Assembly (NCBI GenBank): GCA_029261135.1
Contig: JAJDBX010000037.1
Location: 1-47,072, forward strand
DNA: 47,072 nucleotides
Direction of reading: 5' to 3'
DNA from: Nitrospirota bacterium
Lineage (GTDB): Bacteria; Nitrospirota; Nitrospiria; SBBL01; JAADHI01
Shown: piece after piece, positions 1 through 47,072 of the stretch
Layout of the letters: the number at the start of each line of letters is the position of its first letter
How positions within the stretch are numbered: position 1 is the stretch's first letter
Made by a program: the position numbers and the translations under genes
The notes under the pieces: model-generated
Seen by the model: the letters and a program-made list of their open reading frames with translations, nothing else
The model's database searches: none
What the model was told of the DNA's origin: nothing

Positions 1-75
1 GCTTTTTCCGCTCTTTTTGACCAGATCAACCGCTTCTCCTTTGAATGATGAACTGAACTTTCTGCGTGTTTTCAT
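1..75 (-). CDS. IS3-family transposase OrfA, N-terminal fragment (clipped by window)
   Basis: The minus-strand ATG is at 73-75, preceded by GAGGGAGGTAAAGG, a strong Shine-Dalgarno. The 25 visible residues (start MKTRRKFSSSFKGEAVDLVK) match the start of the helix-turn-helix OrfA of IS3/IS911-like elements, which normally run 90-110 residues and bind the terminal repeats. The gene continues beyond base 1, so intactness and the OrfB frameshift cannot be judged. Confidence 0.72.
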   Translation of the reverse strand, partial: MKTRRKFSSSFKGEAVDLVKKSGKS

Positions 76-134
76 CCTTTACCTCCCTCAGCATATTATG
101 CTAGATCGGTGTCCGTGAAAACAGGGGAAGGTCA
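1..134 (-). mobile_element. Partial IS3-family insertion sequence, left end
   Basis: Read on the minus strand, the segment begins at 134 with TGACCTTCCCCTGTTTTCAC, the style of terminal inverted repeat typical of IS3-family elements (recalled pattern). It then carries a strong ribosome binding site and an orfA start. Only the first 134 bp are inside the window, so the full element, its other end and any target duplication cannot be seen. A short dyad AGCATA-T-TATGCT at 89-101 lies just upstream of the orfA RBS. Confidence 0.7.
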
Positions 135-248
135 TTCTTTCGCCGTCATCATGTAGACTTGTTCCCTTTGATATTAGTATTGTGTGCAAAAAACACAAGA
201 CTAACTCAGAGTTTATGCTATAGATTTAACTCAGTTTGGGAGATCGGC

Positions 249-1601
249 ATGAAGCAGGTCAAAAAAGATAGGTCATTTAATCTTATCCGATGGTTCTCAT
301 TACTCAGTTTCTTTTCGATTGCTTTAATCACGGCGGCCTCCTCTGTTTTGCTTTCTCGGTTTCTCACTCAAAATATTTTAGAACGCGATGCCATCGTTTC
401 CATGGAATTTGTCCAAAGTAATCTTGAATCAGTGAAAGCAGCAGCCTATTTTGAATCGAAGCCAAAAGGGAAGCTGAAAACAATCCTCGAACGGTTTTTT
501 GAACGGATCGCGACGATGCCGGAAGTTGTCCGCACCAATGTCTACAATCGAGAGGGTTTGATCCTATGGTCAAATGACGCTCGGTTTATAGGTCATGCCT
601 TCAATCCGAATCGGCATCTTGGGATCGCCCTTACAGGAGAACTATCTATTTCTAGCGGTATTTCCGGACGCCCTGGGAAAGGGGAGCATATTTTTGATGA
701 AGAGGTTGCTTTTTTTTCTGAAGTATACATTCCGATATGGAATGATTCTCATGATGAGATCGTGGGTGCCATAGAGGTCTATAAGGCACCCCTTACGCTT
801 TTTCACGCCATAGAGCGTGGAAACCGTTTGATCTGGATAAGTGAGGTACTAGGAGGAGTTTTTCTCTTTGCTTCCCTTTTTTGGATAGTCCGTCGTGCTG
901 CATTGCTCATCCAAGACCAACAGGCTCGACTCGTGGGTGCGGAAACGATGGCCACGATTGGCGAGATGTCTTCTGTGGTTGCCCACGGCATCCGGAATCC
1001 ACTCGCGTCAATACGATCCTCTGCGGAAATGGCCTTAGACGAAAACCAGCTGATCACTTTTAAGCGTTCCGCCTCAGATATTATTGGCCAAGCAGACAGA
1101 CTTGAGGACTGGATTCGGGAGCTTCTGACCTACTCGCGGCCGACTCAAAATAAATTGACACTTGCAAAAATTGATGAAATGATTCGCGCGGCACTTACTT
1201 CACTCAACCATGAGATCGAAAAATATGAAATTCAAGTAGCCTTAGATCTTGAAGCTACCCCTAGAATGTATGTCGATGAACCTCTCTTAACGCATGCCTT
1301 GATCAATCTTATGAGCAACGCCATTGATGCAATGCCAAACGGAGGGTTTTTAAATATTCAGAATCGGAGGATTAAAAAATCAAGTCAGATGGAAATTACA
1401 ATTAAAGATACGGGTTCAGGGATCGCAGCAGATAAAATGGACAAAGTGTTGAAACCTTTTTTTACCATAAAACCGAAAGGACTCGGCGTTGGGCTTTCAT
1501 TGACCCAACGGATTGTAGAGCGGCATAGGGGAACGATGCACCTTTCCAGCCAAGAAGGAAAAGGGACCACTGTGACGCTTCAGATTCCGATTTCGAGATA
1601 A
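249..1601 (+). CDS. Membrane sensor histidine kinase
   Basis: A 450-residue two-component kinase. Two membrane segments are visible at about residues 15-38 and 192-212. They enclose a ~150-residue extracytoplasmic sensor with no family I can name. The catalytic core has an H-box with phospho-accepting His246 (AHGIRNPLAS), an N-box at Asn357 (NLMSNAID), a G1 box DTGSGIA from Asp387 and a G2 box GLGVGL near 411. The start at 249 is chosen because GGGAGA lies 5 bases upstream and the protein then opens directly with a charged stretch and TM1; an in-frame upstream start at 159 has no such support. It lies 4 bases before an NtrC-type regulator, so the two are very likely a cognate pair. The signal is unknown. 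Confidence 0.93.
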   Translation: MKQVKKDRSFNLIRWFSLLSFFSIALITAASSVLLSRFLTQNILERDAIVSMEFVQSNLESVKAAAYFESKPKGKLKTILERFFERIATMPEVVRTNVYNREGLILWSNDARFIGHAFNPNRHLGIALTGELSISSGISGRPGKGEHIFDEEVAFFSEVYIPIWNDSHDEIVGAIEVYKAPLTLFHAIERGNRLIWISEVLGGVFLFASLFWIVRRAALLIQDQQARLVGAETMATIGEMSSVVAHGIRNPLASIRSSAEMALDENQLITFKRSASDIIGQADRLEDWIRELLTYSRPTQNKLTLAKIDEMIRAALTSLNHEIEKYEIQVALDLEATPRMYVDEPLLTHALINLMSNAIDAMPNGGFLNIQNRRIKKSSQMEITIKDTGSGIAADKMDKVLKPFFTIKPKGLGVGLSLTQRIVERHRGTMHLSSQEGKGTTVTLQIPISR

Positions 1602-1605
1602 TAAT

Positions 1606-3018
1606 ATGTCGCATGGTATTTTAGTAATAGAAGACGAAGAGATGCTTGCCAACAACATCAAGCAATATCTGGAGCGTCATGATTATGAAGTCCGCATTGC
1701 CTCAAGCGCTGAAGAAGGAATGGTTCAATTTGATGTTTCTAAACCGGATGCCATTCTCTTAGATCTGAGACTCCCACAAATGGACGGGTTGGAAACGCTC
1801 TCCAAAATGCTCAAAATTGACCCTCAAGCCAAGATCATTCTCATTACGGGACATGGAAATGTGGAGACTGCAGTAGATGCCATGAAAGCGGGGGCCTATG
1901 ACTTTTTAAGCAAACCCCTGGTATTGGCCAAACTTAAAATATTGCTTGATAAGGCCGTGGGACAAACCCGGATGGAAAGAACCCTTTCGTATTATCGGGA
2001 GAAAGCAGTCGGGGTGACATCTCCATCTACTTTTATTGGTGAATCGCCCCCGATGCGGGTTTTAAAAGATCAGATTTCACAAGTCGTGCAATCCGATTTT
2101 TTGTTAGATAATGTCGATCCTCCGGCCGTCCTTGTTACAGGGGAGACGGGTAGCGGGAAAGAATTGGTTGCACAAGCGCTGCATTACACCGGCCCAAGAA
2201 AAGAGGAGCCCTTTGTTGAAATAAATTGTGCGGCTATTCCAAGCAACCTCTTGGAAGCTGAACTTTTTGGCTACGAACGTGGTGCCTTTACAGATGCCAA
2301 AACAAAAAAAATTGGACTGTTTGAAGCCGCGAATAAAGGCACGCTGTTCCTCGATGAAATCGGAGATATGGAAATTTCCTTGCAGTCAAAGTTGCTAAAA
2401 GTATTAGAAGACAAGATGATCAAGCGATTGGGTAGTATTCGAGAACATCACATCAGCGCCCGGATTATTGCCGCGACCAATCAATCACTCGAAGATCAGG
2501 TTCGTGAAGGACAATTTCGTGCCGATCTTTTTTTTAGGCTGAGGATTATTCATCTGAGCCTGCCGCCCCTTCGAAAGCGTGGGGAAGACATTCTTCTGCT
2601 CGTACGCCATTTCCTGGATATACTCAGCAAGCGTTATCGGAAAAAGGACATATCTTTCAGTCCCGAAGCCGAAAACCTTCTCTTAGCCTATTCCTGGCCC
2701 GGAAATGTCAGGGAACTCAAGAATATGATTGAACAAACAGTGATTCTTTCTAAAGAAAATGTGATTGAGGCAGCGCAATTGAGTTTAAATCCAAGCCTTG
2801 AGAGCTTGAATCCAGAAAAATCCATCTTCCCCGATCGCTTGTTTCAGGAATCCCTTCCACCGGAAGGGATTTCTCTTAAAGAGGTTGAGCGAAACCTTGT
2901 ATTAAAGGCGCTTCATCAGACCTCATGGAACATCACCCGCTCTGCAAAACTCCTTGGCCTTTCGCGAGATACCTTGCGTTACCGATTAGCAAAATACAAA
3001 ATCAGCCACCCTGATTGA
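1606..3018 (+). CDS. NtrC-family sigma-54-dependent response regulator
   Basis: A 470-residue three-domain activator. The receiver domain is residues 1-120 with phospho-acceptor Asp53 (LLDLRLP) and acidic pocket EDEE. The AAA+ sigma-54 interaction domain has Walker A GETGSGKE (179-186) and Walker B DEIGD (250-254). A Fis-type helix-turn-helix covers about residues 430-466. Family members form ATP-driven rings that contact sigma-54 RNA polymerase from distant upstream sites. The sigma-54 contact loop reads GAFTDA (226-231) rather than the textbook GAFTGA; such variants occur in functional relatives. It is probably phosphorylated by the kinase encoded 4 bases upstream. Its likely target is the sigma-54 promoter at 3768-3783, with the tandem palindromes at 3559-3596 as candidate binding sites. 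Confidence 0.94.
   Translation: MSHGILVIEDEEMLANNIKQYLERHDYEVRIASSAEEGMVQFDVSKPDAILLDLRLPQMDGLETLSKMLKIDPQAKIILITGHGNVETAVDAMKAGAYDFLSKPLVLAKLKILLDKAVGQTRMERTLSYYREKAVGVTSPSTFIGESPPMRVLKDQISQVVQSDFLLDNVDPPAVLVTGETGSGKELVAQALHYTGPRKEEPFVEINCAAIPSNLLEAELFGYERGAFTDAKTKKIGLFEAANKGTLFLDEIGDMEISLQSKLLKVLEDKMIKRLGSIREHHISARIIAATNQSLEDQVREGQFRADLFFRLRIIHLSLPPLRKRGEDILLLVRHFLDILSKRYRKKDISFSPEAENLLLAYSWPGNVRELKNMIEQTVILSKENVIEAAQLSLNPSLESLNPEKSIFPDRLFQESLPPEGISLKEVERNLVLKALHQTSWNITRSAKLLGLSRDTLRYRLAKYKISHPD
2849..2871. repeat. Intragenic perfect hairpin, 10-bp arms, 3-nt loop
   Basis: AATCCCTTCC at 2849-2858 is followed by ACC and its exact reverse complement at 2862-2871, inside the linker between the AAA+ and HTH domains of the NtrC-type gene. 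It is one of several perfect dyads found inside coding sequence in this window. Confidence 0.8.
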
Positions 3019-3089
3019 TCCCATGAAGCTTGTCTCGATTTTTTCTCTGTATATTAACGTGGCATATTATTTGCTGTATTCAGGCTTTT

Positions 3090-3530
3090 ATGGATTGTAA
3101 TAATAGTAAACTGACTTCATCGAACCAGCGGGTCTTAATTATTGAAGACGAAGAGATTCTCAAAAAAGCCATCGCCTTGAGTCTACAAAAAGTAGGCTAT
3201 AAAACGATGGAGGCCTCAAACGGGAAAGAAGCCAGAGAGATTCTAAAAACCAGTTCAGTGGAAATTATTCTTCTGGACATTGGGTTACCGGACTGTAACG
3301 GCCTTGACCTGTTAGAGGATATTCTAGAATTTTCTCCAGAGGTTGCTATAATTGTTATGACCGCGCAGGACACCGTGGAGAATATGGATCGGACGAAACA
3401 ACTAGGTGCTTCAGCTATTTTCATAAAACCCGTCATCTTGAAACAATTAAAGGAAACGATCCATGCGGTTGAGAAAAACCAAGTGCAGCGGCATGACAAT
3501 TCTCCTCAGTCTATACTGGGGCTAACCTAA
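3090..3530 (+). CDS. Stand-alone response-regulator receiver protein
   Basis: About 146 residues consisting of one CheY-like receiver domain with no output domain. The acidic pair (IIEDEE), the phospho-acceptor Asp in EIILLDIGLP, the Thr of VMTAQD and the Lys of FIKPV are all present. A ~15-residue polar tail follows. The ATG at 3090 is preferred because the domain starts shortly after it; a TTG at 3030 would add a hydrophobic, cysteine-containing leader with no domain match. The Shine-Dalgarno is weak for both. It follows the NtrC-type gene by about 70 bases and is probably part of the same phosphorelay, as a phosphate sink or a relay to an unlinked partner (inference). Confidence 0.85.
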   Translation: MDCNNSKLTSSNQRVLIIEDEEILKKAIALSLQKVGYKTMEASNGKEAREILKTSSVEIILLDIGLPDCNGLDLLEDILEFSPEVAIIVMTAQDTVENMDRTKQLGASAIFIKPVILKQLKETIHAVEKNQVQRHDNSPQSILGLT

Positions 3531-3558
3531 TAGACTAAGACCAATCTAAAACCATTCA

Positions 3559-3596
3559 TTTTGGGGGATATCCCCCGTTTTGGGGGATATCCCCCG
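3559..3596. promoter_or_regulatory. Tandem 19-bp palindromic units, candidate NtrC-type enhancer
   Basis: The unit TTTTGGGGGATATCCCCCG occurs twice without a gap (3559-3577 and 3578-3596). Each contains the perfect 14-bp dyad GGGGGATATCCCCC (3563-3576 and 3582-3595). The 19-bp spacing is near two helical turns. The sites lie roughly 190-220 bp upstream of the -12 element of the sigma-54 promoter, a usual distance for bacterial enhancer-binding protein sites, and the regulator gene is adjacent. The repeat and distances are read directly; the binding role is inferred. Confidence 0.7.
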
Positions 3597-3767
3597 CGTC
3601 AAATCCCCCACTGTGACCTAGATCCAATTGAAGTGACATGAAGATATCAATAATTCTTCCGCTCTAAATTGCGGTCGAACAAGTATATTTTAATAAAACA
3701 TTTCGTTTTTACCAGTCCAGATAAGGGAACGCACCCTAAAGCTAAACCAATCAGTACTGAAGCAAAA

Positions 3768-3783
3768 TGGCACAAGACTTGCG
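3768..3783 (+). promoter_or_regulatory. Sigma-54 (-24/-12) promoter
   Basis: TGGCACAAGACTTGCG matches the sigma-54 consensus TGGCAC-N5-TTGC(A/T) at every invariant position: GG at -24, GC at -12, five-base spacer. Transcription would start near 3794. This is the only such match I noticed in the window. It lies just downstream of a sigma-54 activator gene. An in-frame ATG at 3767 overlaps the promoter and therefore cannot be the start of the DUF6502-like protein made from this transcript. Confidence 0.82.
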
Positions 3784-3986
3784 AAACTCTAAATCAAAAC
3801 AAAACGAGATGGATAAATTGAACACAGCATTGATCTTTATATCGAATCACCCATTTCTGAGTAGAAAAGCTCCACAGGAAAGTCATACTTTTTTAAAAAT
3901 TTTACCAGGGATTTCTCTTTTTATTCTTATTTCACGGATAAAATATCCCAAAATATTCCAAAAAAAAGAATTAATAGGAGTAATAC

Positions 3987-4028
3987 TTGATCATTTCTTG
4001 TTGCATTTCATCATGTTTGGGATTATAA
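3987..4028 (+). CDS. Possible 13-residue leader peptide
   Basis: A TTG start six bases after AGGAG (3977-3981) opens a 13-codon ORF, MIISCCISSCLGL, with stop TAA at 4026-4028 inside the 28-bp palindrome. It is the only good Shine-Dalgarno in the leader; the downstream ATG at 4037 has none. Translation of the leader could open the hairpin that covers the next start codon. This is speculative, because a TTG mini-ORF can occur by chance. Confidence 0.3.
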   Translation: MIISCCISSCLGL

Positions 4029-4039
4029 TCCCAAACATG
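4012..4039. promoter_or_regulatory. 28-bp perfect palindrome covering the DUF6502 start codon
   Basis: CATGTTTGGGATTA (4012-4025) is followed immediately by its exact reverse complement (4026-4039). The last three bases are the ATG of the DUF6502-like gene. As DNA it could be an operator for a dimeric regulator; as RNA it would pair the start codon. Which applies cannot be told from sequence. Confidence 0.75.
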
Positions 4040-4861
4040 AAAACAAAAACACATGAAATATTATACGTAGCCGTACTAAAACTACTTCATCCACTGGTTC
4101 GCATCCTGCTCCGAAATAGTGTTCCTTTTAGGACATTTGCTGATTTAGCAAAACGCGTGTACGTCGATGTCGCCAAAGAAGAATTCAGTATTGTCGGTAA
4201 AAAACAAACGGATTCCAGGGTTTCTGTCATCACCGGACTCACTCGCAAAGAGGTTCGCCGTGTAAAGACCCTTCCAGAACCCTATGATGGATCTGTCACA
4301 GAGCGATACCACCGTGCCGCCCGTGTCATTAGCGGATGGGTGCGGGATCCTGAATTTTTAAATATATCCGGCCAGCCAGCCGATCTACCCATCGAAGGCG
4401 AAGGAGCGACTTTTAGTGAATTAGTCAAAACGTTCAGCGGCGACATGCCAGCGCGTGCGGTCTTAGATGAACTCTTACGCGTCAGTTGTGTCTCACGTTT
4501 AGAAAATGGACATATTCATCTCAAGACGCGAGCCTATATTCAAGGAACAGCAGAAAGTGAAAAACTTGATATTCTTGGAACCGATGTACGGGATCTCATC
4601 GCTACAATCGATCACAATCTTACACCTCAAAGCACCCGGTTTTTCCAGCGGAAGGTGGAATACGACAACCTTCCGGAAGAATTTATGAAAAAACTCCGGG
4701 CCTTGAGCGGCGAGCAGGGACAATATCTGTTGGAAGGACTGGATCGATGGTTAGCGAAACATGACCGAGACACCAATCCCGCCGTTGAAGGGAAAGGCCG
4801 GAAACGGGCAGGGATAGGCATTTATTACTTTGAGGAAGACCTAGGGGGCGTTCTCAATTAG
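4037..4861 (+). CDS. DUF6502-like protein, C-terminus replaced by IS sequence
   Basis: A 274-residue soluble protein resembling the DUF6502 family, recalled as a frequent neighbour of DUF5666 proteins; molecular function is unknown. The N-terminal ~70 residues (LRNSVPFRTFADLAKRVYVD, then SRVSVITGLTRKEVRRV) look like a helix-turn-helix module, suggesting DNA binding. The start at 4037 is chosen because the family-like sequence begins right after it and the upstream frame is non-conserved and crosses the sigma-54 promoter; 4013 is an alternative ATG. The last residues (GGVLN) are encoded by the inserted IS. Without the IS the reading frame would continue as L-E-K-G-Q-K and stop at TAA 5693-5695, overlapping the next gene's ATG. 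The core probably still functions. Confidence 0.78.
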   Translation: MKTKTHEILYVAVLKLLHPLVRILLRNSVPFRTFADLAKRVYVDVAKEEFSIVGKKQTDSRVSVITGLTRKEVRRVKTLPEPYDGSVTERYHRAARVISGWVRDPEFLNISGQPADLPIEGEGATFSELVKTFSGDMPARAVLDELLRVSCVSRLENGHIHLKTRAYIQGTAESEKLDILGTDVRDLIATIDHNLTPQSTRFFQRKVEYDNLPEEFMKKLRALSGEQGQYLLEGLDRWLAKHDRDTNPAVEGKGRKRAGIGIYYFEEDLGGVLN

Positions 4862-5674
4862 CGAATATTCTTTAAAAGAGTGTAAGATAGCAACCTTTTG
4901 AGGGATATAAATGAAACGGACTGTATTGCGTGATGATCAGTGGGAACGTTTGAAATATCTACTACCGGGCAAATCAACAGACTGTGGCGTTACAGCGGCA
5001 GATAACCGCCTGTTCATAGAGGCCGTATTATGGATTGCCCGAACAGGTGCTCCGTGGCGGGATTTACCGAAGGATTTCGGACATTGGCATCAAGTCTATG
5101 TACGCTTTGACCGATGGTCTAAAAAGGGAGTGTGGAACCGGGTATTTGAAGTGCTTTCCAGCGATCGGGATCTGGAATACTTGATGGTTGATGGAAGTAT
5201 CGTCCGGGTCCATCAACATGGTGCCCCCAAAAAAAACGCAGGAATCAGAAGCCGTTGGCAAATCACGAGGTGGTTTGAGTACAAAAATTCACGCGGCGGT
5301 GGATGCCTTGGGTAATCCACTGCGCCTGTTGCTAACCGCAGGACAGGCCTCGGAATACGGACAATCCGAGGCATTAATCAAAGGCTTTTTAGCCGACTAC
5401 GTGTTAGCGGATAAAGGATACGATTCCGATCAATTCGTTGCAACGGTGGAAGCAACAAAAGCTGTGCCTGTCATTCCAGCGAGGAAGAACAGGCGGCAGC
5501 CAAGAGATTATGACAAGGAATTGTATAAGGAACGTAATTTAGTGGAAAGATTTTTTCAGAAGATAAAAGATTTCCGCCGCATTGCGACACGATATGAACG
5601 CTTGGCGAGAAACTATCAGGCTATGTTGAGTTTAGTGGCCTCTGTGATTTGGCTGGCTTAATTGAGAACGCCCC
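4845..5674 (+). mobile_element. IS5-family (IS427-group-like) insertion sequence, 830 bp
   Basis: Perfect 16-bp terminal inverted repeats bound it: GGGGCGTTCTCAATTA at 4845-4860 and its reverse complement at 5659-5674. CTAG flanks both sides (4841-4844 and 5675-5678), a 4-bp target duplication of the kind used by IS427-group elements. Size, ends, target and a two-frame DDE transposase agree with that group. The perfect ends and duplication suggest recent insertion. It separates the DUF6502-like gene from the DUF5666-like gene; both ends lie only a few bases from the junction. Confidence 0.92.
4911..5661 (+). CDS. IS5-family DDE transposase made by frameshift (two ORFs)
   Basis: The first frame (4911-5315) starts MKRTVLRDDQWERL and carries the first catalytic Asp (LMVDGS). 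The second frame, used to 5661, carries the second Asp (VLADKGYDSD) and the Glu (NLVERFFQKIKDFRR). The frames join at a run of eight A's (5229-5236), where a net +1 shift, or transcript slippage losing one A, changes APKKN to APKKTQES and gives about 249 residues, the normal length for the group. The stop TAA lies inside the right inverted repeat. The arrangement fits the productive frameshifting of this IS group, although a disabling mutation cannot be excluded. Confidence 0.85.
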
Positions 5675-5694
5675 CTAGAGAAAGGACAAAAATA

Positions 5695-7140
5695 ATGAAC
5701 TATTTTATCAAAACAATACTACCCATCGCACTGGTTGCCCTTTTATCCGTTTCTTGTGGAAGCAGTGGCAACAGTGGATCCACAGCTTCCGGTGGCATTG
5801 GTGGAACTGGGATCAGTCAGGGCACCATTACAGAGTTTGGCAGCGTGTGGGTCAACGGGGTGAAATTTAACACCGACAACGCCACTTTTACAGTGGATGA
5901 TAACTCCGGGACGCAAAATGACCTCGCCATCGGCATGGTCATCAATGTCGGAGTCAAAGCCGACGGCACAACAGCAGACACGATTGAATTTGAGGCCGAA
6001 GTCGAAGGCCCGATAGCAGGCACACCGGATGTGAATAACAACACACTTACCGTTCTCGGTCGCACCGTCATTGTGGATGATAACACCAAGATCGAACGGC
6101 GCAATCCGGATGAGACGATCACGACTGGCATCGCTTTCAGCACCCTGGAAACCAACGACATGCTTGAAGTCAGTGGCCTGGTCTTCACAGACGGCAGCAT
6201 TCAAGCCACCCATATCAGAGAACGTGCTGACACCACATTCGGTGCGGGAACGGAAGTAGAACTCAAAGGAAAGATTACTTCCTTGAATGAGAGTGCCAAG
6301 ACTTTCAACATCGGCACACAGCAGATTAATTACAGTGCCGTCACACCCGGATTTACTTTGGCAAACAATCTTTTGGTGGAGGTTAAGGGTCTTTTGGATG
6401 GTACGACTTTAAATGCCAGCGAAATTCAACAAGAAGATGCCTTCGGCCCGGGGAACAACCTCAAGGTCGAAATCGAAGGCTTGGTGACGACATTCACTAG
6501 CAGTGCCAGTTTTTCGGTCAATGGGCAAGCCGTTACGACCGACAGCACGACCGTTTTTGAAGATGGCGCAGCGGATGACATCGCGGCCAATGTCCGACTT
6601 GAAGTGGAAGGCACCATCACCGGGGGTGTACTTGTGGCGAAGAAAGTACAGTTCCGTGGGAACCGGATCAAAATCGAAGCAAATGTCGATGCGGGAAGCA
6701 TCACGACATCCCCCAATACAGTCACCCTGTTAGGGATTCCTGTCCGCATCAACACCGCAACTGAAATGGATGATAAATCATCCATTAAGGAGCCCAACCT
6801 CACGTTTTCAGACATCCAGGTGGGCCAGCGGCTTGAGATCCGAGGTTATTTGACGGGCACAGGTTCAAACCGCGTGGTTGTCGCGACTCGGGTTGATCGG
6901 GAAGACGACAGATCAGATGTGCTTCTTCAGGCTCCGGTCGATTTGCTTGCCAACCCCGATCTCACGCTACTGGGTGTGACGGTTAACACGAGCAGCACAC
7001 TGATCTTCAAGGATCGGAACGACAATACGCTATCGGCAGACACCTTTTTTAATCAGGCCAAAGCAGGCGACTTGGTCAAAGCAAAAGGGACACTTTCGGG
7101 AGCAAATATTATCGCCGAAGAGGTGGAATTCGAAGGATAA
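5695..7140 (+). CDS. DUF5666-type repeat lipoprotein
   Basis: A 481-residue exported protein. The signal peptide is about residues 1-20, followed by Cys21 (SVSC-GSSGNSG), consistent with lipidation and a Gly/Ser tether. The body is a run of five or six ~70-residue DUF5666-like beta repeats with recurring VxVNG, VEVEG and GTLxG patterns. Function in the family is unknown; a cell-envelope role is likely. The start at 5695 has AAAGGA 8 bases upstream and follows family-like N-terminal sequence; an upstream TTG at 5662 lies in the IS end. Before the IS insertion this ATG overlapped the DUF6502 stop as TAATG, so the genes were translationally coupled. Confidence 0.82.
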   Translation: MNYFIKTILPIALVALLSVSCGSSGNSGSTASGGIGGTGISQGTITEFGSVWVNGVKFNTDNATFTVDDNSGTQNDLAIGMVINVGVKADGTTADTIEFEAEVEGPIAGTPDVNNNTLTVLGRTVIVDDNTKIERRNPDETITTGIAFSTLETNDMLEVSGLVFTDGSIQATHIRERADTTFGAGTEVELKGKITSLNESAKTFNIGTQQINYSAVTPGFTLANNLLVEVKGLLDGTTLNASEIQQEDAFGPGNNLKVEIEGLVTTFTSSASFSVNGQAVTTDSTTVFEDGAADDIAANVRLEVEGTITGGVLVAKKVQFRGNRIKIEANVDAGSITTSPNTVTLLGIPVRINTATEMDDKSSIKEPNLTFSDIQVGQRLEIRGYLTGTGSNRVVVATRVDREDDRSDVLLQAPVDLLANPDLTLLGVTVNTSSTLIFKDRNDNTLSADTFFNQAKAGDLVKAKGTLSGANIIAEEVEFEG

Positions 7141-7146
7141 ACAAAG

Positions 7147-7179
7147 GGATTTGGTCGGCCATAAAGGCCGACCAAATCC
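7147..7179 (+). terminator. Strong 14-bp hairpin after the lipoprotein gene
   Basis: GGATTTGGTCGGCC (7147-7160), loop ATAAA, and the exact complement (7166-7179). The sequence that follows (TAATTATTA) is not a real U-run, so it may be a weak terminator, an attenuator or an mRNA-stability hairpin. Only about 30 bases separate it from the next start codon, leaving little room for a separate promoter. Confidence 0.6.
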
Positions 7180-7211
7180 TAATTATTACCGACGATATTA
7201 TGGAGAAAACA

Positions 7212-8561
7212 ATGCGCATCTTTCATTATTCTCATGACACCTATGGGCTTGGCCATATCCGGAGAACCCTTGCCATCGCGGAACAGCTGGCTTCTGATTT
7301 TCCTCTGGCAACACAACTCGTGGTCTCCGGAACACCTCAACCCAGCTGCTTTAAACTACCGAATCGACTCGATTTCATCAAACTTCCGGATATTGATAAG
7401 CCATCTAATAAAAAGGTTCACGCACCCTCCCTTTTGCTCTCTTTTGATGAGCTTAAAACATTCCGAGAAAAGATCATCTTGGATGCGATCAGACATTTCA
7501 ATCCGGATGTCGTGTTGGTGGATAAATCTCCGGCAGGCGTTTATGGAGAACTCTTGCCTTCTCTGGATTATCTGAAACACGAACGGCCTGAGACAAAGCT
7601 GATTTTGGGATTGTCCGACATTGAAGACAGCGCAATGATGCATCGGCAAAACGAACGGCCTGGAACAAACCCTTTTGCTAGAATCGGAGATATTAACGAT
7701 GAAACAAGGGTCTGTGATCTATGGGAAGATCAAGACCTGCATGGTTTGATGGAGGATCAGTATGATCTAATTTTACATTATGGCAATCGGAAGGTTTATG
7801 ATCCTGTGAGCGAGTATCGTCTTTCCCGGAAAGTAGAGAGGAAAATGGTTTCTTGCGGTTACATCGGGCGGACTTCTCCCATCTACCCAAAAGAGCAGAT
7901 TCGTCATTCATTAAAGATGAAAACTGATCGGCTTGTTGTTGTTACCGCAGGCGGTGGTGATGATGGGTTTGGCATGCTGGACTTCTATTTAAAAACGCTT
8001 TCTTTATCTCAAGACCAAGGCACCTTGCCCTTCGATTCACTCGTTGTTCCAGGCCCTTTGCTGTCCACAGCGAGCCGCAGCCAGCTTCAATCTTATCGAT
8101 CAAGGGGTCTTCCTTTTACATTTCTCAATTCAACTAATGATCTGTTCAGTTATCTCAACGCTGCCGACCTTGTGATCTCAATGGGTGGATATAACTCCCT
8201 TTGCGAAATCTTATCCCTTCGTAAACGGATGATCGTTATCCCCCACATCAAACCGCGTTTTGAACAACTCATTCGAGCGGGTCGCTTTGCCGCCCGCGGT
8301 CTCCTCGAGATGATTCATCCTGAGAAATTGACGTCGGAAATCCTCCTTAGAACAATTCATGAGAGTTTAAATGGGAGAGAATTCGTAACGACTGAAGAGG
8401 CGGGCCTGGAGATGAACGGAGCCTCGAACGCCAGCCGGGCCATTAAAAGCTTGTTCAGAAAGAAAGCGCCGATAGATCGAATAAGCCGCAGAAACCACGT
8501 TGAGCTTAAGACGCTTCCCTCTCATAAAATATCTCCCGAACCTCTTTCCGCGTTTTCCTGA
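7212..8561 (+). CDS. MurG-like glycosyltransferase 1 (GT-B fold)
   Basis: A 449-residue cytoplasmic protein. The N-terminus MRIFHYSHDTYGLGHIRRT holds the Gly-rich GLGH loop at about residues 11-14, typical of COG4671/MurG-like GT-B enzymes. The C-terminal donor half contains VTAGGGDDGFG and the MurG-like ISMGGYNSLCEIL signature near residues 325-335, followed by PHIKPRFEQLIRA. It probably transfers a sugar from a nucleotide donor to a lipid-linked or soluble glycan acceptor; the substrate is unknown. The start at 7212 is preferred over 7200 because GGAG lies six bases upstream. A close paralogue follows 10 bases downstream. It is the first gene of the glycan cluster. Confidence 0.85.
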   Translation: MRIFHYSHDTYGLGHIRRTLAIAEQLASDFPLATQLVVSGTPQPSCFKLPNRLDFIKLPDIDKPSNKKVHAPSLLLSFDELKTFREKIILDAIRHFNPDVVLVDKSPAGVYGELLPSLDYLKHERPETKLILGLSDIEDSAMMHRQNERPGTNPFARIGDINDETRVCDLWEDQDLHGLMEDQYDLILHYGNRKVYDPVSEYRLSRKVERKMVSCGYIGRTSPIYPKEQIRHSLKMKTDRLVVVTAGGGDDGFGMLDFYLKTLSLSQDQGTLPFDSLVVPGPLLSTASRSQLQSYRSRGLPFTFLNSTNDLFSYLNAADLVISMGGYNSLCEILSLRKRMIVIPHIKPRFEQLIRAGRFAARGLLEMIHPEKLTSEILLRTIHESLNGREFVTTEEAGLEMNGASNASRAIKSLFRKKAPIDRISRRNHVELKTLPSHKISPEPLSAFS

Positions 8562-8571
8562 AGTCTTGATC

Positions 8572-9741
8572 ATGAAGAAGATGAAACGATTATTGGTTTA
8601 TTCCCATGATACATATGGTCTTGGAAATATTCGGCGTATGCTCTCAATCTGTAGCTATCTGATTGAACATTTTCAGGATCTCTCTATCCTTGTCATCTCA
8701 AGTTCTCCCATGATTCATGCGCTTCAGATGCCGAACCGGCTCGATTACCTTAAACTCCCATGCCTGCACCGATCTGAAGAGGAGGGCTATACCGTAAAGT
8801 TTCTCGGGACAGAAATCGAAGAAACAATAAAACTGCGCGCGAGCTTGATCCGCTCTGCCGTCTTTAGCTTCAGACCGGAACTTTTTCTTATTGATAAAAA
8901 ACCCTTCGGGATCAATAACGAATTAGAAGATTCACTCCATTACATCAATCGTCACCTTCCCGAGACTAAGGTCGTCCTCCTTCTACGCGATATTCTAGAT
9001 AATCCGGAATCGACGATCAGAGTCTGGAAAAAGAACAGTTACTTCAAAGTCATTGAACGCTTTTATGATCTTGTTCTCGTTGTCGGAACTTCAGAAGTAT
9101 TTAATGTGACCAAAGAATATAGATTTCCGGAAGCAGTTTCCAAGAAGGTCCACTTTTGTGGATATATTGCTCGTGAGCACGGCCTGAAGACGCGTGAAAC
9201 CATCAGACAAGAATTGGGGATTGGAAGAGATTCTTTGGTGCTGGTCACGCCGGGCGGCGGACAGGATGGGTATCGACTTCTTGAGACATATATTTCCGGA
9301 CTCGATCTTATTCCGCATGGTGTTAAAAGCCTGGTGATCAGCGGGCCAGAAATGCCGAAAGCTCAAAGAAGTTTTCTCTCTGAGGCAATGCTCAGATTTC
9401 GCTCTCTGAAGGTCTTGGAATTTACCGAGGATATGATGAGCTATATGGATGCCGCCGATCTTGTCATTTCTATGGGAGGATACAACACGCTGTGTGAAAT
9501 CCTGACGCTGAGGAAGCGCGCCATTGTTGTGCCAAGAGTGAAACCGGTAGAAGAACAGGCCATCCGTGCCGAGCGGATGGCAAAGTTAAACTTGTTTAGG
9601 ACAATTCACCCGAATCAACTGAACCCTCATAAACTGGCATCGATACTCACCGAAGAACTTCAGGATAAAGCAAAGCGCACTTGCAACGAATTGGATATGA
9701 ATGCTTTGCCCAGAATTACAGCGTTGCTTGCATCCTTATGA
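8572..9741 (+). CDS. MurG-like glycosyltransferase 2 (tandem paralogue)
   Basis: About 389 residues with the same layout as its upstream neighbour: RLLVYSHDTYGLGNIRRM at the N-terminus, VTPGGGQDGYRLL at the start of the donor domain and ISMGGYNTLCEILTLRKRAI in the donor site. The GLGH of the first copy is GLGN here, so His is replaced by Asn in the acceptor-side loop. The start is set at 8572, ten bases after the preceding stop; 8581 is a possible alternative and in-frame codons upstream would overlap the previous gene. The pair arose by tandem duplication and probably adds two related sugars or makes successive linkages. Confidence 0.84.
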   Translation: MKKMKRLLVYSHDTYGLGNIRRMLSICSYLIEHFQDLSILVISSSPMIHALQMPNRLDYLKLPCLHRSEEEGYTVKFLGTEIEETIKLRASLIRSAVFSFRPELFLIDKKPFGINNELEDSLHYINRHLPETKVVLLLRDILDNPESTIRVWKKNSYFKVIERFYDLVLVVGTSEVFNVTKEYRFPEAVSKKVHFCGYIAREHGLKTRETIRQELGIGRDSLVLVTPGGGQDGYRLLETYISGLDLIPHGVKSLVISGPEMPKAQRSFLSEAMLRFRSLKVLEFTEDMMSYMDAADLVISMGGYNTLCEILTLRKRAIVVPRVKPVEEQAIRAERMAKLNLFRTIHPNQLNPHKLASILTEELQDKAKRTCNELDMNALPRITALLASL

Positions 9742-9809
9742 ATAGATCAAGAAGTCGCGTCTTCAAAGATTTCGCATTTATTTTTTGTGATGGATCAATC
9801 CAATCATGA

Positions 9810-9832
9810 AGCAGAGAAATGAAGTCTCTGCT
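9810..9832. other. Small hairpin in the 108-bp gap
   Basis: AGCAGAGA (9810-9817), a 7-nt loop and TCTCTGCT (9825-9832), just upstream of the next RBS. There is no U-run, so it is not a clear terminator. Confidence 0.45.
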
Positions 9833-9849
9833 GATAAAGGCAATAAAGA

Positions 9850-11178
9850 ATGAGCATTAAAAACGATCAAACTGAAATCGCCTACATTATGAAGGAATAT
9901 CCTCGTCTTTCAGAGACCTTCATTATGAACGAGATCTCACTTCTGGAAAATATGGGCTTGAATATCCAAGTATTTTCTGTAAAAAAACCCTCAACATCAT
10001 CAAAACAACACTCGACGTCTCGCCCGCTTCGGTCTGAAGTTACATATCTTCCTTCGGTCACATCCTTATCAGGGAGCAGTTTATTGGGCTGGCTTTGGGT
10101 GAACCTGTCTAAGTTTACTCAAAGTCACTTTTATTTATTGAGGCGACGGCCTTGGGCCTATCTATCCACATGGCTTCAGGTTGTTCAGATGACGGTTCGG
10201 TATCGTTCGGGGTTTTTCGATAAACCAAAGAAGACCTTTATTAAGGAGTTCCTTCAAGCAGGATATATCGCAAGTCAAATACTCACCTCGGGTCGTATTG
10301 GTCATCTGCACGGTCATTTTTGTCATGGATCGACAACCATCACCATGTTTGTAAGTCAACTCACGAATATTTCTTTTAGTTTTACAGCACACGCAAAGGA
10401 CATTTATCTATCGAAATTGAATCCAGGAGATCTTCTCAAAAGAAAAATAAAAAAATCTCGGTTTGTTGCGACCTGTACCGGGGCAAACCAGGCCTACCTC
10501 AGCAAGCTCTGCCAGGGGAATCAAGCCGTCCATACAATTTATCATGGCTTAGATCTCCGTGTTTTTAAACCGATTGAAGGAAATAGAGGTTCTCAAGAAA
10601 GACCGATTATTTTGTCTGTGGGTCGCTTTGTTGAAAAGAAGGGTTTTGTCTATTTGGTAAAAGCGTGTAGGGCCTTAAAAGATAGAGGATACAATTTCCA
10701 ATGCAGGATTGTCGGTGAACCAGATGAACAAACAGAAGTGATTAAGAAATTGATCCAAGACTTAGGATTAAAGGAGAACATCCTCATCACCGATGGCGTG
10801 ACCCAGGAAGCCTTAAGAAAAATATACAACGAATGTACTGTCTTTGTTCTGCCCTGTCAAATTGTGGATAACGGTGACCGCGATGGCATCCCTAATGTCT
10901 TGGTAGAAGCTATGGCAATGGAAATCCCGGTGATTTCTACGTCAATATCGGGCATACCCGAACTGATTGACGATGGAATCGATGGGCTATTGGTCCCACA
11001 GAAAGATGTCAAGGCTTTGGCAGATGCACTTGAAAAAACCCTAAAAGATCCAGTAGTCAGAGTGAAATTAGGCCAAGCTGCTAGAGAAAAAGTGTCTGCA
11101 CGATTCAACTCAAATAAAACAAATATCGCCTTAAAGGATTTATTTGTATCGTGTGTAGAACGAGGGAATCATTTTTAA
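9850..11178 (+). CDS. GT4-family glycosyltransferase, WcaL-like
   Basis: A 442-residue GT-B enzyme. The opening IAYIMKEYPRLSETFIMNEI and the central HLHGHFCHGST ... FTAHAKDIY blocks are typical of the WcaL/AmsK-like branch of GT4 retaining transferases used in exopolysaccharide assembly. The donor site shows VGRFVEKKGF near residue 258 and the EX7E-type region NVLVEAMAMEIPVISTSISG preceded by GDRDGIP. It is preceded by a 108-base gap with a small hairpin, the largest gap early in the cluster, so an internal promoter is possible. AAAGG lies 9 bases before the ATG. Its stop overlaps the next start as TAATG. Confidence 0.9.
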   Translation: MSIKNDQTEIAYIMKEYPRLSETFIMNEISLLENMGLNIQVFSVKKPSTSSKQHSTSRPLRSEVTYLPSVTSLSGSSLLGWLWVNLSKFTQSHFYLLRRRPWAYLSTWLQVVQMTVRYRSGFFDKPKKTFIKEFLQAGYIASQILTSGRIGHLHGHFCHGSTTITMFVSQLTNISFSFTAHAKDIYLSKLNPGDLLKRKIKKSRFVATCTGANQAYLSKLCQGNQAVHTIYHGLDLRVFKPIEGNRGSQERPIILSVGRFVEKKGFVYLVKACRALKDRGYNFQCRIVGEPDEQTEVIKKLIQDLGLKENILITDGVTQEALRKIYNECTVFVLPCQIVDNGDRDGIPNVLVEAMAMEIPVISTSISGIPELIDDGIDGLLVPQKDVKALADALEKTLKDPVVRVKLGQAAREKVSARFNSNKTNIALKDLFVSCVERGNHF

Positions 11179-13220
11179 TGACCAACATTGAGATAAATAA
11201 CGCAACCGGTATCTTTCGTGAGCCCTATCGGTATTGGTCTCCGGAGAAACTCTTGTCTTATTTCCAGAATCGAACCGGGATCCACTATTTTCCTGTCATC
11301 GACGAAACAGAAACGCGTCGAAAAAAGATAGAGAATATTCTCCTGAATCGTTTTGAATTTAATCATGAGTCATATTGTTTGTCAGAAGCTTTTGAGTGGA
11401 CTGATAATCCGAGTTCGGATATCGAGTGGTTGATACTGTTTCATAAGTTCTACTACTCAGTCGGATTAGGAATCGCCTTTCATGAAACGAAAGATCGACG
11501 GTATCTTCAAAAATGGATCGACCTGACTACTTCCTGGATCAACACAGTTTCTCCAGGGTTTCTATCAAGCGATGTGGCGGGAAGGCGTATCCAGAACTGG
11601 ATCTATGCACATTACTATTTCGTCACCCTTAATCCGACGGTACAACTTCCTTCAATATTTTATATCCAATTTTTGAAATCAATGAACGATCAAGTCATCC
11701 ATCTTGCAAATCACTTAACTCCGGCCCGTAACCATCGAACTTTGGAACTCTATTCAATTTTTTTAGCAGCCGTCGTTTTCCATGAGTTAAAGGGCTCTGA
11801 TATGTGGCTTGCATTTGCTAAAGAGGAGCTTCTGAAGAATATCCAGACAGACATTCTCGCAGACGGCGTCCATTGCGAGCTTTCTACAGATTACCACCAC
11901 ATTGTCCTTAAAAATTATCTCAATATTCGAAAACTGGCATCTCTTAATCACATTTCTATGCCTGAAGAGATGGATAAGCAGATCATGAAGGCACTCGAAT
12001 TTTCTATTTATGTTCATAAACCGGATGGTTTTATTCCTTCGCTCAGTGATGGCGATGTCGGAAGTTATTTAGATCTTTTAAGAGAAGGGCATCTGCTCTA
12101 TGGTTGCGAAAAAATGTTATATGCCGCTTCCAAAGGAAAATCGGGTCATCCTCCTTTGGAAAGGTCAAAAGGGTTTGTCGAAAGCGGATACTATATCCTC
12201 CGGAGCGGGTGGGGAAATAGCGCAAAAGCATATGAAGACGAGCGCTACCTTGTTTTTGATTGCGGCCCATTGGGGGCGGGAAACCATGGACATCTGGATT
12301 GTCTGAGTTTTGAAATGGCGGCCTACGGCCAGTCGTTAATCGTCGATCCGGGACGCTACACCTACGATGAATCTGGAGGCATCAATTGGCGTGTCCGATT
12401 CCGCGGAACGGCCTATCACAACACGGTACTCATCAATCAAAAGAATCAGACACGCTACGCCTTTCATAAAAAGAAATTTAAAATAAAAGGCCCGGAACCG
12501 GATCAGGAGATCAAAACCTTTATAAGTGAGCCAGGATTTGACTTTATCCACGGAGTGGCTCGTAGTCACGAGTACGAAGCTACACACGAGCGAAAAATCT
12601 TTTTTGCCTGTGCTGAATATTGGATTATATCAGATCTTTTACGGGCTGAATCATCACATGAATATGATCGGTTCTTTCATCTTTCTGATCAAGCCGATGG
12701 AAAGGTTTCAGTCATAGATGATCAGGATACTCTATTGGTGAATGCCCCTCATTTGATCATGGCGCAAGCCCATGATCCACAGGTGAACCTTTTTGTGGAG
12801 GAAGGCTACGTTTCTAAAACTTACGGAGTAAAATTGCGTGCGCCCGTTCTCCGTTACGCGAGCCATGCCGCTAATGCGATTTACCATACGATACTCTATC
12901 CGTATAAAAGGGAAAAACCCGAAATTTCTGTGGAAGTATTGCCTGTTTTATATAACGCCCAAGTTTGTGACAGTGCTCAAGCTTCGGCGCTATGTATCAC
13001 GATTTCTAAAAATGGACAAACGCATAAAGACTATTATTTCAGTAAAGACCCTGATTGCATTGAAACATGCACTTTCGGAGATTTTTCCTACAGTGGCACG
13101 CTCCTTTTTATTAGAAAAGATCCGAAGGGAAACATAACGGCTCTTCATAAAGATTCGGGAAAAATATTTAAAGAGGAGTCATCCTTCATATCACTAGGAC
13201 AGCGCTTCTTAACCAGGTGA
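11178..13220 (+). CDS. Heparinase II/III-like protein 1, no signal peptide
   Basis: A 680-residue protein with the family's two parts: an N-terminal alpha/alpha-toroid (about 1-330, containing RNHRTLELYSIFLAAVVF) and a C-terminal beta-sandwich with GAGNHGHLDCLSFEMAAYG (His370, His372), VDPGRYTY and AYHNTVLINQKNQ. The family cleaves uronic-acid polysaccharides by beta-elimination; relatives inside biosynthetic clusters may edit or epimerise glycans. No export signal is visible, so this one should act in the cytoplasm unless exported otherwise. The start at 11178 is supported by GAGGGA about 10 bases upstream and the TAATG overlap. A paralogue follows. Confidence 0.86.
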   Translation: MTNIEINNATGIFREPYRYWSPEKLLSYFQNRTGIHYFPVIDETETRRKKIENILLNRFEFNHESYCLSEAFEWTDNPSSDIEWLILFHKFYYSVGLGIAFHETKDRRYLQKWIDLTTSWINTVSPGFLSSDVAGRRIQNWIYAHYYFVTLNPTVQLPSIFYIQFLKSMNDQVIHLANHLTPARNHRTLELYSIFLAAVVFHELKGSDMWLAFAKEELLKNIQTDILADGVHCELSTDYHHIVLKNYLNIRKLASLNHISMPEEMDKQIMKALEFSIYVHKPDGFIPSLSDGDVGSYLDLLREGHLLYGCEKMLYAASKGKSGHPPLERSKGFVESGYYILRSGWGNSAKAYEDERYLVFDCGPLGAGNHGHLDCLSFEMAAYGQSLIVDPGRYTYDESGGINWRVRFRGTAYHNTVLINQKNQTRYAFHKKKFKIKGPEPDQEIKTFISEPGFDFIHGVARSHEYEATHERKIFFACAEYWIISDLLRAESSHEYDRFFHLSDQADGKVSVIDDQDTLLVNAPHLIMAQAHDPQVNLFVEEGYVSKTYGVKLRAPVLRYASHAANAIYHTILYPYKREKPEISVEVLPVLYNAQVCDSAQASALCITISKNGQTHKDYYFSKDPDCIETCTFGDFSYSGTLLFIRKDPKGNITALHKDSGKIFKEESSFISLGQRFLTR

Positions 13221-13272
13221 AGCCTACTACAAGTGAATGCAATTGATTCCTAAAATATCGGAAGAAAATTCT

Positions 13273-15423
13273 ATGATCTTGAGTCACGACAATCCTCCTT
13301 TTAATTTTTTGTCAGCACCATATGATTCCATGGGTTCAAAGGCCTTGTTGTCTTATTTTCAAAATCGGGATACGGTTCGACATTTCCCTCTTTCAAAAGG
13401 CTCAAGAGACTATGGACAAAAGGCTGATCAGATTATTGAACATGTTTTTTCTTTTAATAATGAAACCCACCATTTTTCTAAAAGTTTTGATTGGAAGGTC
13501 AATCCTAGTCACGATATTGAATGGCTTATTTTGCTACATAAATTTTATTTTGCGAATGATCTGGGTAAAGCTTATGCATATTCTAAAAATGAAAAATACG
13601 CTAAAAAATGGGTTGAGCTTCTTTTATCTTGGATAAAAAATGTACCCGAAGGGTTCATTAATAGCCAAGTCACCGGGAGAAGAGTGCAGCAATGGGTTCT
13701 GTCTTATCGTTACTTTATCCCAGAAAGCGCTTGCGCTGAGATACAGCCTTTTTTTCTGATTGCGTTCCTCAAATCTATTCACTTACAGGTTCGTTACTTA
13801 ACAAAAAACTTAACAGCCTCAGGAAACCACCGAACCATCGAGTTGTACGCGATCTTCTTGGTTGCCACCCTCTTTCCAGAACTGCGCGATTCGGACATCT
13901 TCCTCACCTTTTCCATAACGGAAATTCTCAAAAATATGCAACAAGACCTCCTTTTAGATGGGGTACAGAAGGAGCTTTCACCGGATTATCATCATACGGT
14001 ACTCAAAAACTACCTCAAAATTAAAGAACTCGCCACTTTAAACGAAATCCCTTTACCACTCGAATGTGACCATCTCATCCAGAAAGCACTCGAATTTTCA
14101 CTCTATATACACAAACCAGCAGGTTTCATCCCGGCTGTGAGTGACGGAGATCGTAACAGTTATCTTCCTTTACTGAAAAAAGGAGTTGAATATTATCGGG
14201 ATCCACACCTGCTTTATGTTATTTCTCAAGGGAAAGAAGGCTCATCTCCGCCGTCTCGATCAAAAGGATTTCGTGAGAGTGGATACTATGTCCTCCGAAG
14301 CGACTGGGGGGAAATGCCCTACGATGAAGGACTTTATTTCTTTTTTGACTGTGGACCGCTGGGAGCAGGAACGCATGGTCATTACGATCTTCTCAATTTC
14401 GAAATGTCGGCCTATGGTCACGACCTGATTGTCGACCCTGGAAGATATACTTATAGCGAAGAGAGCGATGACGGCGTCAATTGGAGAAAAATATTTAAAG
14501 GAACCGCCTCCCATAATACCGTGCTTGTTGATGGGAAAGATCAGACCTCGTATCGGCGTGGGAAACCAATCAGTCCAGAACCGAAGGCTGTTTTAACGGA
14601 ATTTACCACTGCCGAGGGATTCGATTTTATTGCTGGGAAAGCTGTCAGTCAAGAGTATCCGGTGGTCCATGAACGGAATGTTTTCTTCCTTCCCTCCGAA
14701 TATTGGATTATCTCAGATAGATTACAGGGAGAGGGGTCTCATCATTATGCCCTTAATTTTCACTTACACCCCAGGGCCGTTTGTCAGACTATCATTAAGC
14801 AACGCGAGAGAGGGATTGCTGTTACATCTCCGAATCTCATGATTGTGCAACCAAAGGTAGATAGGGTTTCATCTACGATAGTAGCCGGTTTTGTTTCTCC
14901 ACAATACGGGGTGAAACAAAAAGCGCCTATCATTACTTTTTCACAAAATTCAATCGGCCCGACGTTTTTTGATACCCTGCTTTACCCCTATCGAACCAAT
15001 GAGCCAGATATCTCGGTCGAAGAGATCCCTGTTTATCATCATGGGGTATTGTGTCCAAAAAAAGAAGTCACTGCCCTGAAAATCACAATTAAAGGAGATC
15101 AGGGCTTCTATTCTGACTATTTCTTACACACGCATGGAGCGGGACTGAAAGAATATGACTTTGAAGACATCACATATAAAGGGAAATTACTATTTCTTAG
15201 AAAAAACAAGCAAGGCCGCATCTTGAATTTACAGGCAAATCATATCGATTATATGAGCGTAAATGGACACCTCATCCTAAGCTTTGAAGGGTCACCAGGA
15301 AGAGTCAGCTATCAGAAGGAGATCCTTCACTGTGACACCGATGCCGTATCATTCAGGGTTGACTTAGAAAATGTTCAAAAAATTATTCATACGAAATCGG
15401 CAGACATTAAAAATTTTAATTAA
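13273..15423 (+). CDS. Heparinase II/III-like protein 2 (tandem paralogue)
   Basis: About 716 residues, homologous along its length to the preceding gene: YFQNRDTVRHFPLS near the start, GNHRTIELYAIFLVATLF in the toroid and GAGTHGHYDLLNFEMSAYG (His368, His370) with SHNTVLVDGKDQ in the beta domain. No signal peptide is seen. It has a longer tail than copy 1 (RKNKQGRILNLQAN and a further ~60 residues). The start at 13273 is favoured by GGAAGA just upstream; an ATG at 13237 lacks an RBS. With its partner it suggests an intracellular uronate-glycan processing step, for example trimming, quality control or C5 epimerisation (inference). Confidence 0.84.
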   Translation: MILSHDNPPFNFLSAPYDSMGSKALLSYFQNRDTVRHFPLSKGSRDYGQKADQIIEHVFSFNNETHHFSKSFDWKVNPSHDIEWLILLHKFYFANDLGKAYAYSKNEKYAKKWVELLLSWIKNVPEGFINSQVTGRRVQQWVLSYRYFIPESACAEIQPFFLIAFLKSIHLQVRYLTKNLTASGNHRTIELYAIFLVATLFPELRDSDIFLTFSITEILKNMQQDLLLDGVQKELSPDYHHTVLKNYLKIKELATLNEIPLPLECDHLIQKALEFSLYIHKPAGFIPAVSDGDRNSYLPLLKKGVEYYRDPHLLYVISQGKEGSSPPSRSKGFRESGYYVLRSDWGEMPYDEGLYFFFDCGPLGAGTHGHYDLLNFEMSAYGHDLIVDPGRYTYSEESDDGVNWRKIFKGTASHNTVLVDGKDQTSYRRGKPISPEPKAVLTEFTTAEGFDFIAGKAVSQEYPVVHERNVFFLPSEYWIISDRLQGEGSHHYALNFHLHPRAVCQTIIKQRERGIAVTSPNLMIVQPKVDRVSSTIVAGFVSPQYGVKQKAPIITFSQNSIGPTFFDTLLYPYRTNEPDISVEEIPVYHHGVLCPKKEVTALKITIKGDQGFYSDYFLHTHGAGLKEYDFEDITYKGKLLFLRKNKQGRILNLQANHIDYMSVNGHLILSFEGSPGRVSYQKEILHCDTDAVSFRVDLENVQKIIHTKSADIKNFN

Positions 15424-15430
15424 GGCAATT

Positions 15431-16801
15431 ATGCTACAAAAAAAAATAGATCCCCAATTTCCACAGATGACATTCGCCTTAGACATGACATTGGTGCGTG
15501 AGATCTTGCAAGAAAAATTGTTTGCTCATCCCCATAATCGAGGCGGTCGCTTTGTCATCGAATCGTGCAAGTTGGGTGAACAGCGATACAAACCGGGGAA
15601 AAGCTGTGTTTTATCCTATTGTCTACAGATTTTAAATACCGACAACAAGACAGTTCGAGAACAAATTCTTTATGCGAGGCTTTGTAAAGTAGGCGAAGGC
15701 TTGTCTTCATTTGAACGCGCGCGTCAAAAAGAGCAATTTGATTTAGAAGGTATTCTCCCGATTATTTTTCTCTCTGATCTTGAAATCGTCATTTGGACTT
15801 TTCCAAATGACCGGAAACTCACCCACTTACCCAAAATGTTTGACCTCTCTTTTCTGCATAACCTCCTACCGAAAAGACTGGCAGCCTTGGATCTTCTCCA
15901 ATCCAAACACTTGAAAACAATAAAGGCAGACGTGGTTCACTATTTGCCAGAGCGCTCTTGTATGGTCCGCTATGAATTGGGAATCGAAAATCGAAAATCG
16001 GGTGAAGTGAGTCCAAGGATTATTTTCGGAAAAATCTACCCGGATGAAAGCAGCGGAAATGTCTATCGCATCATGACCTCTTTATCGAGTCAAATAGAAG
16101 GGATGAGGGTCGCCAAACCCTTGGGGTATGACCCGGAGATTAAGGTTCTTTGGCAATCAGAGCTCCCGGGTCGACCTTTTGAGAAAGAGGAGATCAATAA
16201 GGATTGCGGAAAAATCATGGCACAAGTGGCGGTGACTCTTGCAAGATTTCATAGCAGCAACTTGAAGAGTCAAACCCAATTTAAATTTGAGGACATTAAG
16301 CCCCTTTTAAAAGAAACCTCTGCTCTCGTGGACAAAACTTATCCCCAATTGTCCAATCGTGTGCGATTACTGGTACAGACCCTACTTATTCAGTCTGAAA
16401 ATGTCGAACTTTTAACAACACCCATCACCCCGATTCATGGAGATTTGAAAATAGGGAATATGTTGATTGATAAGGGTAAGGTCGGCTTGATCGATATGGA
16501 TTGCGTCTGCCTCGGAGATCCACTGCATGACCTAGGTAGTTTTATCGCAAATTTTTATTATAACGGCATCCGCGTTGAATCTGATGAGAAACGGGTCAGA
16601 TGGCTTGTGGAGGAATTTTGTCGCGTTTATTCCAAGCAGGTGGAATGGGAAGTGTCTGATGCGCGTCTTCATTGGCACATCTCCGCAGCTTTCATCTATG
16701 AAATTGTCAGGAGAAGTATCCGTCAATGGAACGTGAGACGTCTGAAACACATCAATCAATATCTAGATCTGAGTGAACGTTATTGTTTCCAGAGCCGGTA
16801 A
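15431..16801 (+). CDS. APH-fold phosphotransferase 1 of the glycan cluster
   Basis: A 456-residue kinase-fold protein. The C-lobe has the canonical Brenner motif HGDLKIGN (His336-Asn343) and the metal-binding Asp in GLIDMD, then GDPLHDLGSFIAN. The N-terminal half carries YKPGKSCVLSY and later YLPERSCMVRY, which look like a duplicated N-lobe strand pair, plus the motif IWTFPNDRKLTHLP that is shared with the two related genes downstream. APH/choline-kinase-fold enzymes phosphorylate hydroxyls of sugars, alcohols or aminoglycosides; here the substrate is probably a sugar or glycan substituent rather than an antibiotic. The start at 15431 has AAGG just upstream and follows the previous stop by 7 bases. 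Confidence 0.8.
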   Translation: MLQKKIDPQFPQMTFALDMTLVREILQEKLFAHPHNRGGRFVIESCKLGEQRYKPGKSCVLSYCLQILNTDNKTVREQILYARLCKVGEGLSSFERARQKEQFDLEGILPIIFLSDLEIVIWTFPNDRKLTHLPKMFDLSFLHNLLPKRLAALDLLQSKHLKTIKADVVHYLPERSCMVRYELGIENRKSGEVSPRIIFGKIYPDESSGNVYRIMTSLSSQIEGMRVAKPLGYDPEIKVLWQSELPGRPFEKEEINKDCGKIMAQVAVTLARFHSSNLKSQTQFKFEDIKPLLKETSALVDKTYPQLSNRVRLLVQTLLIQSENVELLTTPITPIHGDLKIGNMLIDKGKVGLIDMDCVCLGDPLHDLGSFIANFYYNGIRVESDEKRVRWLVEEFCRVYSKQVEWEVSDARLHWHISAAFIYEIVRRSIRQWNVRRLKHINQYLDLSERYCFQSR

Positions 16802-16815
16802 AATCAGGACAAAAA

Positions 16816-18441
16816 ATGATGCCGACAATCCAAGACCATAAAATAGACAACAAAAACCGATGCATTGCGCTCTATCCGGGAGCTTTTCGGCCACCCCATG
16901 CAGCCCATCTTAAAGCAGTGCTTGATCTGGCCAGGCGGCCGGATGTCGACGAGGTGATCGTAATCATCTCCAACAGATGCCGTAGCATTCCCGGGACGAC
17001 CAAGGCGCTTGGCCCGGATGTCGCCCGCCGTATCTGGTCAATCTATTTGCAGGGGATGAAGAAGGTTCGAGTAGAGATTGCATCTCACACTTCAGTGAAA
17101 CATGCCTTGGGTTACTTCGCACGTGTCGAAAGCGGTGATACCTTATTGTTCTGTATTGGAGAGTCAGACTTCAAGGCAGGTGACGAGCGCTTTAAAGGAA
17201 TAAAAAACTTTTCAAAACAAACTGGCGTTGTCGCGCTTCCCATTGCCGCCCCGACCGGGTCTATCACAGTTAGAGCGACTGATTTGAGAAAAACGTTGGC
17301 ACTTGGGGATGCCGGGCACGATGTTTTTAGCGCTGCTCTTCCAAGAGAACTGGATGTCGCTCAGCGTGAGCGCGTCTGGACAGTATGCCAGGAGGGGATG
17401 AGGGAAATAAGCGAAATCATCCAGGAAAAAGTCCGATCCTTCATCATTAAAAATGAACTAGGCGACATCAAAGAAATCAGCAGTGCTTGTGATGGGAAGT
17501 TAGATCAAGTCTACCGTGTCCGCTTCAAAGATAATCGGTGTTATTTTGTGAAATATGCGGGAGATACTGTGACATCGGGATCTTTAGGAAATAAACTGAG
17601 CCCCAAGCCTAAACGACGTCTTTCTGCAGAACGGCGCGCGCTCAATAGATTAAGAGATCATGGTATTCATGAGGTCGATCTCCCTGAAGTCGTACTTTTC
17701 GATAAAGAGACCTTGACCCTTGTGTTGACAGAGGTCTGCCCGGAAGGGAGACCGTTACTAGAAGACATGAGAAAGGGCCTGTTTGATCCGAATGTTGCAT
17801 CTCAGGCCAGTCGATTTCTCGCACGATGCCACAACTTGAAGACACCTATTGCGCCAGTCTGGGGGGATCAAAAAAGCGATCAACAGCACTGGGAGAGGAT
17901 GCTGGAGTTACACACCGGGGGGATCAAGTCAGGTAGGCTTTCAGAACGGCTTTGTCATGGCCTGAAAAGGTTAAAACGAGCGAGCAAGATCACCACTGAA
18001 GAAACGATTGGAAACCGGCTTTTGATGCTGGATTGCTCACCCAAGAATATCTTTGTGGAAGGGCAGAAAATCGGGGTCATCGATTTTGAGCTCAGCTCAA
18101 GTATCGGAGATCCCGCTTATGACCTGGGTCTTTTTTTAGGACACTATGTTCTTTGGGGACTCATCGCCCCGTCACATTTTTCTGCTCAGAAGGCCCTTCA
18201 AGAAGCGATCAATGTCTATCGAGACAAGATTGGAGATCTGTGGTCGGATATTTATCCACGAGTGCTTGCATTTACCGGAGCCACAGTACTCTACCAAGTT
18301 ATTGAAAGTGATCAGAACAATTTCAAAAAATACGAGTTGGGCTTAATTCGCACGGCGGAGGCCTTGATTTCATTTGGGCTTGATCAGCTTGAACCCATTG
18401 ATCAGGTACTGAGCAGTGCCATTTCTGGAAAATTTGCATAG
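16816..18441 (+). CDS. Fused HxGH-type nucleotidyltransferase / APH-fold kinase
   Basis: A 541-residue two-domain protein. Residues ~15-190 form a cytidylyltransferase-like Rossmann domain with GAFRPPHAAHL (HAAH at 28-31, the HxGH position) and the second signature ITVRATDLRK near 150, as in NMN/phosphopantetheine adenylyl- and TagD-type cytidylyltransferases. Residues ~220-541 are an APH-fold kinase with LDCSPKNIFV near 405, GVIDFE and GDPAYDLGLFLG; the usual His before the catalytic Asp is replaced (M-L-D). A kinase joined to a nucleotidyltransferase suggests two-step activation of an alcohol or sugar to an NDP derivative (inference; compare HldE, which uses other kinase folds). The start at 16816 follows AGGA. 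Confidence 0.8.
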   Translation: MMPTIQDHKIDNKNRCIALYPGAFRPPHAAHLKAVLDLARRPDVDEVIVIISNRCRSIPGTTKALGPDVARRIWSIYLQGMKKVRVEIASHTSVKHALGYFARVESGDTLLFCIGESDFKAGDERFKGIKNFSKQTGVVALPIAAPTGSITVRATDLRKTLALGDAGHDVFSAALPRELDVAQRERVWTVCQEGMREISEIIQEKVRSFIIKNELGDIKEISSACDGKLDQVYRVRFKDNRCYFVKYAGDTVTSGSLGNKLSPKPKRRLSAERRALNRLRDHGIHEVDLPEVVLFDKETLTLVLTEVCPEGRPLLEDMRKGLFDPNVASQASRFLARCHNLKTPIAPVWGDQKSDQQHWERMLELHTGGIKSGRLSERLCHGLKRLKRASKITTEETIGNRLLMLDCSPKNIFVEGQKIGVIDFELSSSIGDPAYDLGLFLGHYVLWGLIAPSHFSAQKALQEAINVYRDKIGDLWSDIYPRVLAFTGATVLYQVIESDQNNFKKYELGLIRTAEALISFGLDQLEPIDQVLSSAISGKFA

Positions 18442-19826
18442 TGATAAGGATGAAATCTTTGGAAAGGGAATCACAGGAAAAAGACTTTGATCGTTTCACT
18501 GATCCAAGTCAGATAAAAACGCTCTTTCAGGCGAAGCTCCCTCTATTTTCGGAAGATGTACTGAGGATTAAAAGCTGTGAGATCGGACATACTTGGTATA
18601 AGACATATCAGAAGCAGTCATCTTATGCCAGGTCGTTTCTTGCAATCTGTTATCACCTTCGTGTCACGAATCTCCTAAGTAAAAAATCCGGGGAACAGAT
18701 TCTCTATGCCAAGACCTATCTCGAAAACCGCAGTCGAGATGAATTTGAAAAGGTGAGAAACAACGGATTTGTAAGCCCACACTTCGGAGAAGCGATCGCA
18801 CACCTCCCTAAGCTTGACATGATTGTGTGGGCTTTTCCCAATGATCCCGTGTTGCTTCATTTGCCACAATGCGTTAATCCTGAAGAAGTTTCAAAATATT
18901 TTCCCTATGAAAATCTACCTTCAGGTCTTAATCGCACCGAAGATATACGAAAGATCGATACTGAGGTGATTCACTACCGTCCAGAGATCCGCTGCACCAC
19001 CCGATATACCCTGAAATGGGGAAAGACTTCAGAACCAAAGGAAATGCTTCTCTTTGGGAAAACATTCAATGATGATCAGGGAGGGGTTCTTTATGAGAGA
19101 TCCCTTGCTTTTTGTCAGGAGAGTCGGCGTGATCGCGACAGTTTTTTGGTTGCACAAGCTTTGGGATACAACAAAGCAATCAAAACCCTCTGGCAAGTCG
19201 GGTTAAAAGGGAAAGCATTGGTTGACTTGATGGATGAAACAAATTATGTCCCCCTGCTTCAGTCGGTTGCAAAGGGGCTTGCGAGCTTTCATCAAAGCAG
19301 ACTCACCAGTCCGGTTCGGGTCTCAAAATTCGACCAAATCATAGAAATTAAAAAAAAGATCGCGAAGTTAATCCATGCCTTTCCACAATTTAACCTCACG
19401 CTGAAATCGATCGAGCAAGGCTTGGAAAAGGACGGGAAACAATTACCGACAATCTCGGACAAGATCATTCATGCCGACTTTTCTGTGCAGCAACTCCTTG
19501 TGTGTGGGAACAAGGTTGCCTGCTTTGATTTTGATGAATTTGCGATGGGAGATCCGATTCAAGATATCGCAAATTTTATCGTCGATTGCCATTTCCGTTC
19601 CTTCAAACAGAGTATTATTCCATCAATGATTTCGGTTTTTGTCCAGGCTTATGAAAAAAAAGTCGGTTTTAAAATCTCAATGGATCGCTTGAACTGGTAT
19701 ATCCAGATGCTCTTTCTCACAAAGGCCTATCGGTTCTACCTTCAGCAAAGACCTCAAATGGAAAATGAAATTAAGAAGATTATTTCTCTCGCTCAAAAAG
19801 ACATCCTGTTGGGAAGGGCAGAATGA
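18441..19826 (+). CDS. APH-fold phosphotransferase 2
   Basis: A 461-residue paralogue of the kinase at 15431. Shared landmarks are MIVWAFPNDPVLLHLP near residues 130-145 and VIHYRPEIRCTTRYTLKW near 175. The active-site segment reads HADFSVQQ (His344-Gln351): the catalytic Asp346 is kept but the metal-ligand Asn of HxDxxxxN is Gln. The DFG-like Asp is in CFDFDEFAMGDPIQD. The GTG at 18441 overlaps the previous stop (TAGTG); an ATG at 18450 is an alternative start. The substrate is unknown and a resistance role is unlikely in this setting. Confidence 0.76.
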   Translation: MIRMKSLERESQEKDFDRFTDPSQIKTLFQAKLPLFSEDVLRIKSCEIGHTWYKTYQKQSSYARSFLAICYHLRVTNLLSKKSGEQILYAKTYLENRSRDEFEKVRNNGFVSPHFGEAIAHLPKLDMIVWAFPNDPVLLHLPQCVNPEEVSKYFPYENLPSGLNRTEDIRKIDTEVIHYRPEIRCTTRYTLKWGKTSEPKEMLLFGKTFNDDQGGVLYERSLAFCQESRRDRDSFLVAQALGYNKAIKTLWQVGLKGKALVDLMDETNYVPLLQSVAKGLASFHQSRLTSPVRVSKFDQIIEIKKKIAKLIHAFPQFNLTLKSIEQGLEKDGKQLPTISDKIIHADFSVQQLLVCGNKVACFDFDEFAMGDPIQDIANFIVDCHFRSFKQSIIPSMISVFVQAYEKKVGFKISMDRLNWYIQMLFLTKAYRFYLQQRPQMENEIKKIISLAQKDILLGRAE

Positions 19827-19829
19827 AGT

Positions 19830-21227
19830 ATGAATGAATTATCCATACAAGACATCAACATGAAGAGCTTTGAGGTTTTTACTCATCAAGAAAAAATGAA
19901 AGACTTATTTCAATTGAGGCTTCCTCGCTATTCCCGGGGGGATCTAGTTATAAAAAAATGCACGCTTGAGATTTACAGGAATAAGACGCTCTCAAAGAAC
20001 CCTTTGAAATACAAATGCCCTATGGAGATTGCTTATAGACTGGAAGTGATCGACCTTTCTGGGCGACCCTACGGGATACAAGAATTATATGCAAAAGCTT
20101 ATCATCCTGGTCAAAGCCTGGTGGAATTCAAAAAAATCCGTGATGGAGTTCTCTCTCATCCCCAGATTGGGGGCTTTGTCGTCCATCTTTCTGATTTAGA
20201 TATGATTGTTTGGTCGTTCCCAAATGATCCGGTATTATCCAACTTGTCTGAGCTGCTCTCTTCCAAAGAAATAAAAAAATACTACCCATACGGTAATTTT
20301 CCCTCGGGCTTTGATGAGCCGGGAGACATCATCGAAGTTACGAAAAACATCGTGAACTACAGAGCTGAACGTCGTTGCCTCATCCGATATTCTTTAAAAT
20401 GGGGGAATTTAGCTGACCCGAAAACTTTCACTGTATTTGGAAAAATGTTTAGAGGAGAGCAAGGAAAAGAGATCTCTCGTCGGATGCAAATATTATCCGC
20501 GATATTTAATGAATCCCCAGATCGTTTTTTGGTGGCACGGCCATTGGGGTACGATGACAGGATCAACACTGTTTGGCAAGAGGCTTTAGAGGGTGACCCT
20601 TTGGTGGCTGTCATTGATTATACAAATTATAAACATTTCATGGAGACTGTTTCAAAGGGGATTGGACATTTTCACAATTGTACGCTTGACAGCCCTGATA
20701 AGATCTCAACCATAGATCGTCTCAGGGAAGTCAAAAAAAAGGCGACCGTCCTCTCCCATACATTTCCACAATTTAAGGAGATATTTCTTTCCATTGTTGA
20801 TAACCTGGAAAGAAATATCTCCCATTTGAGTCCCATTGAAAATAAAATAATCCATGCCGATTTTTCAATCCATCAGTTACTTGCTTGTGGAGATGAGGTT
20901 GCTTTTTTTGACTATGATGAGTTTGCAATAGGAGATCCGTGCCAGGATCTTGTGAAATTCATTGTCGATTTATATCTTAGGGGTTTTGATTTGAATCTTG
21001 TCAAATTAATGGTGGCATCATTTTTTAGCACCTATCAGCAACAGATCGGCTGGAAAGTGCCGCTTGATCGCTTCGCCTGGCAAATACAAGCGCAGTGTAT
21101 CATCGAGGCTTACATCATTTACACCAGACAGGAACCTGAGTTGAAAAAAAAACTTGCAACCATTGTTCAAATATCCCAGATGAAGTGGAACCCGATTGAC
21201 AGGCTTACCGCAGTGAGGTTCGTATAA
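19830..21227 (+). CDS. APH-fold phosphotransferase 3
   Basis: A 465-residue close paralogue of the preceding gene, which ends 3 bases upstream. It has MIVWSFPNDPVLSNLS, IVNYRAERRCLIRYSLKW and the active-site segment HADFSIHQ (His342-Gln349), again with Gln in place of the metal-ligand Asn, then FFDYDEFAIGDPCQDL. Two adjacent copies sharing the same substitution argue for a functional subfamily rather than decay. A 17-bp perfect inverted repeat sits in its coding sequence at 20777-20822. Confidence 0.76.
   Translation: MNELSIQDINMKSFEVFTHQEKMKDLFQLRLPRYSRGDLVIKKCTLEIYRNKTLSKNPLKYKCPMEIAYRLEVIDLSGRPYGIQELYAKAYHPGQSLVEFKKIRDGVLSHPQIGGFVVHLSDLDMIVWSFPNDPVLSNLSELLSSKEIKKYYPYGNFPSGFDEPGDIIEVTKNIVNYRAERRCLIRYSLKWGNLADPKTFTVFGKMFRGEQGKEISRRMQILSAIFNESPDRFLVARPLGYDDRINTVWQEALEGDPLVAVIDYTNYKHFMETVSKGIGHFHNCTLDSPDKISTIDRLREVKKKATVLSHTFPQFKEIFLSIVDNLERNISHLSPIENKIIHADFSIHQLLACGDEVAFFDYDEFAIGDPCQDLVKFIVDLYLRGFDLNLVKLMVASFFSTYQQQIGWKVPLDRFAWQIQAQCIIEAYIIYTRQEPELKKKLATIVQISQMKWNPIDRLTAVRFV
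20777..20822. repeat. Intragenic perfect inverted repeat, 17-bp arms
   Basis: GGAGATATTTCTTTCCA at 20777-20793 and its exact reverse complement at 20806-20822 enclose 12 bases, inside the third APH-fold kinase gene. The mRNA would form a strong hairpin in the coding region. Confidence 0.85.
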
Positions 21228-21327
21228 GTTGTTCCAACTCATCCTCTATCTTTATGATTTTTCCCGGGACTTGAAGAAAGAGGCCTAGCGATGTCTGTGA
21301 ATTCCGGTCGATTTTTAAGGAGACAAG

Positions 21328-22237
21328 ATGGACTCTCTTAAGAAAAAAAAATATTTCGAGAACCTATGTGTTGACGATTGATGTCGAAATTGATGCAGGG
21401 CGGAAGTGGAAAACATCAAATCCTGCGACCTACGAGGGAATGACCCTGGGGATAGGAATCCTTCAGAAGCTTTGTGAAAAGTACGGGGTAAAACCGGTTT
21501 ATCTTATCAGCCCGGCAGTCATGGTGGATCGGACATCCGTCCGATTTCTCAACGCGCTCAACTGGGATCGCTGTGAACTCGGAACACATCTACATGGAGA
21601 GTACATCGCGCCGATGGCAAAGTTTTCTGGAGAGGATTTTAGCGGGTGTGACCCGGAGGAGATGCAATGCGAATATGCGGAAGAGATCGAATTCAAAAAA
21701 CTGGAAAACCTGACCGACAAATTTAGAAACCTCTTCGGACACACCCCGAAGTCATTTCGCGCGGGACGTTTTGGTGCACGAGGATGGACATTGGCGTGCT
21801 TAGAAAAATTAGGGTATACCCATGACACGAGCGTAACTCCTTTTCGAAAATGGCACGATGTTGTCGATTTTTCAAAGCCCGAAAGCCTTTCTCCCTACTA
21901 CCCCTCGAAAGAAAATATTTGCACCCGTGGAGACGCCAGAATTTTAGAGGTCCCGGTTTCCATCACGCCGGATATCACATGGCTCCGGCCCACACCGCGC
22001 CGTTTTTCGGATTTTGAGCAATGCAAAAAAGTCATCGACTGGTACGAAGAGCACGTCAGCCCAACCGTGCTGTGCAGCATGTTTCATAATGTCGAGCTGG
22101 TCCCGGACAAAAGCCCTTACTGCAAAACAGAAGAAGACTGTGCGGGCATGCTGGAGACGATCGAAAAGACCTTTCAGCTGCTGACAGATCGGAACTATAG
22201 ATTCAAAACCCTGAGCGAAGTCACGGTGGACGGATAA
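21328..22237 (+). CDS. NodB-like polysaccharide deacetylase with A9 slippage site at start
   Basis: A ~300-residue deacetylase-family protein: metal-site LTIDVEID near the N-terminus, GTHLHGE with paired His, FRAGRFGARGW and a late MFHNVELVPD. The family removes N- or O-acetyl groups from glycans. The best start, ATG 21328 five bases after AAGGAGA, is in a different frame from the body (frame of 21368). The frames meet in nine A's (21343-21351): loss of one A gives MDSLKKKNISRTYVLTIDVE, a natural family N-terminus. Otherwise translation would begin at GTG 21368 with no RBS. So either transcript slippage is used, the gene is phase-variable, or the A-run is miscounted. No signal peptide is visible. 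Confidence 0.8.
21343..21351 (+). other. A9 homopolymer joining the start codon to the deacetylase frame
   Basis: Nine A's follow ATG-GAC-TCT-CTT-AAG. Eight would place the strong RBS and ATG in frame with the deacetylase. Homopolymers of this length are known slippage and phase-variation sites. Confidence 0.65.
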
Positions 22238-22240
22238 AAA

Positions 22241-23236
22241 ATGGAGAGTGCGTCTCAAATCCACAAAGTACTCATCATCCTCGATAAGTTCGGCTGGTCC
22301 TATGACACGATTGCAAAAGGGCTTGTAAAGCATAATACCAACAGCAGGGTTTCGCTGGACATCGTCTCTGTCAAGTCGGATTTCGATTATATCACGCAAA
22401 ACCACAGGCGCTACGATCTTGTTTTCGCCCTGGGCTGGACGCTCGTCATTTCAAAAAAGAAAAAGGAAGATTACCGGGAACTGCTGCCCTTTTTAGACCG
22501 CTCGAAACTGATTACAGGGATTCACTCTCATCGCTCGTGGGACGACTATCTGTCTCTTCCCAAGTCGAACCCTCCGCCTCCGGCGGCGCTTCTCAATCAA
22601 CTCGCAGGCCTAAAAAGCATCAATATTATCAGCCGGAGACTCTATGAAATATTTAAAGACGCCGGGCTGAAAAACATTGTCTTAACGGAAAACGGCGTGG
22701 ACACGGACTTGTTCACGCCCTCGCGTCCGGTGAATACGGATCGAAAGTTCCCGTTGATCCTCGGTTTTTCAGGCAGCACGAGCATCCCGAAACATGACCG
22801 TTTGAAGGGCTTTTCAGAATTTATTCTGCCCTTGAATCAGATTCCGAATGTCGCGGTCAGGGCGCTTGGCGGAAGAGGCGAGGGCCAGGTGAATAGGGAA
22901 AAGATGCCAAAACTTTACAATGAGGTTGATCTCTATGTTTGCGCCTCCACTTCCGAGGGATTTTCTCAAAGCGTACTGGAGGCCGCATCCTGCGGTCGGG
23001 GCGTCATTTCAACAAAGGTCGGCGGCTGCGAGGATTTAATCGAAACGGGTAAAAACGGGTTTTTTATCCAAAGAGATTTGATGGACATCAAAAAGCGGGT
23101 TTTGGAATTAGAGCTGAATCGCCCCTTGGTTAAACAGCTTGGCGAAAACAACCGAAAAACCGTGCTTGAAAAATATGCCTGGCCCATCCGGGTGAAGGAA
23201 TGGCTGAGGTTTATAGAGTCGAACCTTCCTGTCTAG
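22241..23236 (+). CDS. GT4-like glycosyltransferase
   Basis: A 331-residue GT-B-type protein starting 3 bases after the deacetylase stop. The C-terminal half is typical of family 4: LTENGVDTDLF, LGFSGSTS, YNEVDLYVCASTSEGFSQSVLEAASCGRGVISTKVGGCEDLI, then the ELNRPLVKQLGENNRKTVLEKYAW tail helix. The N-terminal acceptor half is short and lacks the usual Gly-rich loop, starting instead VLIILDKFGWSYDTIAKGL. Base composition is clearly more GC-rich than in the genes before 21 kb, as for the next two genes. Confidence 0.82.
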   Translation: MESASQIHKVLIILDKFGWSYDTIAKGLVKHNTNSRVSLDIVSVKSDFDYITQNHRRYDLVFALGWTLVISKKKKEDYRELLPFLDRSKLITGIHSHRSWDDYLSLPKSNPPPPAALLNQLAGLKSINIISRRLYEIFKDAGLKNIVLTENGVDTDLFTPSRPVNTDRKFPLILGFSGSTSIPKHDRLKGFSEFILPLNQIPNVAVRALGGRGEGQVNREKMPKLYNEVDLYVCASTSEGFSQSVLEAASCGRGVISTKVGGCEDLIETGKNGFFIQRDLMDIKKRVLELELNRPLVKQLGENNRKTVLEKYAWPIRVKEWLRFIESNLPV

Positions 23237-23245
23237 GGAATTAAA

Positions 23246-24406
23246 ATGACGATTATCTGCACCGGGAAAATCGCAAACACCACTGTGGGTCATATCGACC
23301 ACGCCATGTCCTATGTGAGCGGTTTTCAACACCTGGGCCATGAGGTCTATTTGATGGAACACGTGGGGGCAAACCGTTGCACCGATGCGCGCGGTCAAAA
23401 AGTCCCTTTTGAGCTTTGGGAAGGCCAGCGCCACTTTGAGGCCGTGGCGAAAGCCTACGGCGTCTGGCCGCGAGCTTGCCTGATCTATAAAGGGGGAAAA
23501 GCCACATTCGGGATGCCGTTTTCCGAGGCGGTCAAGGTGGCCAAGCGTTGTGATTTACTGATGACCCGAAGCGGCCAGATTCATAAGGCGCCGGAAATTT
23601 TCAATCATGCGCGGCGACGCGCTTATTTTGACGGCAATCCTGGGAACACGCAGGTCATGCTCGAGAAGGAAGGCGGCGCTTATGAAGCCTTGGACCAATA
23701 TCATGACCTTTTTACCCTCGGACTCAATATTGGCGCGGCCTCATGCGGCATTCCCACCGGAAACCGCCGGTGGCGTCCATTGGTTCGTCCGGTGTTTCTG
23801 CCGATGTGGCCCGTCCGCAGCGATCCCGCAAGCCGAGGGTTTACAACGATTTCGACTTGGAAGGGTAGGGCGCTTTTAGAGTGGAAGGGCCATTTTTCGG
23901 GGGAGAAATCAGACAATTGGCTCAAGTTCATCGCGCTCCCGAAAAAAACTGGGGCTCAATTTGAAGTCGCGATGAAGCTCGAGGCCCACGGTGACCAGGC
24001 CGATGCGGCGCTGTTTACGAAAAATGGCTGGCGGCTGACAGACCCCGAAAAACTCGAAAACCTTGATGATTATAGGAATTTTATCGGGCAATCCGGCGCC
24101 GAATTTAGCGTGGCCCATAACCGTTATGTCGCATTTTCGACGGGCTGGTTCAGCGACCGCAGCGCGCTTTATCTGGCTTCTGGAAAACCCGTTTTGGTGC
24201 AGTCCACCAGTATTGAAAACCATCTTCCGACGGGAAAAGGTCTGCTGACCTTTAACACAATGGACGAGGCCGCTGCAGGCGTCGAGGAAATCAAGCGGAA
24301 TTATCCGGCCCACTGCAAGGCCGCGCGGGAAATCGCCGAGACGTATTTTGATTCGGACAAGGTTCTCACGAAGCTACTAGAACAAGTTGGAGGGAGCGCA
24401 GGATGA
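23246..24406 (+). CDS. CgeB-like putative glycosyltransferase
   Basis: A 386-residue protein. The N-terminus (GHIDHAMSYVSGFQHLGHEVYLMEH) resembles GT-B acceptor domains. The conserved C-terminal run AEFSVAHNRYVAFSTGWFSD followed by RSALYLASGKPVLVQSTSIE and LPTGKGLLTFNTMDEA is the hallmark of CgeB/Glyco_trans_1_2-type proteins found in polysaccharide clusters. The assignment to transferase activity is by family recall; no classical DXD or EX7E signature is evident. It starts 9 bases after the preceding gene with AGGGA upstream. Confidence 0.65.
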   Translation: MTIICTGKIANTTVGHIDHAMSYVSGFQHLGHEVYLMEHVGANRCTDARGQKVPFELWEGQRHFEAVAKAYGVWPRACLIYKGGKATFGMPFSEAVKVAKRCDLLMTRSGQIHKAPEIFNHARRRAYFDGNPGNTQVMLEKEGGAYEALDQYHDLFTLGLNIGAASCGIPTGNRRWRPLVRPVFLPMWPVRSDPASRGFTTISTWKGRALLEWKGHFSGEKSDNWLKFIALPKKTGAQFEVAMKLEAHGDQADAALFTKNGWRLTDPEKLENLDDYRNFIGQSGAEFSVAHNRYVAFSTGWFSDRSALYLASGKPVLVQSTSIENHLPTGKGLLTFNTMDEAAAGVEEIKRNYPAHCKAAREIAETYFDSDKVLTKLLEQVGGSAG

Positions 24407-24476
24407 TTTCTGTGTTATCCCTGAATGATTGGGGAAAGTCCGTTTTAATCAGAAAGACGCGGCTGTCGGAGACGAG

Positions 24477-26501
24477 ATGAACATAAATAATAAAAAGGTG
24501 CTTTTTTACTGCCAACACGTACTGGGCATGGGTCATTTAATCCGAAGTCGGGAAATCGTCCATGCCTTAAGTGCGTTTGAGGTCTGTTTCCTGAACGGGG
24601 GAGAACTCATCCCCGGTTTTAAATTTTCTCCCGAGATCGAAGTCGTGAATCTCCCGCCGATCAAGTCGGACGCGGACTTTAAAGACATCCGGTCATCAGA
24701 GGGTTTTCAAAGTCTCGATGAGATCAAGGCAGCGAGAACGAAAAAAATTCTGGCAGAATACGCGCGTTTTCAGCCGGACGCGCTCATTATCGAACTCTTT
24801 CCCTTTGGAAGAAGAAAATTCGCCTTTGAATTGATGCCGCTTTTGACCCGTATCCGATTAGACGGCGGCCCAACAAAAGTGGTGTGCAGTCTCCGCGACA
24901 TCCTCGTCGGGAAGCGGGACCACAAACGGCACGAGGATCAGGTCATCACCACGATGAACCGGTATTTCGATTTGCTGCTCATCCACTCCGATCCAAAATT
25001 CCAGCGCCTTGAAGAAACATTTTCGAGGATGTGGGATCTTAAACCTTCGACGAAATACACGGGTTTTGTCGCGGAGGCCTGCCTTGAAGCCGCGCCCGAT
25101 CCCACTCAAAAAGATGCTCTGCTCGACGATTTTCTGAGTGGAGAAACGGAAAAACCCTTAATTCTCGCCAGCATCGGCGGCGGGCGGGTGGGCATCGAAC
25201 TCTTGGAGTGCGCCGTGAAAGCCAGCGTAGGCATCGAAAAAACCGTGCCGCACCGGCTTCTCATTTTTACAGGCCCCTATCTTCCCGAAGCAGATTACTT
25301 GAGATTGGAGAAGATGGCCTCTACGCACTCGAACATTTGCGTCAGAAAATATACGACCCGCTTTCTTTTTTTTATGAAACAAGCGGCGCTCTCCATCAGT
25401 ATGGCGGGCTACAACACCTGCATGAATCTCTTGGTGACTGAAACAAAGGCCCTGCTCCTGCCTTTTACAGGGAATCAAAATGAGGAGCAGACGATCCGGG
25501 CGGAAAAACTGGAGGCCCTGGGGCTGGCCGCAATGATCCCCCCGGAGGCCTTGGAACCGGCAGTGCTGGCAGAGAAAATCACGGCTTTGCTTGAAGCCGC
25601 ACCCGCTTCGACCCCTTTGGCAATCGACGGCGCGCAAAAAACGGCGGCGTTTCTTACGGAAATGCTGTCGGAGCCGGATCGAAAAATCGGTACGGGCAAA
25701 ATCAGATTAAAGAGTTCCGGGACAAGATTTAAGACCCTGGAGTCAGGGCTGAGGCAGAGCCTGGACGAACTGGCGAAAAAAAACAAAGCGATTCGGATTT
25801 TTTTGAGGGATGACGACGCAGACGACGATCTTGAAGCGCTGCGGAGCCTCTTTGATGTCACCCTGGCCTCAAGTGTCCCTTTAAATCTTGCAATCATTCC
25901 GGGCAGTCTGAGCGATGCGGGCATCCGGCTGCTGGACAACCACAAACATCTTCACCCTGATCTCTTTGGTCTCAATCAGCATGGGTGGCTTCACCTCAAC
26001 CACGAAAAGGAAGGCCGGAAGTGCGAATTCGGGCAAAGCCGCACATTCGATCAACAATTTGAGGATGTCTCACAGGGAAAGGCCCTGCTCGAAAATGTTT
26101 TTGGAGACAAATTTTATCCGGTTTTCACGCCACCTTGGAACCGATGTACAGAAGATACTTTCAAAGTGCTTGATCGATTAAACTTCAAAGTGTTCTCGAA
26201 AGATAAAGGCAAACAAGCTGTGACTGGATTCGCTTTTCAGGAGATCTCAACGACCCTCGATCTTTACCGTTGGAAAGACAAGCCCAGCATGAAAACACCA
26301 GAAGAAATCATAGAGGCCTTACTCGTTCAGATGAGAGCGGAGGATCCCATTGGGATCCTCCTGCATCATAAGGTTATGGGTCCTGAGGAATTTTCTTTTT
26401 TAGATTTCTTGCTCCGTGAACTTCGACGCTATCCAAATATACCATTTCATACCTTTGAGAGCCTTTCAACTCCGTCTATTCATGATGAGGCATTGAGATG
26501 A
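24477..26501 (+). CDS. Fusion: MurG-like glycosyltransferase + polysaccharide deacetylase-like domain
   Basis: A 674-residue protein. Residues ~1-400 are a third MurG-like GT-B unit (VLFYCQHVLGMGHLIRS; donor motif SISMAGYNTCMNLL near 310; PFTGNQNEEQTIRAEKL). Residues ~430-674 resemble a NodB-type deacetylase: RDDDADDD near 443 as the Asp pair, HGWLHLNHE from His502, FTPPWNR near 551 and late ILLHHKVM. The fusion would couple sugar transfer to deacetylation of the same product, or place the two on one scaffold (inference). The ATG at 24477 has GGAG 5 bases upstream and is preferred over a start at 24429. GC content falls visibly after about 26.1 kb, inside the second domain. Confidence 0.8.
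   Translation: MNINNKKVLFYCQHVLGMGHLIRSREIVHALSAFEVCFLNGGELIPGFKFSPEIEVVNLPPIKSDADFKDIRSSEGFQSLDEIKAARTKKILAEYARFQPDALIIELFPFGRRKFAFELMPLLTRIRLDGGPTKVVCSLRDILVGKRDHKRHEDQVITTMNRYFDLLLIHSDPKFQRLEETFSRMWDLKPSTKYTGFVAEACLEAAPDPTQKDALLDDFLSGETEKPLILASIGGGRVGIELLECAVKASVGIEKTVPHRLLIFTGPYLPEADYLRLEKMASTHSNICVRKYTTRFLFFMKQAALSISMAGYNTCMNLLVTETKALLLPFTGNQNEEQTIRAEKLEALGLAAMIPPEALEPAVLAEKITALLEAAPASTPLAIDGAQKTAAFLTEMLSEPDRKIGTGKIRLKSSGTRFKTLESGLRQSLDELAKKNKAIRIFLRDDDADDDLEALRSLFDVTLASSVPLNLAIIPGSLSDAGIRLLDNHKHLHPDLFGLNQHGWLHLNHEKEGRKCEFGQSRTFDQQFEDVSQGKALLENVFGDKFYPVFTPPWNRCTEDTFKVLDRLNFKVFSKDKGKQAVTGFAFQEISTTLDLYRWKDKPSMKTPEEIIEALLVQMRAEDPIGILLHHKVMGPEEFSFLDFLLRELRRYPNIPFHTFESLSTPSIHDEALR
26339..26361. 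repeat. Intragenic 23-bp palindrome
   Basis: GGAGGATCCCA (26339-26349), a single T, and the exact reverse complement (26351-26361), within the deacetylase-like part of the fusion gene, encoding EDPIGIL. Confidence 0.8.
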
Positions 26502-27607
26502 ATCGATGTAAAATCGTAATGATTGTCAGCGGTTTTCCCCGGTGTTCAGAAACCTTCGCCTTACAGGAACTCCTTGCTTTGTATAAAAAAGGATTGCTTG
26601 TTCGGATCTTTGCAACAAAACCGGGGGATGGTGCTCCCCTCCATCCTGATTGTCAGCCTCTTTTAGAAATCGTAGAACCGCTCGCTCCGGGCAGTCCTGC
26701 TCAGCAGGCCAAAGTTGTGATTGAACGACTGAAGGGTCAAATGGTTTCCGCCATACATGGTTACTTTGCCCATGTCCCGGCAGAGGTTGCCTCACTGGTG
26801 GCCAAAGGCATGGGCGTACCTTACGGTTTTAGCACACATGCGCTTGATGCTCGTAAGGTTCTTGCAAAGATTTTAAAAAAAAGAGCGCGAAATGCGGCTT
26901 GTATCATTGCCTGTAATCATGACGTGGCCAAGGATCTCACCAACATTGGCGGCAAGGTCACCTTGATTCCACATGGGGTTGATATCAAACGATTCAGTCA
27001 TTCCCCCCTGACTTTAAACGAGCCTATCCGCTTATTGGCCGTCGGTCGACTTGTTGAAAAGAAAGGATTCGATGTCTTGATTAAGGCCATCAGTCGCGTT
27101 TCCTTTCCTTTTCACCTGAGAATCGTCGGGGAAGGGCCTGATCGGGAACAATTAGAACAGGGTATTCTCGCTGCCAATCTCTCTGATCATGTTGAATTCT
27201 CTGGCGGCATGACTCACGCAGCACTTCCGAATGAATACAAAAAAGCCCACATAGTCGTAGTGCCCTCTATTGTTAATCGCGCTGGAGACCGCGATGGCTT
27301 GCCAAACGTGGTACTGGAAGCCATGTCCTCTGGACGGCCTGTAATTGCCAGTAAGGTGGGTGCGATAGAAAGCGCCATTGATAGTGGGGAGACAGGAATT
27401 CTTTTGCCGCCAGGAGATCCTGAGGCCCTCGCAAAAGCACTTGAATCACTCGTTAAAAACCCGAAACTTTACGAAAGGCTCGGCCAGAATGCCCGACAAC
27501 GAATCGTACAAGATTTTGAGCTCGGAATCTGCACCGAACGGCTTTCTCGTTTTTTAATCTCGGTGTATTCAGAGCAACCCATCCACGTTAAAACAATCGC
27601 CAATTAG
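26498..27607 (+). CDS. GT4-family glycosyltransferase
   Basis: A 369-residue WcaL-like GT4 enzyme: VSGFPRCSETFALQEL at the N-terminus, IHGYFAHVPAEVASLVAKGM and FSTHALDARK in the acceptor half, VGRLVEKKGFDVLIKAI, then GDRDGLPNVVLEAMSSGRPVIASKVGAI with the EX7E glutamates. It resembles the enzyme at 9850 in both halves but is shorter. Its ATG overlaps the fusion gene's stop by 4 bases (ATGA), so the two are probably translated together. Likely adds a sugar during repeat-unit assembly; specificity unknown. Confidence 0.9.
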   Translation: MNRCKIVMIVSGFPRCSETFALQELLALYKKGLLVRIFATKPGDGAPLHPDCQPLLEIVEPLAPGSPAQQAKVVIERLKGQMVSAIHGYFAHVPAEVASLVAKGMGVPYGFSTHALDARKVLAKILKKRARNAACIIACNHDVAKDLTNIGGKVTLIPHGVDIKRFSHSPLTLNEPIRLLAVGRLVEKKGFDVLIKAISRVSFPFHLRIVGEGPDREQLEQGILAANLSDHVEFSGGMTHAALPNEYKKAHIVVVPSIVNRAGDRDGLPNVVLEAMSSGRPVIASKVGAIESAIDSGETGILLPPGDPEALAKALESLVKNPKLYERLGQNARQRIVQDFELGICTERLSRFLISVYSEQPIHVKTIAN

Positions 27608-27616
27608 GTCCTTCAA

Positions 27617-29398
27617 TTGAAAAAAAAATCGGCTCCACTTAAACACATTGTTTTAAGTCACCTGGCTCAAGCCAAGGGAAGTCTCTTTCTCGCGGGTACC
27701 TGTATGCTGGGGTATACTCTTGCGCAGCTTCTTAATCCCTGGCCGTTGAAGTTAATCTTCGATTATGTCCTGCTTGAGAAATCCCCCGCTTCACCTTTCC
27801 CGCTTCTACAGAAGCTTATTGAAGGAAATAAATTCTTTTCGGTTATTCTCCTGTCTTCCTTAATGCTCTTGATCGCCCTCACTAGAGGCTTATTTTCTTA
27901 TTTTCAGATTTTTCTCACCTCTCGAATTGGTTTTCACCTGGTTCATAAATTAAGGAGAGAACTCTTTTCCCATCTGCAAACCTTATCCCTTTCATTCCAT
28001 GATCGGACGAGGTCTGGAGAGCTTTTAACTAAAATTACAGGAGATACCAAAATTCTAAGGGATGTCTTTTCGGATTCTTTCTTGGAGTTAATTGCACAGG
28101 TGATGCTCCTCACCGGTATGTTAATCGTCATGGCTGTTCTTAATTGGAAACTCACCCTTATTGCCATGAGCACTTTTCCCATTCTGATTTATTCACTGTC
28201 GTCCCTCTATAATAAATTGAAAAAATCTCAGAAGAAACAACGGAAGAGAGAGGGAATCGTAGCCTCGAAGATTAATGAACTTCTACCCGCAATTTCACTC
28301 GTGCAATCTTTCGCAAGGGAGCAATATGAAGCAGATCTTTTTGATGTGGATAGCACTCGAACGCTGAAACAGTCGATCCATGTGGCAAGAATGGTCGCAT
28401 CAACCTCCCGAACCGTTCAAGTCATTAAAGCCTTTGGTGTTTCTACGACGATCCTTTTTGGTGCTTTGCAGGCACTTAAAGGGGCGATGACGCCGGGTGA
28501 CGTCTTAATATTCTCAACCTATATCAACAATATGTATGGTCCTATTCAAAAACTCGCCAAGCTTTCTGTACGATTTTCTAAGGCGATGACCAGTGCGGAA
28601 AGAATTTCCAGTCTCCTTGAAATCGAACCGGAAATAATTGATCGGACCGGCGCAATAAAAGCAAAAAACCTTGAGGGCAATATAACATTTCAGGAGGTTT
28701 CTTTTGCTTATGAAGGAGAAAGAACCCTCTTTGAAAAGCTCTCTTTTTCAATCGCTTCAGGCCAACGGGTCGCACTAGTGGGGGCGTCCGGTGCGGGAAA
28801 ATCGACGATTGCCAAATTGTTATTGCGCCTTTACGATATTCAAGATGGTGCGATATTCGTCGACGGGCTTGATATTAGAGATTACCAAAAAGAATCGCTG
28901 CGCCAAGAAATCGGCATCGTGGCGCAGGATCCTATTCTCTTTGGGACAAGCATCAAAGAAAATATCCTCTACGGCAAACCGGATGCAAGGGACGAAGCAG
29001 TATTAGAAGCGGCGAAAATGGCGCACGCGCATGAATTTATTTCAGCGCTTCCCGATGGATATGCAACCGTGTTGGGCGAGCGGGGGAGTACGCTGTCGGG
29101 TGGACAACGACAGCGTATCGGGTTGGCACGCGCGATTATCAAGGAACCATCGATTCTCATTCTGGATGAACCCACGTCAGCTGTCGATGCAGAATCAGCA
29201 ACATTAATCCATGAAGCGATGGATCGCTTTCAGGAAGGGAAAACTTCTTTGGTAATTTTGCATCAATTTAATGCAATTCAGGATTTCGACAAGATCATCG
29301 TCATGAAAGATAGACAGGTTGTAGAAGAGGGAACGCATAGTGACCTCATTGCTCTCAATGGCTACTACAATGAACTCTATCGTCATCAAGGCCTATAA
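27617..29398 (+). CDS. ABC exporter with fused membrane and ATPase domains (MsbA-like)
   Basis: A 593-residue half-transporter. Six membrane helices in residues ~15-310 form a type IV exporter fold. The ATPase has Walker A GASGAGKST (~388), Q-loop VAQDPILFG, signature LSGGQRQR (~493), Walker B ILILDEPTSAVD and H-loop His in VILHQF. It would work as a homodimer, flipping a lipid-linked glycan or glycolipid across the inner membrane. The start is TTG 27617 with AGG 7-9 bases upstream; no ATG fits. No separate Wzm/Wzt or Wzx is present, so this is the only inner-membrane exporter in the cluster. Confidence 0.93.
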   Translation: MKKKSAPLKHIVLSHLAQAKGSLFLAGTCMLGYTLAQLLNPWPLKLIFDYVLLEKSPASPFPLLQKLIEGNKFFSVILLSSLMLLIALTRGLFSYFQIFLTSRIGFHLVHKLRRELFSHLQTLSLSFHDRTRSGELLTKITGDTKILRDVFSDSFLELIAQVMLLTGMLIVMAVLNWKLTLIAMSTFPILIYSLSSLYNKLKKSQKKQRKREGIVASKINELLPAISLVQSFAREQYEADLFDVDSTRTLKQSIHVARMVASTSRTVQVIKAFGVSTTILFGALQALKGAMTPGDVLIFSTYINNMYGPIQKLAKLSVRFSKAMTSAERISSLLEIEPEIIDRTGAIKAKNLEGNITFQEVSFAYEGERTLFEKLSFSIASGQRVALVGASGAGKSTIAKLLLRLYDIQDGAIFVDGLDIRDYQKESLRQEIGIVAQDPILFGTSIKENILYGKPDARDEAVLEAAKMAHAHEFISALPDGYATVLGERGSTLSGGQRQRIGLARAIIKEPSILILDEPTSAVDAESATLIHEAMDRFQEGKTSLVILHQFNAIQDFDKIIVMKDRQVVEEGTHSDLIALNGYYNELYRHQGL

Positions 29399-29541
29399 AA
29401 CGCACTTTAGTTAAAAATAAAAGGCCTTTTCCGAAATAAAATAAAGAGGATGTCCAATTTCAGCAGAGGGAATGCGGAGCCCTATGCACTAGGAAAAATA
29501 ACAGGGATGAAATTTATTTGCGAAAGATTTTTGGAGACCTC
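29399..29541. other. 143-bp gap between exporter and porin genes
   Basis: AT-rich spacer with no clear terminator and no sigma-54-type motif. A promoter for the porin gene could lie here, but I see no box I would defend. Confidence 0.4.
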
Positions 29542-30918
29542 ATGCGCAGGCTGAGTTCAGATTCTTGTCGGGTTCTTATTTTCTTTGCTCTTTTTGTATC
29601 TCTTTTTTGGATAACTGAAGTGAAAGCGACGGAACAAAAATCTGGTAATCTGCCAATGGATAATGAGAAGTCAGCCCTTGTTATGATCGATTCGGAAGCC
29701 TCGCCCCCTTTGAGTCATGAAGTCACCCCAAGGTTCTCCTGGGGCGCAAAACTTAACTTTGAAGAACGGGTTCGGGATAACCGAGATCTTGATGATGAAG
29801 ATGACGACCGTGATGTCCAGACAAGAGGGAGCCTATCAGTTGCCGGATTGTTGCTATCTGAACCAGGTATTCTTAAGCCAAAATTTGAAATTTTTGGAGA
29901 AGTTCGGGTAGAGCGCGAAGTGGAACATGAAGAGGGTGAGGGCAAAACACAAGATGAAACAGCCTTCGATTTTAATAAAGGGTATCTTGTTTGGTGGAAT
30001 TTTATTTCCCCTACGCTCCATCTGCAGATAGGGCGTCAGCGGTTTAAAGACGCTCGCGAATGGATCTTTGATGAAACCCTTGATGCAGTGCGTCTTTATT
30101 TTAATAAAGACGCACTGCATCTCCAACTCTCTTACAGCACCAACCTTTTTGATCCGGAAGATTCAGAAGATAAAATCAAAAACTTGATCTGGCATGGGAC
30201 TTATAAAGTCTGGAAGAGAGACAAGGCTGCGGCCTATATAATCAATCGCCGTGGGGATAACCCTGATAATGACCCGACAGATATCGACCTGACCTTTATC
30301 GGAGTCTCATGGGAGGGGAAGTCCTTAAAAAAACAGAAGTACTGGCTGGATGCTGCTATCGTGTCAGGAGACGAGGCAGGGAAAAATGTTCGTGGCTATG
30401 GATTTGATGTCGGTTGGACCTCTCGATTTAAATATCGCTTCAAGCCCGCTTTCACAATCGGGTATGCATTCGGATCGGGTGATTCCAATCCGGATGATAA
30501 TCAGGATAAAAGCTTCCGCCAGACCGGCCTCCAGGATAATTCTGCAAAGCTGCGCGGGGTCATTAGGGTCGAGCAGTATGGAGAAATCTTTGAACCCGAA
30601 TTGAGCAATCTGATGATCACAACATTTGCATTCGGGATTCGTCCTCTCCAAACAGCCTCTATTGACCTCGTTTACCACCACTTTCAACAAGTATGGGTGC
30701 TTCAGGGACGAGATAATGAACTACGCGATGTTGGAATCAAGCCAGACCCCAACGGGGTATCAGGCGATCTTGGTGATGAGGTCAACCTGATCTTCGGGTG
30801 GAAGGTGAGCAAAGATTTGAGACTTGTAGCGATTACGGGCATTTTCCTGCCTGGCTCGGCTTTCCCCGGCACAGATAACGCTTATTTAGGAAAGATAAAA
30901 ATGGAGTTTCTTTTATAA
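29542..30918 (+). CDS. AlgE-like outer-membrane export porin
   Basis: A 458-residue exported protein. The signal peptide has a hydrophobic core at residues 11-25 and probable cleavage after VKA29. The mature part is a series of amphipathic strands ending in a hydrophobic terminal strand (GKIKMEFLL), as in outer-membrane barrels. Blocks such as LQIGRQRFKDAREWIFDETL, NKDALHLQLSYSTN and the long acidic loop DNRDLDDEDDDRDVQTRG resemble the alginate-export (AlgE) family, which passes anionic polysaccharide through the outer membrane. The start at 29542 follows GGAG by six bases. As the last gene of the cluster it completes the export route. A 40-bp palindrome lies in its coding sequence. Confidence 0.82.
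   Translation: MRRLSSDSCRVLIFFALFVSLFWITEVKATEQKSGNLPMDNEKSALVMIDSEASPPLSHEVTPRFSWGAKLNFEERVRDNRDLDDEDDDRDVQTRGSLSVAGLLLSEPGILKPKFEIFGEVRVEREVEHEEGEGKTQDETAFDFNKGYLVWWNFISPTLHLQIGRQRFKDAREWIFDETLDAVRLYFNKDALHLQLSYSTNLFDPEDSEDKIKNLIWHGTYKVWKRDKAAAYIINRRGDNPDNDPTDIDLTFIGVSWEGKSLKKQKYWLDAAIVSGDEAGKNVRGYGFDVGWTSRFKYRFKPAFTIGYAFGSGDSNPDDNQDKSFRQTGLQDNSAKLRGVIRVEQYGEIFEPELSNLMITTFAFGIRPLQTASIDLVYHHFQQVWVLQGRDNELRDVGIKPDPNGVSGDLGDEVNLIFGWKVSKDLRLVAITGIFLPGSAFPGTDNAYLGKIKMEFLL
30082..30121. repeat. 40-bp palindrome inside the porin gene
   Basis: GATGCAGTGCGTCTTTATT (30082-30100), TT, and its exact reverse complement (30103-30121). All 19 base pairs match. It encodes DAVRLYFNKDALHL, two adjacent beta strands and a turn. 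Confidence 0.9.
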
Positions 30919-31060
30919 AGAACATCGAACATTCATAAATAAAAGAAGGGGGAAATCTTATCCATTTTATTTTCTTCTACTTAAGAAAGCCTTATGAAAT
31001 GCAGAACACAATAGAAGAAAAAATGTCTCCAGAAACTTTGACAAAGAGCACTTTTTTTCT
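30919..31060. other. AT-rich non-coding stretch
   Basis: Between the porin stop and the IS6-type relic. No gene, clear terminator or promoter recognised. Confidence 0.4.
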
Positions 31061-31615
31061 GGTTCTGTCGTAAACATTGTGAAGAGAGATAAAAGTGTCT
31101 GCAACGATATTGCCTATGCAGGCACAGTGAGTAAAATTGTTGGGCGGAGGTCTGGTCTTGCCCGGCCCGTTGTTTCATCTGGCCCTTGCGAATCATATGA
31201 ATTGTTTCAATACCACCCAAGGTCATGCGGGCAATTCGGAATGATTTGAATCCAAGCATAGGTCGTATTTTCTTTTTGATGAAGCGGGGGTCTTGCTCAA
31301 CAATATTATTGAGGTATTTACACTGTCTGATCTTGATCTATTTCCGGTTTTCCTGATTATATATTCTGATCCCTGCTTTATTGGCCCCGCGGTTGAGTGG
31401 TCCACATCAATTCAACGTTCTTGCATCATCTCTTCGAGATGAAGATAGCTCAAGGGATAAGCCAAATGCCAACGGGTTCATAACAAAATAACCTCTTTCT
31501 CAAAATGACATCCTTTGAAACTCAGCATGAGGACTCCAAAAATATTCCTTGTTTGATACTGCAGATGCTCCGATGAAACCATCGCTCATAACAATCCGAA
31601 CTTTGCGACAGAACC
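31061..31615 (-). mobile_element. Internally deleted IS6-family element
   Basis: The outer ends are inverted: GGTTCTGTCGTAAACATT begins at 31061, and the reverse complement of GGTTCTGTCGCAAAGTT occupies 31599-31615, the end type of IS6/IS26-like elements. The element is 555 bp against about 800 bp for intact relatives. It contains a decayed transposase (31129-31528, minus). No matching 8-bp target duplication is visible in the flanks, so a rearrangement may have removed one side. Confidence 0.75.
31129..31528 (-). pseudogene. IS6-family transposase remnant
   Basis: On the minus strand, ATG at 31526-31528 begins MLSFKGCHFEKEVILL, then a stop, TRWHLAYPLSYLHLEEMMQE, a second stop where Gly is expected, and IDVDHST, which match the N-terminus of IS6-type transposases. 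The frame then jumps to GANKAGIRIYNQENRK, a stop, IKIRQCKYLNNIVEQDPRF, IRPMLGFKSFRIARMTLGGI and HMIRKGQM, the C-terminus. The central catalytic region with the first two Asp residues is deleted. At least three in-frame stops and a large deletion make it non-functional. Confidence 0.85.
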
Positions 31616-31778
31616 TTCCTAATCTGGCTTGATGTGGGCAAACTTGATCAAATCCGATGCTATTGCCAGTGGCGGGCTGGATCAATCCCAAGACAAAGAC
31701 ATTTTGGATAAAAAGGGAGAAACCGGGCTCGTGTCAGAAAAAGTCAAAAAATATCGAATTTCTGGAATTTTAAGATTT
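31616..31778. other. Spacer with an unassigned 52-codon open frame
   Basis: Plus-strand 31632-31790 is open (MWANLIKSDAIASGGLDQSQ onward, ending YRISGILRFRKL) but has no ribosome binding site, and its stop lies in the MITE-like repeat. It may be the tail of a gene broken by the IS6-type element. No family recognised. Confidence 0.3.
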
Positions 31779-31938
31779 AGGAAGCTCTGATTAAGTCTGT
31801 TTGAATTTTTCAGGAGATCACATCCTTCGATTTAAGGCGAAAATCCCAGAGAATAGCCCGTTATTTTCAAGATTTGTAACGCAGAAGCGGGGAATTTTTG
31901 CCGTGAAAAAACAATTCACGACTTGATCAGAGCTTCCT
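31779..31938. mobile_element. 160-bp MITE-like element
   Basis: Terminal inverted repeats of 19 bp with one mismatch: AGGAAGCTCTGATTAAGTC at 31779-31797 and GACTTGATCAGAGCTTCCT at 31920-31938. The interior has no ORF and contains an imperfect inner dyad (GGCGAAAATCCC against GGGGAATTTTTGCC). The same end sequence recurs at 41680-41699 in the second cobalamin riboswitch leader, so this is a dispersed family, probably mobilised by an IS sharing these ends. Confidence 0.7.
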
Positions 31939-31943
31939 TAAGA

Positions 31944-31980
31944 AGAAAAAAACCGGGTGGCCCAAAAACAGGCCCACCCG
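31944..31980 (-). terminator. Intrinsic terminator of the bolA-grx operon
   Basis: Read on the minus strand, CGGGTGGGCC, loop TGTTTTT and GGGCCACCCG form a hairpin with one mismatch, followed by a run of seven T's. It lies just past the glutaredoxin stop. Confidence 0.8.
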
Positions 31981-32007
31981 ATTAAAAAAGACAATCTGGC
32001 TTATTCC

Positions 32008-32334
32008 CTAAGCGTCACCAAAGGCTTTCTTTAACAAAGGCTCCACTTCACCCTTGCCTTCCATTTCATCCAAGATATCGGTATCACCATAAAACTCGCC
32101 ATCGATAAACACTTTTGGCAGGGTCGGCCAATTGGTCATTTTAGACAAAGCTTCACGTTTTTCATTATTTCTCAGCACGTCAACCACTTCAAAGTCATAA
32201 CCGTACTTATTAAAAAAGACAATGGTCTCCTTTGTAAATCCACACATCGGCATTGATTTCGTACCTTTACCGTAGATGAGGATTTTGTTGTCGGAGACCT
32301 CTTGTTTGATTTCTTCTTCGATGTTATTTGCCAT
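32008..32334 (-). CDS. grxD: Monothiol glutaredoxin (Grx4 type) with CGFT active site
   Basis: A 108-residue thioredoxin-fold protein. The active site is CGFT (Cys31-Thr34), whereas this class normally has CGFS. The other class features are present: LIYGKGTKSMPMCGF, the glutathione-binding WPTLPKVFIDGEFYGDTDIL and C-terminal ...MEGKGEVEPLLKK. Such proteins bind and transfer [2Fe-2S] clusters and pair with BolA proteins. The minus-strand start has AAGGAG 6 bases upstream. It lies downstream of bolA in a two-gene operon. Ser to Thr is conservative. Confidence 0.92.
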   Translation of the reverse strand: MANNIEEEIKQEVSDNKILIYGKGTKSMPMCGFTKETIVFFNKYGYDFEVVDVLRNNEKREALSKMTNWPTLPKVFIDGEFYGDTDILDEMEGKGEVEPLLKKAFGDA

Positions 32335-32378
32335 TGTTTCTCCTTAAAAATTATTGATGAAATCTATTTATTTTTTAA

Positions 32379-32627
32379 TTAGGCAGATGCCGCTTCCGCG
32401 GGGGTATGTGACTTAATTTCCAAAGCATGAATTCGACCATCCTTCATCGGTTCATCCAATGACTGATAAACAAAGCGCTGGCGATCAAGCAAGTTTTTCC
32501 CCTCAAATGCCTCCGAGATAATTTGAATTTGATAATGATCCATCGTCCCGGTTCGGTCCTTCACAGTCACCTCAGCATCCGGCATCGTAACTTTGATGTA
32601 TTTTATCAACGCATCCTGACTAATCAT
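32379..32627 (-). CDS. bolA: BolA-family protein
   Basis: An 82-residue member of the BolA/IbaG family: helix-strand start ALIKYIKVTMPDAEVTV, DHYQIQIISEAFEGKNLLDR, RFVYQSLDEPMKDGRIHALE with the conserved C-terminal HALEIKSHTP. It forms a [2Fe-2S]-bridged complex with monothiol glutaredoxin, encoded 44 bases downstream. The start at 32627 is preferred to 32633 because AAAGG sits six bases from it and abuts the upstream ATG. Confidence 0.9.
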   Translation of the reverse strand: MISQDALIKYIKVTMPDAEVTVKDRTGTMDHYQIQIISEAFEGKNLLDRQRFVYQSLDEPMKDGRIHALEIKSHTPAEAASA

Positions 32628-32752
32628 CTGCATCCTTTCATTTATGAAGATTCATTTTTAAAAGTATAACCCACAAGATTTCTGATCGTAAAGTGAAAAT
32701 ATTATAGGATACTGCTCTGACAAGGAAGAGAAGTCTTTGCTATCATTGCAGT

Positions 32753-33952
32753 ATGAACCCAAAAGAACCATCACTACTCACCAGGAATTTTGCCCTTTTA
32801 TTTTTTGCCCACCTCTTTTTCGGCTTTGCCTTTTGGCCCTATGTACTGCTACCCGTCTTTCTTCAAGGTCTTGGAAGCAATCTCACCCAAGTCGGCATCA
32901 TTATGGGCCTTGCTTCGATCTCCGGGATGTTCATCCGGCCTTGGACAGGCAAGGCCCTCGACCAAATTGGCCGGAAAAAATGCCTTTTAACAGGGGGTAT
33001 CATTTTTCTCATCACCCACATGGTTTATCTCTCGATTGATGAAATTGGATGGATCCTTTATATCGTTCGCCTGCTTCACGGCCTCAGTATGGGCATTTTA
33101 TTTGCTACTTTTTTTACCTTCGCCGCAGACATGATCCCCGAATCGCGCCGCACGGAAGGGATCGCCCTTTTTGGGATTGGCGGACATTTATCAGGCGCCT
33201 TGGCTGTGCCACTGGGAGAATATATCATTCAGTTCGGCGGTTATTCCGACCTTTTTAAAGTGTGTGCAGGTTTTACGTTATTATCGACCGGACTCTGCTA
33301 TTTTTTAAAAGAACCCGAAAATAACCATGAAAAACCAGAGGTCAACCTAGGCCATTTTTTCAAAACAGCCTTTAAAACTCAAAATCGCGTTCCGCTCGCA
33401 GTGACCGCATGTTTTGCATTGGGACTCATCTCATACATGGTTTTTTTAAAACCTTATGCGCACTCCAAAGGCTTAATTGTCACCTCTTTTTTTCTCGCCT
33501 ATAGTTTAAGTGCTGTTTTTATTCGTCTCATTGGCAGGAAATGGCCAGATCAGTTCGGGCTCAAACAGGTGCTCTATCCTGCTCTATTTTCCCTTTCAAC
33601 CGGGATCACCTTGCTTGCCTTATGGCCCTCTCCAATAGGCTTACTTTTAAGCGGAATTCTCTGCGGAATCGGCCATGGCTTTATCTTTCCGATATTGTCC
33701 GTGCTGCTCATCAACCGTGCCCCAAGTAACGAGCGAGGTGGTCGAATGGCCTTATTTACCCTCTTCTTTGATGTGGGTATCTTTATCGGATCACCGCTCT
33801 GGGGCTTCATCGCCAATCATTATGGCTATCAATTGATGTTTCTTCTCTCCGCCGCAAGTGTTCTGACCAGTGTCGGTATTTTTGTTTTTTTGGATCAGCC
33901 CCATCACTCACTCCCCACCATGAAGGTCAGTCCAGAATACCGCTCAAGATAA
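32753..33952 (+). CDS. MFS transporter
   Basis: A 399-residue, 12-helix major facilitator protein. The loop 2-3 signature GMFIRPWTGKALDQIGRKKC is conserved, and the C-half has IRLIGRKWPDQFGLK at the equivalent place. There is a central loop with PENNHEKPE. Substrate unknown; the general look is that of sugar or drug efflux members (AraJ-like). It is divergent from bolA across 125 bases with weak RBS for the ATG at 32753. No link to the cobalamin genes downstream is evident other than position. Confidence 0.88.
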   Translation: MNPKEPSLLTRNFALLFFAHLFFGFAFWPYVLLPVFLQGLGSNLTQVGIIMGLASISGMFIRPWTGKALDQIGRKKCLLTGGIIFLITHMVYLSIDEIGWILYIVRLLHGLSMGILFATFFTFAADMIPESRRTEGIALFGIGGHLSGALAVPLGEYIIQFGGYSDLFKVCAGFTLLSTGLCYFLKEPENNHEKPEVNLGHFFKTAFKTQNRVPLAVTACFALGLISYMVFLKPYAHSKGLIVTSFFLAYSLSAVFIRLIGRKWPDQFGLKQVLYPALFSLSTGITLLALWPSPIGLLLSGILCGIGHGFIFPILSVLLINRAPSNERGGRMALFTLFFDVGIFIGSPLWGFIANHYGYQLMFLLSAASVLTSVGIFVFLDQPHHSLPTMKVSPEYRSR

Positions 33953-34048
33953 GCCAAGATCATCGGCTTCATATCCGAGATCGTGGACTTGAAGATAAGC
34001 ATTGCTTTTGTCCCATCCCCTTGCTATAACACTTTCGACATTACATAA

Positions 34049-34225
34049 CCTGATCAGGTGATCCCGGCCTCAAGCCGGGGTTGAAAAGGGAATCCCGTTA
34101 AAATCGGGAGCGGTCTCGCCGCTGTGTTGGGGGACGAAACCCACAAATGCCACTGTCGTGATGACGGGAAGGTGTGGGGAGTAGGACGAACCCAAAGCCA
34201 GAAGACCTGCCTGACTAGGAATCGC
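34049..34225 (+). ncRNA. Cobalamin riboswitch 1
   Basis: Aptamer landmarks are in order: CAGGTG, AAAAGGGAATCCCGTTAAAA, GCGGTCTCGCCGCTGT, GACGAAACCCACAAATGCCA, GGGAAGGTGTGGGGAGTAGG, then ACGAACCCAAAGCCAGAAGA and CCTGCCTG. These match the cobalamin riboswitch consensus, including the B12-box-like GCCAGAAGACCTGCC. Ends are approximate. An intrinsic terminator follows at 34268, so cobalamin should switch off the downstream receptor by termination. Confidence 0.93.
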
Positions 34226-34267
34226 GACCTGTCTTCGATGGACAAGACAACGGGATCACACGAGATA

Positions 34268-34304
34268 TCCCCAGTTTTTGACGATCAAAGCTGGGGATTT
34301 TTTT
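34268..34304 (+). terminator. Riboswitch expression-platform terminator
   Basis: TCCCCAG (34268-34274) pairs with CTGGGGA (34291-34297), followed by seven T's. It lies between the aptamer and the receptor gene. Confidence 0.85.
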
Positions 34305-34329
34305 GTTTTGAGACAGAGAATTTTAAACC

Positions 34330-36360
34330 ATGCTTCGCTTTTTCATTTTTTGGCTTATCATCATGAATCTGCTGACCTCACCCTCACTTGCAGCTGAATC
34401 GCAAGTACCCGATGACCCACCAGTTTTTTTGGAAGGCATTACCGTAGTCGCAGCCCCATACGATGAAGAAGACGATAACACGGAACCCTCACATAAAACC
34501 TTGATCATGGGAGAAACACTTCAGGAACGCTTTACTTCTATTCCTGAAATTCTCTCAGAAACCGTTGGCGTCAAGATCAATCGTTTTGGCGGACTCGGAG
34601 ATTTTAGCGCCATCTCCATTCGAGGTTCCTCTTCAAAACAAGTTTTGATCTATCTCGATGGGTTTTTACTCAACAATGCACAAGGTGGCGGGACGGATCT
34701 TGCACGCGTCCCACTCTCCCAAGTGAAGCGGATTGAAATTTACCGTGGCAGTGCGCCCATTCGATTCGGTCAAGTCGGCATCGGCGGGGTGATCAACATT
34801 GAAACGAAACAGGCCACGCACCAAACATCCGCCTCTGCTCAAATCCAGTATGGATCATTTAATACCTCTCGTTTCAATACAAGCCTTTCGAGCAAACCGG
34901 GAAAAAGTGACTTTTTTATCGGATTAAATCATGAAGAAAGCGACAACGATTTTATGTTCTTAAATGATAAGGGAACCCAATTTGATCTTGGTGATGACAC
35001 GATTGAAAAAAGAGAAAACAATCAGTTTGAATCGCTCAACCTGATTAGCAAAATAGGCTATGACCTCAGCACGAAAAACCGCCTCAATCTGTACCATAAT
35101 TTTCTAAAAACCGACAAAGGCCTGCCGGGCCTCAGCCGATTTCAATCGAAAACCGCAAACCTCAAAGCAGAAGAACATCGAAGCAGTCTCCGCATCGATG
35201 TAAACGATCTCTACGGCGCAACAACAAATTTAAAGTTAGGGCTACACTACGCGCGTAAAAAAGAACAATTTGAAGACCGAAATGGCGAAATCGGAATCAA
35301 CCGCCAAGATACCGATAACCTGACTGAACACTACGAAATCCGATTGAACTCAGAGGTCCTTCTCGGAGAAGCTCAAACCCTCAAAACACTACTGCAATAT
35401 AAAAAAGAACGCTTCCGACCTTTTGATAACCTCAGCACTGATGGTTTGAGCACAAGCCGTCGCGCAACCCTTACGATTGGCATGGAAGATCAGATCGCCT
35501 TCTTCCAAGACCGTCTTTTCCTCACACCCAGCATTCTCTATGACAAGGTCAAGAGCCGATTTAAGGGAGAAACTTTCAAAACCCGGATTGGAGGGCTTCT
35601 CCCCCCAACAAATGAAAAGGGGTTTTTAACACGGCAACTCGGCTTGTTTGCCCAGCTTACAAATACCCTGAGCCTACGCGCAAATATCGGACGTTATCTT
35701 CGACCCCCCAGTTTTTTTGAACTCTTTGGGGATCGAGGCGGTACCGTGAACAACCCTGATCTGCTCCCGGAAAAAGGCTTAAATCGGGATATCGGACTGA
35801 GGTACAGCAAAAGATTTCAAGGCTTCGTCAAAAAAGCCACAGTGCAAGCGGCCTACTTTAACAATGTTGCCGACAATCTCATTGTCTTTGTCCAAACCAG
35901 CCAATTTACAGCAAGACCAGAGAACATCGGAAAATCAAAAACCCAAGGACAAGAACTCTCCGGAAAACTGGAAATAGGAACATACCTTATGATCGAAAGT
36001 AATTACACCCATCAGCGGGCAATCAATCACTCTCCCAGAGAAAATGGGAAAATCCTTCCGGGCAGACCCATTCATGAGGTCTCAAGCAAAATGGAATGGG
36101 GTTCAGATCATTACGATTTTTTTTACACGCACGATTTTACCGATCAAAATTTTCTCGATGCACAAAATCAGAGAAATGCGACCTCACGCCATATCCACAA
36201 CCTTGGGGTCTCCATCAAATCACATCAAAACAACAGATCCAAAAAAAGTTGGTCGATCACACTCGAAGCAAAAAATATCACAGATAACACAATAGAGGAT
36301 GTCTTTGGTTTTCCATTGCCGGGACGATCCTACTTTATCACCCTTCAAGGCACAATTTAA
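34330..36360 (+). CDS. btuB: BtuB-like TonB-dependent cobalamin receptor
   Basis: A 676-residue outer-membrane receptor. The signal peptide is residues ~1-21 (cleavage near SLA-A). A TonB-box-like segment GITVVAAP follows. The plug domain contains ILSETVGVKINRFGGLGDFS, SIRGSSSKQVLIYLDGFLLN and KRIEIYRGSAPIRFG...GGVINIETK. The C-terminal barrel has FLRPPSFFELFGDRGG and ends in FPLPGRSYFITLQGTI. Position directly behind a cobalamin riboswitch and ahead of cbi genes supports cobalamin or cobinamide as ligand. A beta-propeller lipoprotein gene follows by 36 bases. Confidence 0.9.
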   Translation: MLRFFIFWLIIMNLLTSPSLAAESQVPDDPPVFLEGITVVAAPYDEEDDNTEPSHKTLIMGETLQERFTSIPEILSETVGVKINRFGGLGDFSAISIRGSSSKQVLIYLDGFLLNNAQGGGTDLARVPLSQVKRIEIYRGSAPIRFGQVGIGGVINIETKQATHQTSASAQIQYGSFNTSRFNTSLSSKPGKSDFFIGLNHEESDNDFMFLNDKGTQFDLGDDTIEKRENNQFESLNLISKIGYDLSTKNRLNLYHNFLKTDKGLPGLSRFQSKTANLKAEEHRSSLRIDVNDLYGATTNLKLGLHYARKKEQFEDRNGEIGINRQDTDNLTEHYEIRLNSEVLLGEAQTLKTLLQYKKERFRPFDNLSTDGLSTSRRATLTIGMEDQIAFFQDRLFLTPSILYDKVKSRFKGETFKTRIGGLLPPTNEKGFLTRQLGLFAQLTNTLSLRANIGRYLRPPSFFELFGDRGGTVNNPDLLPEKGLNRDIGLRYSKRFQGFVKKATVQAAYFNNVADNLIVFVQTSQFTARPENIGKSKTQGQELSGKLEIGTYLMIESNYTHQRAINHSPRENGKILPGRPIHEVSSKMEWGSDHYDFFYTHDFTDQNFLDAQNQRNATSRHIHNLGVSIKSHQNNRSKKSWSITLEAKNITDNTIEDVFGFPLPGRSYFITLQGTI

Positions 36361-36396
36361 TAAACACCAAAACAAAAGATGAGGAGAAAAGAAGAA

Positions 36397-37536
36397 ATGA
36401 ACCGAAAAACAACAAACATGATTATTGCCATTTTATTTTTTGTTACCATCAGTGGCTGTTCCGAAAACAAGACATCCGGGGGCGGCGCGAGCCCCTCATT
36501 TGGGTTTGTCATTACAAATGATTCCGGAGTGGGAAATCTCACGACAATCACCAGCACCACCCCTCGGAATACAGAAAAAGACATACTCGGCACCACAGTA
36601 CTTCACTCCGATTCGGTTATCCGATCTTTTGGCCGTTTTATTTATGTGATTCAACGGTTAGGGGCCAACTCTATTGTTGTCATTGATCCAAACAATCCAA
36701 ATACCCCAATTGCGAACTACACCACAAATGACACGGACAATCCCACGCAATCCAATCCGCACGATATGGATTTTGTCAGCAATTCAAAAGCCTACATTTC
36801 CCGCTATGGACTCAACACGATCTTGATTGTCAATCCCCTGAGTGGTGAGCAGCTCGGCACCATCGACCTGAGCCAATTTTCCGATAGCGATGGCATCGTC
36901 GAAATGGACCAAATGGTCATCATCGGTGATAAACTTTTTGTTTCCCTGCTTCGTTTGGATCGAGATACCTTCTTTGCTGCAACAAATGACAGTTATCTTG
37001 TCGTTATTGATACCAATACAGATCAATTGATAGAGGCCAGCCCCGGCGAAAATAAAGTTCTACTTGCAGGTCGAAACCCCTTCAGTGTGAACTACCTGGC
37101 CTCAACGGATCGGATTTATGTCTCAAATGTTGGGTTTTTCTCAACCACTGGTGATTTCGGCGGGATTGAATCCATCAACCCCAACAGTGGCTTAAGTGAA
37201 GGCATGCTCATCCATGATGACAATTTTAATGGCCCACTGGGAACCATTGCCATTCTATCTGAAACCATTGCCTATGTGACTGTTTTTGATGCCAATTTTA
37301 ATAATTTTGTGGTGCCTTTCAATTTGACAACAAGACAAATTGATCCCGCCTTAACCGGCATCGGCACAGGTTTTATTCCAAGTCTGGCTTTCGATAAATC
37401 CGGTTTTCTTTACGTGACAGATCGAGACCCGGCCAACCCGGGGCTTCAGGTTTTCAATACAACGACAAACCAAAAAGAAGAGGGGCCGATCGACACAGGA
37501 CTTTCCCCAAACGATGTGATCTTTATTAACCCTTAA
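36397..37536 (+). CDS. Beta-propeller lipoprotein, candidate BtuG-like cobalamin-binding partner
   Basis: A 379-residue lipoprotein. The signal peptide ends in the lipobox TISGC (Cys near 20), with a Gly/Ser tether. The body has seven or so repeats of the YVTN/YncE type (IYVIQRLGANSIVVIDPNNP, AYISRYGLNTILIVNPLSG, IYVSNVGFFS, LYVTDRDPANPGLQVFNTT). In Bacteroides, BtuG is a surface beta-propeller lipoprotein that captures B12 for BtuB. Here the gene sits right behind a btuB-like gene in a riboswitch-controlled unit, so an analogous role is inferred. The start at 36397 has AGGAG about 10 bases upstream; 36379 is an alternative start. Confidence 0.8.
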   Translation: MNRKTTNMIIAILFFVTISGCSENKTSGGGASPSFGFVITNDSGVGNLTTITSTTPRNTEKDILGTTVLHSDSVIRSFGRFIYVIQRLGANSIVVIDPNNPNTPIANYTTNDTDNPTQSNPHDMDFVSNSKAYISRYGLNTILIVNPLSGEQLGTIDLSQFSDSDGIVEMDQMVIIGDKLFVSLLRLDRDTFFAATNDSYLVVIDTNTDQLIEASPGENKVLLAGRNPFSVNYLASTDRIYVSNVGFFSTTGDFGGIESINPNSGLSEGMLIHDDNFNGPLGTIAILSETIAYVTVFDANFNNFVVPFNLTTRQIDPALTGIGTGFIPSLAFDKSGFLYVTDRDPANPGLQVFNTTTNQKEEGPIDTGLSPNDVIFINP

Positions 37537-37546
37537 CGCAAATCTA

Positions 37547-37580
37547 CCTCAATCCCCCTTTGACAAGGGGGGAGGTTTTT
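37547..37580 (+). terminator. Palindromic repeat acting as terminator
   Basis: CCTCAATCCCCCTT (37547-37560), TGAC, AAGGGGGGAGG, then TTTTT: a hairpin with U-run between the lipoprotein and cbiB. It is related to the longer repeat at 42943-42990. Confidence 0.7.
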
Positions 37581-37589
37581 GGAGTGAGT

Positions 37590-38549
37590 ATGCATCCAGT
37601 CTATTTGACAATGGCCTTTGGTCTTGACTTACTTTTGGGGGATCCCTTGTGGCTCCCCCATCCCGTACGGTGGATTGGCAAAGGGATTTCGACGTTTGAA
37701 AAAATACTTCGCCGCCGGGTCATGCCTCAGATCGGGGAAAAACTATCAGGAAGCGTGCTTACGGCAATGATCGTATCCGCCACCCTTGGACTTACCTGGT
37801 GCATCATGGCGTTTGGACAATTCATTCATCCCCGTTTTGAAGTGGTTTTGATGATCTATTTCTCTTACACCATTCTTGCCACCCGATCACTCGGCGATGC
37901 GGCGGCAGGGGTAAAAGAAGCCCTGCAAAACGCGGCACTTCCCCTGGCGCGAAAACGCTTGTCGCACATTGTCTCTCGGGACACTGAAAACCTTTCGGAA
38001 AAAGCCGTCATTCGTGCAACGATTGAAACGGTTGCCGAAAACACTTCGGATGGCATTGTTGCTCCGCTTTTTTATTTGTCGCTGGGTGGCCCGGCGCTCG
38101 CGATGGCTTATAAAGCCGTGAACACCTTGGACTCGATGGTGGGATATCGTACGCCACAATACCGTGACTTCGGGTGGGCTTCTGCAAAGTGTGACGATGG
38201 GGTCAACTATTTTCCCGCAAGAATCACAGGATTTTTAATGTGTCTTGCGGCCAGTATTCAATTTCGGCGGGGCAGACGATCTTTAAAGACCCTGTTGAGA
38301 GACGGGCACAAACACGACAGCCCCAACGCCGGCATTCCCGAAGCCGCAACTGCCGGGGTCCTGGGCATTCAGCTCGGCGGCCCCAGTGTTTACAAAGGGA
38401 TTGTAAAAGAAAAACCCTGGCTCGGCGATGGGGCAGAAAAACCGGAACCTCGACACATTCAAGACAGCATCCGCTTGATGCGCAGCACCGCAATCTTGAT
38501 GTGGCTCTTGTCGATACTAGGACTGAGTCTATCGCGAGGGGTTTTATGA
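37590..38549 (+). CDS. cbiB: Adenosylcobinamide-phosphate synthase CbiB (CobD)
   Basis: A 319-residue integral membrane protein that attaches (R)-1-amino-2-propanol phosphate (or the free aminoalcohol) to adenosylcobyric acid. Characteristic blocks are LLLGDPLWLPHPVRWIGKGI, ETVAENTSDGIVAPLFYLSL, NTLDSMVGYRTPQYRDFGWA, PARITGFLM and SPNAGIPEAATAGVLGIQLG. The ATG at 37590 has GGAG 5 bases upstream; GTG 37584 is less likely. Its stop overlaps the cbiA start by 4 bases. Confidence 0.95.
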   Translation: MHPVYLTMAFGLDLLLGDPLWLPHPVRWIGKGISTFEKILRRRVMPQIGEKLSGSVLTAMIVSATLGLTWCIMAFGQFIHPRFEVVLMIYFSYTILATRSLGDAAAGVKEALQNAALPLARKRLSHIVSRDTENLSEKAVIRATIETVAENTSDGIVAPLFYLSLGGPALAMAYKAVNTLDSMVGYRTPQYRDFGWASAKCDDGVNYFPARITGFLMCLAASIQFRRGRRSLKTLLRDGHKHDSPNAGIPEAATAGVLGIQLGGPSVYKGIVKEKPWLGDGAEKPEPRHIQDSIRLMRSTAILMWLLSILGLSLSRGVL

Positions 38550-39811
38550 AGGCCTTTGTCATCGCGGGCACGCACAGCGGCGTGGGCAAAACCACGGTCG
38601 CCATCGGACTCATGGCCGAATTCAAACGGCGCGGCCTGGCGGTGCAGGCCTTCAAAGTCGGGCCGGATTACATTGACCCTTCCTATCACCGCCTTGCCAC
38701 CGGCCGCCCTTCGCGTAACCTCGACACTTGGCTCTGCAGTAAAAAAACGGTGCGACAGAGTTTTGCGCGGGCAGCCCTGGATCTAAACGTCGTCGAAGGC
38801 GTCATGGGTTTGTTTGATGGCGCAAAAAATGGCAAAGGCAGCACAGCCGAAACCGCTGCCTTGCTTGAACTTCCGGTCCTGCTCATCGTCGATGCCAAAG
38901 GCATAGCGCAGTCTGTCGGTGCCCTAGTGCAGGGTTTTGCGCAATATCAGCCAACAACGCGCATTGCCGGTGTGATTTTTAACCGTGTGGCTTCCGAGGG
39001 CCATTATGTTTATCTCAAAAATGCCGCGAAAATTCCGAGCCTCGGCTGGATTGCAAAAAATCAAGACATCGTCCTGCCAGAGCGGCATCTCGGATTGGTG
39101 CCCGCATCAGAGCGTGTGCCGGACATCGAAAAAATCCGTGAAACCGTTGTCGCCCATCTGGATCTAGAGAAGCTCTTGCGGCTTTCAAAAATAAATGTGC
39201 CGCAGACACAGGCTTTACCAAAGCGAAAAACGCGGGCGCGCATCGCCTATGCCTTGGATGCCGCCTTTCACTTCTATTATGAGGATAATTTGGACTATCT
39301 GCGGGCGGCAGGCGCGGAACTTATCCCTTTCAGTCCACTCAAAGATACGCGCCTGCCAGATGCCGACCTGCTCTATTTTGGCGGAGGTTTCCCAGAACTA
39401 TTTGAAAAAATATTGCGCAAAAACAAAGACTTTTGTGAGGCGATGCAGTCCTGGAAAAAACCGATTTATGCAGAATGCGGGGGGCTTTATTACCTCAGTC
39501 TCATCCACAAAATCCCCGGAAAAATGGAAATGCGGGATCGTCTTCAGCACTTTGGTTACGCCAAAGCCACGGCCCAGGCCGATACCTGTCTTCTCCGCGC
39601 GGGAGAAAGCGTGAAAGGCCACATGTTTCATTATTCACACTGGGACGGACCGGCGAATCTCTACCGCTTTGAAAAACGGGGTGCGCGCTTGAGTGAAGGT
39701 TATGCCGCCGGAAGGATTCACGCCTCGTACTTGCACGTGCATTTTGCTTCGAATCCTAAACTTGCGCGGCATTTGGTCGCGGCCGCATCGCAGGCGCAAA
39801 AGGAGGTCTGA
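38546..39811 (+). CDS. cbiA: Cobyrinate a,c-diamide synthase CbiA
   Basis: A 421-residue amidotransferase, slightly shorter than usual. The N-terminal P-loop synthetase domain has IAGTHSGVGKTTVAIGLMAE, KVGPDYIDPSYHR and GLFDGAK. The C-terminal class I glutaminase has the nucleophile Cys in YAECGGLYYL, and GHMFHYSHWD and RIHASYLHVHF near the end. It amidates side chains a and c of cobyrinate using glutamine and ATP. The ATG at 38546 overlaps the cbiB stop; the longer in-frame extension upstream runs inside cbiB and is rejected. Its stop overlaps cbiX (TGATG). Confidence 0.95.
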   Translation: MKAFVIAGTHSGVGKTTVAIGLMAEFKRRGLAVQAFKVGPDYIDPSYHRLATGRPSRNLDTWLCSKKTVRQSFARAALDLNVVEGVMGLFDGAKNGKGSTAETAALLELPVLLIVDAKGIAQSVGALVQGFAQYQPTTRIAGVIFNRVASEGHYVYLKNAAKIPSLGWIAKNQDIVLPERHLGLVPASERVPDIEKIRETVVAHLDLEKLLRLSKINVPQTQALPKRKTRARIAYALDAAFHFYYEDNLDYLRAAGAELIPFSPLKDTRLPDADLLYFGGGFPELFEKILRKNKDFCEAMQSWKKPIYAECGGLYYLSLIHKIPGKMEMRDRLQHFGYAKATAQADTCLLRAGESVKGHMFHYSHWDGPANLYRFEKRGARLSEGYAAGRIHASYLHVHFASNPKLARHLVAAASQAQKEV

Positions 39812-40518
39812 TGAAACAAGCCGTACTTCTGGTCGGACATGGCAGCAAAGATCCCGAAGGCAACAAGGAATTTGAGACCTTCGCGGCGCGTGCGGGTATG
39901 CGCCATTGTATGCTTGATTATATCGAGCCTTCATTGCCCACTGCGCTTTCACTGCTTGCGGCAGAGGGCGTGCGCGATTTAGCCGTCATCCCCTATTTTC
40001 TCTTTGCTGGGGGGCATGTAAAACAAGATATTCCGGGCCACATTCAAGCCGCAGCGGCGAAATATCCAAAAATGAACATTCGGCTGGGGCGGCATCTGGG
40101 CTTGGAGCCAGCCCTGTTTCAAGCCAGCGCCGCGCGATTGGGGTCCATCGAAAACCGAAAGGTGCTCTTGGTGGGACGCGGCAGTTTGCACCCCGATCCC
40201 ATTCGTGACATGGCCGCGCTCACACAGGCGCTTCAAACCCGTATCGGCCACGCGGAGATCGACCACTGTTTCATTGCCTTGGCGCCGCCATATCTACCGA
40301 CAGGCATCGCGCGAATGCGCGAGGCTTCGGGTGATGTACCGATTGTCTTGCCCTATTTTTTATTCACCGGGGTCTTGGTAAAACGTATCATCCAAATCAG
40401 TGAAGCACAGGGCTGTGAGGTCCGGCCGCACTTGGGGGCGCACGAGGCCTTGCTACACTTGCTTCATCAACGGAAGACTGAAATTTGGGAGGGAAATGAC
40501 CATGCAAACCATTGTTGA
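39811..40518 (+). CDS. cbiX: Sirohydrochlorin cobaltochelatase CbiX (long form)
   Basis: A 235-residue double-domain CbiX. The first half has both metal-binding His (VLLVGHGSKDPEGNKEF, YFLFAGGHVKQDIP). In the second half they are lost (LLVGRGSLHPD, YFLFTGVLVKRI), so there is one active site per chain. It inserts Co(II) into sirohydrochlorin at the start of the anaerobic branch. The C-terminal tail is short and not His-rich. Start overlaps the cbiA stop by one base; its 3' end overlaps cbiC by 17 bases. Confidence 0.92.
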   Translation: MKQAVLLVGHGSKDPEGNKEFETFAARAGMRHCMLDYIEPSLPTALSLLAAEGVRDLAVIPYFLFAGGHVKQDIPGHIQAAAAKYPKMNIRLGRHLGLEPALFQASAARLGSIENRKVLLVGRGSLHPDPIRDMAALTQALQTRIGHAEIDHCFIALAPPYLPTGIARMREASGDVPIVLPYFLFTGVLVKRIIQISEAQGCEVRPHLGAHEALLHLLHQRKTEIWEGNDHANHC

Positions 40519-41125
40519 TCCGCAAGCCATTGAAGACGAATCGTTCCGAATTATCGAAGCAGAATTTGGCCCCCACGCCTTTTCACCAGAGGCCTTTTCC
40601 ATCGTGCGTCGCGCGGTACACGCGACGGCGGATTTTGATTTTTCAAAAACCATCCATATTTTTCCGGGGGCCATTCGAGCGGGCATTGCCGCCATTCGCG
40701 CCGGTGCGCCCGTCATTGCTGATGTGCAGATGATTCAAGCGGGCATCAATAAAAAAGGGCTCGCGGCTTTTGGTTCAGAGGTTTTGTGTTACATCGGTGA
40801 CGAAGACGTCGCGAAAAAAGCGAAAGCGGTAGGCGTCACCCGGGCGATGATTTCCATGCGAAAAGCAGCCTCGTATTTTCCGGGGGCAATTTATGCGATC
40901 GGAAACGCGCCGACCGCGCTTCTGGAATTGATTCGCCTTGCGGAAACCGCCAAACCTGCGCTGGTCATTGGTGTCCCTGTGGGCTTTGTTTCCGCCGTGG
41001 AGTCCAAAGAACAATTGGCGAAAACAGATCTGCCCTACATCACCGCCCTGGGACGCAAAGGCGGCACCCCGGTGGCGGTGTCCATCATGAACGCACTCAT
41101 TAAACTCGCAGGAGAAAAAATATGA
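40502..41125 (+). CDS. cbiC: Cobalt-precorrin-8 methylmutase CbiC
   Basis: A 207-residue enzyme moving the C-11 methyl to C-12 in precorrin-8. The catalytic His region RRAVHATADFDF, FPGAIRAGIAAIRAGAPVIADVQMIQAGI and the glycine-rich IYAIGNAPTALLELIRL and GVPVGFVSAVESKE are all present. The start at 40502 is set by GGAGGG 8 bases upstream, inside the end of cbiX; ATG 40496 is too close to that RBS. Stop overlaps the next ATG by 4 bases. Confidence 0.94.
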   Translation: MQTIVDPQAIEDESFRIIEAEFGPHAFSPEAFSIVRRAVHATADFDFSKTIHIFPGAIRAGIAAIRAGAPVIADVQMIQAGINKKGLAAFGSEVLCYIGDEDVAKKAKAVGVTRAMISMRKAASYFPGAIYAIGNAPTALLELIRLAETAKPALVIGVPVGFVSAVESKEQLAKTDLPYITALGRKGGTPVAVSIMNALIKLAGEKI

Positions 41126-41448
41126 AACCGTATCGGTGGCATTTGTTGGTGTGCACTGGCTCTCGCTGCACCGAAAACGGGGAAGCCGAAGCCCTCTTTG
41201 CCCAACTCGGCGAAAAACTGAAACAGCACGGGCTCGATGATGGCGAGCTACGTGTGAAACGCACACGTTGTAGCTGTTTTGCAATCTGCAAAGAAGGCCC
41301 GATCGTCACCCTTCATCCCGACGGGACCTGGTACAAGCGCGTCACGCCGGAGGTTTTGGACGACATTCTGGAAAAACATCTCAAGGGTGGTGAAGTCGTG
41401 GAAGCCCATGTCTATCATCAGGCGGAAGTGCTCCCCGTTTTAAAATAG
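41122..41448 (+). CDS. Thioredoxin-like [2Fe-2S] ferredoxin
   Basis: A 108-residue protein with LLVCTGSRCTENGEAEAL and later RTRCSCFAICKEGPIVTLHPDGTWY: Cys residues spaced as in the thioredoxin-like (Shethna/NuoE-type) ferredoxins. Such genes are recurrent companions of CbiX/CbiC in anaerobic cobalamin operons and may supply electrons for cobalt reduction or ring chemistry (inference). AGGAG precedes the ATG, which overlaps the cbiC stop by 4 bases. A cobalamin riboswitch follows. Confidence 0.85.
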   Translation: MKPYRWHLLVCTGSRCTENGEAEALFAQLGEKLKQHGLDDGELRVKRTRCSCFAICKEGPIVTLHPDGTWYKRVTPEVLDDILEKHLKGGEVVEAHVYHQAEVLPVLK

Positions 41449-41463
41449 GCGGCACGGTAAAAT

Positions 41464-41660
41464 AAGGAGGTGCGTCAAAAGAAAACACAATCAGCCTTTA
41501 AAACAGTCGTCAAAGCGCGATGTATTTAGGGAAGGCGGTGAAAGTCCGCCACTGCCCCGCAACTGTAATGGGAGACGAAGACTGCCTCATGCCACTGTTC
41601 TTTAAAGAATGGGAAGGCGCAGCCAGTAGGATGAACCCAAAGTCAGGAGACCGATGAATC
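41464..41660 (+). ncRNA. Cobalamin riboswitch 2
   Basis: GGTGCG (41469 on), AGGGAAGGCGGTGAAAGTCC, CCACTGCCCCGCAACTGTAA, then ATGCCACTGTT, GGGAAGGCGCAGCCAGTAGG, ATGAACCCAAAGTCAGGAGA follow the cobalamin riboswitch consensus closely. Ends are approximate. Unlike the first copy it is not followed by a U-tract terminator but by a hairpin at 41669-41699. Confidence 0.95.
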
Positions 41661-41668
41661 GCACACAC

Positions 41669-41699
41669 AGGGAAGCTCAGACTTAATCAGAGCTTCCCT
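41669..41699 (+). repeat. Hairpin derived from the MITE-like repeat family
   Basis: AGGGAAGCTC (41669-41678), an 11-nt loop AGACTTAATCA and GAGCTTCCCT (41690-41699). The segment GACTTAATCAGAGCTTCC matches the ends of the 160-bp element at 31779-31938. It sits right after the aptamer and 38 bases before the ATG, where an expression platform is expected. Confidence 0.75.
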
Positions 41700-41737
41700 A
41701 AAATCGCTTTAATTTTCGAGGGAAAAGGAGGAAGCAC

Positions 41738-42940
41738 ATGAACACCACCATTCAAAGTATCGTCTTTTCAGCACTTTTATTGAACAGTTCTTTGTCGGTC
41801 GCCTGGGCGAGTGGAACAGAAAAAGGACTCAGCGGCTACGACCCCAAAACACTGGCTTTTGTCACCAATCGGGATTCAAATGACATTGCCGTCATCGATA
41901 CCGAAGCCGATCGTGTCATTGCCCGAATCCCCTTGGGTGCAATGAGCAATGCCCACATGGCTCAGCCGACACATGATGGCAAAAAACTCCTGGTTTCCGC
42001 CACGGGACGCAATCAGTTTTTAGTCGTCGATCTCGCCACGCTTCAAATAGAGCATAACATCCAAACCGGCGCGGCCCCCGAACATTTTGGCCTCACGCCA
42101 GACAACAAATATGCCACCGTAGGCAACATGGGCGATTCCAGTGTCTCCCTCGTTGATTTGAATGCAGGAAAAGAGCTGCAACGTTTTGCCGGATTTCCTG
42201 AACCGCATGGTTTTAGTTTTTCCCCTCAAAATAAGAAGATTTACGTTTCCAGTTTTGGTGCACACGAAGTGCGCAGTTTTAATCTTCCGGCCCAAAAATG
42301 GGCTGTGCGGCATCCGATTGGCACAATCTATCGAGCGGCGATTCAAAAACCGAAACCGTATCAAAGTGTCTTAAAAGGCGTGGCGCACCCGACGCTTTCG
42401 ATGAATGGAAAATACATCTACGCCGCAGATGGTGATTCCGGGCAAGTGGGCATTATCGACACAAAAAATGACCGGCTGATCTCAACGATTAAAGTCGGGA
42501 AAGCCCCCTGGCGGGCTTATGCCTCTCCCGATGGACTTTGGATGCTGGTTTTAAATAACGGCGATCACAGTATTTCCGTCATCAGCACCGCAACACAAGA
42601 AGTCGTTGCGACCCTGAAAGGCGGCGCGGACATGAGCGGCGTGAACTTTGTTCAGGGCGGCAAAAAGGCTTATGTGGTGAGTCAGTCCGAGGGCGCAGTG
42701 TATGCCTTTGATTTGCGGACGTTCAAAAAAATCAATCGCCTGAAACTGGGTGAAAATCTGATTTTGGAAACCGCTGCCACCAGCGCGGACGGCAAAAAAG
42801 TCTATGTCGCCTCTTCAAGCGACGGCGCGGTCTACGTGATCAATGCGGCAAGCGATGGCGTGAAACGCATTGCCGACGTGGGGCGGTTTCCCTGGGGAAT
42901 TAGCATCCTCGGCGCGGCGAGCGCGAATTATTGTCACTGA
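41738..42940 (+). CDS. Exported YVTN-type beta-propeller protein under B12 riboswitch
   Basis: A 400-residue protein with a signal peptide (about 1-25, cleavage near AWA-S) and no lipobox. It has seven-fold YVTN/YncE-like repeats: LAFVTNRDSNDIAVIDTEAD, KLLVSATGRNQFLVVDLATL, YATVGNMGDSSVSLVDLNAG, IYVSSFGAHEVRSFNLPA, YIYAADGDSGQVGIIDTKND and more. It lacks the c-type heme motif of cytochrome cd1 relatives. Its own cobalamin riboswitch and neighbours point to periplasmic cobalamin or corrinoid binding, like the propeller lipoprotein at 36397 (inference). GGAGG precedes the ATG at 41738. Confidence 0.82.
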   Translation: MNTTIQSIVFSALLLNSSLSVAWASGTEKGLSGYDPKTLAFVTNRDSNDIAVIDTEADRVIARIPLGAMSNAHMAQPTHDGKKLLVSATGRNQFLVVDLATLQIEHNIQTGAAPEHFGLTPDNKYATVGNMGDSSVSLVDLNAGKELQRFAGFPEPHGFSFSPQNKKIYVSSFGAHEVRSFNLPAQKWAVRHPIGTIYRAAIQKPKPYQSVLKGVAHPTLSMNGKYIYAADGDSGQVGIIDTKNDRLISTIKVGKAPWRAYASPDGLWMLVLNNGDHSISVISTATQEVVATLKGGADMSGVNFVQGGKKAYVVSQSEGAVYAFDLRTFKKINRLKLGENLILETAATSADGKKVYVASSSDGAVYVINAASDGVKRIADVGRFPWGISILGAASANYCH

Positions 42941-42942
42941 AT

Positions 42943-42990
42943 GAGGCAAATCCCCCCTTACCCCACTTTGGCAAAGGGGGGATTTGCCTC
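42943..42990. repeat. Intergenic palindromic repeat, 15-bp arms
   Basis: GAGGCAAATCCCCCC (42943-42957) and its exact complement (42976-42990) with an 18-base loop. It shares the AATCCCCC...TTTGNCAA...GGGGG plan with 37547-37575, suggesting a genome-wide repeat. Confidence 0.8.
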
Positions 42991-43001
42991 CAAGGCATGC
43001 G

Positions 43002-44111
43002 GTGCAGGCAAAAAATTTCGATAAAAAGAACCTGCACAATGGTTGGACGACCGGCATCTGTGCGGCGGCTGCGGCAAAAGCAGCGGTAATTGCCTTGCGG
43101 ACACAGCAGAAACAAGACTCCGTTGAGGTCATGCTCCCGATGGGGAAAACGCAGGTTTTTGTGGTCGCGCAGTGTGAATTTTGCGACGTTTCCGCGACCT
43201 GCGTTGTGATTAAAGATGCAGGGGATGACCCGGATTGCACAGATGGTGCGCACTTAACCGCCACGGTTTCCTGGAATGATGAAGTCGGACAAATTGAATT
43301 GAAAGGCGGCGCAGGCGTGGCAACGGTCACTAAAATGGGTTTGGGATTGCAGGTCGGTCAATCTGCCATCAATCCCGTCCCCTTCAAAAACATCACAGAG
43401 ATGGTTCGGGAAGGGGCGGTTGATGGACTTGAAAACAGGGGGCTTCGGGTTGTGATCTCCGTTCCGGGTGGAGGAATCATGTCGGAACTGACCCAGAATG
43501 CCCGGCTCGGCCTCATGGGCGGTATTTCGATTTTGGGTACGAGCGGTATTGTCCGGCCCTATTCTTCTGCCGCCTTTAAGGTATCCATCGCACAAGGCAT
43601 GGATGTCGCGGTGGGCGAGGGGCTTTCAACCGTCGTGCTCACCACGGGCGGAAAGAGTGAAGATTATCTCATGAGACTGACGGGTCTTCCGCAATCGGCC
43701 TATGTGCAAATGGGCGATTTTGCGGGTTTTTCCCTTAAACGCGCCGCAAAAAGTGGGATTAAAAAGGTCATCATCGGCGGCATGCCCGGCAAGCTGAGTA
43801 AAATCGCGATGGGCAAAATGCAGACCCACGCCGCCGGCGGACAGGTGGATCTTGGGTTTTTGGCTGAAATCGGACGGGAAGCGGGCGCCTCCGCCGAAAT
43901 CATTCAAAGGATTGCTGAAGCCAATACCGCACGGCATGTGCAGGAAATTGTGGAACAACATCAGGTACAGGGTTTTTGGGACATCGTTGCCTTCAAGGTT
44001 TGCGAGGTCTCGCGAAGGCATGTGGGTGGGGCGATGACCTTGGCCTGTATGCTCGTTGATTTTGGAGGCGCGATCATTGGGCAAGCGGAAATCGGAGAGG
44101 AGCAGGATTGA
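43002..44111 (+). CDS. cbiD: Cobalt-precorrin-5B C1-methyltransferase CbiD
   Basis: About 369 residues. The family N-terminus NGWTTGICAAAAAKAAVIAL is present, then KDAGDDPDCTDGAHL, VPGGGIMSELTQNARLGLMG and GISILGTSGIVRPYSSAAFK, and GMPGKLSKIAMGKMQTHA. CbiD methylates C-1 during anaerobic ring contraction. GTG 43002 is chosen, with AAGG five bases upstream; TTG 42984 would start inside the intergenic repeat. Stop overlaps the cbiET start. Confidence 0.93.
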   Translation: MQAKNFDKKNLHNGWTTGICAAAAAKAAVIALRTQQKQDSVEVMLPMGKTQVFVVAQCEFCDVSATCVVIKDAGDDPDCTDGAHLTATVSWNDEVGQIELKGGAGVATVTKMGLGLQVGQSAINPVPFKNITEMVREGAVDGLENRGLRVVISVPGGGIMSELTQNARLGLMGGISILGTSGIVRPYSSAAFKVSIAQGMDVAVGEGLSTVVLTTGGKSEDYLMRLTGLPQSAYVQMGDFAGFSLKRAAKSGIKKVIIGGMPGKLSKIAMGKMQTHAAGGQVDLGFLAEIGREAGASAEIIQRIAEANTARHVQEIVEQHQVQGFWDIVAFKVCEVSRRHVGGAMTLACMLVDFGGAIIGQAEIGEEQD

Positions 44112-45331
44112 ATCAATTCGTTTACATCATCGGTATCGGCGACAAGGGCGCGGAGAGTTTAGGGCGCGAGGCGCTTCAAATCATCACGGCAGCGGAAGTC
44201 CTGCTCGGCGGGGAGCGCCATTTGGCCTGTTTTCCAGACCTGTCTTCAGAGAAATTCCCCATTCAAAACAACCTTAAAGCCATCACCGAAAAAATCGCGT
44301 CGGAGACGCGCCGTGTCGTGGTTCTGGCCTCGGGCGACCCCCTGTTTTATGGCATTGCAGGCTATCTTTTGAATAAAATCGGCGCAGAGCGCTTGAAGGT
44401 CATTCCCAGTACATCCTCCATGCAGCTCGCTTTTGCGCACGTGCTGACCTCTTGGCACGATGCACTTTTAGTGAGTTGTCATGCCAAGCCGCTTGCACCC
44501 GCCATTGAATCCATCCGCGAGGCCAAAAAGGTCGGGATTTTCACGGATCAAAACAACACGCCCGCGTTTATCGCAACACAGCTCGTCAAAGCGGGGATCT
44601 CTGATTTCAGGGCCTTTGTCTGCGAAAACCTGGGCGGAAAAGAAGAGCAAGTTATTGAAGCCGATCTGATTGATCTTCAAGACCGCAGCTTTGCGCCCTT
44701 AAATGTGCTCATTCTCATTAAACAAGTTCGGCCCGTCGCCCTGCCTGTACGTGAGTGGTCTTTTGGTATCCCGGATGATGCCTTCCATCAGCGTCAGCCG
44801 CTCAAAGGGCTCATCACCAAAAATGAAGTGCGGGTTATCAGTCTCAGTAAAATGCAGATTCATCCAGGCGATATCGTTTGGGACATCGGCGCGGGTTCAG
44901 GCTCCGTGTCAATTGAAGCGGCTCTGCTCGGTGCGAAGGTCTGGGCGATTGAAAAAAACCAGGGCGATTGCGACATCATTCGCAAAAACATCGTGCAATT
45001 TGGCATTCTCGAAAAAAAAGGGAAGATACAAGTCATCCACGGCAGGGCGCCGGAAGCCTTGGCCGACTTGCCCGCGCCCGATGCTGTTTTTATCGGCGGT
45101 TCCGGTGGAGAGATTTCAGAAATCGTGCAACTTTGCCAAACCCACCTTAAAAAAGGCGGGCGCTTGGTGATCAATCTCGCAACACTTGAAAACGTTGCGG
45201 CCCTGCAAAATATTCTGGGGCAAAGCAGCGCAGTCACGCTCGTACAGATTAACCGCAGCCGCCCGATTTTAAACCTCACCCGTTTTGAAGCACTCAACCC
45301 GGTATTCGTCATTTCATGGGAGAAAATATGA
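44108..45331 (+). CDS. cbiET: Fused CbiE-CbiT precorrin-6B/7 methyltransferase
   Basis: A 407-residue fusion. Residues 1-~200 are the CbiE tetrapyrrole methyltransferase (YIIGIGDKGAESLGREAL, ASGDPLFYGIAGYLL) for C-5; residues ~210-407 are CbiT (IHPGDIVWDIGAGSGSVSIE, VWAIEKN) for C-15 methylation and decarboxylation. Start is TTG 44108 with GGAGAGGAG upstream, overlapping cbiD by 4 bases. The fused form corresponds to CobL of the aerobic pathway but lies among anaerobic cbi genes. Confidence 0.94.
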   Translation: MNQFVYIIGIGDKGAESLGREALQIITAAEVLLGGERHLACFPDLSSEKFPIQNNLKAITEKIASETRRVVVLASGDPLFYGIAGYLLNKIGAERLKVIPSTSSMQLAFAHVLTSWHDALLVSCHAKPLAPAIESIREAKKVGIFTDQNNTPAFIATQLVKAGISDFRAFVCENLGGKEEQVIEADLIDLQDRSFAPLNVLILIKQVRPVALPVREWSFGIPDDAFHQRQPLKGLITKNEVRVISLSKMQIHPGDIVWDIGAGSGSVSIEAALLGAKVWAIEKNQGDCDIIRKNIVQFGILEKKGKIQVIHGRAPEALADLPAPDAVFIGGSGGEISEIVQLCQTHLKKGGRLVINLATLENVAALQNILGQSSAVTLVQINRSRPILNLTRFEALNPVFVISWEKI

Positions 45332-46401
45332 AAACAGCCACTATCGCCATCACCAAACACGGTGCAGCCATCGCTCGAAAACTGGGTGGAGACCGTTTCA
45401 TTAAAAACAAGTTCAGGCCCGAGGGCGAAGCCGATCAACAAGACCTCATCTATTTTGACGCCCCGATTAAAAGTCTCACGGCAGAGATTTGGCCGCGATA
45501 CAAGGCCCTGGTGTATGTCGTCTCGCTCGGGGCCGTGGTGCGTACAATCGCCCCGTTTTTAAAAGATAAACACGAAGACCCGGCGATTATTGTTGTGGAC
45601 GATAAAGCACAGTTTGTCATCAGCGTGCTTTCAGGGCATGTCGGCGGGGCGAATCAACTCACGCAAGAAATCTCAGATAGACTCTCCGCCACTGCGATTA
45701 TTACCACGGCGAGTGATGTGGGCCAAACCATCTCCGTGGATATTTTGGGGCGCGAGCTGGGTTGGACGACGGAAGGCGAGGCCTTCATCACAGCCGTGAG
45801 TGCCGCCGTTGTCAACGAAGAAGCGGTCGCCTTTGTGCAGGAAACGGGTGAACTTCAGTGGTGGAACAGGCAAAGCCCTCTGCCCAAAAATATCGTTGTT
45901 ACGACATTGGATGCACTCGAAAAAGACGCGGGTCATTTTTCAGCGCTGCTCTTTGTTACGGATCGCGTCATTGATATGACGCCGATTGAAAAAAGTGTTT
46001 TGTATCGACCCAAAAGCTTGGTTCTGGGCATCGGTTCCGACCGCGGGACTTCCCTTGAGCAGATCGAAAGTTTTGTGTTTTCCCAACTTACAGTGGCCCA
46101 CCTGTCTTTTAAAAGTGTGCGCAATGTCGCCACGGCCGAAGCCAAACGGGACGAACCCGGTCTGAATGCCTTTTGCGAAAAACATGGGCTCGCGCTTGTC
46201 TGTTATGCCAGCGAGACACTCAAAACCGTTCAGGCTCCCAATCCCTCGGCGATGGTGCTCAAACACCTTGGCACACCGGGTGTCTCGGAGCCTGCGGCCA
46301 TGTTGTCATCGGAAGGTACCTTAATCGTCCCCAAACAAAAAACGCAGGGTGTGACGCTCGCGGTCGCCCGAATTGATTTTGAACAAGGAGATGCGTCATG
46401 A
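45328..46401 (+). CDS. cbiG: Cobalt-precorrin-5A hydrolase CbiG
   Basis: A 357-residue enzyme opening the delta-lactone of cobalt-precorrin-5A. It has IAITKHGAAIARKL at the N-terminus, GAVVRTIAPFLKDKHEDPAI, LSGHVGGANQLTQEI and the C-terminal LVLGIGSDRGTSLEQIE with VGTPSV-like end KTQGVTLAVARI. CbiG marks the oxygen-independent route. ATG 45328 has GGGAG six bases before and overlaps the cbiET stop (ATGA). Confidence 0.94.
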   Translation: MKTATIAITKHGAAIARKLGGDRFIKNKFRPEGEADQQDLIYFDAPIKSLTAEIWPRYKALVYVVSLGAVVRTIAPFLKDKHEDPAIIVVDDKAQFVISVLSGHVGGANQLTQEISDRLSATAIITTASDVGQTISVDILGRELGWTTEGEAFITAVSAAVVNEEAVAFVQETGELQWWNRQSPLPKNIVVTTLDALEKDAGHFSALLFVTDRVIDMTPIEKSVLYRPKSLVLGIGSDRGTSLEQIESFVFSQLTVAHLSFKSVRNVATAEAKRDEPGLNAFCEKHGLALVCYASETLKTVQAPNPSAMVLKHLGTPGVSEPAAMLSSEGTLIVPKQKTQGVTLAVARIDFEQGDAS

Positions 46402-47072
46402 AAAAAGGAAAACTCTTTTTGGTCGGTTTTGGTCCCGGGAGCCAAGATCATCTGACGAAGCGGGCAAAAGAAGCCATTGCCGAAGCGGAAACAATTATCG
46501 GCTACACCACCTATATTCGACTCGTCAAACCGCTTTGCGAAGGGAAAGAAGTGATTTACACCGGCATGACCGAAGAGCTTGCCCGCGCTCGAAAAGCGGT
46601 GGACATGGCCTATGCCGGAAAAAAAGTCGCCCTGGTTTCTTCCGGGGATGTCGGGATTTACGGCATGGCAGGCCCTGCTTTTGAGTGTCTCAAAGAAAAG
46701 GGATGGAAGCGCGGTGGCGAGATTGACGTGGAAGTCGTGCCGGGGGTGACGGCAGGCAGTGCTTGCGCGAGCATCATGGGTGCTCCTCTGGGTCACGATT
46801 TTTGTAACATCAGTTTGTCTGACTTGCTCACCGATTGGAATGTCATCAAGCTCCGCTTAGAAGCTGCAGCCAAAGCCGATTTTGTGACCGTGCTGTACAA
46901 CCCTAAAAGTGGCCGACGAACCAAACAAATCATCGAAGCGCAGAAGATTTTTTTGCAATATCGAAAAAGTTCAACCCCGGTGGCCCTTGTGAAATCGGCC
47001 TATCGGGATTTAGAGCAAATCGTTCTAACGGATTTGGAGGACATGCTGGAGCACGAAATCGGCATGCTCACC
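46398..47072 (+). CDS. cbiH: Cobalt-factor III (precorrin-3B) C17-methyltransferase CbiH, clipped by window end
   Basis: The frame starting at ATG 46398 is open to the last base: 225 residues of a normally ~240-residue enzyme. LFLVGFGPGSQDHLTKRA, IIGYTTYIRLVKPL, VSSGDVGIYGMAGPAFE, VVPGVTAGSACASIMGAPLG and FVTVLYNPKSGRRTKQI are the SAM-binding and substrate blocks of CbiH/CobJ. It methylates C-17 and contracts the ring. The start overlaps the cbiG stop by 4 bases. Remaining steps (cbiL, cbiF, cbiJ) are not in the window and may follow. Confidence 0.95.
   Translation, partial: MKKGKLFLVGFGPGSQDHLTKRAKEAIAEAETIIGYTTYIRLVKPLCEGKEVIYTGMTEELARARKAVDMAYAGKKVALVSSGDVGIYGMAGPAFECLKEKGWKRGGEIDVEVVPGVTAGSACASIMGAPLGHDFCNISLSDLLTDWNVIKLRLEAAAKADFVTVLYNPKSGRRTKQIIEAQKIFLQYRKSSTPVALVKSAYRDLEQIVLTDLEDMLEHEIGMLT

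Follow-up and report, generated by a model that had tools for sequence, protein, structure and literature searches.

Four consecutive genes in a Nitrospirota operon encode APH-fold kinase domains, and one of the four proteins carries a nucleotidyltransferase domain in the same chain. The genes (K1, NTK, K3 and K4) occupy 15431-21227 on the forward strand of the window, by which we mean the whole 47,072-nucleotide stretch of DNA analyzed, one whole contig of genome G000; in the list of open reading frames they are separated by a few bases or overlap. We tentatively propose that they may form the phosphate-handling module of a polysaccharide assembly and export operon, in which NTK would make an activated compound, NDP-X, and a glycosyltransferase would add X. 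The row of four kinase domains with a single fusion, described in the earlier note, is borne out by the reading frames, the PF01636 matches, the paralogy of K3 and K4 and the fold models. The features are as follows.

7200-8561 and 8500-9741, forward strand: two GT28-like glycosyltransferases, same operon
9850-11178, forward strand: GT4 glycosyltransferase
11151-13220 and 13237-15423, forward strand: HepA and HepB (heparinase II/III-like)
15431 (or 15371)-16801, forward strand: K1, APH-fold kinase with duplicated N-lobe; HGDLKIGN and DxD (IDMD) intact
16819-18441, forward strand: NTK, HxAH nucleotidyltransferase fused to a methylthioribose-kinase/PsiK-like kinase
16864-16908, forward strand: IALYPGAFRPPHAAH, first nucleotidyltransferase motif (HxAH) of NTK
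18441-19826, forward strand: K3, duplicated-N-lobe kinase; HADFSVQQ catalytic loop (Asp kept, Asn replaced by Gln), metal motif FDFD
19830-21227, forward strand: K4, K3 paralogue; HADFSIHQ catalytic loop, metal motif FDYD
21368-22237, forward strand: polysaccharide-deacetylase-like protein (NCBIfam match only, weak)
22241-27607, forward strand: glycosyltransferases, one of them a GT28/deacetylase-like fusion (24429-26501) that served as the cluster marker
27617-29398, forward strand: MsbA-like ABC exporter
29518-30918, forward strand: AlgE-like outer-membrane alginate export porin

To judge from its genes, which encode GT28 and GT4 glycosyltransferases, a heparinase-like pair, deacetylase-like proteins, an exporter and a porin, the operon at 7200-30918 is one for polysaccharide assembly and export. 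Domain profile searches recognized no further sugar-activation gene inside it. Promoter-like and terminator-like sites in the window did not exceed the shuffled expectation, and therefore no transcript boundary is claimed. For NTK, an upstream TTG at 16783 is also a possible start; counted from 16819, the nucleotidyltransferase covers residues ~11-195 and the kinase ~196-540. Elsewhere in the window are a transposase piece of the IS4/5 type (DUF4096; 4911-5315) and a protein with five DUF5666 repeats (5662-7140), relatives of which are found near the clusters of genomes G257, G091, G093, G101 and G149. Downstream of the operon lie cobalamin biosynthesis genes (CobD/CbiB, CobB/CobQ-like, CbiX and CbiC; 37560-41122).

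The kinases are of two kinds, with K1, K3 and K4 forming one family and the NTK kinase belonging to another. The catalytic and metal-binding Asp residues are present in all of the window copies (HGDLKIGN/IDMD in K1, LDCSPKN/IDFE in NTK, HADFSVQQ/FDFD in K3 and HADFSIHQ/FDYD in K4), the metal motif being DxD in the K1/K3/K4 family versus DXE in the NTK kinase. K1 (8.6e-19), NTK (2e-10) and K3 (1e-6) match the APH family PF01636 above the Pfam cut-off; K4, at 20.9 bits, falls just below the cut-off of 23.2, despite which it is evidently, by sequence, a paralogue of K3. A structure model built from the K1/K3/K4-family alignment has an APH fold (pLDDT 90.8) in which the strand/helix pattern of the N-lobe is seen twice, and comparison of the two copies by hhalign gave a probability of 97.2% and a score of 59.7; none of 30 column-shuffled controls exceeded 14.9. 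With the N-lobe doubled, these kinases have a protein architecture that is itself unusual. The fold matches of K1, which cover its second N-lobe and C-lobe, are nearly tied between a putative APH, homoserine kinase, maltokinase and choline kinase (Z 20-22). Maltokinase and glucosamine kinase have the APH fold plus an N-terminal cap, and the kinase part of K1 resembles them (Z 21.4 to 5jy7 and 19.0 to 6hwl); K1, K3 and K4 seem to differ in having the second N-lobe copy. The HxDxxxxN motif is kept by K1 in all copies spanning it; K3 and K4 carry Gln for Asn, as maltokinases do. Two side observations concern this family. In genome G160 (L016, 15937-16617), a second K1 copy is cut to a C-lobe reading frame beside a shortened HepB match, and a K3-type protein in L023 (45-1400) has the catalytic loop AHGAFRIKE, where Ala replaces the catalytic Asp, making it an apparent pseudokinase.

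A nucleotidyltransferase fold for the N-terminal domain of NTK is supported by modeling: the model matches PPAT with Z 15.3 over 152 residues, and phage cytidyltransferase-like domains rank first among its viral fold matches (Foldseek E=3.4e-11). The PDB match lists for the NTK model are filled by kinases. Sequence profiles give less, with a very weak Pfam match to CTP_transf_like (E=0.12), weak NadD matches of the domain profile (best E=0.0067) and no match of NTK to the NCBIfam NadD, CoaD or RfaE models at E<=0.01. The motif, which had been given as HxGH in the earlier note, actually reads HxAH. Every NTK relative spanning the region conserves it, as PGAFRPPHxAH, together with R-x-T-x-[LV]-R, and both His residues are invariant, whereas the Gly of HxGH is Ala in all of them. 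NTK shares with the HxGH enzymes NadD, CoaD and RfaE domain II the PPAT fold match, the weak NadD sequence match, an HxxH and the R-x-T-x-[LV]-R type of motif, but departs from them in HxAH. Since the same genome encodes separate NadD and RfaE-domain II proteins, both above NCBIfam cut-offs, NTK is not a housekeeping copy of either. The phage domains, among them those of the uncultured virus A0A218MMM0 and Synechococcus phage S-PM2, are annotated as cytidyltransferase-like only, and the top one is 23% identical to NTK over 221 columns. Combining a kinase and an HxGH-type nucleotidyltransferase in one chain is a feature that NTK has in common with HldE (ADP-heptose) and NadR; the kinases of those two proteins are of the ribokinase-like and P-loop folds, not APH.

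Across ten Nitrospirota NTKs of full or almost full length, the mean pairwise identity is 63% in the nucleotidyltransferase half and 52% in the kinase half, with 36% versus 19% of positions invariant. By this sequence comparison, the nucleotidyltransferase is the better conserved half of the protein.

By fold, the nearest neighbors of the NTK kinase domain are methylthioribose kinase (Z 28-29, the best of 1000 chains), PsiK (23-26.1) and LxmK (24-25.2), compared with Z of 17.8 or less for other APH enzymes, and Foldseek agrees (5-methylthioribose kinase, E 2.3e-9). With this group the NTK kinase shares, besides the fold, the DXE metal motif reported for kinases of the MtnK/PsiK/LxmK type (PMC2194712, PMC11808438), which appears as DFE or DWE in the NTK copies spanning it. 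It differs in its low identity (~15%), its fusion to a nucleotidyltransferase and its variable catalytic Asp. In addition, TIGR01767, the 5-methylthioribose kinase equivalog, does not match NTK at E<=0.01. No RR pair, the twin arginine that binds methylthioribose in MTRK, was seen in the C-lobe stretch inspected by sequence. As for a choline or ethanolamine kinase joined to a cytidylyltransferase, in the manner of the Kennedy or LicCA type, weak matches to the Choline_kinase Pfam family occur in 4 of the 14 NTK members (best 3e-6). Methylthioribose kinase phosphorylates its sugar at O1 (PMC2194712); however, MTRK acts on a sugar, PsiK on an indole and LxmK on a peptide, and therefore the fold is no guide to the substrate of NTK.

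The catalytic loop of the window NTK (LDCSPKN) has the Asp but keeps neither the His nor the Gly of HGD. The Asp is replaced by Asn in 3 of 14 relatives (L002, L004 and L008), which represent three genera; the equivalent mutant of PsiK, D224A, is inactive (PMC11808438). All three variants come from metagenome-assembled genomes, where a single-base error is possible, although three at one codon are unlikely, and K1 is intact in each of these genomes. These Asn variants make it probable that in some NTK homologues a different kinase supplies the activity or the kinase domain serves for binding only. The earlier note had proposed that the fusion by itself would convert X to X-phosphate and then to NDP-X; the two domains do lie in one chain, but, given these variants, the fusion alone performing both steps is not supported.

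NTK relatives were sampled by one contig scan with two peptide patterns, in 395 genomes of the phylum and in 399 + 398 genomes around the Nitrosomonas one. They were found in metagenome-assembled genomes labelled Nitrospirota, Nitrospirales or Nitrospira, and their clusters belong to several Nitrospirota families and to two Nitrosomonas-type genomes. Wherever the context could be read, NTK lies in or beside a polysaccharide cluster. Within the class, 12 of 269 genomes have NTK and 32 of 269 the cluster marker, which is carried by 11 of the 12; the twelfth is fragmented and has ABC and AlgE pieces beside NTK. The earlier note had named co-occurrence of the fusion with glycan genes as a check, and it is seen here; conservation across families and in two phyla excludes chance. 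The earlier note had also suggested a dedicated pathway from the three further kinases. They do stand beside NTK, but a single pathway with each of them as a step is not supported: K3 and K4 are paralogues, the family numbers one to four copies per cluster, and K1 was the only further kinase found in the two Nitrosomonas-type clusters. The Nitrosomonas-type clusters are accompanied by UDP-glucose dehydrogenase and UDP-glucuronate epimerase-like genes and, in one case, by GalU. We found no description of this polymer cluster in the literature searched.

Most clusters without NTK have a histidine phosphatase gene (HisP) instead, usually between K1 and K3. Among the clusters laid out, 14 have only NTK, 19 only HisP, none both and two neither (G159 and G260); three further clusters, cut by contig ends, stand outside these counts. 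A Fisher test on counts of 13, 18, 0 and 2 gave p 1.8e-7 with relatedness ignored. The mutual exclusion rests on clusters of shared ancestry, and some HisP clusters are near-copies; HepA, for example, is identical in G264 and one Manganitrophus plasmid. The HepA tree is the better test of exchange. On it, the NTK/HisP label needs four changes, at least three of which are forced by well supported branches, as where G160 (NTK) is sister to G165 (HisP), and none of 200 bootstrap trees had only one label change. In family f15, NTK follows AlgE and is not in the slot between K1 and K3, and the Nitrosomonas-type NTK is likewise in another part of the cluster or next to it; the exclusion is therefore a property of the cluster, not of the slot alone. 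HisP-like matches elsewhere in the NTK genomes tested are only 24-31% identical, versus 43-48% between cluster HisPs. The closest NCBIfam model to HisP is alpha-ribazole phosphatase, below cut-off. The swapping of NTK for HisP suggests that both proteins may handle the same phosphorylated building block.

In the proposed pathway, a hydroxyl compound X would be phosphorylated by the NTK kinase domain, or by K1 where that domain is damaged, and the nucleotidyltransferase domain would convert X-phosphate and NTP to NDP-X and pyrophosphate. One of the glycosyltransferases of the operon would then add X to the polymer, whereas clusters with HisP would remove this phosphate, or one like it. Additional sugars or the glycan may also be substrates of K1, K3 and K4. 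We favor the nucleotidyltransferase as the half of NTK that would be essential. The polymer probably contains a uronate, since UDP-glucose dehydrogenase and UDP-glucuronate epimerase-like neighbors occur together with lyase-like proteins. A pentose-type X, which could be derived from the MTRK-like kinase and the alpha-ribazole-phosphatase-like, though sub-cut-off, HisP, was set aside because the evidence is too thin. In the fullest version of the proposal, NTK would represent a new class of kinase-nucleotidyltransferase whose product, an NDP-activated substituent not described before, is destined for an acidic exopolysaccharide, and it would have been repeatedly exchanged with a HisP acting on the same phosphorylated intermediate. 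We consider this version unlikely as a whole; if it were true, related bacteria would make substituted or bare versions of one polymer. The NTK-phosphatase exchange offers a concrete handle on the substituent that distinguishes the polymers. Among the Nitrospirota, nitrite and manganese oxidizers live mostly in biofilms.

The main rival to activation of a monomer is phosphorylation of the glycan, where K1, K3 and K4 would act on the polymer or a lipid-linked precursor, much as WaaP-type kinases phosphorylate the LPS core, while HisP would trim the phosphates and NTK would cap them or add a group. The several kinases per cluster and their variable number, the window operon without another recognized sugar-activation gene, and an exchange that fits alternative fates of a phosphate all speak for this scheme, which deserves serious thought even if we doubt it. 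Against it, the HxGH-type enzymes of known function use, to our knowledge, small phosphates and not polymers. A narrower alternative concerns only the fusion, whose kinase half might be a degenerate binding or regulatory domain, leaving NTK a nucleotidyltransferase served by K1. The Asn variants and the loss of the catalytic-loop His in most Nitrospirota copies, with Lys257, Glu283, Asn422 and Asp434 invariant in the alignment, point this way, as does the constancy of HxDxxxxN in K1. Nevertheless, the window NTK and most relatives keep the Asp and DXE, and the Nitrosomonas-type loops read HLDLQPKH and HLDFQPKN; we consider this alternative rather improbable.

The two remaining alternatives would take NTK or its neighbors out of glycan metabolism. 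NTK could be an NAD-precursor enzyme, a kinase joined to an NMN/NaMN adenylyltransferase as in a NadR-like salvage protein; this was the alternative named in the earlier note, and it is suggested by the NadD-type profiles being the best, though weak, matches and by phage proteins 25% identical to NTK that are annotated as NMN adenylyltransferase. It has lost ground and is now very improbable, given that a separate NadD passing curated cut-offs is encoded in the genome, that NTK is sporadic and tied to glycan clusters, and that the PPHK stretch of this NadD is replaced by SNRCRxIPGTT in NTK. A role of the kinases in antibiotic or toxin resistance would account for their PF01636 membership and for the automatic labelling of relatives as, for example, aminoglycoside phosphotransferase. 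We find it scarcely credible, in agreement with the earlier note, because the polysaccharide-gene context is conserved from Nitrospirota to the Nitrosomonas-type genomes and no NCBIfam resistance model came near its cut-off.

Candidatus Manganitrophus isolate GAC2 also carries the cluster, on small circular plasmids. A tblastn search of plasmids with NTK returned only distant kinases. CP114557.1 (L058) and CP114560.1 (L061), of 37 and 34 kb, carry the cluster without NTK, and it fills about half of each. In CP114557.1, a radical SAM protein and a histidine phosphatase are encoded between K1 and K3.

Follow-up and report, generated by a model that had tools for sequence, protein, structure and literature searches.

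Does a BtuB-like receptor that is encoded together with a propeller lipoprotein under cobalamin control, outside Bacteroidota, belong to a B12 capture system comparable to BtuBG? BtuG was described as confined to Bacteroidetes (PMC6143338), and the capping of TonB receptors by lipoproteins as a trait that only this phylum seems to have (PMC10404256); other BtuB-using organisms were reported not to have BtuG (PMC12751083; literature to December 2025). The locus lies in a 47,072-nucleotide stretch of a Nitrospirota genome, which was analysed at its full length and is called the window here. We suggest that the lipoprotein is quite probably a BtuG-like outer-membrane corrinoid capture protein, which would work with the BtuB encoded just before it.

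The unit is read from the plus strand. It begins with a cobalamin riboswitch aptamer (RF00174) at 34039-34228, which matches the full model (1-189) with 116.4 bits against the gathering score of 31.5. Between the aptamer and btuB, sequence and fold reveal a terminator-like hairpin with a T-run at 34267-34304 (ATCCCCAG...CTGGGGAT). Its fold of -20.9 kcal/mol (z -5.4) is equalled by none of 200 shuffles, and it is probably the expression platform of the riboswitch; an aptamer followed by a hairpin and a T-run is the usual arrangement of a transcription-attenuating riboswitch. The receptor gene at 34330-36360 encodes 676 residues with the plug (E 2e-18) and barrel (E 7e-34) domains which, together with the cobalamin regulation, characterize BtuB. 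It matches the TonB-B12 model TIGR01779 with E 1e-38, below the equivalog cut-off, and thus represents a divergent BtuB.

The lipoprotein gene at 36397-37536 (alternative start 36379) follows the btuB stop by 36 nt, or by 18 nt from the alternative start. The codon of the lipid-anchor Cys, which follows the residues FVTISG, is at 36457-36459, and this lipobox Cys is conserved in all homologues with the N-terminus present, as expected of a BtuG-type lipoprotein. The operon continues with cbiB (cobD; 37560-38549, exact start uncertain; PF03186, E 6e-106), cbiA for cobyrinate a,c-diamide synthase (38546-39811, start approximate; GATase_3 and CbiA domains), cbiX (39811-40518; PF01903, E 5e-41) and cbiC (40499-41125, start approximate; PF02570, E 6e-76). 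Because these cobalamin-biosynthesis genes are present, the need of the organism for B12 import is not obvious. The first-pass annotation had described a btuB-like gene and a propeller lipoprotein under one cobalamin riboswitch in an organism that did not look like Bacteroidota; the riboswitch, receptor, lipobox and predicted propeller model confirm the first part, and the Nitrospirota genome the second.

The order of riboswitch, receptor and lipoprotein is not a matter of chance, since the 3.2 Mb assembly contains only two RF00174 matches, both inside the window, and the order is repeated in all 22 testable homologous loci. These are the window, L006, L007, L009, L014, L040 and sixteen gammaproteobacterial loci, that is, the loci of the B12 arm of the family with intact upstream DNA. 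Not counted are L008, L044 and L052, whose sequence stops within btuB or shortly ahead of it, and L058, a fragment of the genome that also holds L051. A TonB receptor gene is located immediately upstream of the propeller gene and on the same strand in each of the 25 B12-arm genomes. The two are mostly separated by tens of bases or overlap, with the widest gap of about 160 bases. Hence, the co-occurrence behind cobalamin riboswitches that had been proposed as a check is observed throughout, and no member of the propeller clade turned up next to a non-cobalamin receptor, which would have spoken against the idea. The sole exception is L060, the weakest family match and the only locus without the riboswitch. 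There (1661-5072) the TonB receptor is of siderophore type and is followed by a XusB-like lipoprotein; an AraC-family regulator and ExbB-like proteins are nearby (receptor type and ExbB assigned by inspection). Its surroundings and the absence of the riboswitch place L060 in a separate arm, and judged from its genes it is a putative lipoprotein-paired siderophore system of a gammaproteobacterium, thus outside Bacteroidota.

The receptors tell the same story of pairing. In a tree that includes E. coli BtuB, FepA, CirA, FhuA and PqqU, the B12 receptors that are paired with a lipoprotein group in one clade across both phyla (99/98). It lies within a wider clade of all lipoprotein-paired receptors (97/89), which also holds Bacteroidota BtuB and two siderophore-type receptors. 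Plain BtuB of the window's family and E. coli BtuB group together (99/94) outside the paired clade. The first tree agrees, and both are to be read with long branches and few unpaired receptors in mind. One genome of the same genus (G002) carries plain BtuB, only 24% identical to that of the window and without a propeller, in the matching slot, with an MFS gene and then the riboswitch before it and cbiB after it. Like the window's receptor, this canonical BtuB stands behind a cobalamin riboswitch, but as in E. coli it has no propeller partner and belongs to the separate clade. With the paired receptors in one clade and plain BtuB outside it, receptor and propeller appear to travel together, and the lipoprotein is co-inherited with one receptor lineage.

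The AlphaFold2 models of the window lipoprotein (pLDDT 71, pTM 0.75) and of its Chromatiales homologue L014 (pLDDT 72.7, pTM 0.78) are both propellers. In structure comparison BtuG entries take the first eleven places for the former and the first ten for the latter (Z 27.4 and 30.9). E. coli YncE (24.2 and 26.1) and XusB (24.2 and 25.3) score lower; these margins are modest, and the two models, built from a common alignment, are not independent. The alignments to BtuG extend over about 300 residues with 14-19% identity. A profile of the conserved blade segment run against all PDB sequences returns BtuG as the nine best matches (E about 0.006), which, being closely related to each other, amount to few independent ones. 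Pfam and NCBIfam give no usable family for the window lipoprotein, and the propeller is not detectable by Pfam, including its YncE-type form (PF21783).

On these grounds we propose the following course of events. When cobalamin is scarce, the riboswitch would permit transcription of the btuB-lipoprotein unit. The lipid-anchored and strongly acidic propeller would be seated on the receptor at the cell surface. The loop-rich face of the propeller would bind the corrinoid and hand it over to BtuB, with TonB-driven import following. In the model, 17 of 115 top-loop positions, the predicted ligand face, are conserved vs 4 of 52 bottom positions, a suggestive difference, but too weak to build on. 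The mature proteins of the family are strongly negative, with a median net charge of -26; that of BtuG2 was reported as -18 (PMC10404256). This fits the electrostatic attraction described for BtuG2 (PMC10404256), though acidity is not specific evidence.

The weakest link of the proposed lid is its exposure at the surface. The tails after the lipobox Cys are rich in Asn, Asp and Gly and share no common motif like the MKWD of BtuG2. The Slam exporter (PF04575) is found in 5 of 26 carrier genomes, mostly with marginal scores. Its absence or marginal presence in most carriers makes another export route or a periplasmic role possible. The lipoprotein might thus face the periplasm from the outer membrane and escort corrinoids from BtuB to BtuF as a chaperone instead of serving as an external lid. 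This would be in keeping with the default Lol sorting, by which most lipoproteins of the outer membrane in Pseudomonadota stay on its periplasmic side (PMC12578637). We consider this rather unlikely, because the lipoprotein is co-inherited with one BtuB lineage and not with BtuF, many loci have no adjoining btuF, and the closest folds, BtuG and XusB, are both external lids.

An external lid could also have come directly from Bacteroidota, as a true BtuG orthologue acquired by horizontal transfer. By structure BtuG ranks first, and the paired-receptor clade includes Bacteroides BtuB. However, with profiles from either the Nitrospirota or the gammaproteobacterial set, BtuG ranks only behind the XusB-like L063 and L060, which in turn come after the other B12-arm set. 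In a nominal set of 10,000, E is 3e-4 to 5e-3 for BtuG and 1e-6 to 7e-17 for the XusB-like lipoproteins. L063, a lipoprotein of Phocaeicola, is encoded behind a TonB receptor gene in an apparent NRPS cluster; it is a relative of XusB (E 9e-8). In the receptor tree, siderophore-paired receptors come between the B12-paired receptors and Bacteroides BtuB (91/94). The BtuG family domain DUF5074 (PF16819) does not match the window protein and matches only 3 of 24 homologues, at best with E 3e-6, vs 2e-20 for Bacteroides BtuG. We therefore hold orthology to BtuG for improbable. The same ranking also counts against the capture lid that we favour, since the likeness to BtuG is marginal by sequence alone and is surpassed in score by the XusB-like lipoproteins, which are associated with siderophores.

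Nor do we favour a simple convergent origin from a YncE or YVTN protein. E. coli YncE was not detected with the Nitrospirota or gammaproteobacterial profiles (hhalign probability 14%), so that the similarity is at noise level. These proteins share the broad propeller superfamily, and E. coli YncE also adjoins a TonB receptor, the PQQ receptor PqqU, but by inspection it is not a lipoprotein. Moreover, receptor and propeller both look like one lipoprotein-paired lineage common to BtuBG and XusAB, which argues against convergence. A propeller tree with BtuG, XusB-like, DUF5074 and YncE outgroups neither resolves the B12 arm as one clade nor rejects it (p-AU 0.45). Judged by its sequence, the window propeller is thus best taken as a relative of both BtuG and XusB, in a distinct sister family and not as a BtuG orthologue. 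The first-pass label "BtuG-like" is apt in the sense that BtuG is the nearest solved fold and does not extend to DUF5074 membership; of its "new or convergent" protein, the distinctness is retained and the convergence is not.

The gene neighbours bear on the cargo. L009 (16-7187) holds riboswitch, btuF, btuC, btuD, tonB, btuB, propeller and cbiB in one unit, so that a single operon covers B12 import almost completely. btuC, btuD or btuF flank the gammaproteobacterial copies L014, L040, L050, L053, L056, L057 and L059, and a further contig of the window genome encodes a btuF-btuC pair alongside cobQ and a cobalamin adenosyltransferase. This points to corrinoids rather than cobalt as the substrate. 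It is accordingly very hard to credit that the cargo of the B12-controlled pair is a cobalt chelate or some other non-corrinoid compound, although the neighbours in the window are biosynthesis genes including cbiX, and not btuFCD, and XusB-like relatives bind siderophores (PMC13142918).

We return to the reading of a BtuG-like capture lipoprotein working with BtuB. It resembles BtuBG of Bacteroides thetaiotaomicron (PMC6143338, PMC10404256) in riboswitch control, in the btuB-adjacent and acidic propeller lipoprotein, in the nearest solved fold and in the paired receptor clade. It differs in that the propeller is not DUF5074 by Pfam, follows btuB, whereas it is ahead of btuB in the Bacteroides locus L061, and occurs in Nitrospirota and Gammaproteobacteria, where corrinoid binding, which for BtuG is femtomolar to picomolar, is predicted by analogy. 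The XusAB xenosiderophore system (PMC13142918) is also a pair of receptor and propeller lipoprotein, and by sequence the XusB relatives L063 and L060 are the nearest outgroup of the window family. However, XusAB has a siderophore context (NRPS genes, AraC-type regulator) and no cobalamin riboswitch; XusB was reported as DUF4374 (PMC13142918), and the window family has no DUF4374 match and a cobalamin riboswitch in place of that context. We tentatively propose, well aware that it may prove wrong, that BtuBG, XusAB and the window family would descend from one ancient lipoprotein-capped TonB receptor module that is present also beyond Bacteroidota. A separate branch in Nitrospirota and Gammaproteobacteria would serve B12. 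As a cassette of receptor plus lid it would take the place of plain BtuB at the same chromosomal site, and it would reach the surface mostly without Slam.

A 2026 paper reports B12-binding DUF4465 proteins in several phyla (PMC13398666), so B12-scavenging proteins outside Bacteroidota are not wholly new. These lipoproteins (BtuJ), which often lie near B12 transport genes, are beta-jellyrolls and not propellers. For the propeller-BtuB pair outside Bacteroidota we found no report in a literature search limited to open-licence papers. The Bacteroidetes-only rule would no longer hold if two other phyla have a propeller family that is linked to receptors and controlled by riboswitches. If B12 capture is true, high-affinity capture would not be just a gut adaptation. 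The family would also offer a system for asking how such lipoproteins get to the surface outside Bacteroidota.

Homologues of the window lipoprotein were found in four other Nitrospirota, with 57-65% identity. Among 396 sampled genomes of the phylum the matches are confined to the window's genus and one other sampled genus; a separate search also matched G038, of a further genus. The one distant database match is L014 from a Chromatiales MAG, 34% identical. A profile search gave matches in 21 of 369 genomes of its gammaproteobacterial class, and 20 of the 369 are counted as carrying homologues. When 398 genomes spread over its phylum were sampled, its own genome was the only convincing match, which makes the distribution of the family patchy. 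Plasmid searches returned no copy of the family and one partial Prevotella match, and a BtuG scan of viral contigs gave no match. The related lipoproteins at L014 (6419-7957) and L040 (5998-7476) have an extra N-terminal domain ahead of the propeller; in L014 it is Calx-beta, and L040 is equal to L014 in length.

Last, several features of the surroundings are worth recording. In G001 (L007, 4759-5085; L003, 552-1445) the cbiB that follows the propeller stops after about 113 residues, and its frame runs on into acetyltransferase-like sequence, by either a gene break or an assembly join. The second riboswitch of the window (41529-41652) heads a gene for a YVTN/YncE-type propeller (to 42940), followed by cbiD and further cbi genes. 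This second B12-controlled propeller has neither a lipobox nor a TonB receptor neighbour. The riboswitch-propeller pair is kept in G003 (L006), where this propeller is 90% identical but btuB and the lipoprotein only 58-64%; G004 has the propeller as well (67% identical). In G005 and G006 (L102, L104) two cobalamin riboswitches stand in tandem, about 130-250 bases apart.

Follow-up and report, generated by a model that had tools for sequence, protein, structure and literature searches.

A secreted β-propeller behind a cobalamin riboswitch in a Nitrospirota cbi operon as a candidate periplasmic cobalt-binding protein

Why would a soluble, secreted β-propeller be placed behind a cobalamin riboswitch within an operon for B12 synthesis? 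The window analyzed here, a 47,072-nucleotide stretch of DNA from a Nitrospirota bacterium related to Candidatus Manganitrophus, contains two riboswitch-propeller pairs within 8 kb, both of which proved real (34039-37536 and 41529-42940). A first-pass annotation had taken the two pairs as a sign of one corrinoid-related function for this fold, with the second propeller perhaps acting as a periplasmic carrier. We propose instead, on the basis of sequence and context, that the second propeller may be a periplasmic cobalt-binding and delivery protein for anaerobic B12 synthesis, a reading to which we give about an even chance and which we favor over a corrinoid carrier. The features on which the analysis is based are the following, all on the forward strand.

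34039-37536, forward strand: first pair, comprising a cobalamin riboswitch (34039-34228), a BtuB-type TonB receptor (34330-36360) and a BtuG-like lipoprotein propeller (36379-37536), from RF00174, Pfam, NCBIfam and a PDB match.
37560-41125, forward strand: cbiB, cbiA, cbiX and cbiC, the upstream part of the cbi operon (cbiB, cbiX and cbiC from Pfam/NCBIfam, cbiA by sequence and synteny).
41122-41448, forward strand: thioredoxin-like 2Fe-2S ferredoxin, CbiW-like by position (PF01257 and the neighborhood table).
41517-41662, forward strand: cobalamin riboswitch aptamer, P2-less and with a short P1 (RF00174; P1 pairing in the predicted fold).
41669-41698, forward strand: putative regulatory hairpin P13 of 10 bp (sequence and fold).
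41726-41737, forward strand: likely ribosome-binding site, AGGAGG plus spacer (sequence).
41738-42940, forward strand: secreted YVTN propeller of 400 residues with about eight blades by repeat count (open reading frame, models and repeat register).
42984-47072, forward strand: cbiD, cbiET, cbiG and cbiH, the downstream part of the cbi operon, with cbiH truncated by the contig end (Pfam/NCBIfam; cbiH by sequence and a 100% match in genome G003).

The reading frame of the second propeller runs from the ATG at 41738 to a stop codon ending at 42940. Its product starts with a signal peptide (MNTTIQSIVFSALLLNSSLSVAWAS), lacks both a lipobox and a CxxCH motif, and matches the YVTN repeat model TIGR02276 with 154.6 bits; seven full repeats and one split repeat predict about eight blades. 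The gene is flanked by cbiC and the ferredoxin gene upstream and by cbiD, cbiET, cbiG and cbiH downstream. The earlier description of a secreted YVTN protein with neither lipobox nor heme motif, located inside the cbi operon directly behind its own B12 riboswitch, was thus borne out. Between genes near the propeller, inverted repeats of the form AAATCCCCCCTT...AAGGGGGGATTT occur in two species (window 42947-42989 and about 2130-2260 of locus L037), and look like a dispersed repeat of the window's genus.

The riboswitch was matched by RF00174 at 41529-41652 with 94.0 bits (gathering score 31.5, E 3.1e-22, model positions 46-168), ending 85 bases before the propeller ATG on the same strand. It is one of two RF00174 matches in the whole window genome, both within the window. 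P1 is formed by GCGAT (41517-41521) and ATCGC (41658-41662), and P2 is absent. The loop of P13, GACTT (41680-41684), could base-pair with L5, AAGTC (41542-41546), in a kissing loop suggested by their complementarity, which is also kept in G003. A search for an intrinsic terminator downstream of this riboswitch found none, and folding of the leader revealed no clear ribosome-binding-site switch. Repression of the propeller gene by cobalamin is therefore an assumption, with the sign of regulation taken over from known riboswitches.

The propeller belongs to a family of 34 orthologues from three phyla, found in Nitrospirota, Brocadiales and one myxobacterial-type genome, with most carriers being MAGs. 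Among 98 relatives, seven other genomes encode an orthologue at 63-93% identity; the remaining propellers listed in them reach about 40% identity or below, over partial stretches only. In a profile scan of genome contigs, 15 relatives at close or moderate distance came up, among them Brocadiales and one 'Deltaproteobacteria' genome, labeled Myxococcota by the tree tool. The family was present in 24 of the 62 genomes of the order to which one Brocadiales genome belongs, and in the third phylum only the Myxococcota-labeled carrier and one distant cousin were found among 395 genomes. The Nitrospirota orthologues form one clade.

The comparative search for riboswitch-YVTN pairs that the first-pass annotation had called for gave a clear result. 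Two of the 34 loci are cut upstream, leaving 32 readable ones, and RF00174 was present upstream on the same strand in 30 of these (riboswitch counts made by hand from neighborhood tables), so the pairing is not a matter of chance. Half of the readable loci (16/32) have two tandem cobalamin riboswitches (L038, L046, L048, L049, L051-L053, L055, L088, L090, L093, L095, L097-L099 and L102); in L102, a gene without assignment separates them from the module. RF00174 is absent upstream of the propeller in the readable loci L039 and L041, and in L047 and L050 the riboswitch heads a longer run of genes before the propeller. The L050 run is extensive: from 206 to 12791, and in one direction, it comprises the riboswitch, a TonB receptor, an ExbB-like protein, DUF2149, a large exported-looking CobN-type chelatase, TonB, a porin, the propeller, a cupredoxin-like protein and an S41 protease.

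In the commonest layout, the riboswitch is followed by an OprB-like porin and then by the propeller. The porin has a coiled-coil-like start and a C-x2-G ... C motif, to which most Planctomycetota add a third cysteine, giving a conserved two-to-three-Cys knuckle. In Planctomycetota loci, the propeller precedes either a cupredoxin-like protein (a label resting on a GCDIHxEM motif spotted by eye) and an S41 protease, or a NosL-S41 fusion. In Nitrospirota, the module lies among cbi, cobO and bluB genes together with a ferredoxin, and the 2Fe-2S ferredoxin is the upstream neighbor of the propeller or porin in all loci but one, which is on a 5.7-kb contig. A cbi-cluster location was seen in all Nitrospirota loci on long enough contigs and in L047.

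We then compared the two propellers of the window with respect to B12 synthesis and salvage. CbiD was found in seven of the eight Nitrospirota carriers of the second propeller as opposed to 13 of 90 non-carriers (p 4e-5 over the 98 relatives, a statistic that ignores kinship); in the eighth carrier, the contig ends inside a cbi cluster. CbiD is also present in 8 of 10 other carriers, and the family tracks de novo B12 synthesis. The first propeller, on the other hand, yielded PDB matches of the BtuG type only (E 0.004 to 0.1), namely 8OKV, 8P97 and 8P98, which are BtuG3 or BtuB3G3 (PMC10404256). Its orthologues are found in G001, G003, G034 and G038, and in G001 and G034, both of which lack CbiD, they follow a TonB receptor. 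This persistence, together with the BtuG-type matches, fits a role in corrinoid salvage, and for the same reasons the two pairs probably differ in function. Since the two propellers are also barely related (BLASTP 23.9 bits; profile comparison 43.6% probability), the step from two pairs to one corrinoid-related fold does not hold. BtuG has been described as exclusive to Bacteroidetes (PMC6143338), and the BtuG-like propeller at 36379-37536 lies in a Nitrospirota window. Just upstream of the first riboswitch, an MFS transporter is encoded at 32753-33952, which is also found in G003.

The residues conserved in the second propeller resemble those of a metal site. His116 and His176 are invariant in all 34 orthologues, as are His73 and His157 in the 33 whose sequence spans these positions. 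All 34 end exactly in Tyr398-Cys399-His400, Cys399 being the sole cysteine of the window protein and adjoining the C-terminal histidine. His79, His106, His192, His217 and His277 vary among orthologues, and non-orthologous YVTN propellers from the same class lack the His/YCH set. According to the repeat register, His73, His116 and His157, spaced by 43 and 41 residues, occupy positions on three blades in a row that are equivalent to within one residue, at the strand-A start or D-A loop, and His176 is in the B-C loop of the last one, which bears His157. This invariant set suggests a metal cargo rather than a corrinoid. The link to the B12 pathway and the idea of a periplasmic carrier gained strong support, while a corrinoid cargo appears less likely.

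The arrangement resembles that of AztD, an 8-bladed zinc chaperone in which zinc is bound in the pore by His124, His167 and His218, with the C-terminal His408 being part of a second site (PMC6689063). Both are secreted propellers of eight blades (by repeat count in the window protein) with a C-terminal histidine, three histidines of the window protein may correspond to those that successive blades of AztD contribute to the pore, and both are encoded beside metal-dependent uptake or synthesis genes. The histidine spacing is 43 and 51 residues in AztD as against 43 and 41 here, where blade placement comes from the repeat register. In contrast to AztD, the window protein has a C-terminal Cys-His, cobalamin riboswitch control and, in its relatives, a porin partner, and with Cys399 only it lacks the disulfide pair of the P. 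denitrificans protein (Cys214/Cys231). It scores 24 bits against the AztD model NF038015 (cutoff 400), which has no members among 148 Nitrospirota genomes, and no linked AztABC-type transporter was seen. We therefore treat the resemblance as a working analogy, not as membership; as such, the predicted blade placement of His73, His116 and His157 lends support to the cobalt-binding reading.

None of the curated models claims the family, with YncE, AztD, L-NosZ and hydrazine synthase beta all far below cutoff. The YncE equivalog NF052280 gave 50.7 bits (cutoff 400); proteins of the YncE, PF21783 and TIGR02276 types share the repeat type and general fold, but not the family-specific residues. L-NosZ, the clade III N2O reductase (NF052460), gave 73.4 bits (cutoff 700). 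The CuZ site of a full NosZ-type enzyme requires seven histidines; an N2O reductase of this type was ruled out both by the score and by the number of invariant histidines, which is four.

The strongest competitor of the cobalt reading is the periplasmic corrinoid carrier proposed earlier, which would bind cobalamin or cobinamide like the surface protein BtuG and hand it over to an inner-membrane importer; we consider it unlikely. BtuG propellers do bind corrinoids (PMC10404256; PMC6143338), share the propeller fold and a linkage to B12 functions and cobalamin riboswitches with the window protein, and are among the weak hits (about 30 bits) obtained from the PDB with the family profile. NirF-type propellers likewise bind tetrapyrroles via histidine ligands, and the L050 operon opens with a TonB receptor. 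However, BtuG is a 7-bladed surface lipoprotein of Bacteroides encoded next to btuB, whereas the second propeller is soluble, would have about eight blades, lacks a lipobox, carries the invariant His/Cys set reminiscent of a metal site, and adjoins a ferredoxin and cbiD or, in relatives, a porin as its usual partner in place of BtuB. To our knowledge, typical porins do not pass corrinoids. Furthermore, it is the synthesis gene CbiD that the family follows, while the BtuG-like protein and its TonB receptor persist without it.

Less probable still is that the cargo would be another metal, most likely copper, or that the protein is a general periplasmic metal buffer, with B12 control reflecting an indirect need. 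The NosL-like and cupredoxin-like partners in Planctomycetota are in line with copper, as are weak matches to profiles of L-NosZ and NosZ. The distant cousin in L108 (546-2429) keeps the NYCH end, lacks the pore histidines and is followed by SCO1/SenC, which hints at a wider metal-handling superfamily. Against copper stand the location in cbi clusters, the riboswitch control in three phyla and the four invariant histidines where a CuZ site would need seven; nor is it evident why copper handling should be repressed by cobalamin.

A periplasmic tetrapyrrole-modifying enzyme that acts on a corrinoid intermediate in the manner of NirF appears very unlikely. NirF has essential Arg and Lys residues. 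It is an 8-bladed tetrapyrrole-binding enzyme of heme d1 synthesis (PMC13168839), and the blade count of the window protein would agree with it. PF02239 (cytochrome d1) matches the propeller with 51.3 bits (gathering score 25.5) over partial stretches and alongside several other propeller models, and the 8-bladed NirF and cytochrome cd1 d1 domains have histidines aligned at the H157 and H176 positions, at about 44 bits only, which is a counterpoint to the cobalt reading. Their context is heme d1, whereas that of the window protein is cobalamin, and the constant porin pairing and chaperone-like domains point to uptake. The anaerobic cobalamin pathway is, as far as we know, cytoplasmic and requires no periplasmic modifying step. 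Finally, the propeller might be a generic YVTN protein, with the riboswitch there only to drive the cbi genes downstream, as suggested by cbiD starting only 43 bp behind the propeller in the window; the comparative data largely refute this, as Planctomycetota keep riboswitch, porin and propeller together with no cbi gene downstream and the family alignment has a mean column identity of 62% (18 sequences, three phyla).

Periplasmic cobalt handling, the favored explanation, draws on the cobalamin control, the cbi context, the porin, the metal-type partner domains and the invariant His/Cys set, and it is from regulation and context that we infer cobalt as the metal. It is further supported by the co-occurrence with CbiD, by cbiM with its own riboswitch near L052 and L099, and by the window genome, in which neither CbiM nor NicO was found. 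When cobalamin is scarce, the riboswitch would permit expression of the propeller, together with the outer-membrane porin in most relatives. Co(II) in the periplasm would then be held at the top face of the propeller by His73, His116 and His157, one from each of three blades in a row and with His176 in the vicinity, as well as by the flexible C-terminal Cys399-His400, before being passed to an inner-membrane importer and on to CbiX, in an overall mode of action like that of AztD. We know of no periplasmic cobalt chaperone described before. Known cobalt importers were largely discovered through riboswitch or cbi-type context (PMC7689651), which CbiMNQO, NiCoT and the predicted TonB cobalt receptors have in common with the window propeller; these are membrane importers, while the propeller is predicted to be periplasmic and has a porin in most relatives. 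As counterpoints, the NosL-like and cupredoxin-like neighbors and the SCO1 beside L108 would also fit copper, and the porin is absent from the window's genus: a search of the window genome for its orthologue found none, the best match being a distant OprB-like protein.

More tentatively, a porin admitting Co(II) and a propeller with a histidine site and Cys-His might together constitute a dedicated route across the outer membrane and periplasm, controlled by cobalamin riboswitches that are often in tandem. This touches on the passage of cobalt through the outer membrane and on how it is kept apart from other metals before it reaches the B12 pathway. As of 2021, there was no confirmed outer-membrane receptor specific for cobalt (review, PMC7689651), and neither a porin nor a propeller is mentioned in a 2009 survey of nickel, cobalt and B12 utilization. 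Fold and riboswitch are already known, as is the idea of a propeller acting as a metallochaperone. The literature searched, which covered few subscription papers and contained no paper combining YVTN and cobalamin riboswitch, appears to offer no description of the family, of its residue signature or of the riboswitch-porin-propeller module. As a soluble protein of 400 residues with a single cysteine, the propeller should be easily expressed and tested with buffered metals. With porin and propeller, there is a concrete pair of candidate genes that is spread over three phyla, with anammox bacteria and Manganitrophus-type Nitrospirota among the carriers. In three Manganitrophus loci (L033, L034 and L035), the cbi cluster with the propeller module sits on plasmid-labeled records.
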